A stretch of 64,000 bases of DNA from Sinohyriopsis cumingii (taxonomy: Eukaryota > Mollusca > Bivalvia > Unionida > Unionidae): NCBI GenBank assembly GCA_028554795.2, contig CM068828.1, positions 11,428,314-11,492,313 of the forward strand. The letters are read 5' to 3'. Positions 1 through 64,000 of the stretch are shown here, piece after piece. Each line of letters begins with the position of its first letter. The stretch's first letter is position 1. The translations under genes and the position numbers were made by a program. A model generated the notes under the pieces. The model worked only from the letters and a program-made list of their open reading frames with translations, was not told the DNA's origin and made no database searches.

Positions 1-109
1 GCACATAAAGACAAAAAAGGACCTTAAATAAATATAAACGCACCAAAAATTATATCTACTTCTAGAAATATAAAGATAAAGAAAAGGCACTAAAACAAAC
101 TATAAAATC

Positions 110-2884
110 TGCTAAAATTAATCTATGGCAAACCTTTTGCTCTAAAATGAGTCTAAAATCAAACTCAAAACAAATATGGGACAAGATAAAACCTATAAAA
201 GGAAAAGGAACTACTTCAGCCCCAAAAATTAAAAATGCCATAACAAATAAAGATAAGGCAGACCTCCTAGCGAAGCATTTCTCGAACATGAGTAGTAACA
301 ATAACCACACCAGAAACTTTCAAGAATACAAAAACTTAATGGAGGAAACCCAACCTCAAATGTTTCAAGACCAAGGAACAAAAGAATCTCACATAAATAG
401 CGACATCGCAGTACATGAATGGGAGATATCCCTACGATCCAAAGCGAAACATCCCCTGGTAAGGATCAGTTAGGTTACATTATCTATAAAAAAAACTACC
501 TATCACTATAACAATAGCCATAATCAAACTCTTTAATAGGATATGGGATAAAGGCCAACTACCCACCAAATGGAAACAGGCCATAGTAATACCAATCCCC
601 AAGCTAGGTAAAGATCCCAACAACATAAATTCGTACCGACCCATCTCCCTTACAAACAATATTTGCAAAATAATGGAGACAATAATCGCAAATAGGTTAA
701 AACACCACCTAGAAACCAATAACCTATTCTCCATAAATCAATGTGGCTTTCGGAACAAACGGTCCACCACTGACTAGCTTCTCAGATTGGAAACAGACAT
801 CAAACTCGCTTTTAACGCACATAGGAAAACCGATCGCAACCTGATAGCGGTTTTTCAAGACCTAGAAAAAGCGTTCGACCTAGTATGGACCAATGGACTA
901 ATGGCCAAATTAAACCGATTTGGAATAACTGGACACTTGTTCAGCTGGATTGGCGATTTCCTCACATGCCGGAAAATTATCACAAGAATAGGCAACACCC
1001 ATTCGGAAGAATTTTCACTTGAAAATGGAACACCGCAAGGCAGTGTAATAAGTCCCCATCTATTTAACCTAATGGTAAACAACCTTGACCTCAATGCAGC
1101 CTCCGCAAAAATAAATTTGTCACAATTTGCAGATGATAGTGGCATGGAGGAATAGAAATCCTGCCAATAAAACAGTAGTTAAAGAAATCCAGCAGAGCCT
1201 AGACAACATAGGGAGATGGGCGGAAAAATGGGGTTTCAAAATATCTCATGAAAAAACTGTGGCAATCATATTCACCCACAAACGAAATAACAACCTAGTC
1301 TATCCAAACGTCTATATACAAAATCAATTAATCAAATACGTAACAGTAGTAAAATTCCTAGGAATGTTCTTTGACAACCACCTCACATGGAAACAGCACA
1401 TTGAACAACTCACCCAGAATTATAACAAAGATCTCAATTTACTCAGGAACATCACAGGGACTGACTGGGGATCCAGCCAGGAAACCCTCCTCACGATATA
1501 TAAAACCCAATTAGATCAAAACTGGATTACGGTTGCCAAGCATATAACTCGGCTAAGCAACCTGTACTACAAAAACTTGACAAAATCCAGAGAAAAGCCT
1601 TACTATTATGCACAGGAACACTCCCCTCGACATCATTAGAGGAACTACAAACACTAACAGGAGAACTACCCTTAAAATTACGTAGGCAAGAACTGCTCCT
1701 CCGATACTCCATTCGATTAGATACCCACCCAGACAACCATCCCACCAAAATAGCTATAAACAAGTGTAACGTTGTCTTCAAACCCAAAATCATACCCACC
1801 ACACTAAGTGGCAAAGTAATCCTTGAACTAAGAGAAAAGATACCTATACTGAAAACAGGTAACAAACAATACAGACCAGAACAAATCACCATGGTTACAA
1901 AGACCACCAAGGATTAACACTGAAGCTACCAAACTAGTCAATAAAGAAGGACAAGAAAACTTACTAAAACCTGTACTGGTAAACGAAATCAACCAAAGAT
2001 ATCCAGACTATGTTAAGATATATACCGATGGATCAAAAATAAACAACCCACCAAGAACAGCAGCAGCAGTAGTCATCCCTGAATTCAATATACAAACGGG
2101 ATCCAGATTACCTGACTATTGCTCCATTTACACCACTGAATTCTGGGCTATACTTGAATCACTACAATGGATCAAAGACAACCAAATACCTAAAGCAGTC
2201 ATTGTAAGCGATTCCTTAAGCGTTATCAAATCGATCCAAAATCGCAATACACACTCTAGGGAACAATTCCTCGACAGAGCATGCCAATTAATCGATGATA
2301 TCACCACAGCACATCAATTAGTCGAGCTCATGTGGATACCGTCGCACATTGGAATCTCTGGCAACGAAAGAGCAGACAAAGTTGCACAAGCCAAATTAGG
2401 AGATCAAAACTCTATCAAGCTTAACTATAGCTCTACAGAAGCACTAAGCTTCGCACAAAGATATATAGACCAAAAATGACAAGATTTTTGGAACTCCTCC
2501 ACAAAAGGTAAAAAGCACCACGAAACCCCAAAAAACGTAGATAGGAACATACAACTACTTAAGGGTACCTATTTAGAACAGAAAACCATAAACAGGATAA
2601 TAATTGGAAAAACTAAACTAGCAAGCAGTTTTGGAAGGTTTATAGGACCCAAACCAGCAACTATTAACTGCTTTAATTGCCACACCACTGAAGATCTGCA
2701 CCACGTATTCAATATATGCCCAAAATATCAACCCGCTAGGAAAATATTTATCAAAAACCAAAAAGAGATTGGATCACCACACACATACCCAGAGTTACTT
2801 ATGGATTCTAATAACAATAAACAATCAGCATATAAAAATATAAATAAATTCATAGACTCAGCAGGACTTAGGAAAAAAATATAA
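110..2884 (+). pseudogene. LINE ORF2: reverse transcriptase + RNase H, broken
   Basis: This encodes the reverse transcriptase that would copy the element into DNA. RT landmarks in order are SYRPISLTN near 630, motif A FQDLEKAFD near 855, motif B GTPQGSVISP near 1030, the catalytic FADD near 1128 and a VKFLGMFFD thumb-side motif near 1350. RNase H follows with IYTDGSK near 2022, TEFWAILESL near 2140, VSDS near 2207 and WIPSHIGISGNERAD near 2335. The C-terminus has CFNC...H...C near 2670. In-frame stops (TAG near 775, TGA near 2477) and several frame changes, for example near 475 and 1130-1640, show a dead copy. Confidence 0.85.
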
Positions 2885-3045
2885 TTACTATCCCCACAAA
2901 ACCAAAAGACCCAGTAACTAGCTAAACAAATTTTGAAGTTCCCACATAAAAGCCCATAACATATCATTCAATTTTATAAAAATATTAATAAATAATTCAC
3001 TTACGAAGCACCTATCAAAAGCTAAGGAAACCGCAAAATCGGATG

Positions 3046-3133
3046 TCCTAGATGTCCTTAACGAACTGAGTAATCAGCTTGGACTCCGGTCCTAGATGTC
3101 CTTAACGAACCGTGTAATCGGCTAGGACTCTGG
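3046..3133. repeat. Two tandem 44-bp units in the LINE 3' region
   Basis: Two adjacent units both begin TCCTAGATGTCCTTAACGAA and differ at a few positions. They lie downstream of the LINE coding region and may be part of its 3' UTR. Confidence 0.7.
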
Positions 3134-3180
3134 TCTCTTGCTAAATAAAGTATAATAACACTCAATCTCTAAAAAGATTA

Positions 3181-4115
3181 ATAAATAAATAACTTAAAGA
3201 GGCAATATCTAAAAACTTATAAATAACATAACGTAGGAAGCACACCCTAAACACCTCGACTAGTAATACCATAATAACCTTGAAAATCTCTGTTCATAAT
3301 GATTTCTACTAACAACCTCTATAAACAGCATAGAACACCCCCCCCCCCCGATTTTTTGGACATTTTGAGGGAAAAAAACAAACCAAAAAACGCCCTAAGA
3401 AACACCAGGCAAATGCAACAAGAAACCAGCGATGTGAAGCAACCAGGACCGTTCCCGAGCTCTCCTTCCCACCACTGAACTGTAAGGGACCTTATGGACC
3501 CACAGACTGAGGTCAAACTATCAGGGTTCCTTGAACCCATAAAAGCCTGGGGGAGGTGGCACCATTCCCTTCCCCAGGAACAACTAGCAGGCTGCGGTGC
3601 AGTCAGAAAAAAAGTGGCACATGCACAATTGTGCGCACGTCACTATAATTAAACTCAACAACAACAAAATCAATCACATGATAGAATATAAAAGGGATAC
3701 CAATCGTTTATAAAATTGAAGATAGTTTTCCACAAATAAAAGTTACAACCGGTTGAACAATAACTGGAATTGAAACACGCACTTCTCACCAAGTCCAAGA
3801 GGGAACCATATAAACAGAAACAAACTAATTCTGTCTCCCACTTTTTCTCTCTGGTGATAAGACTGCCACAATATATCTTGTTATTTGGAGAAATTGATGA
3901 ACAGAGAAATATGATATTCAGGTCGAAACCACAGTGTGAAGCTTGGGGTGAAATGTTACAATAGTGCAATAACAATCCAGAAATAGTACCCAGAAACAGG
4001 ATTCCCAGTGAATCAATTATAAAGCACTAGACGTGAAAGCTTACAGGAATTTAGATATTTCATTAATTTAGCTCTAAATACTGAATGATAATTTAGCACT
4101 AAACCTCAATCATGC
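3181..4115. other. No gene recognised
   Basis: AT-rich sequence with a C-run near 3340. Short open frames have no recognisable domain and no partner elsewhere in the window. I see no RNA gene or mobile-element end here. Confidence 0.5.
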
Positions 4116-4394
4116 CTTATATGAAGATAAATGGGAACAGTATTTGAAGCTTCCCATTTCCTTATATGAAGATAAATGGGAACAGTATTTGAAGCTTCAC
4201 ATTTCCTTATATGAAGATAAATGGGAACAGTATTTGAAGCTTCACATTTCCTTATATGAAGATAAATGGGAACAGTATTTGAAACTTCACATTTCCTTAT
4301 ATGAAGATAAATGGGAACAGTATTTGAAACTTCACATTTCCTTATATGAAGATAAATGGGAACAGTATTTGAAACTTCACATTTCCTTATATGT
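4116..4394. repeat. 45-bp minisatellite, six near-identical units
   Basis: Units start at 4116, 4161, 4206, 4251, 4296 and 4341, with a partial unit from 4386. They differ by only one or two bases, so the array is young or homogenised. Because 45 is a multiple of three, open frames run through it on both strands; these are an artefact of the repeat. Confidence 0.95.
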
Positions 4395-4433
4395 ATCTCT
4401 TTTCTAAAGATCTGGGTAGACCTGAAAAGGGCT
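4394..4433 (-). promoter_or_regulatory. Histone-type 3' stem-loop and downstream purine element (degenerate)
   Basis: On the minus strand AGCCCTTTTCAGGTCT (4433-4418) has the six-base arms and TTTC loop of the metazoan histone mRNA 3' stem-loop, with one mismatched pair. About ten bases later a purine-rich AAAAGAGATA resembles the U7-binding downstream element. No histone coding sequence is present. The closest match in the window is 51972-52011, so this is probably a piece of an element-3-type provirus. Confidence 0.5.
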
Positions 4434-4562
4434 GTTTTGTTTTGGGATTTTGGCATTCTCTTGACGTTCGCGAGGATTGCCACGTCACGCTGCAGGTTTT
4501 TCAACGAAATATGCTCTTCATCACCCCATACACACATACACACGCCAAACGCCCTGTATTAG

Positions 4563-5400
4563 TTTAGAGTCTAAGAGAAGGAGATGAAATCTCTCAAACA
4601 TAATATACAAAACATCACCTGTACCATTCAGCACCCATTACACTCACTGTCCTAAAACTCCTTGTTTTAGCTTAGAGTTTAAGAGGAGATGTAATCTCAC
4701 AAACATACAATCTTTCACATAAAAAATATACTATCCTTTACGCCACTATACCATCGAACATATCAATAGCATCCAATACTCCTTACACATACACTATTGA
4801 AAAAATGCCCTGTGTTGGCTTAGAGTGTAAGAGGAGCAGATAAAATTGCAATTACCTACTATCCCTCACATCACAAAATATAGAATCTATCACACCATTA
4901 TACCATCCAACATCCCAATACCATCCATTGCCCATTACACACACACACACACATACACACACACACACACTCACACACACTCCAAAATGCCTGTGCTAGC
5001 ATAGAATATAAGAGCAGGAAATGAAATCTCACAAACATGCTATCATATACCTTATATACCATCCAACATCCCATTATACACTCTATCCAAAACACCTTGT
5101 GTTAGATTCGAATGTGAGGGAAGGAGAAGCAATCTCACAAAATATACTATCTCTTACATCACCAAAATACCATCCAACATCCCAATACCAATCAACGCCC
5201 CTTAGCTTAGAGTGTAAGAGAAAGAGATGAAATCTCACAAACATACTATCTCTCACATCAAAAATATACTATCTGTTACACCACAAAAATAGTATCCATC
5301 TCATCACTTACCATCCAATATCCCAAAACCATCCAACACCACTTACCCACATACACACATCTATCCAAAACTCCTCTACCCTTCATTCTATGGTGTGAGT
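4563..5400. repeat. Degenerate minisatellite, about 150-bp period
   Basis: A core like TTAGAGTGTAAGAGAAGGAG followed by ATGAAATCTCACAAACATA recurs near 4566, 4672, 4820, 5003, 5105 and 5210, separated by stretches of the ACCATCCAACATCCCA type. A (CA)n tract lies at 4937-4980. The reverse complement of this family is seen at 25940-26400, on the other side of element 1. Confidence 0.75.
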
Positions 5401-5614
5401 GTCAGCGAGTGTGAGAATTGATCTAAAGTTTAAAAAATCAAGGCACAACAATGATGGATGAACAGACTGACACGTATTTTCCCACTTTCATGTCTAAACT
5501 GCGAACGTGAAGAAAAAAATCCTTTCTATTTCAATTCTGACTAAAACATAACCCTGAGGGATAGAGACAGGTGAAAGAACGTATATTCATACAGTGTCAA
5601 TAAAAACAAAATAC

Positions 5615-5885
5615 ACCATTCTTATTATAAAAAATCAAGACTAAGAGATACGTTTTCCTTTTGGTATATTCTCCTTTTTTAGAAGTTACAATTAAATTTC
5701 ACAACACATCAGTAAAAGTCAATTTGCGTCTTCCTTCACTCTCTCTTTTTCCAGTTTTGGACTTATTCACTGCCACAGGTTTTTCCTGTTCTTTACTTTC
5801 TTCTTCTCGTCTTCTTTTCGTATCTTTCTGGATCGGTATGGGTTCTTTTTCCTTTACGGACAGTTCTTCTTCATTTTCATATTAA
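5615..5885 (-). pseudogene. Fragment related to the element 3 zinc-knuckle gene 3' end
   Basis: On the minus strand this reads as a Lys/Glu/Arg-rich tail. Its DNA lines up with 52118-52400, the 3' part and downstream flank of the CCHC gene of element 3; both share the pattern TTCTTAT...AAAATCA...CAAGAGA...TTTT. The CCHC knuckles are not present here. I infer a remnant of a Maverick-type provirus related to element 3. Confidence 0.45.
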
Positions 5886-5920
5886 ATTTTGGTACAAGCG
5901 ATATGTGTGTAAGCGAAAGC

Positions 5921-5921
<1 letters not shown>

Positions 5922-5971
<50 letters not shown>

Positions 5972-6005
5972 CACATAAACACATGCACGAACGCACGCAC
6001 ACACA
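5922..6005. repeat. (AC)n microsatellite
   Basis: Long AC dinucleotide run with ACGC interruptions at its right end. Confidence 0.95.
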
Positions 6006-7049
6006 AGTGTTACTGCATTCGGTGACAGTAGATCGGACGGTACTTTCTAGTGTTTTGAGAGATGGGTAGACAGAATTAACGTTACACTGCAGAGAGAAAG
6101 AAAGAATGGAAAAAAGGAAACGTAGGACACCATTTTGGGGGGGTTCTGTTATTTTTTGCGGTATTATAGAAAAAGGATAATTAAGACAACAATATATTCC
6201 ATGTGAGAAATGTTCAAAGACATTTGTTTTCATTCTATCATAATATTTATTGCATATCCCAAATTTTAGAGATCTCATGTTTGGCAGCACACTCTACAAA
6301 CAATGAAGCAAATTGTCCATAAACCAAGGACGGGAGAAAACATCACCAAAACAAAGTCTACTGCACTTTTAAAGCAATGGAGAGATAAATAGGACAAACA
6401 GTGTTACGTTTTTCTGAACTCAGGTATTGGCTTTAGGTGAAAGTTTACCACAGGGCGGGTCATACAGTGCAGTGATACTCGCATAATTGTTGAAAAAGCC
6501 ATGCGTTTGTATCCTTTCTGAAAAAACGGAAGATCTAATATTAGAAAGATTTTTCCGTGACACTTGTCAGTGCAAATAGGATACCGGAAGTGTACAAACT
6601 CAAGTCAACTCAAGATTTTTTATCATTCAACGGATTACTTATGGAAGAAAAAAATAGTTCTACAATTTTTAGGGGTGTAAGGTTTTGAAAACATTACATG
6701 ACAAACGTAGCAATTCACGTAATTATTGTGTCTACTGATCACATGTTGGGAGATGCATCTTAGTACTTCAACCAAAATTATTACAAGAGAGAGAGAGAGA
6801 GAGAGAGAGAAAATGTACCTACGTTTAACAATATCACGACACTTACGTTTGTATTTTTATGGCATATTCTCCTTAAGAAATTTCAAAACCACACATTTCA
6901 CTTAGAAAATCACATCCCAAAAACATCCAACATTATAAAATATCACAAGAGTGAACTCAAGATATCGGCGACTTAAAGTCCTTTTTCTCAAAACGTGGAT
7001 GTAAAGTTCTCACAGAATAGTTCATCCAAACATGCTGTGACGTATTTTG
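6006..7049. other. No gene recognised
   Basis: AT-rich flank of element 1 with a short (GA)n tract near 6787-6810. I see no coding motif, RNA gene or transposon end. Confidence 0.5.
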
Positions 7050-7054
7050 CAATA

Positions 7055-7288
7055 AGCAGCAGAGAGACTGGGCCCACCAACTATTTCGTCCAACAGGACC
7101 ATCTATCGAAAACTTTTCTGATAGAAGTTCTTATTTCACAAAAATAACCCTTCTATTCAGAAACTATGATGACTAAATCCTCTTTTCTGGCTAGAAGGGT
7201 TATTTCGACAAAGATAACTCACTACGAAAAATATTTCTTCACGTGGTGACGTCGACGAAAACGTTGTGGGCCCAGTCTCTCTGCTGCT
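7055..7288 (+). repeat. Left terminal inverted repeat of element 1
   Basis: This 234-bp unit pairs with 25504-25737. It is itself bounded by inverted ends (AGCAGCAGAGAGACTGGGCC at the left and its complement at the right). It also has an internal inverted pair, AATAACCCTTCTA (near 7146) with TAGAAGGGTTATT (near 7192), so each TIR can fold on itself. Confidence 0.95.
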
Positions 7289-7344
7289 AGCTATGTAAAT
7301 ATTTTAGGATTTCTGTTGTGAATTAAAAATTTAAGTTAACAATA

Positions 7345-8456
7345 ATGGCCAACATCGGAGAAGCACATTCTGCTAGACTAGCTCGAGAGCGACTAGAAGC
7401 AACAAAAAATTTCTTCCTGTTCGTGATAGTGTCAGAGAAAAATTACAAGCACGGCAGCAAGCACAAGTTGAATTTGCAACAGGTGCAGAAGAATTATTTA
7501 AACCTGTTACAACAGCTACTGAGAAGGCTGCGGCGGTCACCAAAGAAGCTTTATTGGGAGATGAAAAGGGTATTCTTCCAACGCTAAAACAAACCGCTGA
7601 GCAAACTGAAAAGATTGCTAGAAGAACCAAACAAACAAAAAAGATTTTACGAGATCTTCCAACTGATATAGCTGCAGCTCAACCTCCACCCGTCGGCGAA
7701 GAAATACTTGAAGGTATTGGGCAAATTCGTACTGAACTCGCGTCCAAACCAATAAAGGAAAATATTGGACTGATTGCAAAATTTAGGGAGGGTTTTGCTG
7801 AAGATATTAAAAATACTCCAAGAGAAGAATTGCCCAGAAAAATATTAATTGGTATGTTTAATAAATCTAGAATCTTAAAACCCGGTTTTGAAAACGTGAA
7901 TGATGATAATTTTATTAAATGGTTATATCGTATATATAAAAACAAAAAACAAGCCAGAGATGATGATTTAGAATACAGAGGTCTCCTTGAAGAAGTAAAA
8001 AGAGTTTATAACGAACAGGTAAAACAACTAGAATCCTCCCAGCAGAAACCTTCTACACCTTTGCAACAGCCACGGCGGAGGATAATAGATACTGACCTAG
8101 TCCCGTTAGGTGAATATGAGGTTGCATCTGAACAAAGTCCACGTCGTCAAAAATCCGAGCCAACTAGGTCGCCGATAATTGGTTTAACAACATCTCCTGA
8201 AAGTTTACCGCAAGATGTTTTAGCCCCAAGAATTGTAAGACAACAACCAAAAACCGGATCTGGTCTAGCTGTTTGCCCTGATAATATCATCAATGATGTA
8301 TCACGGCTAGAAGTTCTCATCGGAGGAAAACGAGCTGGAAATAACTCACCGGAAATAATTAATGAAGCGGCTGATATCTGTCAGCGATTATTTCGGGGCG
8401 GCATCATGGATACTCACATCTATCGAGAACTTATTGATGAGCTCATCGACGATTAG
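7345..8456 (+). CDS. Coiled-coil virion-type protein of unknown function (frame break near 7409)
   Basis: First gene after the TIR, starting MANIGEAHSARLAR. The start matches the homologue in element 2. The A-run at 7404-7409 has lost one base relative to element 2, so the frame breaks after about 20 codons; the rest is open from about 7554 to 8456. The middle (GILPTLKQTAEQTEK and following) is strongly helical and charged. The C-terminus (INEAADICQRLFRGG, ending RELIDELIDD) is absent from the shorter element 2 copy. It precedes the capsid block, so a structural or scaffold role is plausible but inferred. Confidence 0.65.
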
Positions 8457-8476
8457 AGAAATAACAATTGAATAAA

Positions 8477-8911
8477 ATGATGGTACACAATTCTCAACGT
8501 AGACCAGTCATGGTCAGAGTGGTAAATTCACGACTACCAGTATACAGGATGACTTATGGAAACGGATTCGGCGATGTTGTTACGGGTTTATTTGCGGGAA
8601 TGGCACCTAAAGCAATACCGATCGCAAAACAATTAGGCATGAAAGCCATTGATGTTATTAAAGATAAAGCTATTGGCGCTGCTGGTAGCGCTGCCGGTAA
8701 AGCATTCACGGCGATCAAGGACAGACTAGTACGACTGATACGCAGAAAACCTCCACCGGTAAAATTACCAGCCACCGCAGACATGTCAGCGGATGTCAGT
8801 AAAGTAATAAACGAAGCCGCAAATCAAAGGCTAGCTGCGCTAGTCAACGAAATTCCTGAACAAATAAACACGAGTTTGGTCGCGGGAAGTGGTCTTCGTT
8901 TTAGACGATAA
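8477..8911 (+). CDS. Small basic protein with Gly/Ala-rich amphipathic segment
   Basis: About 144 residues; start chosen at the ATG of AATAAAATG (8471-8479). A basic N-terminus precedes GNGFGDVVTGLFAGMAPK and the AIGAAGSAAGKAF stretch, then a basic RLIRRKPPP segment and a C-terminal LVAGSGLRFRR. This is reminiscent of membrane-active minor capsid peptides such as adenovirus pVI, but that is a resemblance in character only. It ends 13 bases before the capsid gene and is conserved intact in element 2. Confidence 0.65.
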   Translation: MMVHNSQRRPVMVRVVNSRLPVYRMTYGNGFGDVVTGLFAGMAPKAIPIAKQLGMKAIDVIKDKAIGAAGSAAGKAFTAIKDRLVRLIRRKPPPVKLPATADMSADVSKVINEAANQRLAALVNEIPEQINTSLVAGSGLRFRR

Positions 8912-8924
8912 CTTTTACAATAAA

Positions 8925-10307
8925 ATGTTCAAATGGGAATCCGATACAGCATTCGACATAGACGAGCCAGTCTCTAAAAATAAATCAGTGCGTGATTATC
9001 AGTATTATTCGTATGACGCACGAGAACCAAACGGACGAAGACGAATTGAACTTCAGGTTCAGGATACAAGTAGATATTTCCTGCCTTCTGAAGCATTTAT
9101 TGAGGTAGAAGGGAAAATTATAAAAACCGATAACACAGAATACGGACCCAACGTTAAAGTCGGTTTTGTCAATAACGGAATTATGGCCTTGTTTAGTAGC
9201 GCTATTTATATGATTGATGGAAAAAATATCGAATCGATTCAGAATGATGTCGATGTTACTACAACAATAATTGGTTTAGCGAGATATTCTGATGATTATA
9301 CAAGATCAGCTGGTCCATCAATGAAGTTTGCAAAGGATAATACTGATCGTCCTGACAGTGATCAGTACAATATTAGACGACCAAGAAACTTTGCCGATAA
9401 CGCTGACGCTGATGTGAATCCGGTGGTTCATGGTGCTAATGCAGAATTTAATTTAGGTTTCGCTACACGCAGACAAATGCTAAAAGGTAATAGCAGAAAT
9501 TTTTCATGTGCGATTCCGCTGTCTCATATCTTTGGATTTTGCCGAGATGTTAGAAAGGTAATTTTCGGAGCAAAACATACAGTCGTGCTTGTTAGAAAAG
9601 GCGACGACAATGATGCGCTATGGCGACCTATGAGTGATGCTGGTAAAGTAGAAATAACAAAACTCTCACTGTGGATGCCGGTATTGTCCCCTGCACTTGC
9701 CCAAGAACAGCGACTGCTTTCTTTTATGGATCAAGGTGGCAAAACGCTGCTATCGTGGCTTACAACAACCACAGATAGTTATCAAAGTGCCGTCAATGGT
9801 ACATTCACATGGAATATAGCATCACAGCAGGGGGTTTCAGCGCCGCGACATATTTTCATTGCTTTTCAGGATGTTAGACGAATAGGTGATCAAACACGTT
9901 CGCATATGATATTTGATCAACTTGGTATCACTGACGTTTCTCTGAAAAAAAACGGGCATCAAGAACCAGCTGAAAATATACAATTAAATTTTGGTAACAA
10001 CCATGTTGCACGTGCATATCAACGATTGACAAAGTATCTAGCGCGTGATCTAAATATCGATACTGGTTTGCAAATATCACAGTTGGATTTTATATCTCAT
10101 TATCCAATCTATTACTTCTCGCTGGAGCATCTTGATCTAACCAGACAGTCTGTCGTTGATATTCACTTCAGGGCTACTGTAGATAGAAACGTAGCAGCTA
10201 TAGCTAATTACAGAGCCGTCGCGGTCATACTTTCCGATAAAGCAATGTTGCTTGAAGGTGCTGGCGGCCGAATGAGAGTCATCGATGCTCCCGTGGAAAA
10301 CTTGTAA
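8925..10307 (+). CDS. Major capsid protein, probable double jelly-roll
   Basis: 460 residues from the ATG of AATAAAATG (8919-8927); an in-frame GTG at 8889 would overlap the previous gene and was not chosen. The protein is rich in beta-type segments. Recognisable stretches are DTSRYFLPSEAFIEVEG, GLARYSDDYTRSAGPS, FSCAIPLSHIFGFCRDVRKV and LDFISHYPIYYFSLEHLDLT. Size, position between core-type genes and the protease, and co-occurrence with ATPase and penton-like genes fit a Polinton-type double jelly-roll capsid protein. It is shorter than many Polinton capsid proteins. The fold is inferred; the frame is fully intact. Confidence 0.72.
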   Translation: MFKWESDTAFDIDEPVSKNKSVRDYQYYSYDAREPNGRRRIELQVQDTSRYFLPSEAFIEVEGKIIKTDNTEYGPNVKVGFVNNGIMALFSSAIYMIDGKNIESIQNDVDVTTTIIGLARYSDDYTRSAGPSMKFAKDNTDRPDSDQYNIRRPRNFADNADADVNPVVHGANAEFNLGFATRRQMLKGNSRNFSCAIPLSHIFGFCRDVRKVIFGAKHTVVLVRKGDDNDALWRPMSDAGKVEITKLSLWMPVLSPALAQEQRLLSFMDQGGKTLLSWLTTTTDSYQSAVNGTFTWNIASQQGVSAPRHIFIAFQDVRRIGDQTRSHMIFDQLGITDVSLKKNGHQEPAENIQLNFGNNHVARAYQRLTKYLARDLNIDTGLQISQLDFISHYPIYYFSLEHLDLTRQSVVDIHFRATVDRNVAAIANYRAVAVILSDKAMLLEGAGGRMRVIDAPVENL

Positions 10308-10336
10308 ACAATTAGATCAATATCGTATTAAATAAA

Positions 10337-10807
10337 ATGTCATACAGTCATGTTAATGTCACACTGACTCCTGGTCAGGTGAAGAAATTACAATCGAAGA
10401 ACGCGAGCACATGTGGGACATCAATAACACTAAAACACGATCAGCTAGCGGGCGGTCCAAACAAACTGTCATTGACTAAAACCCAACAAAAACATTTCAA
10501 TAAAGCGAAACAAGCAACGACTGGAGTTCGACTTGATCTCTCTCCAGCCGCGGTCAAAGATATGGTCAAAAAAACCGGCGGAATACTTCCATTTCTTCCA
10601 ATAATTGCCGCAGCACTAGCACCAGCAGCAGCCGCAGCAGCAAAGGCAGCCGCGTTAGGAGCTGTTGGAACCGCAGCTGGAATGGCACTAAAGAAAGCCA
10701 CCGGGAAAGGACACAAAAAAAGGGATCCGGTCTCAGACTTCCAGGAACTCCGGCGTCATGGTACCCAAAAAAGTTCTAAGTGTTTTTACACCGATGTCCA
10801 ATTTTGA
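10337..10807 (+). CDS. Alanine-rich, lysine-rich core-like peptide precursor
   Basis: Up to 156 residues, starting at the ATG of AATAAAATG. The N-terminal half has an LTPGQVKKLQSKNAS and LSLTKTQQKHFNKAKQ pattern. Then comes a hydrophobic GGILPFLPIIAAAL segment, a run of alanines and a basic ALKKATGKGHKK tail. This resembles pX/pVI-like DNA-binding or membrane-active precursors of adenoviruses and Polintons. The last ~17 codons overlap the protease gene in another frame. In element 2 the tail reads straight into the protease frame, so the junction (A7 here, A6 there near 10717) is a frame-sensitive spot. Confidence 0.68.
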   Translation: MSYSHVNVTLTPGQVKKLQSKNASTCGTSITLKHDQLAGGPNKLSLTKTQQKHFNKAKQATTGVRLDLSPAAVKDMVKKTGGILPFLPIIAAALAPAAAAAAKAAALGAVGTAAGMALKKATGKGHKKRDPVSDFQELRRHGTQKSSKCFYTDVQF

Positions 10808-11216
10808 TTTGCTTGATGCTGTTAAACAATTACGTATAAAGAATTTCAGAGGTGTATTTATGCGAGATGAATTACCAGCACGACCGAATAGCACAGAAAC
10901 CGGTATTATTAACCTCGACAACAAGGAAGGTCCTGGAACTCACTGGGTTGCTTACGCGATCGATCCACGTGGAATTATCTATTTTGACTCGTACGGGCTA
11001 GCACCGCCAGTTGAATTTTTCAGGTACGTCCAAAGATTTTCCAACATTCCAGTTTGGCAGTCAACGTTACCAACACAAACACTGATTGATCCTCCGATAT
11101 GCGGTCGTGAAGTATTAAATGTTCTTGATGCAATCTCAAAATCATTGAGTTCTCCTCACAAAGTCGTGCATGAATACACCACAGATGTGATTTCCAAATT
11201 TAAACAACCCCCATAA
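10758..11216 (+). CDS. Adenain-like maturation cysteine protease
   Basis: 152 residues. It would cleave capsid precursors during virion maturation. The expected catalytic set is visible in order: His62 in GPGTHWVAY, Asp77 in IYFDSYG, Gln107 in LPTQTL and Cys115 in PPICGREVLNVLD, the His/acid/Gln/Cys layout of adenovirus protease (C5 family). Length is slightly below the roughly 200 residues of adenain. The ATG at 10758 lies inside the 3' end of the preceding gene; element 2 uses the same start. Confidence 0.88.
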   Translation: MVPKKVLSVFTPMSNFDLLDAVKQLRIKNFRGVFMRDELPARPNSTETGIINLDNKEGPGTHWVAYAIDPRGIIYFDSYGLAPPVEFFRYVQRFSNIPVWQSTLPTQTLIDPPICGREVLNVLDAISKSLSSPHKVVHEYTTDVISKFKQPP

Positions 11217-11222
11217 CTAATA

Positions 11223-12230
11223 ATGGTTGATATTTACGGAAGGTCAAGCAGAGCAAGGGAGGAAAAAAAAGATATCGATTTATCAGCGTATGTGACCAAA
11301 GATGAAATTGATGATCTTTAAAATCTGACCGGGATAGACCCAGATGAGGTTGTTATTTTTCAGGACAGGCACGGCAAACTAAAAACCAGTAACATTAAGT
11401 GGAATGACATAATTCTCAGAGTTATTGGAGCTACCACGGACAACATCGTTGTATTCACTGACAGCGGCAGAATCAGAGATTCGTTGATATCAATCGCGGC
11501 GCTTCGAGATGATGCACAGAAAGCCGCCCGGTTACGTGTAGCAAAGACCGGTGATACAATGACGGGTGAACTCAGTATGAACGGTAACAAAATAACTGTG
11601 TTAGCGAATCTGGAAGGTCCCGAAGATGCCGCAAATAAACAATACGTAGACACCATTGACGGTAAACTAGACACGTTGCGGGAAGAGTATGATGATCACA
11701 TAAAAGCGTTTACAAATCTCCGTAGAAATTTTAGAAAAACTGATGAGGCCGTGGATAAGTTCTTTGGGGTTCCTCCGGTCATCGACATGAAACTTTCTGA
11801 AATCAAGACCGACATTGACACGATCAAACAAACACAGCAAGATATCGCATCGGGGATTCCTGAGATCGTTAACAAAACCAGTCTGATTAAAGTCCCCACT
11901 GGAGTTACTCCCGGGCATATCACCAACATAGTCTACAATGTATCATCGGGATTCGCAACATGGTCCCGACAAAATAATACTATCAAATATATAGCAACAG
12001 CCACTGGCGTGTATAGACTGTCTGTGTTTTCCGCCGCTAAATTTGAAATCTTCACAACATATCCCTGGAGACATTCCACCGATAAGTATTCCGGGGTTGT
12101 AACTATAATACTAAACAGCGGAACCGAAGAAATATTTATACTTGAAGCCGCAGACAAGAAATTAACCGCAACATCTTACTGGTGGTGTTTGGAATTCGTC
12201 GCAGAAACACCTCAATTGGTTACGTTGTGA
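11223..12230 (+). CDS. Tail-fibre-like attachment protein, one in-frame stop
   Basis: The gene starts at ATG 11223, just after the protease stop, and has TAA at 11319-11321 where element 2 reads Leu. From there the frame is open to 12230. Around residues 109-144 lies the phage-fibre pattern GDTMTGELSMNGNKI...DAANKQYVD, then a helical shaft rich in Asp/Lys/Ile (DTLREEYDDHIKAF and following). A beta-rich C-terminal head follows (ATGVYRLSVF, SGVVTIILNSGTEE, YWWCLEFV), like trimeric TNF/C1q-type knobs. A receptor-binding fibre is the natural reading; the head fold is inferred. Confidence 0.72.
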
Positions 12231-12255
12231 TTTAGTCACAACGTAAATTAATAAA

Positions 12256-12841
12256 ATGAAATCAGCATCAACGACAACATTAGATGCTCAGCAATATAGA
12301 TACGATCAGGTACGCGAATGGCAGTCAACGTTGAAAAACACTATTGACAAATGCGTAACAAAGATAAAAAAATACAAACGGCGTGTAACTGTGCTAGACA
12401 CAATAGTGTATTCGGTATCCGCGGTAGTTGCATCCACGGGTGTGCTATTGTCTGCGTTAACTCCGGTAACGACCGCAATCGCGATCACAATCACAATTTC
12501 AGCATCAACGACGATTGCAGGAGTTGCTAATATAATTGCAAAAAAAAATATCCTCGTGCGCGATAACAAAATTACACGAGTATGAGCGGCTAAACAACGC
12601 GGCCAACAACGCCTACTCGAAATTGTCCTCGTTGATATCATCCAGCCTTGACGATACAACAATATCAGATTCTGAATTCACGTTGATCGCAGCAGCATAC
12701 AGCGATTACGAGCGCACAAGTAATTTTAATTTGAAAACGATGAAGATAAATAATGACGGAGATACTTCAAGAGATAGCCGCGAATACAGCTCCGGTAAAA
12801 ACATCAATGATAACAATATCTTCGACGCAGCCAGAGTTTAA
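12256..12841 (+). CDS. Two-TM membrane protein with helical tail, split by A-run frame break
   Basis: Starts at the ATG of AATAAAATG. Residues 1-45 are charged and helical, residues 46-68 and 71-95 are hydrophobic (VLDTIVYSVSAVVASTGVLL and VTTAIAITITISASTTIAGV). At the A9 run (12540-12548) the frame is lost, and the helical tail (KLHEYERLN, SKLSSLISSSL, TISDSEF) continues in the +1 frame. In element 2 the same tail is reached by the opposite shift at an A6 run, so an eight-A ancestor would have been one ORF of about 190 residues. The tail overlaps the penton-like gene start. Envelope or host-membrane function is unknown. Confidence 0.62.
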
Positions 12842-14177
12842 TATTAATTTTCCAACTGCAATTCCAGTAAGCGAAATCGCGTTGGCACAGTTACGAGTAT
12901 ATCACAGTTGGCCCAATATCAGGTCGACATCATTTCACGGACAATCGCCGAATAATTCATTTGTATTTTCATATCACAATGAACCTGACGGCACACCAGA
13001 TTGGAACGTCATTGCGTTACCCACTGGGAGTTATCAGATCGAAGAAATCAACAAAGAAATACAGCGTCAAATGAAGCGTGTCACCGGAAAAGAATCAAAG
13101 ATCAATATATCAGCACACGAGCCAACGTTGTCCACGATCATCGAAATCTCAACACCGGGTTACCACGTAGACATTTATAACAGTTCAATCAGAACAGTAT
13201 TAGGATGGCCAGAAAATCCACCGCAGACAGCACCGATACTACCAGCACCCGAAAAGTCTGATTACGTAACTGACGCGCAGTCATATCACACAATTACACC
13301 GTCATACAAAACACAACTGGATGTTCTAAAAAGTGTAGGGGCGGTTGGTATCTGGATTTCCTCCTCTAAAGATGGCAGCGATATTGAGTGGAATATTTTA
13401 AACCCAAGACGGGGGGCGGGTGAAGGTTTGACAATTATTGTTCGTCCAAGCGAAATTAATGAATTTTTTAAAATTATTAATGTGTCGCACCGAGCACAAC
13501 TGGCGCATCTACGGCAACGCTTCCAAGAACATGTATCCTCGGTGACAGGTTCACGTGAAGAAATTATTAAACGAATTGAGACATTAAATCATATTGCCGC
13601 AGATATGGAATATTATAACCAGCGAATGATTCGGGTAGTAATTGACAGTAAACCCAGCGATAAACGAATATTTCTAAATAAGTACTCGCTGACCGAAGCT
13701 GAACTTGCGAATTTTAAATTACCAGGATACGTTTCCCCGGTCATCTTACGAAAACACGTCACTGATATCATCGATGAATACTTCCCGGATATCCTTGACC
13801 AGTACAAGCGAACACTACCAGAACCTGTTATCCTCAGACATGACAATTCCACAGCGAGCGATGGCAGACATATTTCTCCGGGCATCGTAAATATCACTGA
13901 TGTCGTCGCGGTCAATCTTGTGTGTGACGTAATCGACGGTAGTTACAACATAGACACGACAACATCGAATCAAGCCCAGCAAGGGTTTATACTGTATTCA
14001 TTTACTCCTAAAGAACCACCTGGATTTTTGATTGTGCAAGAGCCAATCAATCCAGTATTTCTGTGGTGTTTGAGTCCAACGCTGACAAGGATGAATTTTA
14101 AAGTCACTGACCAACAGGGTAGACTTTTGGACCTACGTGGCGAGACGGTTAGTATTAATTTGCTGGTAAAATCTTAA
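12753..14177 (+). CDS. Penton/minor capsid-like protein
   Basis: 474 residues, intact. The N-terminus carries IALAQLRVYHSWPNI and, near residues 90-100, GSYQIEEINKEIQRQ. The C-terminal 95 residues (VNLVCDVIDGSY, GFILYSFTPKEPPGFLIV, TDQQGRLLDLRGETVSINLL) form the beta-rich block typical of Polinton/adintovirus minor capsid (penton-like single jelly-roll) proteins. The start at 12753 lies inside the preceding gene, as in element 2. It would sit at capsid vertices. Assignment rests on pattern memory and gene context. Confidence 0.68.
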   Translation: MTEILQEIAANTAPVKTSMITISSTQPEFNINFPTAIPVSEIALAQLRVYHSWPNIRSTSFHGQSPNNSFVFSYHNEPDGTPDWNVIALPTGSYQIEEINKEIQRQMKRVTGKESKINISAHEPTLSTIIEISTPGYHVDIYNSSIRTVLGWPENPPQTAPILPAPEKSDYVTDAQSYHTITPSYKTQLDVLKSVGAVGIWISSSKDGSDIEWNILNPRRGAGEGLTIIVRPSEINEFFKIINVSHRAQLAHLRQRFQEHVSSVTGSREEIIKRIETLNHIAADMEYYNQRMIRVVIDSKPSDKRIFLNKYSLTEAELANFKLPGYVSPVILRKHVTDIIDEYFPDILDQYKRTLPEPVILRHDNSTASDGRHISPGIVNITDVVAVNLVCDVIDGSYNIDTTTSNQAQQGFILYSFTPKEPPGFLIVQEPINPVFLWCLSPTLTRMNFKVTDQQGRLLDLRGETVSINLLVKS

Positions 14178-14205
14178 GACTTTCAATTAGCGATATCATT
14201 ATCAT

Positions 14206-14505
14206 ATGATGTCCAAAAAATCTTCGAATTACCAGAAGTATGATGATGATGATGATGAAACACAAAGTGTTTGTGAATCACAAAGTGATTCTGACAGTTC
14301 TGACGCTAGCGTAGAAACACAATATGTTTGTGAATCACAAAGTGATTCTGACAGTGATTTTGTTGTCAGTGATGACGAAGATGAAAATGTCTCCGACATT
14401 TCCACTGACAGTGATTTCGCTGACAACGACGACGACGACGATGATAGCACCGTCAGCGACATCACCATCAGCGACAGCACTGTCGTAATAAATTATATTA
14501 AATGA
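14206..14505 (+). CDS. Acidic Ser/Asp-rich protein, absent from element 2
   Basis: 99 residues, mostly Asp, Ser, Glu and Val, with an internal duplication of CESQSDSDS (two copies about 23 residues apart). It has no predicted globular part. It follows the penton-like gene in element 1, but the matching place in element 2 has only noncoding repeats. It may be a histone-mimic or DNA-displacing acidic protein, or simple-sequence drift; function is not known. Confidence 0.5.
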   Translation: MMSKKSSNYQKYDDDDDETQSVCESQSDSDSSDASVETQYVCESQSDSDSDFVVSDDEDENVSDISTDSDFADNDDDDDDSTVSDITISDSTVVINYIK

Positions 14506-14521
14506 ACGCGAAAATAATAGT

Positions 14522-14785
14522 ATGTATCAGCACGTGAAATGTTTAATACACAACAAAAGCGCGCTTGAAGAATTCATCCAAAAAATATTTACCGGAAATC
14601 ATTTCCCGGGCGTTGTTAAAATAATCATCGATAAGTACGGCAATGATGATTTTTTACTGACAGATTTTCAGCTGAAGCAACTCCGCGAAAACAATATCAC
14701 GATGATTACTTGTGACACAGACCAAATCCTCAATGTTGTTCACTCGTGCATTTCACGGGATCATCTCGATAAGATACTTCAGTAG
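14522..14785 (+). CDS. Small conserved protein (MYxHVKC family), unknown function
   Basis: 87 residues starting MYQHVKCLIHNK, with a central IDKYGNDDFLLTDFQLKQL motif and a C-terminal DTDQILNVVHSCIS. Element 2 has an open homologue at 41921 and a second broken tandem copy beside it. Conservation of the YGNDDF block across all three copies argues for a real protein. I do not recognise the family. Confidence 0.6.
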   Translation: MYQHVKCLIHNKSALEEFIQKIFTGNHFPGVVKIIIDKYGNDDFLLTDFQLKQLRENNITMITCDTDQILNVVHSCISRDHLDKILQ

Positions 14786-15102
14786 AAATGTTTTTGACAT
14801 TTCCATCCTTTAGGATTTTTAAAAATGTCTTTAAAAATATTTTACTTTGTATATATTTTTTTTACCACTGACAATTTCGCTGATTTTCATAGGGTATTTG
14901 CTAGTAAAAACCAGAGAAACATTCCAAAGTCACAGATTCATAGGGGTATTTTGCTATGAAAATCAGAGAAATCGTCCATTTTCCTTGATTTGATAGGGTA
15001 TTTTGCTATGAAAACAAACGAAATCGGACAGTTGCATAATTTACACAGTAAAAAAAAATATTACTTTTTTTTTACTTTCGATTTCACTTCCAAGTAATAC
15101 AA
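14786..15102. repeat. AT-rich intergenic region with ~57-bp degenerate repeats
   Basis: About three units of the type ATAGGGTATTTTGCTATGAAAA followed by CAGAGAAATCGTCC lie at 14886-15030. They lie between the rightward late block and a leftward gene, i.e. between converging transcripts. A longer version with ~52-bp units occurs in element 2 at 41380-41850. Confidence 0.65.
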
Positions 15103-15543
15103 TCAAGGTGAGGTATTTACTTCCTCGTGAATGACTTCGTCATCCGTGACGAAGCTATCATTGCTTTCTAAATTCTCTGGATTTTCATCCTTGACGCTTT
15201 CAAGGGACATACAATGCTTTAATTTTCTGACCCGATTATTAATTATCTTCTTTGTTTCATACTCGGCTGCCAGTGCCAGCCTGATCTTTTCGATTGCACG
15301 AGACAGTGGAACAAATTCATTTATTTGTGCCTCCGCTACGCTGGCTAGCGATTTATACAAATTATTTTGGATCATCTTTATGAATCGATATTGAGCAGGA
15401 AGAATATAACGCCCTGCGCATTTAGCTTCGTATAATGATTCAAAATCTGACAGAATAGTTTCAACATTTAGTAATATTTTAAATCCTTGTTTTTCTAATT
15501 TTTTAATAGCATCAATCACATTATTGATATTTTCTCGATTCAT
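15103..15543 (-). CDS. Conserved helical protein of unknown function
   Basis: 146 residues from the ATG at 15543 (MNRENINN), which matches the element 2 start; an upstream in-frame ATG would add 14 residues. Mostly helical with AKCAGRYILPAQYRF and a Lys/Arg-rich VRKLKHCMS, then an acidic tail. The core is over 80 percent alike in element 2, where the N-terminus is broken. No known domain recognised. First gene of the leftward central block. Confidence 0.55.
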   Translation of the reverse strand: MNRENINNVIDAIKKLEKQGFKILLNVETILSDFESLYEAKCAGRYILPAQYRFIKMIQNNLYKSLASVAEAQINEFVPLSRAIEKIRLALAAEYETKKIINNRVRKLKHCMSLESVKDENPENLESNDSFVTDDEVIHEEVNTSP

Positions 15544-15610
15544 ATTTATGTATATTTTTATATCTTTAAAATAAAAAAACATCACATCTCCTTTGAGTCT
15601 CTAGGGTGTC

Positions 15611-15793
15611 TTATGACATCCTACCAAACTCAGGAGGGAGCGGAAACACTACCCCCATATGAGCTCCTAAACTGCCAAATAACAGTCTAGAAAGCCCAGA
15701 GGGTGTGTTTGCGAACGACGAGACATTCCCCATTTGTGAACCTCCTAGCTTACCATTTGATATGCTAGCAAGGCTCATATAGGGACAACACAT
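15611..15793 (-). CDS. Possible 60-residue Gly/Ser-rich peptide in a conserved block
   Basis: A short leftward frame containing QMGNVSSFANTPSGLSRLLF and GAHMGVVFP. Element 2 (42979-43165) keeps the same frame with mostly conservative changes in this core. The DNA here is also highly conserved, so it could instead be a noncoding RNA or regulatory block. Confidence 0.35.
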   Translation of the reverse strand: MCCPYMSLASISNGKLGGSQMGNVSSFANTPSGLSRLLFGSLGAHMGVVFPLPPEFGRMS

Positions 15794-16050
15794 AACATGT
15801 AGTATTTACATCTGTAAAGCTTCTAAATTGCCACCGCATTTTAACAAGCTTACACAGTATTAGAACTTATCTTAAGACGGCACAAACATGTAGTATTTAC
15901 AATATTTACAGCAGTTGTGTTTTACAATTGTATATATAACTTATCCTAGGACGGTACAAACATATAACTTAATTCTAGCTTATCTTAAGACGGCACAAAC
16001 ATATAACTTATCCTAGGACGGTACAAACATAATGCGGGGTTATAATTCTA
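15794..16050. repeat. Iteron-like short repeats in central noncoding region
   Basis: Two motif families recur. TAGTATTTACA occurs near 15799 and 15890, with further TTTACA copies. ACTTATCCTAGGACGGTACA alternates with CTTATCTTAAGACGGCACA near 15870, 15940, 15978 and 16008. The same motifs occur in element 2 at 43170-43450. They lie next to the large hairpin and could be binding sites for a replication or transcription factor. Confidence 0.6.
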
Positions 16051-16053
16051 CAT

Positions 16054-16168
16054 CCAACAAGTTGCACACCCACCCCGGAAATCAACCCTGTTTTGGGGTA
16101 AAAGGTTACCCCGGAACGGGGGCGATAACGGAGAAAAGTTGTGCAACTTCGTTGGGTTTCGAAACCCC
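16054..16168. other. Large hairpin plus adjacent palindrome: candidate origin or regulatory site
   Basis: Arms CCAACAAGTTGCACA (16054-16068) and TGTGCAACTTCGTTGG (16140-16155) pair with one bulge. Between them are GC-rich blocks including GGGGTAAAAGGTTACCCC. The perfect 14-bp palindrome GGGTTTCGAAACCC follows at 16154-16167, then TATATAA near 16192. Element 2 has the same arrangement at 43464-43583 with different arm sequences. Confidence 0.6.
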
Positions 16169-16191
16169 AATATGATATCAGGACGATATTG

Positions 16192-16198
16192 TATATAA
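16192..16198 (+). promoter_or_regulatory. TATA-like box downstream of the hairpin
   Basis: TATATAA, followed by ACTGACTGATAC, which is conserved in element 2 where a TATTTAA takes its place. The transcript would run rightward through the 16286 micro-ORF. Confidence 0.4.
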
Positions 16199-16285
16199 AC
16201 TGACTGATACCCGAAAGTTCAGAAATAGCTCAGCGTGATTTGTTTAAAACGTATTTTCTTAAATATTATCGTGTGGAAACCACAG

Positions 16286-16312
16286 ATGAGCCATAAACCC
16301 GAACAAGTGTAA
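16286..16312 (+). CDS. Eight-codon micro-ORF with overlapping poly(A) signal
   Basis: MSHKPEQV then TAA, directly overlapping AATAAA (TAATAAAA). Element 2 has MNHKTEQV, stop and AATAAA at 43712-43738. Flanking DNA is less conserved. It could be the last exon of a spliced gene, a leader peptide, or chance within a conserved RNA. Confidence 0.25.
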   Translation: MSHKPEQV

Positions 16313-16564
16313 TAAAATAGTGATATTGTCTGTGAAAAAAAAAGATAAATACACGTTTGCCTGATAAAATCCAGAAGATAAAATCATTCTTGCGCTGTCA
16401 CCTTGATAGCGTCAAGGGAAGTTATTTACTTCCTTGTGCAGAAAATCGTCTGCTCGTACCTGTCACCTTGACTTGTCAAGGGGAAAATAATTGTATCATT
16501 GATTTTCACAGAGTCGCTGCAGAGTTATCTCCGTTGGAAAATTCTCTCGATTACAGTAAATTAC
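16313..16564. other. Noncoding spacer with short palindromes
   Basis: An open frame here starts only at TTG and is not conserved in element 2, so I do not call a gene. The spacer holds CACCTTGATAGCGTCAAGG and CACCTTGACTTGTCAAGG, members of the dispersed mini-palindrome family. Confidence 0.5.
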
Positions 16565-17059
16565 CTAACAATAATGAAATATAATTTTCTGATTATTATA
16601 TGTTTTTGACAACGCGGATTTGTTTATTTTTTCTGCGACTCTTCGTACGGAAGCCCTACAAATACCAAAATGCTTGCCAGCTGCATATGTCGATTGAAAT
16701 TCTCTCTCTTCATTCGTATTTAAATTTATAGATACAACCTTCTTGGCTCTTTTATTGTTATAGCCAGCATTCCCAGCCCTACAATTTTCACTCTGCGTCA
16801 CTGCTCTCAGATTGGATAAATTATTATTAAGTTTATTATTATCCTTGTGATCAATTACAAGACCGTCTTTGATTTTTCCAAAGAAACATTCGAACACGAA
16901 CTTGTGGTTATAATAGTTTTTACCTCCAGCATTAAATCGGAGATAACCAGCATTATTAACAACACCAACTGGTTTTTTCAATCTGCTATTTCTAACTATT
17001 CCCTCGCGAGATGCTTCATAATTCTTGATTGTGGGATGTGAGACAAATTCTTGATTCAT
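16565..17059 (-). CDS. HNH homing-type endonuclease with NUMOD-like DNA-binding region
   Basis: 164 residues. N-terminal NUMOD4-like part (HPTIKNYEASREGIVRN), HNH core with GLVIDHKDNNKLNNN near residues 67-80 and LSNLRAVTQSENC, and a NUMOD1-like C-terminal helix-turn-helix (FQSTYAAGKHFGICRASVRR). It would make a site-specific DNA cut. It stands as a free gene, not in an intron. Element 2 keeps an intact copy although many of its neighbours are broken. The ATTTGTCT-containing upstream DNA is conserved. Confidence 0.85.
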   Translation of the reverse strand: MNQEFVSHPTIKNYEASREGIVRNSRLKKPVGVVNNAGYLRFNAGGKNYYNHKFVFECFFGKIKDGLVIDHKDNNKLNNNLSNLRAVTQSENCRAGNAGYNNKRAKKVVSINLNTNEEREFQSTYAAGKHFGICRASVRRVAEKINKSALSKTYNNQKIIFHYC

Positions 17060-17100
17060 TTATATAATAATATATTTGTCTAATTTATAATTTGTCTGAA
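17060..17100 (-). promoter_or_regulatory. Conserved upstream region of the HNH gene with ATTTGTCT motifs
   Basis: ATATTTGTCTAATTTATAAT followed by TTGTCT lies just upstream of the start and is nearly identical in element 2 (44594-44640). TTTGTCTTA also occurs in the 17369-17415 promoter, suggesting a shared control motif for the central genes. Confidence 0.45.
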
Positions 17101-17158
17101 AACCTAGTTATATAATCACTTTCGGATTTTAGCGCGTCTCCGTTATTTTTTTTTTATT

Positions 17159-17368
17159 TTAATATCGCTTGAGTTCACGGTATCGTTTCCCCCCACACCC
17201 CGCACATAATTGTATTTTACCCCTGACACCAATGCCACATCGCAGGCAGCGAATAGGTCCTGTGCTTCCTCGTTTGATGCTCTGTATATGTTCACCGCAG
17301 AATTCTTTCCTGCAGGGCTTACCACAGACTGTTACGGATCCAACTTTTAACCATTTGCAGTTGTTCAT
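17159..17368 (-). CDS. Small Cys-rich zinc-binding protein
   Basis: 69 residues with eight Cys and one His: C4, C15, C19 and C24 followed by GEH, then two CxxC pairs (CLRCG and CAGCG). It likely binds two zinc ions. It is transcribed away from the polymerase-helicase gene from a 47-bp shared promoter. The element 2 copy has lost its frame after CLRC. Function is not known. Confidence 0.6.
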   Translation of the reverse strand: MNNCKWLKVGSVTVCGKPCRKEFCGEHIQSIKRGSTGPIRCLRCGIGVRGKIQLCAGCGGKRYRELKRY

Positions 17369-17415
17369 TGTATATATAATATTTTCTTATTTAAATATTT
17401 GTCTTAAATATAATA
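17369..17415. promoter_or_regulatory. Divergent promoter between zinc protein and polymerase-helicase
   Basis: This 47-bp spacer is almost unchanged in element 2 (44900-44945): TATATATAATATTTTCTTAT then TTAAATATTTGTCTTA. Its TATA-like ends face both ways. Confidence 0.6.
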
Positions 17416-20400
17416 ATGGAGGAGTTTTCGAAATTATTCGCAGTTGGCGCTGGGAGATTCGATCTTGACAGGCTAAACCCGGATCCACGACGACGGCATC
17501 TAACTGATCTGCTTAATATTATCAACGAGGGTAAAAAAGAATTTCGCGACGACGGAGCTTCTCATGCATGGTCGACATTTAAAATTATCCGTGAGAGTTC
17601 CGGAGATATCTTTGAGGATCTTTTCGGGGAAAATGTCATCGACGGCACAATGACCGATGCGCGCGCGGGCAACATTGTTAAATATCTTGATGATAAAAAA
17701 TATTATATTCTGATAAAATTTATCGTCGGTGTCGTCGATGAAACCGGCGAAGATATGTGGATTATCCGTGATAAACTTGACCCTGTTCTTGCTAACGGAA
17801 AGACCGCTCTGCTAAGTAGCAATTCCAAACCAGGAATGCTGACCGGGATTGATAAACCATATTACGCTCGAGCATATCCTGTAACCGCAGTCATTTATGG
17901 AATATATCCGGTAAAAAAACCAAAAATTGATAAACTCACCCCGATGCGAATGACTGCGTCATTTACTTCGACGGTGTTAAATTGTGTAGCCGAGCGAGTA
18001 ATGGAACATTTTAAAAACGCAAAACGAGGGAATGGTTTAACCGACCTGCGACGTGAAAAAATAACATCATGGGGTGAATCGGTTAAGAATACCGGGGCAA
18101 CAATAAATGATGTTGCTGCGCTATCAAGTAAATTAAAATGCTCAATAATAGTAAAAACACTAACCGGGGAAATATTATACAGTTCGAAGCATTATAAAAA
18201 GTCAGGAACACCGATTGAAATTATTGATTCGCACGCGTGGACTGATGCGGTTACAATATTTCCACGAGACCGTGTTGTCAAGTTTTATTCTGGAAACATA
18301 TACGAGGTTATTTACGCGCTGAGTAAAACCGACCCTGTGTCAGTGTGGTTATTTAGGAGCTCTGAAGATTCAGAGTATGATCAATTTGTGAGACCCAACG
18401 GAGAATTATACAGAACAGAATCGTTGCAACAACAAATGAAAAAACTCGCAAAAACGTATATGAGAAATGCTAGCGATGAGCAGTTATTGGTTAATTGTTT
18501 TACAGTTCCAAGTGTTGCCGCTCACGCCGCCAGAGAAAGAAATTCGTGGAGACCAACCCGAAGTCAGTTTCTCTCGGATATACAGTTAAGTTGTGTCGAG
18601 TATGGTCATGGCGGGTTATGGAATACCCGATATGACTACCGGGATATGATTTCCGTGGATATGATTGCCTGCTACCCAGGAAGCTTTCTCGGGAACGGCG
18701 AGTGTCGCGAATACTTTGCGCGGTTTGGACACCCCACGAACTCGATGACACGAGTCGCCGTAAACGGCGTTTTACCCGACGCTGATTTGACAGGATTTTC
18801 TCGTGTGACTTCGTTTGTATTCGCCACGGGACTTCATCCGATTTGTTATGTTTGGTTTGGCAGACACTTCGTCGAAAAGCGCTGGGTACCAATAGTGTTA
18901 TTGCGATACATGCTTGACAGCGGCATACTGGTATCGTTGACTGTCAGCGAAGCAATCATATGTTATCGACCGCAGACCTCAGTTTGGTTGCCAACACCGG
19001 AGCGTGTAACTCTCGAAGAAGTTATCGGCGAGTATGCACGAGAGTATCCAAATACCCCGATGGATGTCATCGTCAGTGAGGCTCCTAAAATTCTCAAGAT
19101 TAAACTCAAAAACAGTGAAAGCACAGCGAAAGATCTTGGACGAAGAATAATCGGTAAATTTGCTCAGGGTGCAGCATTTGATCATAAAATGCATCACTCG
19201 CGGTTGATTATCGATGAAGCTGAATTGGATTTTATAATCGCCGACGCGGTTGCCAGAGACATATTTTGTAACAGGGAGGATGTGTTCTTGTCCGACGGGA
19301 AAAAATTGGGCACAATTGTAAGTTATATCGACGGAGAATCGCCTCAATACACACATTTGAGATCTTCAATGCTGGCTTATGTTTCTATAAATTTGTTATC
19401 GATGGTAAATCGATTTCCTGACCCATACCATACTGGTATGGCAGTAAGAGTTGCCACGGATTCATTTTATATCGACAAGAAATATTCAGAATCACTGACC
19501 GATATAATGAAATTCTGCGGCGGAGATGAATGGGGTTCGTGGAGAATAAAAGTGGAGATGTTACACGAGTATTGTGAATCCGCTGATGTTGCAATCGAGG
19601 ATGATTATTATAAATCCGAGATGCCAGAAATATCTTCCGCACCGTCTGTGGATGATCCAATCACCAGACATAAAACTGTTTATTTAAACGGGCCGGGATG
19701 GTCTGGTAAAACAACTCGAGCGATTGAATTATTTCGAAAATCAGATATGATTGTGCTAACACCCACACACAGACTTGCCAGAGAGATGAAACAGCGAGGA
19801 GTCAATTCTTGTACTTATCACAGCTTTTTCAAATATAGCGGCGGTGTATGGACGTCAGATCGAATGGGCACAAAATATATCAATGATATAATAATTTGGG
19901 ATGAGATATGTACGTTAAAAACATTTCTTGATTGGCTGTTAACGAAAAATGCTGCAGTGATTATGTGCGGCGATCACGGTCAACCACCTCCGTTTGTCGG
20001 CGCATCTTCGCATAATTGGCTGAGGAATTTTGTTGATTATCACGAAGAAGTGTCTGATGATTACCGAGCACTTGATGAAACATTGAAAGAATTTAAAACA
20101 CTAATCAGGCTACAACCGAATAAAATTCAATGTGAAATTATGCGCGAGATGATTCCTGAAACTTCGATGAGCGACTTTTTACGCGTGTGGAAACCAGACG
20201 ATTTGATAGTGGCAAGTAGAAAGATAGTCAGAGACACACTTCAACAACAGCTATTTCAGTTACAACAAGAAAAGTTTCCAATGCTGCCAACGCCGTTATG
20301 TTATAGACCAACTGATACACGGTTACAAAATATAGATGTTGATATTCCAGGAAAGACAGAGAAACAGAATTTAGTATTGAATGATATTGTGTTAGTTGAC

Positions 20401-20697
20401 ATCGATGCTGTCGAGGATGCACTAGCGATGAATAAATCTCCGTGGACGCTAGGATACGCAATGACCATTCATTGTTCTCAAGGACTGACTATTTCAGATA
20501 CAACTGTCTGGATCATTGATGATCGAATCGAATGGTCAAACTTAGTCTACTTAGCTGTGTCCAGAGTCAGAAAAATATCTCAACTGCGAAGAATTGTCTT
20601 GAATGAATCAAACGCTGATAAAATTAATAATGAAAACAACAGCAACATAATAAGAAAAAAACTCGCCGGTTACAAACAGAGTGACAAAAAAAAATAA
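17416..20697 (+). CDS. Divergent PolB-like palm fused to SF1 (Pif1/RecD-like) helicase
   Basis: 1093 residues, intact. Residues 1-370 have no recognised domain. The polymerase part has motif A SVDMIACYPGSF (Asp415), a motif B-like RRIIGKFAQG (Lys581) followed by SSMLAYVSINLL, and motif C VRVATDSFYI (TDS 681-683), the order of family B palms. No DFE-type exonuclease motif is seen by eye. The helicase part has Walker A GPGWSGKTT (759-767), PTHRLAREM, Walker B IIIWDEIC (Asp829-Glu830), GDHGQPPPFVG (852-862), YAMTIHCSQGLT (motif V) and LAVSRVR (motif VI). One protein would unwind and copy the element. The helicase call is firm; the PolB call is inferred from motif order. It stands where a Polinton would carry protein-primed PolB. 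Confidence 0.82.
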   Translation: MEEFSKLFAVGAGRFDLDRLNPDPRRRHLTDLLNIINEGKKEFRDDGASHAWSTFKIIRESSGDIFEDLFGENVIDGTMTDARAGNIVKYLDDKKYYILIKFIVGVVDETGEDMWIIRDKLDPVLANGKTALLSSNSKPGMLTGIDKPYYARAYPVTAVIYGIYPVKKPKIDKLTPMRMTASFTSTVLNCVAERVMEHFKNAKRGNGLTDLRREKITSWGESVKNTGATINDVAALSSKLKCSIIVKTLTGEILYSSKHYKKSGTPIEIIDSHAWTDAVTIFPRDRVVKFYSGNIYEVIYALSKTDPVSVWLFRSSEDSEYDQFVRPNGELYRTESLQQQMKKLAKTYMRNASDEQLLVNCFTVPSVAAHAARERNSWRPTRSQFLSDIQLSCVEYGHGGLWNTRYDYRDMISVDMIACYPGSFLGNGECREYFARFGHPTNSMTRVAVNGVLPDADLTGFSRVTSFVFATGLHPICYVWFGRHFVEKRWVPIVLLRYMLDSGILVSLTVSEAIICYRPQTSVWLPTPERVTLEEVIGEYAREYPNTPMDVIVSEAPKILKIKLKNSESTAKDLGRRIIGKFAQGAAFDHKMHHSRLIIDEAELDFIIADAVARDIFCNREDVFLSDGKKLGTIVSYIDGESPQYTHLRSSMLAYVSINLLSMVNRFPDPYHTGMAVRVATDSFYIDKKYSESLTDIMKFCGGDEWGSWRIKVEMLHEYCESADVAIEDDYYKSEMPEISSAPSVDDPITRHKTVYLNGPGWSGKTTRAIELFRKSDMIVLTPTHRLAREMKQRGVNSCTYHSFFKYSGGVWTSDRMGTKYINDIIIWDEICTLKTFLDWLLTKNAAVIMCGDHGQPPPFVGASSHNWLRNFVDYHEEVSDDYRALDETLKEFKTLIRLQPNKIQCEIMREMIPETSMSDFLRVWKPDDLIVASRKIVRDTLQQQLFQLQQEKFPMLPTPLCYRPTDTRLQNIDVDIPGKTEKQNLVLNDIVLVDIDAVEDALAMNKSPWTLGYAMTIHCSQGLTISDTTVWIIDDRIEWSNLVYLAVSRVRKISQLRRIVLNESNADKINNENNSNIIRKKLAGYKQSDKKK

Positions 20698-20917
20698 TCG
20701 CGATTTTGATCTTGATGTTGACTTCGTTGTTGCGCTGAAACAACAACAGAATAATCACTGCGCGAGCTGTAATTGTATAATGCTATGGCAGTATTCGAAT
20801 AAAAATTCAAGACAATTTACCGTAGATAGAAAAGATAACAGTCGCGGTCATACACGTGATAATGTCATGTTGACCTGTCTTGAGTGTAATCGACGTCGGG
20901 GTACCAGCGCTAGTTAA
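20681..20917 (+). CDS. Small HNH/zinc-type domain, probably C-terminal extension of the helicase
   Basis: No ATG is available; the frame opens inside the A9 run (20686-20694) at the end of the helicase gene. Visible motifs are CASCNCIMLW, FTVDRKDNSRGHTRDNV and LTCLECNRRRG, the CxxC...D-R-K-D-N...CxxC layout of compact HNH nucleases. With eight or eleven A residues the domain would be fused in frame to the helicase. The element 2 copy has ten A and an added TGA in place of Trp. It may be reached by frameshifting or slippage, or the break may be a mutation or assembly error. Confidence 0.6.
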   Translation: MTKKNNRDFDLDVDFVVALKQQQNNHCASCNCIMLWQYSNKNSRQFTVDRKDNSRGHTRDNVMLTCLECNRRRGTSAS

Positions 20918-20927
20918 GTGATCGAAA

Positions 20928-21874
20928 TCACTTCAGTGATTTTGGCGGCAATTGTGTGTCCTCGGGAATTACCTGAAGTTGCTCACGGGTGAATCCACGT
21001 TGAGGAGCAGTTGAATCTAATCTATAGATTGCTGGTCTGCCAGTGGATCTTGTCACGGTGGATATCTTGTGTGTGGTACCACTCCAAATGGGATCAGTCG
21101 CTCTTCGTTTACCACCTTCAAGTTCACCTGGTTCATATAAATATCTTACAGTAACATTACCCAGTATTTGCTGTTTTTCTTTCGTTGTAGTGGTATATTT
21201 TTTTTCGTGATCGCGATGGAAGGTTTCATGTTGGTTGTTCGAGTTATTTCATTATTTAGCGCAGTTATCACGCTTGGTAATCTTGCAACCCATTCGCGCG
21301 ATCTCGTATCCTGAATAAATTCCTTCGCGTATTGATATCCAAATAACCGCTCAGCAAGTGTTCGATTGAATCGCTCAACAATTGCCTGATCACGGTGAAT
21401 TTCAGTGTGTCCTCGTCGTATGGTGACGTTATGTTGTTTCATCAACGATGATACCGCACCTTGAAATTCTTTGCCAGGATCAACTTGTAATAAATTTGGC
21501 CAACGTAGACCACCTCGCCGATAAATTCTTTCAAACGCAGAAGCAACCTCAGATGCTGTTTTAGCCGTTAACGGTTCCGCATCTTTGTATCTACTGGCAA
21601 CATCAACTATGGTTAACGCGTACTTGTATGTACGTCTTCGGATAGTATCATGTGGCAGAAATAATATATCAGCTTGATGAACCTCATTTGGTACACTAAC
21701 ATCAAAATGCGCGAAGTGAATTTGTTTAGGGTGTGGTAGATAAATTTGCCATATTGCCTGTCGGGATAACCAATTTTTGGCAGTAACCGCCGTAACTTTT
21801 GCTGCACTGGCAAGTTTACTGATTGCCGCGTTACCTCTCCAATATCCGCTTGGGGAATAATAAATCGACTCCAT
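20928..21874 (-). CDS. Retrovirus-type DDE integrase (frame break before C-terminal domain)
   Basis: It would insert the element and generate the short target duplication. An N-terminal helical part (WRGNAAISKLASAAK, ..KNWLSRQAIWQIY) is followed by a catalytic core with Asp69 (HQADILF), Asp132 (LLQVDPGKEF) and Glu167 (AIVERFNRTL), spacing D-D34-E. The SH3-like C-terminus VRYLYEPGELEGGKRRATDP and RGFTREQLQVIPEDT is in another frame beyond an A8 run (T-run at 21198-21205 on the plus strand). Element 2 breaks at the same run. The family matches C. elegans F54H12.3-type Polinton integrases. Its ATG overlaps the PLA2 stop as TAATG. Confidence 0.88.
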
Positions 21875-22269
21875 TATATATCAGCACCTAGTGCTAATTT
21901 ACCTTTCATTGCGGATTTTATCAACCAGGATGCTAACTTTTTTTTGAAAGATTTATCAGGGATGGCATTTAACGCATGAATTAATTTCACATCCGCGAGA
22001 TGGCGCTGTTGTAAATCCTTGCTTCGGTAAGCTACATCATGAGCATGGCACGCGCTATCAATAGCGTTTATCGGATACTCACCGGGTTTTGGTTGATCTT
22101 GGTCATCAAGTCTGATATCAAGTCGGGTTCCAGGACCACAGTAATTATATCCTGGAAGATGTTTTTCTCCTGGGTATTTAGCCCACGGTGTTCCTGGCAG
22201 CGCTGTTAACTTGGCTGCGATATCACCTCCTTTTTTTTTATTAATAAATCTAAATTTTTTGTGCCACAT
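21874..22269 (-). CDS. Phospholipase A2-like protein (parvovirus VP1u type)
   Basis: Around residue 43 the calcium loop YCGPGTRLD and at residues 74-80 the catalytic CHAHDVA (His77-Asp78) are the two signatures of secreted and parvoviral PLA2. WAKYPGEKHLPG precedes them, as in parvovirus VP1 unique regions and PLA2 proteins of Polinton-like elements. It would breach an endosomal membrane during entry. The nominal start MWHKKFRF is in fact the frame-shifted tail of the zinc ribbon at 22206-22373, so I infer an ancestral zinc-ribbon-PLA2 fusion. A hydrophobic/basic tail WLIKSAMKGKLALGA ends the protein. Confidence 0.82.
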   Translation of the reverse strand: MWHKKFRFINKKKGGDIAAKLTALPGTPWAKYPGEKHLPGYNYCGPGTRLDIRLDDQDQPKPGEYPINAIDSACHAHDVAYRSKDLQQRHLADVKLIHALNAIPDKSFKKKLASWLIKSAMKGKLALGADI

Positions 22270-22373
22270 CGTTCACACTTACCTGTAAGCGCTTGTCGAT
22301 TATTTTTTGTTGTAATTGTTGTTGTATCCGTAGTTGGGGTATGTGCTCGGCATTTCACACAATATAAATCCAT
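22206..22373 (-). CDS. Zinc-ribbon domain (DUF5679-like)
   Basis: Starts at ATG 22373 with MDLYCVKCRAHTPT, then NNRQALTGKCERCGTKN: two CxxC pairs 27 residues apart, a compact zinc ribbon. One A missing in the run at 22255-22260 (T-run on the plus strand) puts the PLA2 gene in another frame; restoring it would give one continuous protein. The divergent ATPase gene starts 21 bp away. Confidence 0.68.
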   Translation of the reverse strand: MDLYCVKCRAHTPTTDTTTITTKNNRQALTGKCERCGTKNLDLLIKKKEVISQPS

Positions 22374-22769
22374 ATTTATTTTATGATATATTAAATGGAA
22401 ATCACTGATTTTTCTGCGACAAAGCGACGAGAGCCAATCAAACATAACTCAGCGCTACCAAATTCTATTCGAATGATTATCATAGGTCCATCTGGGTCGG
22501 GTAAGACACAGTTGTTACTTAATTTAATAATGAAGTGGATGAAGTGGGATAAATTATATTTGATAGCCCCGTCTGTGGACGATCAGCGATGTTATCAAGT
22601 GCTAAAAGATTTTAACGAAAGTGCAAAATCGATAATGGAAAATCAAAGTGATTTTCACGAAGATGTTATTGATTTTATAACCGATATCAATGAAGCACCG
22701 AGTATCGATGATATTGATGGGAGTATTAATAATTTAGTCGTGTACGATGATATCATGCTGGACAAACAA

Positions 22770-25169
22770 CACTGGACAACAAATTTTTACAAAAGTCATG
22801 TTACTGAAATAAAATTAGTCAATTCTTATCAATTTTTATGTGCTGAACACGAATATGACAGTCAAATTGCAAAATTGGCTCTAGTTTTTTTGTAATCTGC
22901 AAGAAATTAATGTTTACATAACGAAATGCATTCCAATAGTAAAAGGTCAACTGTAATAGCCTACCTATAAAAAATCAAGTCATTGACTACATCTTAGATT
23001 TCTTCGCCTGTCTCTTGTACAGCTGTTCGGGAGCATCTCTGAGGAGTGTCCAGCAGTAGTCAGCCAGCATTGTAGTGGACCATTTTCCCTGGTATCTTTG
23101 TTCCATTGTTGTGATATCTTGATGAAAACGTTCGCCGTGTTCATCACTAACAATACCACAGTTGCTAGGAAAGAAATCCAAATGGGAATGAAGGAAGTGA
23201 ATCTTTAGAGACATATTGCAGCCAAGTTTCTTATACTTCATCAACATGTCTTCTACTAGTTCCTTATAGTTTTCTGCCCTAACATTTCCGAGGAAGTTTG
23301 TAGAAACTAGGCGAAAAGCATTCCATGCTTGTTTCGCGTCACCTTCCAGCAAGTTGTTGAACCGGTCATCTTTGAAAAGCTCTCGAATCTGAGGACCCAC
23401 AAAAACTCCCTCTTTAATCTTTGCTTCGCTGAGTCGAGGGAATTTTTCATGCAGGTATCGGAATGCTGGCAAAGTCCGGTCAATGGCTTTCACGAAGTTC
23501 TTCATCAAACCTAGTTTGATGTGAAGGGGTGGTAGCAAGATTTTCTGAGCCTCAACCAGAGCTGGGTGTTGGATATTCTTCTCTCCAATGGCTACATTCT
23601 GCCTGTGAGTCCATTCCTTCCTCATGTAGTGCATTTCCCTTGCTCGGCTATCCCACTCGCATAAGAAACACATGTATTTTGTATATCCTTGCTGCAGTCC
23701 CATTAAAAGGGCAACTACCTTCAAATCACCACAGAGGTGCCAGCTGTACTTGTTATACTCAATGGAATTCAGTAGCTGCCTTAAGTTATCGTATGTCTCT
23801 TTCATGTGGACAGCATACGCTACTGGAATAGATGGAAGAATGTTTCCATTGTGCAAAAGCACAGCCTTGAGACTCAGTTTCGAAGAGTCCACAAACAGTC
23901 TCCATTCTTGTGGGTCATGAGTGATTTTTAAAGCATTCATGAGGCCCTCAATATCGGAACAGAATATCAGATTACTTTCCTTTCTGAAGAAAGGCTCCAA
24001 TTGCTGGTGGCGCTTTCGATATGCAGTAATTGTGACATCTTCTTCTAGAAGATTCCATTGTTGGAGTCTTGATCCTAGCAATTCTGCCTTGTTCTTTGAT
24101 AAGTCCAAATCACGAATCAGGTCATTTAGTTCTTCCTGTGTTATTCTGTGTGGGGTTGATGATGCACCACAGTGAAAATCTGGATCACTGCATGCTGATG
24201 GACCAGGAGAAGAACAGGTCGACTCACCTTTGTCTTCGTCAGATGAATCAAGAGAATATTCTGCTGGAGGTTCTGGAATAGGAAGTCCCTCACCATGTGG
24301 AACTGGTCTCAATGCAGACGGAATGTTTGGGTAGACTATTCTCGACTTCTTTCGCTTCGTTATTCCGCCGGAAAGAGGAGGAACCAAGCAGAAGTAACAG
24401 TCATTTAGGTGGTTGCTTGGCTCTCTCCACACCATTGGGACTGCAAACGGCATTGATGACCTTTTGCAATTCAACCACTGTGAAAGCTGTGTTGTACATG
24501 TAGCACAGCATATATGCGGAGCCCAAGGCTTGTCTTGGTCACCAACCTTGCATCCGAAGTAAAGATGATATGCCTTCTTCACTTGAGAATTGATACTTTT
24601 CTTCTGGTTGGCAAATGCCACTTCCCCACAAATATAGCAAAAATTGTCCGCGGTATTAACACACTTTCGAGGCATTACTGTTCTTTATTGTACGTAAATG
24701 GATAAAATAATAAGTTTTATGTAACAGTAGCTTGAACTGTCTCGCACAACGTCTAAAATATTTTAAATGCTGAACCTATCTGATTGGGCTTTATATAGTA
24801 CACTGCTTACGTCAGCTTCAGCAGCCGCCTGGCATTAGTATAATAGGCCTACACATGTATAGTACACTGCTGACGTCAACTTACTTCAGCAGCCGCATGG
24901 CATTAGTATTGCATTGCATCAGAAAATGATGCAATCAACTGTGGATGATGTGAGCATGATGGTATTATGCAATGTTACATCATTATTCCGGATGTTGCTG
25001 CAGTCCTACTGGAGAAATTTACACAGTGAAACATAGAAAATGAGGTATATGAATATCTTCAAAACGAGAGCCAATACAAATTTTTCACGGTTATATTCGT
25101 GTTCGGCACACCAAAATACTACAGATTAGGGCCTTTTCAAGTCAGTAATGATTTCACTGTTGACCAGTG
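22770..25169. mobile_element. Chapaev3/CMC-type DNA transposon in the ATPase gene
   Basis: The 2400-bp insertion begins CACTGGACAACA and ends with the complement of CACTGGTCAACA. Imperfect TIRs continue for about 120 bp (shared GAACACGAATAT and TTGGCTCT blocks). It is flanked by a 3-bp duplication CAA (22767-22769 and 25170-25172); element 2 shows the empty site. CACTG ends and 3-bp duplications fit the CMC (CACTA-Mirage-Chapaev) group. Confidence 0.88.
22987..24675 (-). CDS. Chapaev3-like transposase, intact
   Basis: 562 residues. The N-terminal part has paired CxxC motifs (FCYICGEV, HICCATC, CYFC), a likely zinc-binding DNA-recognition region. The middle and C-terminus (LIFCSDIEGLMNAL, EWRLFVDSSKLSLKAVLLHN, YMCFLCEWDSR, DEHGERFHQDI) match a widespread animal transposase family I associate with Chapaev3. 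Acidic catalytic residues are probably in CSDIEG or FVDSSK, CGDLKV and the late DEHGE, but I cannot assign them firmly. The full-length frame suggests recent activity. Confidence 0.75.
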   Translation of the reverse strand: MPRKCVNTADNFCYICGEVAFANQKKSINSQVKKAYHLYFGCKVGDQDKPWAPHICCATCTTQLSQWLNCKRSSMPFAVPMVWREPSNHLNDCYFCLVPPLSGGITKRKKSRIVYPNIPSALRPVPHGEGLPIPEPPAEYSLDSSDEDKGESTCSSPGPSACSDPDFHCGASSTPHRITQEELNDLIRDLDLSKNKAELLGSRLQQWNLLEEDVTITAYRKRHQQLEPFFRKESNLIFCSDIEGLMNALKITHDPQEWRLFVDSSKLSLKAVLLHNGNILPSIPVAYAVHMKETYDNLRQLLNSIEYNKYSWHLCGDLKVVALLMGLQQGYTKYMCFLCEWDSRAREMHYMRKEWTHRQNVAIGEKNIQHPALVEAQKILLPPLHIKLGLMKNFVKAIDRTLPAFRYLHEKFPRLSEAKIKEGVFVGPQIRELFKDDRFNNLLEGDAKQAWNAFRLVSTNFLGNVRAENYKELVEDMLMKYKKLGCNMSLKIHFLHSHLDFFPSNCGIVSDEHGERFHQDITTMEQRYQGKWSTTMLADYCWTLLRDAPEQLYKRQAKKSKM

Positions 25170-25503
25170 CAATCAAACCCTGCCAGGATATTTTCCCGCG
25201 GCAGGCATAAAAACACCGATGTGATTTATGTAACTCAACGGTATACACAAATTCCGAAAGTGATCAGAGATAACTGTAACGTTCTTGCGGTATTTAACGG
25301 CGTTGACGCACACACGCTACAAAATATTCATAGGACTTGGTGCAGCGGAGACATGGATATGAATAAATTCAAAAATTTCTTCAGTCATGCTCAGGCAAAC
25401 CCACACGGGTTTGTGACGATAAATTTACATGATCCTCGGACACGATACCGAGTTGGGTTAGACACATTTTTTAACTAAAAATCCTAAAATATTTTACATC
25501 GCT

Positions 25504-25737
25504 AGCAGCAGAGAGACTGGGCCCACAACGTTTTCGTCGACGTCACCACGTGAAGAAATATTTTTCATAGTGAGTTATCTTTGTCGAAATAACCCTTCTA
25601 GCCAGAAAAGAGGACTTAGTCATCATAGTTTCTGAATAGAAGGGTTATTTTTGTGAAATAAGAACTTCTATCAGAAAAGTTTTCGATAGATGGTCCTGTT
25701 GGACGAAATAGTTGGTGGGCCCAGTCTCTCTGCTGCT
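25504..25737 (-). repeat. Right terminal inverted repeat of element 1
   Basis: Reverse complement of 7055-7288 with very few changes and the same 234-bp length. It begins 25 bases after the stop of the ATPase gene. Confidence 0.95.
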
Positions 25738-25742
25738 CAGTA

Positions 25743-25939
25743 AGATTGGTACAATTTCCATGGGATCGCCTATGGTACTATTGTTAGTTGTATTTTTATA
25801 TTTGTTTTTGTAAATCGCCTAGCGGCGAGACACAGAAAAACACATCCAACCTCATCACTGTGTGAAAAGCTGTTCAAGTCAATTCGAAGCGAACGCGGTA
25901 AGAAAATAGGTCTAGCCAATGAAATCGCTTATGATGAGT
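25743..25939. other. Flank of element 1, nothing recognised
   Basis: Ordinary AT-rich flank without coding or repeat signal. Confidence 0.4.
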
Positions 25940-26400
25940 GACACACGGGCGTTTTGGGATAATGCGGGGGTGGTGGTGGTGGTGGATGGTATTGTAATGA
26001 TGAATGGTATAGTGGTGTAATGGGTAGTATTTGTATGGCGTAAGGGAAAGTAGGTTTTGTTTGCTTTCATCTCCTTCTCTTGCTCTCTAAGCTAACATGG
26101 GGAATTTTTCGGATAGTGTGTGTATACGAGGTGTTGAATGGTATTAGGATGTTGGATGGTATAGTGGTGTGATGCACATTATTTTTTTAGTGTAAGTATA
26201 GTATAGTTTGTGAGTTTTCTTCTCCTTCTCTTATATTTTAAGCTAACATAAGGCGTTTAGAGACAGAGACAGAGAGAGAGAGTGTGCGTGCGTGTGTGTG
26301 TGTGTCTAAGGTTTGTGAAAGTATGTTTGTGGGATTTCATCTCCTGCTCTTAGACTCTAAACTAACACAGGGCATTTAGATTTGTGTTTGTGTGTTTGAG
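25940..26400. repeat. Degenerate minisatellite, reverse orientation of 4563-5400
   Basis: Motifs such as TTTCATCTCCTTCTCTTGCTCT, AAGCTAACAT and GTTGGATGGTATAGTGGTGT recur about every 150 bp. They are the complement of the family left of element 1. A GGTGGT run lies near 25970 and a TG-rich tract near 26280-26304. Confidence 0.65.
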
Positions 26401-26449
26401 AGTGTTTTGTGTATGTCTTTGTTTTGTTTATCCTTATAAAAAAAAACAT

Positions 26450-27200
26450 TTCTCATACCTACCTACCTACAGTAGTGCATATTGATGTCAGCTCAAATAC
26501 TGTTACTATGTTCCCGCCCGATTGAGGTCAGTCACTTGCAACGCTGTTGCCATTTTTCCTCTAGTGTCCAGTTCAGTGTTGTCATTAAAGCTGGATATTG
26601 TCAAGCTATAAATATCTACCTTGGTTTTTCCATGGGATGAGCCACAAGTTATAGCTATAACTAGATATTTGGTTTTTAAATAGGATTTTCACACAAGTTG
26701 TGGCTATAAGTAGATACAAGGTTTTTCCATAGGATTTTCCCAGAAGTTGCAGCTATAAATAAATCCTATGTTTTTCCATTTCTCACTTGCCTAGAAAATA
26801 TATACTCTTTCACTATTACCCCCCCAACATTTTTTTCTTTGTGTTGTATAAATATTTGTTTGTTTGGTTGGTTGTTTATTTGTGTATGTTTATGTTTTGT
26901 TTGTCCCTATAAAAACATTTTACATACCTACCTACAATAATGCGAATTGAGGTCAACTCGGTTATTAAGTGTCCGTCCGATTGAGGTCAGCCACTTGCAA
27001 CACTGTTGCCATTTTTCCCCAAGTATCCAGCGCCTCATTAACCCTATATTCCATATTCACTTTTTTTTAGGTCAGCCACTTGCAGCACAGTTACCATTTT
27101 TCCTAGTATCAAGTACCGTGATGTCACCCATGTTAAATTCCCATTGTCCCCCAAGTGTCATTCCCATGTTAAATTCCCATTGTTCTTCAAGTGCATTTCG
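26450..27200. repeat. Two interspersed direct-repeat families
   Basis: CCTACCTAC followed by a GATTGAGGTCAGCCACTTGC block occurs near 26458-26560, 26925-27020 and 27070-27110. Between them (26604-26780) are about four ~65-bp units with TAGCTATAA, TAGATA and GGTTTTTCCATAGGATTTTC. A short CCCATGTTAAATTCCCATTG duplication lies near 27127 and 27166. No coding content. Confidence 0.6.
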
Positions 27201-27839
27201 ACTTTTTATTGTGGAAGTCTCATTGTCTGTTATTAGCTTGTCATATTTGTAGAAAGCTTCTTTTCCCTCAATCTATGGCGTTTTTCAATGTCGGGTAGAG
27301 GTTGTCACGGGCTTGTTTTGCTGTGAACGGAAAATCTTCAGCTATACGTACTTTAACTGGTCTGCTAGCGCCGTTATATCTTTATTCTCAGACGTGGGTC
27401 TCGTGGCTACTTCAAGTGCTTCTTTGTTTCTCTGTAGAGTTTCTTGCCAACCAAAGGTAACACAGGAAGATATAACAGTATTTACTATGAGAAAAGATTG
27501 TATCAGATTTGTAACGTTAACATCGAAAATGAATTCCATTTTATTGCTGCTTGTCCGCTATAAGGAAAAATACGAAGAAACTATTTATCCATCTTTGCAT
27601 ATAAAAATCAAAGTTTAGAACAATTTAATTCTTTTATACAAATTATACTTGTAAAATTCTGATGACTAATTAAGCAACGTTTGCTAAAAAAAGCCTTAAA
27701 GATTAGATAAACCATTTTATCAACGACTCCTACATAAGACTTTTGATCAATATCACAAAACTTGCTCTATGCAGGTTTTATGTGTGGGATTTGGATTTTT
27801 AACGTAGCTTTAACAGTGTTTCAGTCATATCTTTACGAT

Positions 27840-28083
27840 TTCTGCAGTGTGACAGTTTATATCACAGGGGCATCGTGCCGCAGACATGTAGTATCATGTC
27901 CCATCCAGTCACATTATCATGACACAAGGCCGACCAGTCCTAACTCTAACCTCTTAATGCTGAGCGCAAAGCAAGGCAGCTGTTTGTACCATTTTTATAA
28001 GTTGTTGATATGACTCGGCCAGGTTTCGAACCCGCGACCACCTGCGTACTCTCTAACCACTAGGCCACCGAATCGGTCGCCAT
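27840..28083 (-). mobile_element. tRNA-derived SINE
   Basis: On the minus strand the head has a pol III A box TGGCCTAGTGGTTAGAG and B box GGTTCGAAACC but cannot fold as a full tRNA. The body carries AGCTGCCTTGCTTTGCGCTC and GTGTCATGATAATGTGACTGG, blocks I associate with mollusc core-type SINEs. The end is not precisely defined. Confidence 0.75.
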
Positions 28084-28287
28084 GCAGATTTTAAGGTTTC
28101 TTTTAAATCCGTTTCTTTGATTACTGTATAGTACGTACTTGTATCTTACCCAGTTCAAAAAATGCAATGCTGATTTTTTTTCATGTATATCACTACAATA
28201 TCTGTGATATTCTTTTGTTACGCTCTATAACATCTTTTTGTACCGCATGATGAATGGACATGTATCATGGGCCAGTAGCAAGTATTA

Positions 28288-28298
<11 letters not shown>

Positions 28299-28359
<61 letters not shown>
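28299..28359. repeat. (ATT)n microsatellite
   Basis: About 20 ATT units directly after AATAAAGACT, which looks like the 3' tail of an otherwise unrecognised retroelement. Confidence 0.9.
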
Positions 28360-30589
28360 GAGGTTTCATTAAAGTATCGTGCTTAAATATTCCATTCGGA
28401 TTAAAGCTTTCTTTATTGGAGCTCTTATGAATTGTTACTGGCGCAACCCTTTGCTTTGTCAGTGGTTAACGTGGCAGACCCGCGAACAGAAAGGAGAATG
28501 TTCGAATCTCCCATCAATCTGCGTGGGACAGCTACCGTGGCGTGTCCCTGGGCAAAGCACTTTACTGTAATTACTTCAAGACTAAATAAATTTTATGTAT
28601 TGCAGCGCCTACAAAACACAAAATAAACCACGTTTGTTCTCTCTTCGGGTGACTTCTTCCAGCTTTCACTGCATTTTCGGTGCTTCTTTCTCAGAGTGAT
28701 TACTGCATGTATACTTCTTTGAAGAATGATGCTATAATAATGAAGACTAAAATTTGCATCTAAGAAATCACAAATAATCATTCATCTTGTAATCCCAGGC
28801 ATTACTGTACAGAAAAAACACCACACGTTACAATTCCAAGATATATGTCTTCAGGTATTTTACTCTCGTAATGCTGCCGAATGCTTGTATGTAGGCAATG
28901 CTTGGCTAGATTATTGCCCCAATGCCGCCGTTACGTGCAAAAGTCGTTTATGCAAAATTGTGTGAATATTACTGAATTTTGAAAGTTATTGGTCCTAAAC
29001 ATCGTTGTGTTCCATTAAAACAAGACAATATGGACGTTTCATCATATTATGAGCGACATCCATGGGTCAACTAATTTCGGTCGAAATCTAAAACAAAAGA
29101 TTAGATGACATCACCATTGTAAACATAAGAAGCCAAGACCACGCAATGTCAGGTACGGAAGGTGATCCTTATGCGATACGCTTTTCTCATTTTACTTTTT
29201 GATATAAAGCAGTGCTCGGAATAGCATAAATGACATATATTATTTTTTACACGTCCGTGTCGAATGTTTACCAATTTATATCGAAATCCCCAGCAGCTGG
29301 GTTCGTCTTCATCCCAAGTTCCCACTTCAATTTATTTCAGCGGCCCAGCTGATCGCCATTATTCACTCGAGTCTTATATTTAACTAATGCAGACCCTTTT
29401 CTTCTCAGATCAGATTAAAACAAACGAGTCTGCCTCTTTACATTCCTTCTCGAATACATTTTTGCGCCACGTGCGAAAGCTGTTGTTATTAGATTAATCA
29501 CTAAAGGAATTTGTCGAATATATCACATCACTATTTTTGGAGCACTCCTGAAAAAGAACGGAATTACGAGCGATTTTGGCGATCGAATTATGGGGTGGCA
29601 CCTATTAATTCTTAACTGAACATTTGAAAGTCGTTTATTTCAAGGAAAAGTTTATGTCAGATAGCTTTTTTAACAAATCATTTTCTTCCTTCCTTCCAAA
29701 CTTTAGATATATTGGAAAGATGGAAAATATCTGAACAACGACGGCACTGGGGCTTTAACAAGTTAAATACTACTGTCATGAGAGATTTAAGATCTGTTTC
29801 TAAAGTACAAGACTGTTTCTCCTAGAACAGTTAGTGCTAAAACAAACCAGCTAATACTTGCATGATTCGCCAAGGCAAACTCCCGGGTTTTTGTTTAAGC
29901 GTATTTTGTTATTGTATGCTCGATCTCGTCCACCCATCTCGCAACCATGACCAAGGATCTCAAGCAAATATCAGTACCTCCTCCTAGAAAAGTTTTATGT
30001 TTGTGTTTGGAACAAAAATGCTCAGATATCATGATATTTAATTTTTTATTTATACCAGACCCTTTAACAGATGGTCATAATAGGAAGCTACTGTTATAAC
30101 TCTGATGCATTTCCAGACAATAACGGAAAGAGTGACAAACATATGATGGGATCGACACTGAAACAGACGGTTTGCAGTTTTTGCTAGCTCACGGGATCCT
30201 TCTTTCGAATAAACCAGTATATTAAACGCCACGCATTCCTGTAATCTGTGATGATATACGGTATACAACTCACCATTCATAGTTACTACTCATTGCTATT
30301 ATTACATTGATACTATGCTGTTTAATTTTATTTGAAATGTTCATATCATTGCACGATGGATAAATCTTGCTGTTTTTATGTTATATTAATGTATCTAAGC
30401 TATATTGACTTGATTAACTTACTGTTTACATCCGCTAGTGATACTTACACTTTAACGATATACAACTATTGCTATGCTCCTATCGGTTTTGGTCTTCCAA
30501 TACTCCAGACATGACTGCTATTTCTTCTCACAGTTGTTTAAAGCCTACGAATCTCCAATCAAACCTCCGTCATGCTCACTGAGAAATCA

Positions 30590-30658
<69 letters not shown>

Positions 30659-33540
30659 GTAATTGTTATGTATATTTGATTTAATTATATCTGATTTAAT
30701 ATATATTTATTTCAATTTAATTGTTTGTCAGATTTAATTTTTTTATTTTTCATTACATGATATTGTAATGTACATTTATTTACTAGAGATGATACTTTTT
30801 TCAGAAAATAGTTTGACCTTGACTGTTAGTTTATAAACACCAGGTGTCGATCTAGATCCTGACCTTGATTCAAAATTTTAGCAACCACGTAAACAAGTGC
30901 TATTTTTATTATAAAATGGTTGGTTGTTGTCGAGGTCATAATGGGACTATGTGTTTAAGATGTAAACAACTTTTTAAAATTTTTTTTCATAGAGTAAAAT
31001 GATTGGTTTTAGGCAGGTTCACACTGAGTGTGCGTGACCTTTAACAAGTACATAATTTCTATAAGGTTATAGAACATGATCACGTGACCCCTTGTTTACG
31101 TTTTAGGAGATGATATAACCTCTGTTTTGGAGAGTTATTCTCAGTAGAAGCTGGGCTGTTACACTGGAAGTTGTATGTTGTGCTGTTTGGAGTTATTTCA
31201 AATTACTTGGATTGGAGCTTTTTCAAAATATTTGGATTCAAAAGGATTAATTCTTGTTTCCTTTAAAATATATGTGGTCATGTGAGATTCTTAATCAAAG
31301 ACAGTTCTAATAAGAAATTTATTTTGATTTCCAAAACCGGAGTGATTATTCTTGTTTCTACAAGGAACTGTAGACTTCAAAACTACAGTCTACAGCATAC
31401 GTCATCGTCTTCCATCTTGGATTCTTCGTCGGGATTCTAACTTGAAATCAGTAGAACATTTTGTTATTAGGACTACTAAAATTTTATTCTTGGATTATTC
31501 TTGGATTATTTTTGGATTTGATTTTATAAAACCGTAAATTCATTATTTTTTCTTTCATTTTTACAGAATTTTTTCAGGGAAATAAATTATTGTATTTGTT
31601 CAAAGCTTGTTGTTTTCACTCTTTCTTGTGTTACTATTTATTCGAGACTAAACACGTGACATATGATAATAATAATAATAATAATAATAATAATGCAAAT
31701 ACTCTTTTAGTCGTAGTAGTTCTTACCAAGAAAAGCAGGCGTAATATAGCTGGTTTCTACTTTGTTGGAGGCATCATTCCAAAATTTAATGCAACTATCT
31801 ATTTGCTTTTCTTGACAACTTTTTCCAAAACATTATAAAAAGGGTGATATGTTATTACTTTTAATGTCTATAATATTTCCTGGCTTAGAACGTCATCAAT
31901 TCGTAATGAATGTTCCAATGCTGCATGAGGAAGTGAACGTAATACTAGCACAAAGTTGGAAGAGAGGAGAAGGTATTGACATCTCCGTTGTTTTCCTTAC
32001 CATCTTCGTCATTCTGTTTCTTGGAAAATGGACCGAAGAAAGATGTCACGCATTATTGATTTTGTACATGTTTTCAACTCTAAGGTGAGATTTTCTTGCA
32101 CTTTCCCCGACGTTTGAGAAATCAATAATTATCTCACACACTGTACACACCGATTTTCTATTCTCTCCCTGAAAATTCTCCACCCTGTCTCTATAAAGTG
32201 GGTCATAATCCCACTTCATATCGTAAACAAATTGCTCCTTGCTAATGTTTACTTAGTCGCTAGGAACCGTTCTCTCCTCGTTGGCTATCTGTGTTTCTAG
32301 AAGGTTTAACAAGGGGGAAAAATCGGAAGATTCCATATGACAAAATCACCGACTGGTTCCAGGTTGTCTTGTTTTAACTGGTGTTGGCACAAAAACCAAG
32401 CCAGGACAAATATCTCTGGTCAGCGTTAATACACTTACAATACGATCAATCGTTTCCTTTTTAAACGCGTAAAATATCTTTCTTTCGTATAACCCCCGAA
32501 AACCAATTTATTTTATTCGAGATATAACAGCTGGAGGACGTTTTGGCAGAATAAAGAATTTTGTTTCAAACTTTAGGGACAAAATCTTTATGACCAAATT
32601 CCTGTGTGTGCCCAGCTGGGGAAAATGACTTTCTCTTCTTTCATAACTTGAAAACTGTTGAAATCCACAAACTTTAACTACATATACGATTGAAGGTTAT
32701 GAAACAGAATTAGACATCGTAAGAACATACAATGGGCCTGTGAGCTTGAACTAGTTGTATACACTCACAACTGGATATCGAGAAAGAAATATACATTTTA
32801 CTGCACTGAAACAATTGCTCCTTGATCAGGTCATCCATCTAATATCATAGTTTGGCATGTGAAATTAAATGTTTGCCTCAGCCTAAAAACGGTTTTTTGA
32901 CGAGCGTTGCTATGAGGGTGATCATTTAAAGGTTCTTAGGTCCTGCGACGCATATTGTTGCTTGCTGCTGAGATCTCTTCGAGACTAATATTCATCGCTG
33001 GGTTCTCGAGTAGGCGAGGATGTAATAACTAGTATTAATGTTTGTCTCTGGAAGCTTGCTCGGTTAGTAGTGTCCTTCTACTCCTTCCCCGCACCCAACA
33101 CACACATTAAGACTCAGCTCCGCTGATACTCCCGCCCTTGACCGGGCCCAGCAGAAACACGCCCATCTTTAAGGGCCTCGCGGAAACAGTACCTTCGCTT
33201 GAATTATCATGGGTATATAATACATGTATAAAAATAAGCATAAGCAAAACAACAAGGGATTTTTTTTTATAGAATAAAATATTTGAAAAATTATGTCTGC
33301 TAGCACCTCTCTGTCGGTCACATGAAAATCCTACCCTGGTAAATAAACTTCGAATATCCAGGCAAAATTAGTTCACTTTTTTAGTTAACTGCGCACCGTG
33401 TTCCTTTCCTGATCACAAAGAAGTTGAGATTAAACCCTCACTGTATGCCAGCATTCCGTCATCTCTATACATATAATGTTACTTTCCTTGCGCGTAAGCC
33501 TTGAACATAAGGTTAGCCGGATCCGTAAGACGAGTTTATT
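28360..33540. other. Gene-free AT-rich host DNA
   Basis: Scanned on both strands. Open frames are short and carry no domain I recognise. (AAT)n microsatellites lie at 30592-30657 and 31668-31694. A small TE-tail-like stretch GTGTCCCTGGGCAAAGCACTT is at 28541-28561. No RNA gene or transposon ends found. Confidence 0.5.
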
Positions 33541-34050
33541 GTAGCGATTCAGGCGGCTGGTTCGACAACAGAATGATCGGTACGGCTGCCGACTGCGCTG
33601 ACTGTGATATGGACATCTTCCGTACCAGTGGTGCAGTGGGCATGGCAGGGCACACCATGTGTCAGTAAGATCCCCGTAATTGTAGACATGTGTTGCCGTA
33701 GCCCTGGCGTTGCACGTCCCATTGGATTAGCCCCTGCCATAATAATGTATCCCTCCACCTCGCAATTAATCTTCATGGTGCTTAGCTGATGTTCTTCTCT
33801 TTTTATGAACGAATAATGGATATGTTTAATTTAGCTGGTAAAGAAATTGTAGAAAACATGTTATATTCTGACTCTGCAACTACTGATTCAAAGTATATAA
33901 TGCCTAAAGTGTGAATAGCTATGGCAAAATATTAATAAATTTGCGACCCGAACTACTGTCGTTTCCATCTCAAGAAACACAACAAGGCATTAGTCGACCA
34001 TTACCTCATTAGTAGTGAAGTGGGATACCATGGCGACAATGGAAATTAAC

Positions 34051-34090
<40 letters not shown>

Positions 34091-34439
34091 GGGACGATAT
34101 GGCGACAAGATTTATAGCGACAATGGGAATTAGCATTTCAAGACCACCTTGGGACGATATAGCGACAAGACTTTGAAGTACACCTTGAGACTGTATAGCG
34201 ACAAGGGAAAGAGAGCGTCATACGTCACGGTAGGGAAGATTGGTAACACTGTAGCAACTAGGGGAAGGTGACGCCACAGGACTGAGCAAAGGGCGGGGTG
34301 TACAGAGATAACACAGACAAGAGACAAACACTGATACAACATTAAAAAAAAAAATTAGGGGGTTAGGCAAGAAAGTCATTTCTTTTCGAAGCAAGTGAGT
34401 GGCCCTGAAAAGGGCCTTTGGGTTTATATTAACATCATG
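33541..34439. other. Possible left remnant of element 3; no clear gene
   Basis: An (AC)n tract lies at 34052-34090. GACGATATGGCGACAAG-like sequence is repeated three times at 34090-34205. A 75-codon leftward frame at 33549-33776 has no recognisable domain. By continuity with the histone-type stem-loop at 34401 some of this may belong to element 3, but no terminal repeat was found. Confidence 0.35.
34379..34416 (-). promoter_or_regulatory. Perfect histone-type 3' stem-loop with downstream element
   Basis: On the minus strand CCCAAAGGCCCTTTTCAGGG then CCACTCA has a perfect 6-bp stem (GGCCCT/AGGGCC) and TTTC loop. This is the metazoan replication-dependent histone mRNA signal with proper flanks. 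GAAAAGAAAT follows as a U7-type downstream element. It lies just after the 3' end of an element 3 gene, not a histone gene. Confidence 0.8.
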
Positions 34440-34534
34440 CTGGTAACATAGAGGGCATCGTATAGGTCTTCTTCTTTTCCTCAAAGTTTGTCTGACTTCT
34501 GGTCCGTGAATCAGAACCCTCTTTAAACAGCCTT
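34440..34534 (-). pseudogene. 3' part of an element 3 gene, separated by element 2
   Basis: Continues the gene whose 5' part is at 50984-51130. Removing element 2 and one copy of its 5-bp duplication joins the two parts. One frame gives a basic tail with RCPLCYQHDVN, another ends at a stop shortly before the stem-loop; I cannot tell which is used. No family recognised. Confidence 0.5.
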
Positions 34535-34902
34535 TGCAGCAGAGAGTGCGAATCCCACAAACTATTTCGCTTAACAGAGCCTTCTATCGAGAACATTTTA
34601 GAAGAGTGATTCTCTTCACAAAATAAACCCTCCAGTCAGTAAACATGATAAAATAGGCTTTCTCTGCTGACTTGAAGGGTTATCTCATGAAAATATCTAC
34701 CTATACAACTATTTCTGCTAATACAAGGGTCTATCTTGCGAAAACACTCGGTGGTGTTCAGCCCTCTCTGCTGCTCTCTAGTTCTAGAGGTCGCCGCCTA
34801 CAGCTGCCAGACGTTGAAATAGTCCTTTATAAAACGTATTGATGCTGTAAGCGCGATGACGAAGTCATCATTGTCGCCGTTGTCGTCGCTCTCTCTGCTG
34901 CT
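34535..34902 (+). repeat. Left TIR of element 2, two modules
   Basis: Module A (34535 to about 34774) corresponds in layout to the element 1 TIR, including an internal inverted pair CCCTCCAGTCAG and CTGACTTGAAGGG. Module B (to 34902) is unrelated to it but also ends CTCTCTCTGCTGCT. It contains the palindrome GATGACGAAGTCATC. Confidence 0.92.
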
Positions 34903-34930
34903 GTAAATTAAAAATTTTCAGTTAACAATA

Positions 34931-35660
34931 ATGGCCAACATTGGAGAAGCACATTACGCTAGATTAGCTCGAGAGCGACTAGAAGCAATAAAAAAATTTC
35001 TTCCTGTGAGAGATTCTGTAAGTCAAAAACTTCAAGAACGTCAGCAAGCACAAGTTGAATTTGCAACAGGTGCAGAAGAATTATTTAAACCCGTTACAAC
35101 AGCTACTGAGAAAACTGCGGAGATCACAGAAAGAGTTTTATTGGGAGATGAAAAGGGTATTCTTCCAGTGCTAAAACAAACCGCTGAGCAGACTGAAAAA
35201 AATTGCTAGAAGAACCAAACAAACAAAAAAACTTTTACAAGATCTTCCAACTGATATAGCTGCAACTCAACCTCCACCCACCGCTGAAGAAAGCACTGAA
35301 GTCGCCGAAGCTGCTGCACCCAAAGCAGCAAAAGAAAGTGTTGAACTGACTGCAAAATTTGAGCCGGTTTTTATTAAACTCCTTAAAAACACATCAGAAG
35401 AAAAATTGCCTGAATTGATATTAGAAGGTTTATATAACAAAAATAAAGTTTTAAACCCGAAATATGTTTCCGTAAATGATAACAATTTTGTTAAATGGGC
35501 GTATCGTGTATACCACAATAAAAAAGCGGTCAAATCTAACGATCTAAAATTTGCAAAACTTATAAAGGCAATGCAGGAAATTGACAAAGGTAAACAACCA
35601 CAAGGACCTCCACCTCCCTATTCACCGCCTGAGCAAACTTCACAGCGATTAGTTAGATAA
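34931..35660 (+). pseudogene. Coiled-coil virion-type protein, homologue of 7345-8456
   Basis: MANIGEAHYARLAR start; intact where element 1 is broken, but one extra A in the run 35196-35202 shifts the frame after about 90 codons. The second half ends early at 35660 with a Pro-rich PQGPPPPYSPP tail and lacks the C-terminal region of the element 1 protein. PPPY could be a late-domain-like WW-binding motif; this is speculative. Confidence 0.6.
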
Positions 35661-35677
35661 ATAACTAATTAAATAAA

Positions 35678-36106
35678 ATGATCGTACACAATTCTCATCG
35701 TAGACCAGTTATGGTCAGGGTTGTAAATTCACGAGTACCCGTATACAGGATGACTTATGGAAATGGACTTGGTGATGTTGTTCGGGGTTTATTCGCGAGG
35801 ATGGCTCCTAAAGCAATACCGATCGCAAAACAATTATCAATGAAAGCTATTGATGTTATCAAAGATAAAGCTACCGGCGCTGTTGGTAGCGCTGCCAGTA
35901 AAGCATTCTTGGCAATCAAGGATAGACTAGCGCGACTGATACGCAGAAAACCACCACCAGTAAAATTACCAGCCACCGCAGACATGCCCGCAAATGTTAG
36001 TAAAGTAATAAATGAAGCCGCAAATCAAAAATTAGCAGCGCTGATAAATCCTGAACAAATAAACACAAGTTTGGTGGCGGGAAGTGGTCTTCGTTTTAGA
36101 CGATAA
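35678..36106 (+). CDS. Small basic protein with Gly/Ala-rich segment, intact
   Basis: 142 residues from the ATG of AATAAAATG (35672-35680). Same layout as 8477-8911, with two fewer residues near the C-terminus. It ends with the identical LVAGSGLRFRR. Good conservation supports a real structural protein. Confidence 0.62.
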   Translation: MIVHNSHRRPVMVRVVNSRVPVYRMTYGNGLGDVVRGLFARMAPKAIPIAKQLSMKAIDVIKDKATGAVGSAASKAFLAIKDRLARLIRRKPPPVKLPATADMPANVSKVINEAANQKLAALINPEQINTSLVAGSGLRFRR

Positions 36107-36119
36107 CTTCTATAATAAA

Positions 36120-37508
36120 ATGTTTAAACGGGAATCTGACCCAGCATTCGACATGGACGAACCGGTCCTTAAAAATGAATCAGTGCGTGATTATCAGTAT
36201 TATTCTTATGACGCACGAGAGCCAAATAAACGAGGACGAATTGAATTGCAAGTTCAAGATACAAGTAGATATTTCCTGCCCGCTGAAGCATTTATTGAAG
36301 TAGAAGGTGAAATTATAAAAACCGATGATACAGACCGGACCCGATGTTAAAATCGGTTTTGTCAATAACGGAATTATGGCCTTGTTTGATAGTGCTATCT
36401 ACATGATTGATGGAAAAAATATTGAATCGATTCAGAAGGATGTCGATGTTGCTACAACAATAATTGGTCTAGCAAGATATTCTGATGATTATACAAGATC
36501 AGCTGGTCCATCAGTGATGTTTGCCAAGGACACTTCTAATTTTCCTAACAGTGATCAGTACAATATTAGACGACCAAGAAACTTTGCCGACGACACTGAC
36601 GTGATATGTGGCCGGTGGTTCATAGTGCTAATACAGAATTTAATTTAGGTTTCGCTGCACGTAGACAAATGTTGAAAGGTAATCGTAGAAATTTTTCATG
36701 TGCCATTCCACTGTCGCACATCTTTGGATTTTGCAGAGATGTCAGAAAGGTAATTTTTGGAGCAAAACATACGGTAGTGCTTGTTAGAAAAGCCAACGAC
36801 AATGATGTTATATGGCGACCTCTAGGCGACGAGGGTAAGGTAAACATAACAAAACTATCACTGTGGATGCCGATAATGACTCCTGCAATTACTGAAGAAC
36901 AGCGACTGCTTTCTTTTATGGATCAAGGCGGTAAATTGTTGTTATCGTGGCTTACAACAAACGCAGATAGTATTCAAAATGCCAATAACGGTTTATTCAC
37001 ATGGCATATAGCATCATAGCAGGAAGTTTCCGCGCCGCGACATATTTTTATTACTCTTCAGGATGTTGCACGGGTGGGTAATGAAACACGTTCGCATATG
37101 ATATTTGATCAACTTGGTGTCACTGACGTTTCTCTGAGAATAAACGGACATCAAGAACCGTCTGAGAACATACTGTTAAATTTTGGTAATAATCATGTTG
37201 CACGTGCATATCAACGATTGACGAAATATCTAGCGCGTGATCTAAATATCGATACTGGTTTGCAAATATCACAATTGGATTTTATATCTCATTATCCAAT
37301 CTATTACTTCTCGTTAGAGCATCTTGATTTAACTAGACAGTCTGTCGTTGATATACACTTTCGGGCTACCGTAAATAGACCCCTAGTAGGAGCAGGTGTT
37401 ATAGATAATTACAGAGCCGTCGCGGTCATACTTTCCGATAAAGCAATGTTACTTGAAGGTGCTGGCGGCCGAATGAGATTCGTTGATGCACCAGTAGAAA
37501 ACTTGTAA
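36120..37508 (+). pseudogene. Major capsid protein, broken
   Basis: Homologue of 8925-10307, starting at the ATG of AATAAAATG (36114-36122). Frameshifts near 36335 and 36605 and a TAG at 37018-37020 (Gln codon in element 1) interrupt it. The undamaged parts are closely similar, and the C-terminal VVDIHFRATV...GAGGRMRF block is kept. A few extra residues lie near the C-terminus (LVGAGVIDN). Confidence 0.8.
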
Positions 37509-37557
37509 TGTTTTCAAAAACATGTAGACAATTAGATCAATCGCAAAGTTATAAGAA

Positions 37558-37980
37558 ATGTCATACAGTCACTTTAATGTCACTCTGACTCCTGAAAAAA
37601 TTACAATCGAAAAACGCGAGCACATGTGGGACAACGATAACGCTAAAAAATGATCAGCTAATGGGCGCTCCAAACAAACTGTCATTAACTAAAACCCAAC
37701 TAAAACATTTCAATAAAGCAAAGCAGGCGAAAACTGGAACTCAACTTGATTTCTCTCCAGCCGCGGTCAAAGATATGGTAAAACCGGTGGTATATTTCCT
37801 CTTCTCGCGGCAATACCAGCGTTGATAGCTGCTGATGTCCCAGCTGTTGCCAAAGCCGCCGCGTTAGGAGCTGTTGGAACCACTGCTAGAATGGCATTAA
37901 AGAAAGCCACAGGGAAAGGATACAAAAAAGGGGAGATCCGCTCGCGGATCAGGGCTAAGAGTTCCAGGAACTCCGGCGTC
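37558..37980 (+). pseudogene. Core-like peptide precursor, broken
   Basis: Homologue of 10337-10807. A short deletion near 37595 shifts the frame; further losses lie in the Gly-Gly-Ile segment near 37785. The Ala-rich, Lys-rich tail from about 37822 (KAAALGAVGTTARMALKKAT) reads in frame into the protease start at 37981. Confidence 0.65.
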
Positions 37981-38457
37981 ATGGTGCCCAAAACGGTTTT
38001 AAAAACACAAAGTGTTTTCAAAGCTAGCATTTTCACACCGATGTCAAATTTTGATTTGCTCGATGTTGTTAAACAATTAAATATAAAAAATTTCAGAGGC
38101 GTCTTTATGCGAGATCAATTACCACGACAACCGAATAATCCAGAAACGGGAATTATTAATCTTGATAACAGTGATGGTCCAGGAACTCACTGGGTTGCTT
38201 ACACAATCGATTCACGTGGAAGTATCTATCTTGATTCGTATGGGTTAGCACCGCCAGTTGAATTTCTCCGATATACAAAAGACGCCCCCGCGAAAGTTTG
38301 GTACTCATCGCTGCCAACACAAACTCTGACCGATCCTCCGATATGTGGTCGTCAAGTATTAAATGTTCTTGATGCGATATCAGCGTCAACCAAACCACCT
38401 CACAAAGTCGTGCACGAGTATACCACGGGTCGATTTAAACAGTTTCCTATCAAATAA
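37981..38457 (+). CDS. Adenain-like maturation protease, intact
   Basis: 158 residues with the same catalytic layout as element 1: GPGTHWVAY (His), IYLDSYG (Asp), LPTQTL (Gln) and PPICGRQVLNVLD (Cys). ATG at 37981 matches element 1. The frame is also open upstream into the core-like peptide, so a fusion product is possible here. The stop TAA (38455-38457) abuts the ATG of the fibre gene. Confidence 0.85.
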   Translation: MVPKTVLKTQSVFKASIFTPMSNFDLLDVVKQLNIKNFRGVFMRDQLPRQPNNPETGIINLDNSDGPGTHWVAYTIDSRGSIYLDSYGLAPPVEFLRYTKDAPAKVWYSSLPTQTLTDPPICGRQVLNVLDAISASTKPPHKVVHEYTTGRFKQFPIK

Positions 38458-39406
38458 TGGTTGATATTTAAGGAAGATCTCTTTCGACAGAAAAGTGAAG
38501 CGCACCAACGTGGATTTATCAAAATATGCGACCAAAGATGAAATCGATAATATTTTAAGTCTGACCGGGATAGACCCAGATGAGGTTGTTATTTTTCAGG
38601 ACCGGCACGGAAAACTAAAAACCAGCGATATCAAATGGCATGAAATAATTCGTAGGGTTCTTGGAGCTACTCCGGGTAACATCCCTGTGTTCACTGATAG
38701 CGGAAAAATCAGAGATTCGCTGATATCAATCACGGCGTTGCGAGATGATACGCAAAAAGCTGCATTGGAACGTGTAAAAAAGAAAAAAGACCGGTGATAC
38801 AATGGCAGGTGAACTCAATCTCAGCGGTAACAAAATAACTAACGGTAAACTAACAACGTTACGAGCTGAGTATGATGTTCACGTGGGCGCGTTTACAAGA
38901 TTTCGCAGAAATTATCAAAAAACTGATGAGGTCATAGATAAATTCTTCTCCACTCCGCTCATCGTTGACATAAAACATTCTGATATCAAGACCAACATTG
39001 ACACGATCAAACAAACACAGCAGGATATCGTAACGGGGATTCCTGAGATCGTTAACAAAACCAGTTTGATTAAAGTCCTCACTGGAGTTACTCCCGGGCA
39101 TATCACCAACATAGTATACACAGTATCATCTGGATTTGCAACATGGTGTCTCGACAAAATAATACTATCAAATATACAGCAACAGCCACTGGAGTGTATA
39201 GACTGTTTGTGTTCAGTGCCGCTAAATTTGAAATCTTCACAACATATCCCTGGAGACATTCCACCGACAAGTATTCCGGGGTTGTGACTATCATATTAAA
39301 TAGCGGAACCGAAGAAACATTTATACTGGAATCCGCCGACAAGAAATTAACCGCAACATCTTACTGGTGGTGTTTGGAATTCGTAGCTAAACTCCTCAAT
39401 TGGTGA
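38458..39406 (+). pseudogene. Tail-fibre-like protein, broken
   Basis: Homologue of 11223-12230. TAA appears six codons after the ATG, a frameshift lies near 38785, and a deletion removes the end of the fibre motif (MAGELNLSGNKI is kept). Another shift lies near 39148, before the beta-rich head. The end of the gene near 39390 is also shifted. Confidence 0.7.
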
Positions 39407-39423
39407 CTGAGTAAAATAATAAA

Positions 39424-40004
39424 ATGGCCTCAACGACGAAGTCAACAGCGCAACAATACAGATATGATCAAGTACGCGAATGGCAGTCAGAGTTAAAAAA
39501 TACTATTAACAAATACACAGCAAAGGTAAAAAAAAAATACAAACGGCGTGTAACCATGTTAGATACAATAGTATATTCGGTATCCGCGATAGTTGCATCT
39601 ACGGGAGTATTATTATCAGCTCTGAAACCAGTGACAACTGCAATCGCGGTCACAATTACAGTTTCAACATCAACGACAATTGCAGGAGTTGCTAATATTA
39701 TCGCGAAAAAATATCCTCGTGTGCGCTAACAAAATTGCACGAATATGAAAAGTTAAACAGCGCGGCCACGAGCACCTACTCGAAATTGTCGGCGCTGATA
39801 TCATCCAGTCTTGACAATACAACAATATCAGATTCCGAATTCGCGCAAATGGCAAAGATATACAACGATTATACTCAGAGTATAAAGTACTTCGATTTGA
39901 AACGACAGCAGATAAATAACAACAATGTCAACGGAACTACTTCAGCAGATAGTCGCAAATACAAGCCCGGCGAGAACATCTTTGTTAACAGTAACCTCAA
40001 CTAA
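39424..40004 (+). CDS. Two-TM membrane protein, split by A-run frame break
   Basis: Starts at the ATG of AATAAAATG (39418-39426). Two hydrophobic stretches as in element 1, then a stop shortly after the A6 run at 39706-39711. The helical tail (KLHEYEKLN, SKLSALISSSL) continues in the -1 frame to 40004. The tail end overlaps the penton-like start at 39925. Confidence 0.55.
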
Positions 40005-41322
40005 ACCAAAATTTAGTATTAATTTTCCAACTGCGATTCCAGTAAGCGAAATCGCGTTAGCACAATTACGAGTATATCACAGTTGGCCCAATATCAGATC
40101 AAAATCGTTTGGTGTTTGCATACAAAAATAAACCGATGGTACACCAGACTGGAACGTCATTGGGTTACCAACCAGGTCTTATCAAATTGAAGAAATCAAT
40201 GAGGAATTACAACGTCGAATAAAAAATATCACAACAAAGGAATCTAAGATAACAATAACTGTTCATGAACCAACGCTGTCTTCCCACGATCGAAATAAAC
40301 ACTCCAGACTACGCCGTGGATATATATCAGAGTTCGATCAGAACAGTGTTAGGATGGCCTGAAGTCGCTCCACCGGCACAACCAATAACACCAACGCCTA
40401 AAAGGTCTGACTATGTCACTGACAAACAATCATATCATGAAATTACCCCGTCATATAAATAGCGTCTGGATAATATGAAAAGTGCAACGTTGGGTAGTAG
40501 GTTTAGCTACTACGGTGCGTACAATATTCGTTGGAGTTTTATTTATGAACGAAATCCCCAAGGAGCTAACATTTTACTATTGACCTAAGCCATATTACTG
40601 AATGTTTTAGAGAAATTAAGGAGTTACATAAAACACAACTAACGCAGCTACGGCTGCTCTTCCAAGAACATCATTTTTATGTAACAAGTTCACGCAGCGA
40701 AATTATTACGCGGATTGAAATATTAAATCAGCTTGCCGCCGACATGTAATATATTAACCAGCGAGTAATTCAGGCAACAATTGATTACACTGATGACATA
40801 GATCTTTATAAACTACAATTTCTAAACCATTATTCACTGACGGAAGCCACGTTGCCGAATTTTAAATTTCCTGGGTATAATGTTCCCGAGTTAAAAAAAT
40901 CCGTCACCGACCTCATCAATGACTCCTTCGACGACATACTTGCACAACACAGGCAATCACTACCGGAGCCAATTATCCTCAGACACAATAATAATCCCGA
41001 AGGGCAAGGCCGGCATGTATCCCCGGGGATCGTAAACATAACTGAAGTGGTCGCGGTCAATCTTGTGTGTGATGTCATTGATGGCAGTTACAGCACGGAC
41101 ACGACAGTATCAAATCAAGCCCATCAAGGATTTATTCTTTATTCATTTACTCAGGAAGAACCACCTGGATTTCTGATTGTGCAAGAGCCGATCAATCCGG
41201 TCTATCTACGATGTCATAATCCGTGGCTGACCAGAATAAATTTCGCGCTGACAGACCAGCGTGGGAATCCTATTGATTTACGGAATGAAACACTACATAT
41301 TAGTCTCCTGGTAAAATCTTAA
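39925..41322 (+). pseudogene. Penton/minor capsid-like protein, broken
   Basis: Homologue of 12753-14177. The N-terminus (IALAQLRVYHSWPNI) and the C-terminal 156 codons (VNLVCDVIDGSY, GFILYSFTQEEPPGFLIV) are well kept. The middle has stops and shifts near 40131, 40285, 40460, 40585 and 40747. Confidence 0.72.
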
Positions 41323-41379
41323 GACTTCCAATCGTAAAAATCTTCGATTTTCTGGATTTAGAAGTCATAGACTTTCCAG

Positions 41380-41850
41380 TAAAAATATTTTATTTTGTAT
41401 ATATTTTGTGAACACTGACAAATTCACTGAAATTTATAGGGTGTTTATTAGTAAAAATCATAGAAATCGTCCAATTTGCTAATTTTGATAGCATTTACTA
41501 GTAAAAATCACAGAAATCGACCAATTTCTCAATTTTGATAGGGTGTTTACTAGTAAAAATCAGAAATCGTCTGAAATTCACAAGCAAGTATTTTTTGTGC
41601 AACCAACAGTAAAAATATTTTATTTTATATATATTTTGTGAACACTGACAACTTCACTCAAATTTATAGGGTGTTTACTAGTAAAAATCACAGAAATTGT
41701 CCAATTTCTCAATTTGGAAAGGTAATTTACTAGTAAAAATCATAGAAATCGTCCAATTTTTTAATTTTGATAGGGTATTTACTAGTAAAAATCACAGAAA
41801 ACGTCCGATTTGTTAATTTTGATAGGGTATTTACTAGTAAATTCAACGTT
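41380..41850. repeat. 52-bp tandem repeats in two blocks
   Basis: GTAAAAATCA recurs at 41451, 41501, 41553 and again at 41681, 41733 and 41785, with a last partial unit at 41837. Each block is led by the same AAAATATTTTATTTT...GAACACTGACAA segment, a higher-order duplication. It occupies the place of the acidic gene of element 1. Confidence 0.85.
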
Positions 41851-41920
41851 TTTCAGTAAAAAAAATATTGAAATCTGCAAAAAAAATATATTTCACAATT
41901 AATCAAGCAAGTATTATATA

Positions 41921-42142
41921 ATGTATCACCACGTGAAATGTTTTATACATAATAAAGAACTTCTTGATGAAGCTGTCAAAACCGGAAAAGTTACCCCGGA
42001 AAAAATAATTGTTGATATATATGGGAATGACGATTTTATACTGACTGATGTGCAACTACAGCGACTAACAAAAGATCATGTTGTGATCGCGCATTGCGGT
42101 ATACATCAAATCCTCGAATATATACGCGTATTTAGATCTTAG
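41921..42142 (+). CDS. MYxHVKC-family small protein
   Basis: 73 residues, MYHHVKCFIHNKELL...IYGNDDFILTDVQLQRL. Shorter than the element 1 protein: the C-terminal HSCIS part is missing, perhaps through a late frameshift. Function unknown. Confidence 0.55.
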   Translation: MYHHVKCFIHNKELLDEAVKTGKVTPEKIIVDIYGNDDFILTDVQLQRLTKDHVVIAHCGIHQILEYIRVFRS

Positions 42143-42154
42143 ATTAGATCTCAA

Positions 42155-42413
42155 ATGTGTACCACCACACCGATGTTTTCGTGTATGACAAACAAGCGCT
42201 CGAGCAAGCAGTTAGGACTGCATTTGCACAAGAAGAAATTAACGTTAAATTCGTTATTGATGAATACGGAGACGAAGATTTCTTACTAACACAGTAACAG
42301 ATAGTCTTAGACGAGAGCATATTATTTCAATTGCATGTGACAGAGATCAAATTCTCAATTATGCACATTCCTGCATTAAACCCCACCAACTAAGGAAACT
42401 ACTATTGCGCTGA
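42155..42413 (+). pseudogene. Second, broken copy of the MYxHVKC-family gene
   Basis: Reading through one shift, the region shows YHH, then IDEYGDEDFLLT and, in another frame, CDRDQILNYAHSCI before TGA. The start and middle are damaged (TAA near 42297). Its C-terminus is closer to element 1 than the first copy is, so duplication predates the decay. Confidence 0.6.
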
Positions 42414-42514
42414 TTTCATCAGGGTGGTTTCATCAAGGAAGTAAAAAAAAAGTGATATATTTTTTTTACTTTCGATTTCATTTCCAAGTACTTGATTTCA
42501 TCAAGGTGACTTTG

Positions 42515-42913
42515 TCAAGGTGAGATATTTACTTCCTCGTCATCGTTGACTTTGTCATCCTTGATTTCGTCAGCGGACATACAATTTTTCATCTTTCTCA
42601 CACGAGTATTTATTATCTTTTTCATTTCATACTCTTGAGCCAATGCCAACCTAATCTTTTCAATTGCACGAGACAATGAAACAAATTCATTTATTTGTGC
42701 TTCTTCCACTGTAGCCAGCGATTTATACAAATTATTTTGAATTTTTGTTATGAATCGATATTGAGCAGGAAGAATATAATGCCCTGCGCATTTAGCTTCA
42801 TGTAGTGATTCAAAATCAGACATAATTGTTTCAGAATTTAGTGATATATTAAATGCGCACTATTCTAATTTTTTAATAGCAACAATCACATTATTGATAT
42901 TTTTGTAATTCAT
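42515..42913 (-). pseudogene. Helical protein, homologue of 15103-15543
   Basis: Start MNYKNINNVI at 42913, then a stop and disturbed sequence near 42860. From about 42823 the frame is open with SDFESLHEAKCAGHYILP and VRKMKNCMS. The acidic tail is shorter and its coding DNA has mini-palindromes inserted (42515-42570). Confidence 0.55.
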
Positions 42914-42978
42914 ATTTATACATATATAAATATTATATATTTAAAAGAAAAAATAGATACCACATCTCCTTTGAGTCT

Positions 42979-43165
42979 CTAGCTTATTAAATGATAGGCT
43001 ACCAAACTCAGGAGCGGAAACACAACCCCCATGTGAGCCCCTAACCTGTCAAATAACAGTCTAGAGAGCCCAGAGGGTATGTTTGCGAGTGACGAGACAT
43101 TCCCCATGTGAACCCTTAGCTTACCAAATGATATGCTAGCGGGTTTATACAGGGACAACACAACA
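42979..43165 (-). CDS. Possible Gly/Ser-rich peptide, homologue of 15611-15793
   Basis: Contains MGNVSSLANIPSGLSRLLF and GAHMGVVFP. The frame is open like its counterpart; start and end differ. Could be a conserved noncoding block. Confidence 0.33.
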
Positions 43166-43169
43166 TATA

Positions 43170-43450
43170 GTATGTACATTTGTAAAGCTCCTAAATTGCC
43201 ACCGCATTTTAGCAAGCTTACAGTAGGATCTAGTAGTAACTATGGACAGCACAATATATAGTATTTACACTATTTACAGTAGTAACTAAGGACGGCACAG
43301 TACATATAGAAGCATATTTACAGCATTGTATTTAAACTATTTACAATCCCATGTGAGCAGAAGGTTCAACGAGTATATATAACTTAATTCTAACTTATCC
43401 TAGGACGGCACAACATATAGTATTTACAGTAAGACGACTTATCCTAACGG
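43170..43450. repeat. Iteron-like short repeats
   Basis: TAGTATTTACA near 43260 and 43420, further TATTTACA copies near 43315 and 43340, and CTAGGACGGCACA near 43410. Corresponds to 15794-16050. Confidence 0.55.
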
Positions 43451-43463
43451 AGTCATTTTCTAC

Positions 43464-43583
43464 ATTCAACAGCGGGTATACCATCCCCCCAAAATTAGCA
43501 TCTGGATGACGCAAAAGCATCCGCCATGAGCGGATATGACGAGATGGTATTGATTACTGTTGAATTTCGAAGACTCCGTCTTC
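43464..43583. other. Large hairpin plus adjacent palindrome, counterpart of 16054-16168
   Basis: Arms ATTCAACAG...TACCATC (43464-43485) and GATGGTA...CTGTTGAAT (43543-43565). An inner hairpin ATCCGCCATGAGCGGAT is followed by GAAGACTCCGTCTTC. The layout equals element 1 although arm sequences differ. Confidence 0.58.
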
Positions 43584-43711
43584 TAATAAGATCGTATCGT
43601 ATTTAAGTTGACTGATACTTGGAAATTCAAAAATAGCTTACGCGATGGGCGTGACTTGTTTAAAATGTTTTATTTGTTTTTTTCTTAAATATAATCGCAG
43701 AAAAAATACAG

Positions 43712-43738
43712 ATGAACCATAAAACCGAACAAGTGTAA
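43712..43738 (+). CDS. Eight-codon micro-ORF, counterpart of 16286-16312
   Basis: MNHKTEQV, stop TAA overlapping AATAAA. Confidence 0.22.
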   Translation: MNHKTEQV

Positions 43739-44101
43739 TAAAATAAAGATTTGATCCACGAAAAAAATATTATACATCCGCCCGTGTTTGACAAAGTCGC
43801 CTTGACGAAGTCACTTTGACAAAAGTCAGCGGGGAAGTAATTGGAGATCGTGTTACCTGTACACGGAGAACCATTTATCCATCTGTAGTGTATATCGTTA
43901 ATTTAAATTCTAAGCTGAATTTAAATTCTGATTTGAAAAATACCTGTATTTGTGAACACGGAAGTGTTATAGACCAGCTGTAAATAATAATTGTATACCG
44001 CTAAGTCGCGCTGGATAAATTTACCCACAATGACAAAGGGAGGGAACTAATTGCATGAGATATACTTAACGGAGTTATCTCCCATTGGAAATTCTCGGAT
44101 T
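43739..44101. other. Noncoding spacer with mini-palindromes
   Basis: GACAAAGTCGCCTTGACGAAGTCACTTTGAC lies near 43789-43820 as a cluster of short palindrome units (20-base parts described only). A GGAGTTATCTCC block near 44053 is shared with element 1. No gene. Confidence 0.45.
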
Positions 44102-44593
44102 TTAGTGATAATGAAAAACAATTTTCTGCTTATTATATTTTTTTGACAGAGCGGATTTGGTTATATTTTCTGCGACTTTTCGTACCGAGGGTACGCAAAT
44201 ATCAAAATACTTGCCAGCTGAGTTCATCGATTGAAATATTATTTCTTCATTTGTATCTAAATTTATGGATACAACTGCCCTAGACTCTCTCTTCCCCCCA
44301 GCATTCCCACGTGCAACATTTTGGCGTTGTGTGATGGCCTGTAGATTTTGAAGGGAATTATTAAATCTTTGTCCATCAATGTGATCGATCACAAGACCGT
44401 CTTTGATCTTTCCAAAGAAACACTCGTGCACAAAACGATGACAAAGATAATTTTTCTTTCCAACAGTAAACATCAGATAACCAGAATTATTAACAAAACC
44501 AACTGGTTTTTTCAACCTGCTATTTCTGACTATTCCATCACGATTCGCTTCGTAATTTTTAATGGTTGGATGTGGGACAAATTCTTGGCTCAT
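44102..44593 (-). CDS. HNH homing-type endonuclease, intact
   Basis: 163 residues with the same architecture as 16565-17059: HPTIKNYEANRDGIVRN, GLVIDHIDGQRFNN, LQNLQAITQRQN and a NUMOD1-like C-terminus. Residues near the HNH core differ more than those outside it. An open frame in an otherwise decaying element suggests selection or recent conversion. Confidence 0.83.
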   Translation of the reverse strand: MSQEFVPHPTIKNYEANRDGIVRNSRLKKPVGFVNNSGYLMFTVGKKNYLCHRFVHECFFGKIKDGLVIDHIDGQRFNNSLQNLQAITQRQNVARGNAGGKRESRAVVSINLDTNEEIIFQSMNSAGKYFDICVPSVRKVAENITKSALSKKYNKQKIVFHYH

Positions 44594-44694
44594 TTATATA
44601 ATAATATATTTGTCTAATTTATAATTTGTCTGAAAACTTAGTTAAATAATCACGCTTGCATTTCAACGCAACATCGTTACTTTTTTAATTGTAA

Positions 44695-44899
44695 TATCGC
44701 TTGAGTTCACGGTATCGTTTTCCTCCGTCATTTGCACATACCTGTGTTTTATCCCTGACCCCAACACACATCGCAGACACAGTATTGGTCCTAAACTCAG
44801 CGTTCGGACGCTTTGGGAATGTCCCCCGCAGAATTCACCTCTGCAAGATTTATTACAAGGAATTACGGACCCAACTTGAAGCCACTTGCATTTATTCAT
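44695..44899 (-). pseudogene. Small Cys-rich zinc protein, frameshifted
   Basis: MNKCKWLQVGSV start; the first Cys cluster and CLRC are kept. A shift near 44770 then destroys the second CxxC pair. Confidence 0.6.
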
Positions 44900-44945
44900 T
44901 CTATATATAATATTTTCTTATTTAAATATTTGTCTTATATATACT
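44900..44945. promoter_or_regulatory. Divergent promoter, counterpart of 17369-17415
   Basis: TATATATAATATTTTCTTAT and TTAAATATTTGTCTTA are kept nearly unchanged. Confidence 0.55.
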
Positions 44946-47900
44946 ATGGAGGAATTTGAAAGATTATCTACCATTGGCACCGGGAGATTCGATCTTGACA
45001 GATTAACCCCTGACTCGCGACGACGAGACCTGACTGATCTGTTTGATATTATCAGGAATGCCAAAAAAGAATTCCGCGACGATGGCGCATCTCACGTGTG
45101 GTCGTCATTTAAAATTATGCGCGACACCGAAGGTGTTATCGCTGCTACAATGAATGATGCACCAGCGAAAACAATTATCATTTACCTCCCCCTTGATGAA
45201 CATCAAGGCAGTCGGAAATATTTTTTCAGAATAAAATTTATTGTGCAAGCAGATTCCGATACGTGGATTATCCGTGACAAACTCGACCCTGTCCTTGCTA
45301 GCGAAAAGACCATTCTGCTAAGTAAGGATTCCAAACCAGGAATGCTGACCGGGATTGATAAACCATATTACGCTCGAGCATATCCTGTGACCGCGGTCAT
45401 TTGTGGAATCTATCCGATAAAAAAACCAAAAGTTGATAAACTCACCCCGATGAGGACGACTTCGTCATTGACGACTTCGTCGTTGGGGCTGAATTGTGTA
45501 GCCGAGCGAGTAATGGAACATTTTAAAAATGCGATGCGGGGAAACTGCTTGACTGCGTTAAGACAGTCCAAAATAACAGCGTGGGCTGAGCGAGTCAAAC
45601 ACACAGGAGCGTCAATAAACGATGTCGCCGAGCTAGGAAAAGCATTAAGATTTCCCATAACCGTAACAACGATAACAGAGGAAGTGTTATACAAATCGAA
45701 ATATAATCGATACGGAGCTCCAATAAATATCATTGATCATAACGCTCACGCTTGGGCTAACGCAGTTACAATATTTCCGCGGGATCGTCTTGTGAAATAT
45801 TATCGCGGGAATATATTTGATTTTATTAAACAGGTAAGTAATACCGACCCTGTATTGATGTGGTTATTTAAAAGTTCCGAAGATGGCGAGTATGATCAAT
45901 TTGTAAAACCTAACGGCGACTTATACCGGACGGAATCTCTGCAACAACAAATGAAAAAACTCGCAGAGAAATATGCGAAAATCGAAGAAAACACCGAGCA
46001 GTTATTAACTAATTGTTTTACAATTCCGAGTGTTGTCGCCCACGCTGCAAGAGAAAGAAATTCATGGAGACCAACCCGAAGTGAGTTTCTCTCGCATATA
46101 CAATTGAGTTGTGTCGAGTATGGACATGGCGGGCTGTGGAATACCTGGTATGACTACCGGGATATGATTTCTGTAGATATGACTGCGTGTTATCCAGGAA
46201 GCTTTCTCGGGATGGGCTAGTGTATCAAATATTTTAAGCGATTTGGACATCCCACGAACTCGATGACACGAGTTGCTATAAACGGTCCTTTACCTGATTT
46301 TCCCTGACAGGATTTGCTCGTGTGACTTCGTTTGAATTTGCCGAAAAACTTCATCCGTGCTGTTTTGTTTGGTTTGGCAGACACTTTAGTGAAAAGCGTT
46401 GGGCGCCAATAGTGTTATTGCGATATATGCTTGACAGCCGAATACTGGTATCGTTGACGGTCAGTGAAGCAATCCTATCATATCGACCGCAGACTTTAGT
46501 TTGGTTGCCAACACCGGAGCGTATCAGTGTAGACGAAGTCATTGAAGAGTATGCACGAGAGAGTCCAAATACTCCCATGGATGTCATTGTCGGTGAAGCT
46601 CCTAAAGTTCTTAAGGTTAAACTCAGCAATAGTGAAAAAACAGCAAAAGATCTCGGACGAAGAATAATCGGTAAATTTACTCAAGGTGGTGCATATGATC
46701 ATAAACTACATCACTCACGATTGATTATCGATGATGCTGAATTGGATTTTATAATTGCTTATGCCACTGCGAGAAATATATTTTGTAATCGAGAGGACGC
46801 GCGCTTGTCCGACGGGGAAAAGTTGGGCACAATTGTAAGTTATATTAGCGGAGAATCGCCTCAATACACACATTTAAGATCTTCGATGCTGGCTTATGTT
46901 TCTATAAATTTGCTATCAATGACAAATCGATTTCCTGACACTGCAGTTAGAGTTGCAACGGATTCATTTTATATCAATAAATGATACTCAGAATCACTGG
47001 TTCGTTTTACAGGCAGCGATGAATCATGGAGTTCGTGGAGAATAGAAAAGGAAATGTTACATGAATATTGTGAATCCGCTGATGTTACGATTAAGGATGA
47101 TTATTGTAAATCAGAATTATCAGAAATGTCAAACGCACGATCTGTGTATGATCCAATCACTAGACAACAAAACTGTTTATTTGAACGGACCAGGCGAGTC
47201 CGGTAAGACAACTCGAGCAATTGAATTATTTCGAAATTCAGATATGATTGTGCTAACACCTACACACAGGCTCGCCAGGGAGATGAAACAACGAGGAGTT
47301 AATTCTTGTACTTGGCACAGCTTTTTCAAATACAGTGTGGTGTATGGACTCCAGATCGAATGGGAACAAAATATATTCCCGGGAAAATAATTTGGGATGA
47401 GATATGCACAGTGTCGTTAGATATATTAAGATTGTTCCTGGACTGGCTGCTAACAGCGAATACTGCAGTAATAATGTGCGGCGATCATGGTCAGCCACCT
47501 CCGCTTGTTGGTCCATCCACATGATTGGTTAAAAGATTTTGTTGATTATTATGAAGAAGTGTCTGATGATCATAGAGCACTTGATGCAACGTTGAAGGAA
47601 TTTAAAACATTAATTAGATTACAACCGAATAAAATTCAATGTGAAATCATGCGCGAGATGATTACTGAAACTTCAATGAGCGACTTTTGGAAAACATGGA
47701 AATCAGACGATTTGATAGTGGCAAGTAGAAAGATAGTTAGAGACACACTTCAACAACAGCTATTTCAATTACAACAAGAAAAGTTTCCAATGTTGATAAC
47801 GCCGTTATATTATAGACCAGCTGATACGAGGTTACAGAATATAGATGTTGATATTCCTGGGAACTTGACAGAGTCAAGGAAACAGAATTTAGTATTGAAT

Positions 47901-48251
47901 GATATTGTGCTAGTTGACATTAATGCTGTCAAAGACGCACTAAAAATGAATAAATCCCCGTGGACGCTAGGATACGCAATGACAATTCATTCATCTCAGG
48001 GACTAACTATCAGTGATACAACTGTCTGGATCGTTGATGATCGAATCGAATGGTCAAACTTAGTCTACTTAGCTGTGTCCAGAGTCAGAAGAATATCTCA
48101 ACTGCGAAGAATTGTCTTGGAAGAGTCAAACACTGATAGCGATGAAAACAACAGCGACATAATAAAAAGAAAACTAGCCGGTTACGAACAGAGTGACAAA
48201 AAAAAAATAATCGGGATTTTGATCTCGACACTGATTTTATCAGCGCACTAA
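44946..48251 (+). pseudogene. PolB-like palm-SF1 helicase fusion, broken
   Basis: Homologue of 17416-20697, start MEEFERLSTIG. Motif A (SVDMTACYPGSF) is followed by TAG at 46218. Shifts or stops lie near 46300, 46982, 47165, 47345 and 47520. Walker A (GPGESGKTT), IIWDEIC, GDHGQPPP, YAMTIHSSQGLT and LAVSRVR are kept. Small extra segments are made of mini-palindromes: LDEHQG near 45196 and a TTSSLTTSSL stretch near 45465. The decay shows element 2 is not autonomous. Confidence 0.82.
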
Positions 48252-48443
48252 AACAACAACAGAATAATCACTGTGCGAGCTGTAATTGTATAATGCTATG
48301 ACAGTATTCGAGTAATAATCCAAGACAATTCACCGTAGATAGAAAAGATAACAGTCGCGGTCATACACGCGATAATGTGATGCTGACCTGTCTTGAGTGT
48401 AATCGACGTCGGGGTGCAGGCACCCTTTGCGCCAGCGCTAGTT
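48211..48443 (+). pseudogene. Small HNH/zinc-type domain, broken
   Basis: Homologue of 20681-20917 downstream of an A10 run (48198-48207). TGA replaces a Trp codon after CASCNCIML; the C-terminal CLECNRRRG is kept, followed by a few added residues. Confidence 0.6.
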
Positions 48444-49419
48444 AAGTGATCGGGGTGGTAATTGTGTGTCCTCGGGAATTACTTGTAATTGCTCACGTGT
48501 AAACCCACGTTGAGGAGCAGTCGAATCCAAACCGTAGATTGCTGGTCTACTAGTGGATCTTGTTATGTTAGATATCTTATGTGTAGTAACACTCCAGATA
48601 GGATCAGTCGCTCTCGCTTTACCTTTTTCAAGTTCACCTGGTTCATATAAATATCTCACAGTGACATCACCCAGTATCGGCTGTGTTGAAATACCACGTC
48701 GTTGCACAGGTATATATTTTTTTTGTGATCGCGATGGCAGGTTTCATGTTGGTTGTTCGAGTAATTTCATTATTTAGCGCAGTTATCACACTTGGTAATC
48801 TTGCAACCCATTCACGAGATCTTGTACCCTGAATGAATTCTTTCGCGTACTGATATCCAAATAACCGCTCAGCAAGTGTTCGATTAAATCGCTCAACAAT
48901 TGCCTGATCACGATGAATTTCAGTATGCCCTCGTCTGATGGTAACGTTATATTGCTTCATCAGCGATGATACTGCACCCTGAAATTCTTTGCCAGGATCA
49001 ACTTGTAATAAATTTGGCCATCGCAGACCACTTTGTGGTCCACCACCGCGTTGATAAATTCGTTCAAACGCAGAAGCAACCTCAGATGCTGTTTTCGTTG
49101 ATAGTGGCTCTGCATCTTTATATCTACTTGCAACATCAACTACAGTTAATGCGTACTTGTATGTGTTTTGACGTCTTCGGATTTTAATAGTATCGTGTGG
49201 CAGAAATAATATATCGGCTTGGTGAACTTCATTTGGAACACTAACATTAAAATGCGCAAAGTGAATTTGTTTAGGACGCGGTAGATAAATTTGCCATATT
49301 GCCTGTCGGGATAACCAATTTTTAGCAGTAACTCGCGTAACTTTTGCTGCTTCAGCAAGTTGACTAATTGCTGCGCTACCTCTCCAATATCCTCTTGGGG
49401 AATAATAAATTGACTCCAT
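48438..49419 (-). pseudogene. Retrovirus-type integrase, one frame break
   Basis: Homologue of 20928-21874 with the DDE residues present (HQADILF, LLQVDPGKEF, AIVERFNRTL). It has about eight extra residues in two loops. The C-terminal SH3-like domain (VRYLYEPGELEKGKARATDP) is in another frame beyond the 8-T run at 48717-48724 (plus strand). Confidence 0.86.
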
Positions 49420-49926
49420 TATATACCAGCACCTAGCGCTAATTTACCTTTCATTGCAGATTTTATTAACCAGCTAGCTAACTTTTCTTTGAAAAATTTA
49501 TCAGTGATGGCATTTAACGCGTGAATTAATTTCACATGCGCGAGATGGCGCTGTTGCAAATCCTTACTTCGGTAAGCTACATCATGCGCATGACACGCCT
49601 TATCGATAGCGTTTATCGGATACTCACCTGGATTGGGCTGATCTAAGGCATCAAGTCTGATATCAAGTCCGGTTCCAGGACCACAGTAATTATATCGTGG
49701 AAGATGTTTTTCTCCTGGGTATTTAGCCCACGGAGTTCCTGGTAATTTTCCTAACTTGGCTGCAATATCACCTCCTTATTTTTTTACTCGACGAAATAAA
49801 TTTGAACTTTTTTGTACCGCAACGTTCACACTTGCCTGTAAGCGTTTGTCGATTATTTTTTGTTGTGGTGGTTGTTATGTCCGCAGTTGGGGTACGTGCT
49901 CTACATTTCACACAATATAAATCCAT
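49419..49926 (-). pseudogene. Zinc ribbon plus phospholipase A2-like region, broken
   Basis: The zinc ribbon starts at ATG 49926 (MDLYCVKCRARTPT) and continues GKCERCGTKKFKFIS before a stop. The PLA2 part (YNYCGPGTGLDIRLD, DKACHAHDVAY) is open but a TAA sits just before GGDIAAKL. CGTKKFKFIS matches the shifted frame of element 1, supporting a fused ancestor. The stop overlaps the integrase ATG as TAATG. Confidence 0.75.
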
Positions 49927-49946
49927 ATTATTTTATAATATATCTA

Positions 49947-50612
49947 ATGGAGATCACTGACTTTTCTGTTACACAAAGACGAGAGCCAATCAAACATAAC
50001 TCGGTGCCACCAAATTCAATTCGAATGATAATTATAGGTCCATCTGGGAGTGGTAAGACGCAGTTGTTACTTAATTTAATGATGAATTGGATGAAGTGGG
50101 ATAAGTTGTATTTGGTAGCTCCATCTGTGGACGATCAGCGATGCTACAGTGTGCTAAAAGATTTTAATGAAAGTGTAAGATCGCTAAACGACGGTGATGA
50201 TGTTGTTGAATTTATTACTAGCATTGATGAATCGCCAAGTATCGATGATATTGATGGGAGAATTAACAATTTAGTCGTGTACGACGATGTGATGTTGGAC
50301 AAACAATCAAATCCTGCCAGGATATTTTCACGCGGCAGACATAAAAACGTGGATGTGATTTATGTAACTCAACGATATACACAAATCCCGAAAGTGATCA
50401 GGGACAACTGTAACATTCTTGCGCTGTTTAACGGCGTTGACACACACACGTTACGAAATATACATCAGACTTGGTGCAGCGGCTATATGGATTATAAACT
50501 TTTTAAACATTTCTTTAGTCGTGTTCAGGCAAAACCACATGGATTTGTAACGATAAATTTACATGATCCTCGAACACGATATCGAGTTGGGTTAGATACA
50601 ATTTTTAACTAG
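49947..50612 (+). CDS. A32/FtsK-HerA-type packaging ATPase, intact
   Basis: 221 residues from ATG 49947, the counterpart of 22395. Walker A GPSGSGKTQ at 31-39, Walker B NLVVYDDVML at 108-117 and VIYVTQRYTQIPKV at 137-150 (sensor-type Gln). It provides the empty-site reference for the transposon in element 1. The stop lies two or three bases before the TIR. Confidence 0.88.
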   Translation: MEITDFSVTQRREPIKHNSVPPNSIRMIIIGPSGSGKTQLLLNLMMNWMKWDKLYLVAPSVDDQRCYSVLKDFNESVRSLNDGDDVVEFITSIDESPSIDDIDGRINNLVVYDDVMLDKQSNPARIFSRGRHKNVDVIYVTQRYTQIPKVIRDNCNILALFNGVDTHTLRNIHQTWCSGYMDYKLFKHFFSRVQAKPHGFVTINLHDPRTRYRVGLDTIFN

Positions 50613-50614
50613 AG

Positions 50615-50983
50615 AGCAGCAGAGAGAGCGACAACAACGGCGACAATGATGACTTCGTCATCGCGTTTACAGCATCAATACGTTTCATAAAAGACTATTT
50701 CAACGTCTGGCAGCTGTAGGCGGCGACCTCTCGAACTAGAGAGCAGCAGAGAGGGCTGAACACCACCGAGTGTTTTCGCAAGATAGACCCTTGCATTAGC
50801 AGAAATAGTTGTATAGGTAGATATTTTCATGAGATAACCCTTCAAGTCAGCAGAGAAAGCCTACTTTATCATGTTTACTGACTGGAGGGTTTATTTTGTG
50901 AAAAGAACCGCTCTATCTAAAATGTTCTCGATAGAAGGCTCTGTTAAGCGAAATAGTTTGTGGGATTCGCCCTCTCTGCTGCT
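50615..50983 (-). repeat. Right TIR of element 2, two modules
   Basis: Inverted copy of 34535-34902, beginning AGCAGCAGAGAGAGC five bases or so after the ATPase stop codon at 50612. An internal AGCAGCAGAGAGGGC marks the boundary of the two modules near 50741. Confidence 0.92.
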
Positions 50984-51130
50984 GCCTTGTCTCTCCACAT
51001 AAATTCTTCTTTTCCAAACGCTTGTATCCGTCATTCTGACAATGGTCCACGATGATCTGACATACATGGGTAAGTCCGTACGGAACAGCATTGAAGATAC
51101 AAGAGTAGAGGATTCTACGTTGGTCCACAT
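50984..51130 (-). pseudogene. 5' part of an element 3 gene cut by element 2
   Basis: Starts at ATG 51130 (MWTNVESSTL), 42 bases after a TATA box, and runs into the right end of element 2. The remainder is at 34440-34534. Several frames are open across the join; the product is basic and unrecognised. Confidence 0.55.
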
Positions 51131-51171
51131 CTTTGTGACGAGAACAGGTGAAGGAATGCAGCGAACTGCGG

Positions 51172-51180
51172 TTATTTATA
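51172..51180 (-). promoter_or_regulatory. TATA box of the interrupted gene
   Basis: TATAAATAA on the minus strand, 42-50 bases upstream of ATG 51130. Confidence 0.65.
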
Positions 51181-51301
51181 GGGGAAGGGAGGATCGAAAC
51201 GGATTGAGTTCATTCACCAATCCAAACACGCGTTACAAAATTCAGTCACCACACGGAGTCATTCGTCCAATCCGAAGAGAGCAGTCTGTGACGTCACATT
51301 C

Positions 51302-51310
51302 CCTATATAG
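51302..51310 (+). promoter_or_regulatory. TATA box of the coiled-coil gene
   Basis: CTATATAGAGGCGC lies about 50 bases upstream of ATG 51360. Together with 51172-51180 it forms a divergent promoter region. Confidence 0.6.
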
Positions 51311-51359
51311 AGGCGCTAGAGTCTGTGCACAGTCAATCCATGCGACACAGTTTTCAAAC

Positions 51360-51909
51360 ATGACGGAAACCAAGAAGACGATGAATTGGCCGTGGAGACG
51401 AAAAGCGATGGAATAGCATCGACTACCCAAATCAACACGGACCTACTTAAAGAAGAGGTTAATTTTAATTGGGATTTTGTCCATTTTCTTTCGCAAGAAC
51501 CAGTATCTTTGCCACCTTCTCCTTCTTTACCACACGTGGAGAATTTTAAACAGAAACAGAAAGAAGAATTGGAGAAATTTAAACTCAGCAAAAGGAAGCA
51601 GAACAAGCTTTTCTTCTTCAACAACAGCAAGAAGAAGAAATAAGAAGAAAACGACAGGAAGAAGAAGCAGCTAAGAGAAAAGGGTGTGAAAGTCAAACGG
51701 TCACGATACGTTTTGACATTTTAGCAGAGTTAAGAAGTCTGAAACAAATGTATCAGACTTCTTTATTACGACCGAAGAGAAAAAGACCTTCCCGAGCTAA
51801 ACAACCCAACCCTGTGACTACGCCTGCCGTACCACCCTTAGTGATTTCTACCAAATCATCATCGACAGGAGGCAGTTCAGAAGTAGGCCTTGGCCTGGCA
51901 AAGGCTTAA
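51360..51909 (+). pseudogene. Coiled-coil protein with basic tail, frameshifted
   Basis: Starts MTETKK at ATG 51360. Frame changes lie near 51380 and 51598. Between and after them are WDFVHFLSQEPVSLPPSP, a long Glu/Gln/Lys/Arg coiled coil (QQQQEEEIRRKRQEEEAAKR), TVTIRFDILAELRSLKQM and a basic SLLRPKRKRPSRAKQ tail, ending TAA at 51907. It is followed 60 bases later by a histone-type stem-loop. Function unknown; a scaffold or DNA-binding role is possible. Confidence 0.6.
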
Positions 51910-51968
51910 GGCAGTTAAAGTTAATCGGTTCCTATTCCTAAATTTGTTGTTTAAACCAACAAATACCC

Positions 51969-52011
51969 AAAGGCCCTTTTCAGGTCCACCAATTTTTCTC
52001 GAAAAGAGATA
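51969..52011 (+). promoter_or_regulatory. Histone-type 3' stem-loop and downstream purine element
   Basis: CCCAAAGGCCCTTTTCAGGT then CCACCAA: canonical flanks, TTTC loop and stem with one mismatch. GAAAAGAGATA follows about ten bases on. It lies downstream of the coiled-coil gene of element 3. Confidence 0.75.
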
Positions 52012-52248
52012 GTATTTCAATTGCCAAGATCAATTAAAACTATAAAAAAAACAACTTTTTACCCTTATTGTATGTGTGTGTATGTGTGTGTGTGTGTGTA
52101 TGTGTGAGTGCGTGAGTGTAGGTTCTTATTCTAAAAATCATAACCAAGAGACACACGTTTTATACCTGGTCTATTCTGGTACAAATTTTACAATCCATTT
52201 CACAACACAGCACTTTAAAAATTTCATAAGCTTCTTCTTTGTCTGTCT

Positions 52249-52698
52249 TCACTCTCTCTGTTTTTTAAATTTCTTCACTTTCACAGTTTTTTCCTCTACT
52301 TCTTCCTCACTTTCTCCTCTTCTTCTTTTCATCTTATGTTTCGCTTTCTGCACGTGTCTGTGTTCTTCCTTAGGGAAGGCTACCTCTTCTTCATCTCCAT
52401 AATCCCTCTCTTCTTTTTCTTGCTCCTTTTGTTTCTTAGGGCATTCTGAAGACCAATGTCCTTTTTCTTGACAATGATAACAGGTATCTTGACTTATGTC
52501 TCTTATAGCACCTGTGCTGCTTTTTTCACTTTCTGGACACTTTGAAGACCAATGGCCTCTCTTCTTACAGATATAGCAAGTATCTTGACTTTTATTTCGA
52601 AAGGAGGGAGAGTAGTCCGTCGGCTTGTCTGAAGAAAATTTTCTGATGACACCTCGCAAAGCTCTGATGAAAAGTTCGATCTGCGTAGGCTCTTCCAT
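52249..52698 (-). CDS. Two-CCHC zinc-knuckle protein
   Basis: 149 residues from ATG 52698. N-terminal helical MEEPTQIELFIRALRGVIRK, then two knuckles (CYICKKRGHWSSKC and CYHCQEKGHWSSEC), then a highly charged Glu/Lys tail with a KMKRRRGE nuclear-localisation-like motif. It probably binds single-stranded nucleic acid. A TATATATAAA box lies about 55 bases upstream. Leftward, divergent from the polymerase gene. Intact. Confidence 0.8.
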   Translation of the reverse strand: MEEPTQIELFIRALRGVIRKFSSDKPTDYSPSFRNKSQDTCYICKKRGHWSSKCPESEKSSTGAIRDISQDTCYHCQEKGHWSSECPKKQKEQEKEERDYGDEEEVAFPKEEHRHVQKAKHKMKRRRGESEEEVEEKTVKVKKFKKQRE

Positions 52699-52745
52699 CG
52701 TTCTGCTCAGTTTGAGAGTGAAATGAATATGCGAAGGCAAGACAC

Positions 52746-52757
52746 ACACCCTTTATA
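52746..52757 (-). promoter_or_regulatory. TATA box of the zinc-knuckle gene
   Basis: GTATATATAAAGG on the minus strand, about 50 bases upstream of ATG 52698. Confidence 0.6.
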
Positions 52758-52832
52758 TATACGCTGGTCTGCCATGGATATAAAGTGACCTATGGTGTTT
52801 AAAATGTAGTCATCTGACTTTTCGGAGTCAAG

Positions 52833-55800
52833 ATGAAACGATCGCATCAATTCGAGAAGAAAGAAGAAGAAAGTAAGAGGCAGAAACGTGATTTATCGCC
52901 TCGTACAATAGCTGAAGTCTTGGCACAAATTCATGCCAGTGATTTTCAAGATGACATGAGTGAACCAGAATCCAGACCTAGAAAGTCTTCACCTAACCAA
53001 GGTTCACCAGTAAGCCCTGAAAAGTACTATCACATTCAAGAGATGGAAAAGCGCTCCTCTAGAAAATTTAGAACGACGGCGTACACCTACTCTGTGAGGT
53101 TTACAGATTTCAAGTCCGACGTACCACTGGAGAAAGTAGAGGGCTTCATCATCGAAGTGTGGGAGTCTTTGTTAACCACACTGAAACACTAATGTCAAGC
53201 CAAAGAAGACAATCGCTTGAGACGTTCCACTCATCACGACGGTTTGAAATCCCCTGTTTGGTAGCCCAGCAGAATTGACCCCTACGTGTGGACAAGGCAT
53301 ACTTACCAATACTGCCAAGGCACACGTATGTTCAGGAAAGAAACGATGTCACATTTGTCACCAAATCATGGACTTGGAACACCAATGCTACATTCAAAAA
53401 TACCAACCCCAATAGGAAGATGATGACCACAAGAAAAAAGGGAATTTCATCTTTTTCGATTTCGAATGCATGCAAGAGACTGGCATTCACATTCCTAATT
53501 TCTGCTTGGCTCACCAAGCGTGCGAGAAGTGCATCCACGAGCCTATCTTTAGTCATTGTCCTCACTGCAGCAAGATTCCTGGAGGACGTGAAAAATATTT
53601 CGGGGACCAAACACGCTAGCCGATTTCGCTCAATGGATCTTAGACCCCATCGACGAGACGTGGAGCCAAGAGGACATCGAACGTTACGGAGATTGTCATC
53701 GCCATGCCACAGTCATGGCTCACAATTTCTCGGGATACGATGGACAGTTTCTTTTGAGATACTATACTGAACAAGGCACCGCAGGTCCTAAAGTCACTTT
53801 AAACGGAGCCAAAATCATTTCCATGCAAGTGGGACAAGTACAGTTTAAAGATTCGATGAGATACATGGCCATGCCTTTGAGTCGAATGCCTAAAACGTTT
53901 GGAATGACAGAAATGGCCAAAGGTTACTTTCCATACTTTTTCAATACCGAAGCCAATCAACACGCCGCTCAACCCCATTTCCCTGAGGCTGACGATTACG
54001 ACCCCGACAACATGCTTACCGAACAACGAGAAACTTTCTACGCTTGGTACCAGGCTCACGCTTCGGACCCTTTCGACTTTCAGGAAGAAATGTTAAAGTA
54101 TTGTAGTCCGACGTGGACATTTTACGGCGTTGCTGTGGAAAATTTCGAGAACTGTTCATGGAACACGGAGGGGTCGATCCTTTGAGAGAAGCCTGCACCA
54201 TTGCCAAAGCGTGTTCCTTAGTGTACAGCCAACGATTCGTGCCTGAAAACACCGTGGCTGTCATCAGTCCTCAAACGGCCACCTTTGTCAAACGTCAATA
54301 CTCGGTCAAAGCCCTACGCTGGTTACATTACTTGTGCGACAAGGAAGACAAATGGGTTCAGCACGCCCGCAACGGAGAAAGCGAAACGACAGTCGGAACA
54401 TATTCGGTAGACGGCTGGGACTTAGAAAACCCCAAAATCGTGTACGAGTTGAACGGTTGCTTATTTCATGGATGTCCCGTCTGTTACCATGAACGTAGCA
54501 CTAAAAATCAGTTTTTACAACGAACCATGGAAGACTTGTACCAGGACACTTGTCAGCGACGTTTGAAGTTAGAACAGCAAGGATACCAAGTGGTGGAAAT
54601 GTGGGAACACGAGTACGATCACCGTTTGAAAACCGATCCCGAGTTTAAACGCATCGTAGAAAGTTACAAGTTGATGGACCCCCTGAAACCGAGGGACAGT
54701 TTGTACGGAGGACGAACGAATGCCACCTGTTTGCTGTACCAAGCTGACGAAGAGAAAGGAGAAGAAATCAAATACTTGGACGTGTGCTCACTGTATCCTT
54801 ACGTGTGCAAATACTGTCACTTTCCTGCAGGGCACCCGCAATTGTTGTCGGAACACATCGACCTGGACCACATTCGACAATACGAAGGTTTGATCAAGTG
54901 CAAAGTTTTGCCCCCCACCGACTTGTACCATCCCGTGTTACCTCACCATTGCTAAGGCAAAATGATATTTCCCTTGTGCCGTACTTGTGCCGAAACGTGC
55001 AACCAAGACGAGTCTTGTCAGCACACCCAGGAAGAACGCACCTTGACGGGGACGTGGGTTAGCGTGGAATTGCTTAAAGCTCTGGACATGGGATACCAAC
55101 TGTTAGAAGTGTACGAAATTTACAACTTTCCCAAGACACAACAATACCACAAGGCTGACCCAACTCAGAAAGGCATTTTCGCAGACTACGTGGATGCCTT
55201 TTTGAAACTGAAACAAGAAGCCAGCGTCTATTCTTCCTGGTGTCACACTCCCGAAGATGAAAAGACATTCAAAGAGAAATACTGGGAACAAGCAGGCATC
55301 ACTTTAGACCACATCGAGAAAAACGAAGGCAGGCGATCGTTTGCTAAAGTGATGTTAAATTGCTTGTGGGGCAAAACGGCACAACGACCGTGTTTACCCA
55401 AGACGGCATATTTGACATAACCTTCCCGCTACCTCCAGATAATTCACGACAAAACCAAATACACGAAACACGTGGACGTCGTTCGTGAGGATTTGATCTT
55501 AGTCAATTACGAAGAAGATCTGGACTTTGTACAAGCCGACGAATTTGGAAATATCATCATTGCGGCTTACGTAACAGCCCATGCTCGCTTAAAATTGTAC
55601 AAAGCTTTAGAATGTTAGAGGATCGTGTGTTGTACTTTGACACAGACAGTTGCATCTACATCGATCGCCCGAGTCAACGTCACCCGAATATCGAAAGAGA
55701 CCGTTTAGGAGCCTGGACAGACGAACACCCCGACGAGAAGATTTTAAGTTTCGCTAGTGTCGGTCCTAAAAATTACGGCTACGAATACCGAGACAAACAA

Positions 55801-56106
55801 GGAGAAGTGAACACCGAGTGTAAAGTGAAAGGATTGACTCTCAATTATCGCACCAGTCGAGTGGTAAACTTTGGGGTATTGAAAGAAGCCTTGCAGTCTG
55901 GAGAGGATGGAAACTTTAAAGTGACCACCTTCCAACCGCACAAGATTGTACGTTTACCCACTCACCAAATCGTCAGTCGACCCTTGGAAAAAGTATATCA
56001 AATTGTGTACCAGAAGCGAGTGCGGCTTCCCAACCACTTCACTTCGCCGTACGGTCATGTTGATATTGGTCAGCATATAAAAAGGGACAACATGCAAGAT
56101 CGATAG
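52833..56106 (+). pseudogene. Protein-primed family B DNA polymerase (Maverick/adintovirus type), broken
   Basis: The gene starts at ATG 52833 (MKRSHQFEKKEEE), below a GGATATAAAG box, with a charged N-terminus. Damaged sequence follows from 53190 to 53440 (a CHICHQ..HQC zinc motif is visible). Then come Exo I FIFFDFE (near 53446), Exo II AHNFSGYDGQF (near 53715), palm motif A YLDVCSLYP (near 54775), motif B KVMLNCLWGKTAQ (near 55344) and motif C YFDTDSC (near 55627). Breaks lie near 53190, 53280, 53440, 53618, 54110, 54953, 55420 and 55616. About 1,090 codons would be typical. It would replicate the element from a terminal protein. Confidence 0.88.
56074..56081 (+). promoter_or_regulatory. 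TATA box of the BIR gene
   Basis: CATATAAAAAGG, about 60 bases upstream of ATG 56139 and inside the 3' end of the polymerase gene. Confidence 0.55.
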
Positions 56107-56138
56107 TTCATTGTGACTACCAAGACCAAGCGAACAAG

Positions 56139-56765
56139 ATGAATACTTTCAGAGAAACACAAAACTAGTTCAGACAGGCACAATTCAAGTTCGGCGATTC
56201 TCAAGTGGAGTGCGATGCTGTGCCTTGCATTGAGAGCGATGCAGTAAAGCATCATGGGAACTTTGTTCTCACTACTACCACAACCACTACTCCTATCATG
56301 GAAAGTGATGCTGTGCGTGTCAAACCTGACGGATGCGAAAGCGATGCAACTCGTCATCGTGGACTCTTTACTGGGTTTCATTGTGAATGTGGATGTCAAC
56401 CTTCACGGCTACCACCCTACGGATGTCATCTAGCCCTGAGCAAACTGCTGTCGATGTCACCCTACCCTCATCGAAACGAACCTGTGAAAGATGAATATTC
56501 GTTTCCTGTGCGTTTGCCTGAATACTGCAACTTTGAAAATCGTTTTCAATCGTTCAAAGGAAAATGGCCTAAATATCTAGGAGGACCGACCCCCGAAGAA
56601 TTAGCCAGAACCGGATTTTTCTACTTGGGCGAAGGGGATGAAGTCAAGTGCTTCAGTTGCGGTGTGTCACTTCACCACTGGGAACAACAAGATTCAGCCT
56701 ACCTGGAACATGCTCGATGGTCTCCGAATTGTCACTACGTACCTTTAGTGGGGTCGAATCATTGA
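56139..56765 (+). pseudogene. BIR-domain (IAP-like) protein with an early stop
   Basis: ATG 56139 is followed after nine codons by TAG (56166-56168); the same frame is then open to 56765. The N-terminal half has repeated C/ESDAV units and Thr runs. The C-terminal BIR domain (about 56541-56745) has NFENRFQSFKGKWP, LARTGFFYLGEGDEVKCFSC and the zinc ligands C-x2-C-x16-H-x6-C ending CHYV. BIR proteins of animals and large DNA viruses block caspases or act in ubiquitin complexes; here a host-derived anti-apoptotic role is inferred. No RING finger is seen. Confidence 0.85.
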
Positions 56766-56776
56766 AGTAACTTACC

Positions 56777-56899
56777 ATGTCGTTTAAGAAACCAGATTGG
56801 CTAGGAGTCAAACGTTGGACACCACTGAAACCAGTATTTAAATCCCATTTAAAAAATGATATTCAATCATTACCAAACGAACTGAAAGAGAAGATCTAA
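56777..56899 (+). CDS. Small 40-residue ORF, or N-terminal part of the ATPase gene
   Basis: Begins MSFKKPDWLGVKRWTPLKP and ends NELKEKI, then TAA. It lies between the BIR gene and the ATPase. It may be a short real peptide or the separated start of the next gene. Confidence 0.4.
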   Translation: MSFKKPDWLGVKRWTPLKPVFKSHLKNDIQSLPNELKEKI

Positions 56900-56946
56900 T
56901 AAGGAAGTTTGGCAGGGACTAACCAGAGCAAAATCTCAATGCTAAC

Positions 56947-57348
56947 TCTTCCTCCACTTTCAAAGTCATCGACGAACACTTAGATCGTGCCAGTTGGGAG
57001 GCTTTGTATCTTCGCTATCCCTTTAACATGCTCATTGCTGGACCTAGCGGTTCAGGCAAAACCGAATTTGTCAAACGTTTGATCAAACATAAACATCATT
57101 TGATCGATCTTCCACCTCAACGAATCGTGTGGTGTTACAAAGAGTGGCAATCGGCGTACAGCCTCTTGCGAAAAAGTCAAGGCGATTCCATTGTGTTTGT
57201 GGAAGGCATTCCTAACGAAGACGACGGAATCGTGTCTGACCCCCGTCAAACCCATTTGGTTAATTTCGACATGTTAGGAGAAGACGAAGAAGAAATTAAA
57301 CTGTGGTTCACTGTAAAAAATTTAAAGAAGAAATCGAGAAAAATGTGA
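56947..57348 (+). pseudogene. Packaging ATPase (Maverick type), 3' part lost
   Basis: Open from near 56947 without a good ATG (SSTFKVIDEHLDRASWEALY). PFNMLIAGPSGSGKTEFVKR gives the Walker A near residue 35, and RIVWCYKEWQSAYSLL is typical of Polinton/adintovirus ATPases. The Walker B region (HLVNFDML) is degenerate and the frame stops at 57348. A LINE fragment follows. Confidence 0.8.
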
Positions 57349-57408
57349 AAATCTGGGCTCTAACGCCACTATGCCTCATGGAACGAGCCCAAGTGGCCAA
57401 AAACTGTA

Positions 57409-58269
57409 TGTACACCCATATAAATTACTTTCTCAAATCTATAGAGATTAGTAACAACACGTTAAATAAAATTGATAATAGGATAATAGATTATATCTGG
57501 GATTTTAAGACACACTATGTCAATAATGAAACTCTATATAGGGCCAGATAAAGGGGGTGGGGTGGGTTTAGCCATAACTAGTCCGATACTTTTAAAATGT
57601 TCGAATATTCTAAATAGGTTCAAAAAAATAGATGCAGAGCCAAAGGTACAGTGGGAAGGGATTTACATCTACTGGTTTGGGTTTAGTTTAAGAAACAGAC
57701 AAGATATATACAAAAACAACAGATTAATTAAAAAATTTGAAGTACCACGGAAATTTAAAAGCATAAAAGATTTGTTAAATAAATATAGAGATAAAAAAGA
57801 ATTGTGGGACCTAGATGTCAAATTATCATATAAATGGATAAGAGAAGAGATCAGAATGAAGATTAAAAGCAAAATTGAAGAAGAAAATATACACATTAAT
57901 TGGAAAAGAGCATGGGGGCGCTGGGTGAAACAAAGGTCCCTAAAAATTCAAAGCCTCTGCTTCAAATACATGCACAATGCATGGTTGACAGGAGAGGTAG
58001 CAGTGACACGGCACATGGTCAGAGTACCGCCAAAATGTCCACTGTGTAAAATAGGTCCTTTTAGCAAACCACACACGATGACGCAATGCGAAAAATCGAA
58101 AGGAAATAGGTTGGAAATCGTACACGAAATGTGCAAAAACGATAGATATAAGAAAGAAAACATTTTGTTTCTTGATGGAAACTTTACCAAAAATACCCTT
58201 TATATGATAACAAGCTACATCGTAGCAACAATGAGGGCATGTGGACAAATTATAACAATAGGGAGATAG
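57409..58269 (+). pseudogene. C-terminal part of a LINE reverse transcriptase (zf-RVT)
   Basis: Thumb-side YIWDFKTHYVNNETLYR and GGGVGLAI are followed after a shift near 57545 by a helical region. The zinc-binding tail WLTGEVAVTRHMV, CPLCKIG and TMTQC then gives the zf-RVT pattern. The stop is TAG at 58267. The catalytic RT core is absent. Confidence 0.75.
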
Positions 58270-58330
58270 TAAAAGAAGTAAATGGAGGTGAAGCTATGAT
58301 TATATCCCGTCGGGATAATACCTTAAAAAT
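57409..58330 (+). mobile_element. 5'-truncated non-LTR retrotransposon (Tx1/L1-like)
   Basis: Only the 3' part of the RT ORF remains. It is inserted into element 3 and joins in the same orientation. No clear poly(A) tail or target duplication was seen, so the 3' end is approximate. Confidence 0.65.
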
Positions 58331-59262
58331 ACAGAGCCAAGCCTCCTAAAGGTTTCTTCCCCCTTTGAGAGTCCTTTTTTTTCCTAATTAACATCTCTTT
58401 CTCTCTCTGCACCACTTAGTAGCACAACAATAGAACGTCACTATACATATTAACTACATGGGAAAGTACAAGACGAGGAACTCCTGGGGCTATACCACAT
58501 GGCGCTACGCGAAGTGGAAAGGCTCAGGAAAGAGTCTTGGAAATACCCCATGCAGTACATAAGCCGACCAAACACATATACAAAAAAGCAAACACTATTA
58601 TCTAAATCTCTAACTATGTCTCTCTATCTAAAAATCCATACAGCTCCAACTGTATGGGGAACTAGGCCACGCTATAAGTGGCAAGTAACAAAAATCTTTA
58701 GACTTTCTGGACAATATTAAATAAATAAAGGAAGGTCTAGCTCGATCCAGGTAAAACACAGCTAAATAAAAAGAGTGTGGATCCTGACTCGAATACAACC
58801 TACCAAACTGCTTGCAATACGTTATAACGATGAAACGACACACATGAACACGCATTTAAAACAATAGGATGTGTTTTTCTTTAAAAATAGTGCACCGTTT
58901 CATCGGCAAAATTAAAAAAACAGAAGCAAAATAACTAATTCAAAACAAAAAAAATGAGAAAGAAAAAGGAAAAAAAAAAACTGGGCAAAATTTGGAATAG
59001 AAGGCTATCCCAACAAATATACCATATAGCATACAAACAATATAGCATCATACACAATAGCATACACGGGATGTAGGAGACCTCCAGCCAAGGTCAACTA
59101 GAAAATCAGGGATAAAATTTCGAAGACGGTGAATGAAACCGATTCGGAAAATCTAACCTGTAGAAAACACTAGGGCTAAAGAACAAATACCCCGACAAAA
59201 TTACTCCAAATAAATTTTGTTCGGAATCCTTTTCTAAAGAATACAAACAACATATCAGGGGG
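58331..59262. other. No gene recognised
   Basis: A-rich sequence with T- and A-runs (58370, 58970). A short rightward frame at 58499-58720 has no recognisable domain. Confidence 0.45.
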
Positions 59263-59270
59263 TTAACACA

Positions 59271-59620
59271 CAGTGGCGTCGCTAGGGGGTGCGGGGGGTG
59301 CGGACCGCACCGGGTGACACCATCTCAGAGGGGTAACACCAAAATGAAAAATTGCAAATTTTACAGAGCACACACTGCTCAGTCTAGTCGGATTTCATAA
59401 GCGGATAACCGATCATAGTTAAATACATGACTAGCAGGCACAGCAGTGGCGTCGCTAGGGGGATACAGGGGTTGCGGACTGCACCGGGTGACACCATCAG
59501 AGGGGGTGACACCAAAATGACATTACTAAGGATTCTGTATGGTCTGTTACTGAAGGAGGACCATGGGGGTGACACCATGAGCTACCGCACTGGATGACAC
59601 CAACCCGAGTGACGCCACTG
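59271..59620. mobile_element. hAT-type MITE with 8-bp target duplication
   Basis: Begins CAGTGGCGTCGCTAGG and ends GACGCCACTG. It is flanked by exact TTAACACA (59263-59270 and 59621-59628). It has no coding capacity. From 59444 an internal second copy of the left end (CAGTGGCGTCGCTAGGGGG) suggests a nested or duplicated left part. Confidence 0.88.
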
Positions 59621-59628
59621 TTAACACA

Positions 59629-60709
59629 CATACATAAAACAACTTTATTATTTTGGTTAAGTGGGGGGGGGGGGCATCTGTCTGGTGCCCCCCCCCCCCA
59701 AAAAAAAGTAATTTGGCGGTAAAACTTAAAAACAAATTTTATGGAAAGACAAAGTTTCGAAAAGGAAGCATTTTAGGGGACAGAACTTCTGGTTAAGTTG
59801 AGTTCCGAGTCTCCAAGAGGTGCAGATGGAAGAGAGACTAGCTGAGCAGTGGGAGTCGACCAAGGTCTAGTCGGTAGAGAGAAGGTGTATAGAAGGTGGA
59901 AGAGGAGGAAAAGGAGTCGAAGAGGAGAAAGTGGAAAAGAATGAGAAGGCGTATAGAGCAGTCGAGGAGGAGAAGGAATTTGGAGACCGTCGGGAGGAAG
60001 ATGAGAAGGAATTGGGAGGAATAAGAGAGAAGAATACACAGATGATTAGAATACCAGGACAGGTGGAAATCTATCTCACACTACTAATCAAGTGATGCAA
60101 TGGACTATTACACGGTTGAGAGGAAGGAGAGAACTTGGGAAATTTGAATCATTTGACTATTGAATTGTTATTAAATTGTTATTCGTTGAATCTCACCTTT
60201 TTGTATATTCAATCATTTAACCGTCGGCATTACTAACTGGGGCCTCTGAGCTTTATATCTATCTTTCACTAACTTAACTTCCAACCAAAATCGAGCCTGG
60301 GTGGGACGTCTATAATAATATAAATACAATATTGGGAGTACTCCACCCCAACCATAACAGCCTTCACAGTGGCCGCATCGTCCAGGATCTGAATAAGACA
60401 TTAAATATTATCTTTATGACATGAAGTATTATTTGTTAGGAAGTATCAGTGAACAGTTGTGAGATATTTTCCATCCTGTGTAATTTGAATTTTTATGATT
60501 TCAACTTGTGCATGTTATATTTTGATATTTGCATGCTTCGTAGGTTTCACTCACTTGCAGTAATTGTGAAGCAAATATCGGGCAAAATATCTTACCTGAG
60601 CGAAGTTAGTTATTGTCAACAGGTAAGTATTGGGTAAGGAACGTGTAACATCTGTCATTCGTTTAGTAAGTCGAGACAGGGTATCACTTACTGGTAGTAT
60701 CATCAGAAA
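59629..60709. other. Possible LTR/leader region of the downstream retrotransposon
   Basis: G-run and C-run of 13 or more lie at 59660-59700. The rest has no gene. A 5' LTR of the gypsy element could lie here, but its partner is outside the window, so it cannot be bounded. Confidence 0.35.
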
Positions 60710-61560
60710 ATGGCTACAGAAAGACAGATGATTAAAAAGTATCGCGCCATGGGTTTGGAGGATATAGGGTACGAGGGAGATCGCCTAGCAGGGTTCATTG
60801 AGGAGAGAATTAAAGAATGGAAGGTCAGAAAAGCATCAGACAGACAGACACAGAAAGAGCTGGAGCTGGCCAAGATATCAGCGGATAGAGAGACACAGAA
60901 AGAGTTGGAGCTGGCAGGATATCAGCGACCGTGAAAGAAAGAGAGCTCGCTCACGCTCTCGAAATGGAAAAATTAAGGGTTGAAGCTAGGACCACCGATA
61001 CGGACGACTCCAGTACGAGTTCTGGAGGAAGGGTACGACCGATTATCGACCACCGAATGGTACAGATAAGTATGCCGCGATTCAATGACAAAGAAGAGTC
61101 CATTGACGATTTTTTAATGCGATTTGAGAAACTCGCGTGCGTTCATAAAATTCCCGAGCAACATTGGGCGACTAACTTCTCGGCCTTTTTGCAAGGTGCA
61201 TCTCGCGAAGTTTACCATAACTTGGCTGCAGAAGAAGCTGACGAATACAACGCACTTAAGAAGGCCCATCTTTGCAATTATCGGCTGACCGCCGAAACGT
61301 ACCGTAAACTTTTTCGGGACTCGAGCGTTATTTGAGAAGTGGATAAAGATGGCAGAAGTCGAACGATCGTACGTCGGGTTACGCGAGGTTATACTAAAGG
61401 AGCATGTCGTGAGTACTTACCGTCGCTAGCTGGCAGTATTCCTAGCGGAGAGAGAGAACAGGACTCTCGAAGAGATCGCCAGCATGACAGAGAGATACGA
61501 CCAGACACACTCGAAGAGTGGCGGTTCCGGGGGTACGGACCGACCCCGACCCACTGAGTC
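60710..61560 (+). pseudogene. Gag of the gypsy-type element
   Basis: Starts MATERQMIKKYRAMG. Repeated KELELA units, a shift near 60930, then VQISMPRFNDKEESIDDFLM, RFEKLACVHKIPEQHWA and YRLTAETYRKLFRDS form the capsid-like core. A further shift lies near 61336. Confidence 0.72.
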
Positions 61561-61689
61561 GCGCCGTGTGGTTGAGGGAGAACCGGCTGTCCGTAACCGT
61601 CAGGCGTCAGGGCGATGGGAAAGTCGGAGGGGGATCTACAGGTAAGGATGCCACCCATAGACCCGAACAGGCCTCACCCACGAAAACGG

Positions 61690-62110
61690 GCCTTGCATGC
61701 ACCCGGGGTATTTTGCAAGGGACTGTCCCGAGGGCAGGCAAAGCCAGGTGAATACCGTCGCTAGGAAGAAGTGCGAGACTGAGGCAAGCTGTAAGCCAGC
61801 AAACTTCGCGTCCGCAACTGTCAACGGAGAAGGTGCCACCCTCTTGTACGACACTGGGTATAGCGTTCGCGGCCTTGTCGACAAGAAATATGTGATTTCT
61901 GAGGACTACACAGGGGTAGTAATTGAAGTCCAGTACGCAAACAGAGTGTGTGACTCGTTGCCAGTCGCTGTCATTGACTTCGATTCGCCGTACGTGAAGG
62001 GGAAAATTGAAGCTGCGTGCTTGGATGGACTGTCTCATGACGTCATACTGGGATGTCGTTATATGTTTCCACAACCGATCCCCGAAACCTGCACAACGAC
62101 ACCGGTAAGT
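61690..62110 (+). pseudogene. Zinc knuckle and aspartic protease
   Basis: MHPGYFARDCPEG is the tail of a CCHC knuckle. The protease follows with LLYDTGYSVRGLV (DTG active site near 61850) and VILGCRYMF (ILG flap partner near 62045). Confidence 0.7.
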
Positions 62111-62289
62111 GCTGTGGCAACCAGGTCCAAGAGTCGACAGGCGAAACCGACACCTATGGAAGTTACGTCAACACCGGTCAGTAACGTACTTGAAGAAGCT
62201 TCAGCAGGAAGACACAACTCTGACACAGTTGCATAAACACACTGCAGAAGGAACGGAGAAAGAAACTCGGAATGGCGCAGTGAGGTTCG

Positions 62290-63330
62290 TGTACAAGAAG
62301 TGAATATTTTATCGCCACGCCAGGAAAGGACACGAACACTTTAAGCAAGTCGTTGTGCCAAAGGAGAGGCGAGGTGAAGTGTTGAAACTCACGCATGAAA
62401 GTCTCATGGGACGACACATGGGAATTGCCGAGATGTTAAGCGGTTCTTTCTCTCCTATGACAAGTGTCAGAGAATGGCACCGAAAACGGATCATCGACCC
62501 CGTCGCTTTGAGGAGCACACCCCTTATCGATGAACCATTTCGACGCGTCGCGATGGATTTGATCTGACCGATAAAACCCTAGTCGTCGCAAGGAAATCGG
62601 TATATTTTAACGGTCGTAGATTATGATACACACTATCCAGATGCTGTAGCGTTGCGTAATATTGACTCGAAAACCGTCGCTGAAGCGCTGTTTGGGATTT
62701 GGTCAAGAGTCGGAGTACCCGCCGATATCCTGACCGATCAAGGGACACAATTCATGAGTCGTGAACCGACTAATGTCGAATAAGTATCTCACGACTACAC
62801 CGTATCACCCCCAATGTAACGGACTGGTCGAGCGGTTTAACGGGACTCTGATAAACACGCTTAAGAAGCTATGTGAAGGCCGTCCCAAAAGATTGAGATC
62901 GGTACATTCCTGTCATGCTTTTCGCATATCGTGAAGTACCACAAGCGAGTTTAGGGTTTTCTCCCTTTGAATTCTTGTATGGGAGGACCGTACGTGGTCC
63001 CATCGCCGTACAGAGACAGCTGTGGACGGACGATCACGCTGTCGAAGAGGTGCGAACTACCTATCAGTACGTCGTGGATTTGCGAAACAAACAGGAAGAA
63101 GTTTGTTCCCTCGCGCAGGAGAACCTCAAGCGAGCGAAGTCGTGGCAGGCGAAAGATTATTACAAGCGCGCGAAACCACGCCTGTATGAAATAGGGGACA
63201 AGGACACAACAAGCTGAAAGTTTCTTGGAGGGGGCCTTACGTCGTAACCAGGAAGGTCGGTGGTCAAACCTATCAGATACGGCTACCGACTTAGGAGAAG
63301 CTGTGCCATGCTAATCTCCTTAACAGATAT
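62290..63330 (+). pseudogene. Integrase of the gypsy-type element
   Basis: Zinc-binding H2C2 region remnant (LTHESLMGRHMGI near 62388; the two Cys are lost by deletion). Core: RVAMDLI, DYDTHYPDAVAL near 62625 (Asp), ADILTDQGTQFMS near 62723 (Asp) and YHPQCNGLVERFNGTL near 62805 (Glu). Then MLFAYREVPQASLGFSPFEF and RGPYVVTRKVG. Shifts or stops lie near 62567, 62780, 62890 and 63217. Confidence 0.82.
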
Positions 63331-63479
63331 CGAGAAGGAGAGACCGTCAGCGATTTTGTCGTCGCCACGATCGTCAAGGAGGACGCCAAAGGCGATATGG
63401 AAGGTGCGAACACTGTTCTTTGCTGTCCATTAACGAGGGCTGAGACACCCTCGGACCCCATGTTGACTGCGTAGCAGCG

Positions 63480-64000
63480 GGAAGGGATAGAGACTTTGCT
63501 GGCAAGGTATTCCGATTTGCTTACGGAAATACCCGGGAGAACGTCACTTGTCGAGTTCGGGTTAAAGCTGGTGGACGACCTGCCAGTACAGCGGAAACCC
63601 TACTTTTTTCCCCAGGCGAAACGACAAGTTGTAAAAGAAGAGATCGAGCAGATGATTATTCTGGGAGTAATCGAGCCCGCCGATTCTCCGTACAGCTCTC
63701 CTGTAGTCTTAGTGCAGAAGAAGGATGGCACACATCGGCACACATCGGTTTTGTGTAGACTGCCGGAAGCTGAATCAGGTGGTGAAATTTCAAGTCGAAA
63801 TGCTACCTGACCCAGAACATATTTTCGCTACTGTCTCGAAAGCGAAATATTTTTTGAAGTTGGATTTGTCCAAGGACTATTGGCAAAGTCCTGTAAGGGA
63901 GGAGGATAGGGCAAAGCTCGCTTTTGCTACTTCCGATGGGACCTACCAATATTCTTTGTGAGTAAGCACGTCGTCGTTGTGCATATTCTCTAATTGGTCA
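63480..64000 (+). pseudogene. Reverse transcriptase, 5' part
   Basis: LLARYSDLLTEIPGRT, then VVKEEIEQMIILGVIEPADS, SPVVLVQKKDG, FCVDCRKLN and YFLKLDLSKDYWQ (motif A Asp near 63863). One shift near 63740. The window ends before the YxDD motif. Confidence 0.85.

What the first reader, a model, noticed from the sequence alone, without database searches (positions are those of the whole stretch)
17416..20697. PolB-like palm fused to an SF1 helicase as the replication protein of a Polinton-like element
Seen: one intact 1093-codon ORF with palm-type motifs A (SVDMIACYPGSF), B (RRIIGKFAQG) and C (ATDSFY), followed by a complete SF1 helicase set (GPGWSGKTT, IIWDEIC, GDHGQPPP, TIHCSQGLT, LAVSRVR). Known: Polintons/Mavericks and adintoviruses carry protein-primed PolB without a fused SF1 helicase, as element 3 in this window does. 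Inference: elements 1 and 2 are a lineage whose replication gene was replaced or rebuilt. Residues 1-370 are unassigned and could hold a priming or exonuclease domain. I cannot rule out that related fusions are already described.
Basis: partly seen in the sequence, partly recalled or inferred. Interest (0 to 1): 0.88.

Follow-up and report, generated by a model that had tools for sequence, protein, structure and literature searches.

The report
Molluscan-type Tlr1-like polymerase–helicase replication protein
A virus-like mobile element, probably in a mollusc genome, carries one intact gene whose protein joins a predicted DNA-priming domain, a predicted protease and a predicted DNA polymerase to a helicase; this plan matches an already described kind of replication protein, of which no report from molluscs turned up in the paper listings and passages seen here.

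Summary
In detail: window 17416-20697 (+) is one intact 1093-codon ORF with a PolB-type palm and a complete SF1 helicase, inside an 18.7 kb element bounded by 258-bp inverted repeats. Against a second, broken copy it shows dN/dS 0.21 in this frame, 0.94 and 1.27 in the other two. The interpretation needs correcting: the fusion is a published kind, the "Tlr1-like helicase" or pPolB-S1H protein of polinton-like viruses, Tetrahymena Tlr1 and transpovirons, and it fits that family's features as far as tested. Models suggest what the open residues are: 14-167 a little-finger/PAD fold like PRD1-type terminal proteins (candidate priming residue Tyr154), 168-290 an OTU-type protease (Cys190 and His273 in every covering row). 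Fold scores there are low. Residues 283-725 match phi29 polymerase, 743-1061 Pif1/RecD2. A whole exonuclease would hardly fit. Many relatives end in an HNH-like domain; here it lies out of frame just after the stop. Named relatives come from molluscs, arbuscular mycorrhizal fungi and symbiont MAGs. No report from molluscs turned up in ten searches. New member of a known kind, apparently with the ancestral terminal-protein domain; moderate interest.

The parts
17416..20697 (+). Replication protein, 1093 aa: TP-like domain, OTU-type domain, pPolB palm, SF1 helicase
17455..17916 (+). residues 14-167: predicted terminal-protein domain (LF/PAD-like, beta-alpha-beta-beta-alpha-beta); candidate priming residue Tyr154
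17917..18285 (+). residues 168-290: predicted OTU-type cysteine protease domain, Cys190 and His273
18571..19590 (+). residues 386-725: protein-primed PolB-type palm; motif A D415, motif B K581, motif C A680-T681-D682-S683
19642..20598 (+). residues 743-1061: SF1 helicase core (Pif1/RecD2 type)
20699..20917 (+). HNH-like coding stretch, out of frame with the ORF; at the C-terminus of many relatives
   Evidence: pattern in 26 of 48 rows, the window protein not among them; Pfam HNH weak, 12 of 48 members, best E 0.023; pN 0.053, pS 0.326
7055..7312 (.). left TIR of element 1; its first 234 nt fold into a hairpin in prediction
   Evidence: -59.4 kcal/mol, z -11.8, 0 of 200 shuffles as good
25479..25737 (.). 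right TIR of element 1
8889..10307 (+). major capsid protein (double jelly-roll)
   Evidence: PF21738 E 7.9e-20; relatives
10758..11216 (+). adenain-like cysteine protease (weak)
   Evidence: PF00770 E 0.0068, below cut-off
12753..14177 (+). possible minor capsid (penton) protein; a guess by eye from recalled motifs only
   Evidence: no Pfam match; sequence
21146..21874 (-). rve-type integrase core
   Evidence: PF00665 E 2.6e-8
22395..22895 (+). A32-type packaging ATPase, N-terminal part; the gene is likely split by an insert
   Evidence: PF04665 E 3.6e-7; alignment (edges not fixed)
44886..48251 (+). element 2 copy of the replication gene, broken by stops and frame changes

Best explanation
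The ORF encodes what is very likely a Tlr1-like replication protein (pPolB-S1H fusion) of a polinton-like element, probably in a mollusc genome; its N-terminal domain is predicted to prime DNA synthesis, a predicted OTU-type protease would cut that primer domain off, and the palm and the SF1 helicase would then copy the linear element from its ends. Shown here: the intact fusion, purifying selection over its whole length, invariant catalytic positions in covering relatives, and neighbouring capsid, integrase and ATPase genes between inverted repeats. Predicted by structure models: LF/PAD-type terminal-protein fold (residues 14-167) and OTU-type fold (168-290), both with low scores; phi29-type palm (283-725) and Pif1/RecD2-type helicase (743-1061) with high scores. 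Inferred only: Tyr154 takes the first nucleotide; the protease cuts between the first two domains; the palm is active although motif C lacks its first Asp; the helicase makes up for the missing exonuclease; the rve integrase inserts the copies with 5-bp target duplication.
Confidence: 0.8

Rival explanations
1. An independent, convergent fusion of a polinton pPolB with an unrelated SF1 helicase in a mollusc and fungal lineage, not descended from the Tlr1-like fusion.
For: No sequence link to a named Tlr1-like protein was obtained. Another fusion with reversed order, held to be independent, is published from Oxyrrhis (PMC12721341).
Against: Same domain order, same apparent loss of the exonuclease, same missing Asp in motif C, same C-terminal endonuclease habit as the published family; long first match in the viral library, though not a rigid superposition and unnamed.
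Confidence: 0.12
2. The palm is a dead relic and the protein works as a helicase only, replication being done by a host or helper polymerase.
For: Motif C lacks its first Asp in all 46 covering rows; the authors of 2016 first read Tlr1-like palms as inactive (as retold).
Against: Palm dN/dS 0.22 between copies; D415 and D682 invariant; mavirus, pipolin and some other PolBs lack the same Asp and are said to be active.
Confidence: 0.15
3. The N-terminal region is not a terminal protein; the ends are replicated in another way, such as self-priming of the hairpin-forming TIRs.
For: The left TIR of element 1 folds into a 234-nt hairpin far better than shuffles (z -11.8), that of element 2 less strongly (z -5.1); terminal-protein fold scores are low.
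Against: Y-family LF/PAD rows dominate the list for this part (15 of 18), with the published topology and a conserved Tyr-Pro in the expected loop; no Rep-type nickase was seen among the ORFs scanned.
Confidence: 0.12

Closest known systems
Tlr1-like helicases (pPolB-S1H fusions) of polinton-like viruses, Tetrahymena Tlr1 and transpovirons
   Same: Palm followed by S1H, no exonuclease domain, OTU-type protease before the palm with Cys and His kept, motif C without its first Asp, C-terminal homing endonuclease (HNH or GIY-YIG) in some; Tlr1 also has rve integrase, ATPase and DJR capsid.
   Different: Tlr1 has a different domain at the terminal-protein place and is said to lack the adenain-like protease. 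Here that domain looks PRD1-like, and named relatives are in molluscs and AM fungi.
[quoted passage not shown]
   Same: Described as having a bona fide PRD1-like terminal-protein domain in a Tlr1-like helicase.
   Different: A virus of marine algae; not compared by sequence here.
Mavirus virophage pPolB
   Same: TP-vOTU-palm without most of the exonuclease, motif C without its first Asp; structural match rank 4, E 5.0e-11, TM 0.20.
   Different: Its helicase (S3H) is a separate gene.
Polintons and adintoviruses (element 3 in this window)
   Same: rve integrase, DJR capsid, A32/FtsK ATPase, TIRs.
   Different: pPolB with exonuclease and no fused helicase; element 3 has DNA_pol_B_2 matches and DTDS in motif C.
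Helicase SF1-pPolB of Oxyrrhis marina PLV
   Same: One protein with SF1 helicase and pPolB.
   Different: Helicase comes first, the exonuclease is complete, tyrosine recombinase instead of rve integrase; held to be an independent fusion.

Membership tests
Tlr1-like pPolB-S1H | pPolB palm followed by a C-terminal S1H in one protein | tested here: met
Tlr1-like pPolB-S1H | protein-primed palm with TPR1 and TPR2 | tested here: inconclusive
Tlr1-like pPolB-S1H | motif C without its first Asp, motif A kept | tested here: met
   0 of 46 rows with Asp at 680; D415 45 of 45, D682 46 of 46
Tlr1-like pPolB-S1H | OTU-type domain before the palm with catalytic Cys and His kept | tested here: met
Tlr1-like pPolB-S1H | loss of the exonuclease domain | tested here: inconclusive
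   only about 95 residues (291-385) lie between the OTU-type domain and the palm; the phi29 match begins at model residue 283; exonuclease motifs were not searched for
Tlr1-like pPolB-S1H | C-terminal homing endonuclease in some members | tested here: met
   HNH-like pattern in 26 of 48 rows, out of frame in the window copy; Pfam HNH weak
Tlr1-like pPolB-S1H | sequence kinship with named Tlr1, TvV-S1 or transpoviron proteins | not tested
PRD1-like terminal protein domain | LF/PAD fold, 4 strands and 2 helices | tested here: inconclusive
PRD1-like terminal protein domain | Ser or Tyr near Gly or Pro in the loop between the second helix and the last strand | tested here: met
   Y154-P155 in that loop, Tyr in 33 and Pro in 32 of 35 covering rows
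PRD1-like terminal protein domain | covalent linkage to the first nucleotide | not testable with these tools
   needs the purified protein
Polinton (pPolB with exonuclease, no fused helicase) | replication protein without a fused helicase | tested here: not met
   S1H in the same ORF
Polinton-like integrating element | TIRs, target duplication, rve integrase, DJR capsid, A32/FtsK ATPase | tested here: met
   the flanking repeat of element 1 agrees in 4 of 5 places only

The most novel reading that the evidence does not exclude
These elements are a distinct animal and fungal branch of the polymerase-helicase polintoviruses that kept the ancestral terminal-protein/OTU/palm plan together with the polinton integrase and capsid set, making them the living intermediate between exonuclease-bearing polintons and the derived Tlr1 and transpoviron replicases; and their inverted repeats, each able to close into its own hairpin, give the protein-primed origin a double-stranded form on the displaced single strand.
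Probability: 0.3. Interest if true: 0.65.

Novelty: new member of a known kind. Interest (0 to 1): 0.42.

Why it matters
It carries a replication protein otherwise described, in what I read, from protist viruses, a ciliate transposon and giant-virus plasmids into molluscs and arbuscular mycorrhizal fungi, with what looks like the ancestral terminal-protein domain next to a polinton integrase. That combination lies on the step from polintons to polinton-like viruses in the published scenario, and it offers an intact protein on which priming, self-cleavage and activity of a palm with ATDS in motif C could be tested.

Tried and rejected
Searches in IMG/VR with P0001 and with alignment A1 gave no relative; the phage collection gave none; the genome collection gave one 3-kb contig, binned as an archaeal MAG (L001), not used further. 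The last protein search (profile A3, palm plus helicase) was meant to reach Tlr1 or transpovirons and did not, although it brought in the named molluscs and more fungi; only the 7997 candidates sharing most words were scored and 120 of 121 hits are listed. A name for H6WBE3 was sought and not found. PHROGs gave little for the small ORFs apart from tail-fibre-like stretches in 11484-12230. tRNA scan: none; Rfam at gathering level: one histone 3' stem-loop.

Considered and rejected: chance ORF (dN/dS); bacterial origin (retroelements, microsatellites, histone stem-loop); fusion by assembly error (47 relatives); a whole exonuclease in residues 1-370. A programmed frame change into the HNH stretch was considered: the stretch is conserved between the copies (71 codons compared, 2 of 73 set aside for stops: pN 0.053, pS 0.326; other frames pN 0.103 and 0.138, pS 0.114 and 0.052) and lies out of frame in both copies, but relatives have it in frame and the run of A at the junction differs in length between the copies, so later damage or sequencing error is simpler; left open.

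Rows dropped: the tree used 53 of the 166 protein records held, chosen by me for coverage or for a name, and was rooted by me on Rhizophagus; two Sinanodonta rows and one MAG row fill under half of the kept columns, the Sinanodonta_2 and Rhizophagus branches are long, and support is SH-aLRT only. A2 used 34 rows, the window piece and 33 of the 47 hits; one of them, P0033, gave a meaningless 100% over few columns. In one search, 58 of 1093 codons could not be compared and codons with stops were passed over. The tool's counts for structure rows are mine, by title; some titles (Ceg23, Gumby, otubain as 'ubiquitin protease', the plant virus proteases, 2oh2) were filed as OTU-type or Y-family partly from recall.

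Papers: PMC11071308: sections 7, 8, 9, 10, the figure legends and passages. PMC12721341, PMC10120064, PMC4642659, PMC12220804, PMC10294476 and PMC4028283: passages only. Others: search listings only. Krupovic 2016 (vew019) was not held, so I know it only as retold.

Full report
What is there. Window 17416-20697 (+) is a single open frame of 1093 codons. It lies in element 1, 7055-25737, bounded by inverted repeats of 258 bp (255 matching) and 5-bp flanking repeats that agree in 4 of 5 places; element 2, about 34535-50983, is a diverged copy whose flanks repeat GCCTT exactly (flanks read by eye). Both carry a double jelly-roll capsid gene, an rve integrase and an A32-type ATPase; element 1 also has an adenain-like match below cut-off. 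The copies are collinear with 73-86% identity over the longer aligned stretches outside the inverted repeats. For the replication gene 1035 of 1093 codons could be compared: dN/dS 0.21 in frame, 0.94 and 1.27 in the other frames; by segment 0.33 (1-165), 0.19 (166-300), 0.14 (301-370), 0.22 (371-730, palm), 0.16 (740-1093, helicase). The other gene pairs compared show the same pattern: pN/pS 0.08/0.26 (capsid), 0.13/0.39 (protease), 0.05/0.32 (integrase), 0.20/0.49 (possible minor capsid), 0.17/0.45 (free HNH_3). So both copies seem to descend from working elements. The element 2 copy of the replication gene is broken by stops and frame changes.

The end of the protein. In 26 of 48 rows a pattern of two CxxC pairs with DR, GH and N is present, HNH-like by eye (Pfam HNH only weakly, 12 of 48 members). 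In the window the same stretch follows the stop at once in another frame, and the element 2 frame likewise runs past the junction in another frame; the run of A there differs in length between the copies. The stretch still shows pN 0.053 against pS 0.326 in its own frame, so it was under selection until lately.

What it is. PMC11071308 (section 10) describes Tlr1-like helicases as palm plus S1H with an OTU-type protease before the palm, motif C without its first Asp, a variable terminal-protein domain that is PRD1-like in TvV-S1 and probably so in the ancestor, and HNH or GIY-YIG at the C-terminus. The window protein fits these as far as tested; the exonuclease loss and the TPR subdomains were not settled, and no named Tlr1-like sequence was compared. 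The first match in the viral structure library is long (H6WBE3, 999 aa, E 5.5e-24, 1212 columns with gaps) but flexible (TM 0.23, rmsd 29.9); the library gives no name; I suspect a transpoviron protein but did not confirm it. Mavirus pPolB ranks fourth (E 5.0e-11, TM 0.20); most other listed rows are helicases. No Pfam polymerase family matched P0001 or stands among the 25 families most often matched by its relatives, so the palm rests on motifs and fold. The Oxyrrhis fusion of 2025 has the opposite order and is held to be separate.

Where it occurs. The 47 relatives and the 120 proteins listed are mostly unnamed records. The named ones are the mussel Sinanodonta woodiana, the sea slugs Elysia marginata and E. 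crispata, fungi (Diversispora, Cetraspora, Gigaspora, Racocetra, Ambispora, Rhizophagus; that these are arbuscular mycorrhizal is recalled), and MAGs of Thiodiazotropha, two labelled as from Monitilora and Lucinoma (lucinid clams, recalled), which I read as host DNA. One further hit is from EukProt without a species in the answer. Capsid relatives: 28, the named animals among them being Sinanodonta woodiana and Potamilus streckersoni. In a quick tree of 53 chosen rows, rooted on Rhizophagus, the window protein falls in a 7-row group with both Sinanodonta rows (SH-aLRT 100; one of them on a long branch; the fungal rows lie outside). With a histone 3' stem-loop, reverse transcriptases and CA repeats the window is probably animal, and probably mollusc; the own-genome search did not complete, so this is inference.

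How it would work. Predicted: Tyr154 takes the first nucleotide at the end of the linear element; the OTU-type domain frees the primer domain; palm and helicase copy the strand without proofreading; the rve integrase inserts the product. None of these steps is shown. The inverted repeats add something not mentioned in the passages I read: each carries, near its inner edge, an inverted copy of its own outer end (two such copies in element 2), and the left repeat of element 1 folds in prediction as a 234-nt hairpin (-59.4 kcal/mol, shuffles -20.0 with sd 3.3); that of element 2 does so less strongly (z -5.1). The 11-base end motif occurs ten times in the window, all within the four inverted repeats. 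It may give the displaced strand a double-stranded end for priming, or be repeated integrase sites.

Novelty. A known kind of protein and element; new, as far as I could see, are the host range and the apparent ancestral terminal-protein domain beside an rve integrase. Ten paper searches brought up, in the listings and passages I saw, no report of this fusion in molluscs; most subscription papers are not held and most listed papers were not opened, so this is weak evidence of absence.

Noticed in passing
7055-7312, 25479-25737, 34536-34916, 50600-50982: Each TIR carries inverted copies of its own outer end near its inner edge, and the left TIR of each element can fold into a hairpin in prediction; the 11-base end motif occurs 10 times, all inside the TIRs.
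   Followed up: partly
22770-25169: 2.4 kb of the A32 ATPase region of element 1 without counterpart in element 2, holding a 562-aa ORF (22987-24675, minus strand) with no Pfam match at E 1; probably another transposon, edges not fixed.
   Followed up: partly
16565-17059 (-) and 44102-44593 (-): Free-standing HNH_3/NUMOD1 homing endonuclease genes in both elements.
   Followed up: partly
20680-20920 and about 48190-48260: The helicase-HNH junction lies at a run of A and is out of frame in both copies, while the HNH stretch is conserved.
   Followed up: partly
34377-34421 (-): Histone 3' UTR stem-loop just outside element 2; a histone gene beside it was not looked for.
   Followed up: no
53592-57345: Element 3: polinton-type pPolB in pieces (DTDS motif C) and an FtsK/A32-type ATPase fragment.
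   Followed up: partly
14884-15017 and 41431-41846: Repeats with about 50-52 bp spacing in both elements between the capsid and replication genes, more copies in element 2.
   Followed up: no
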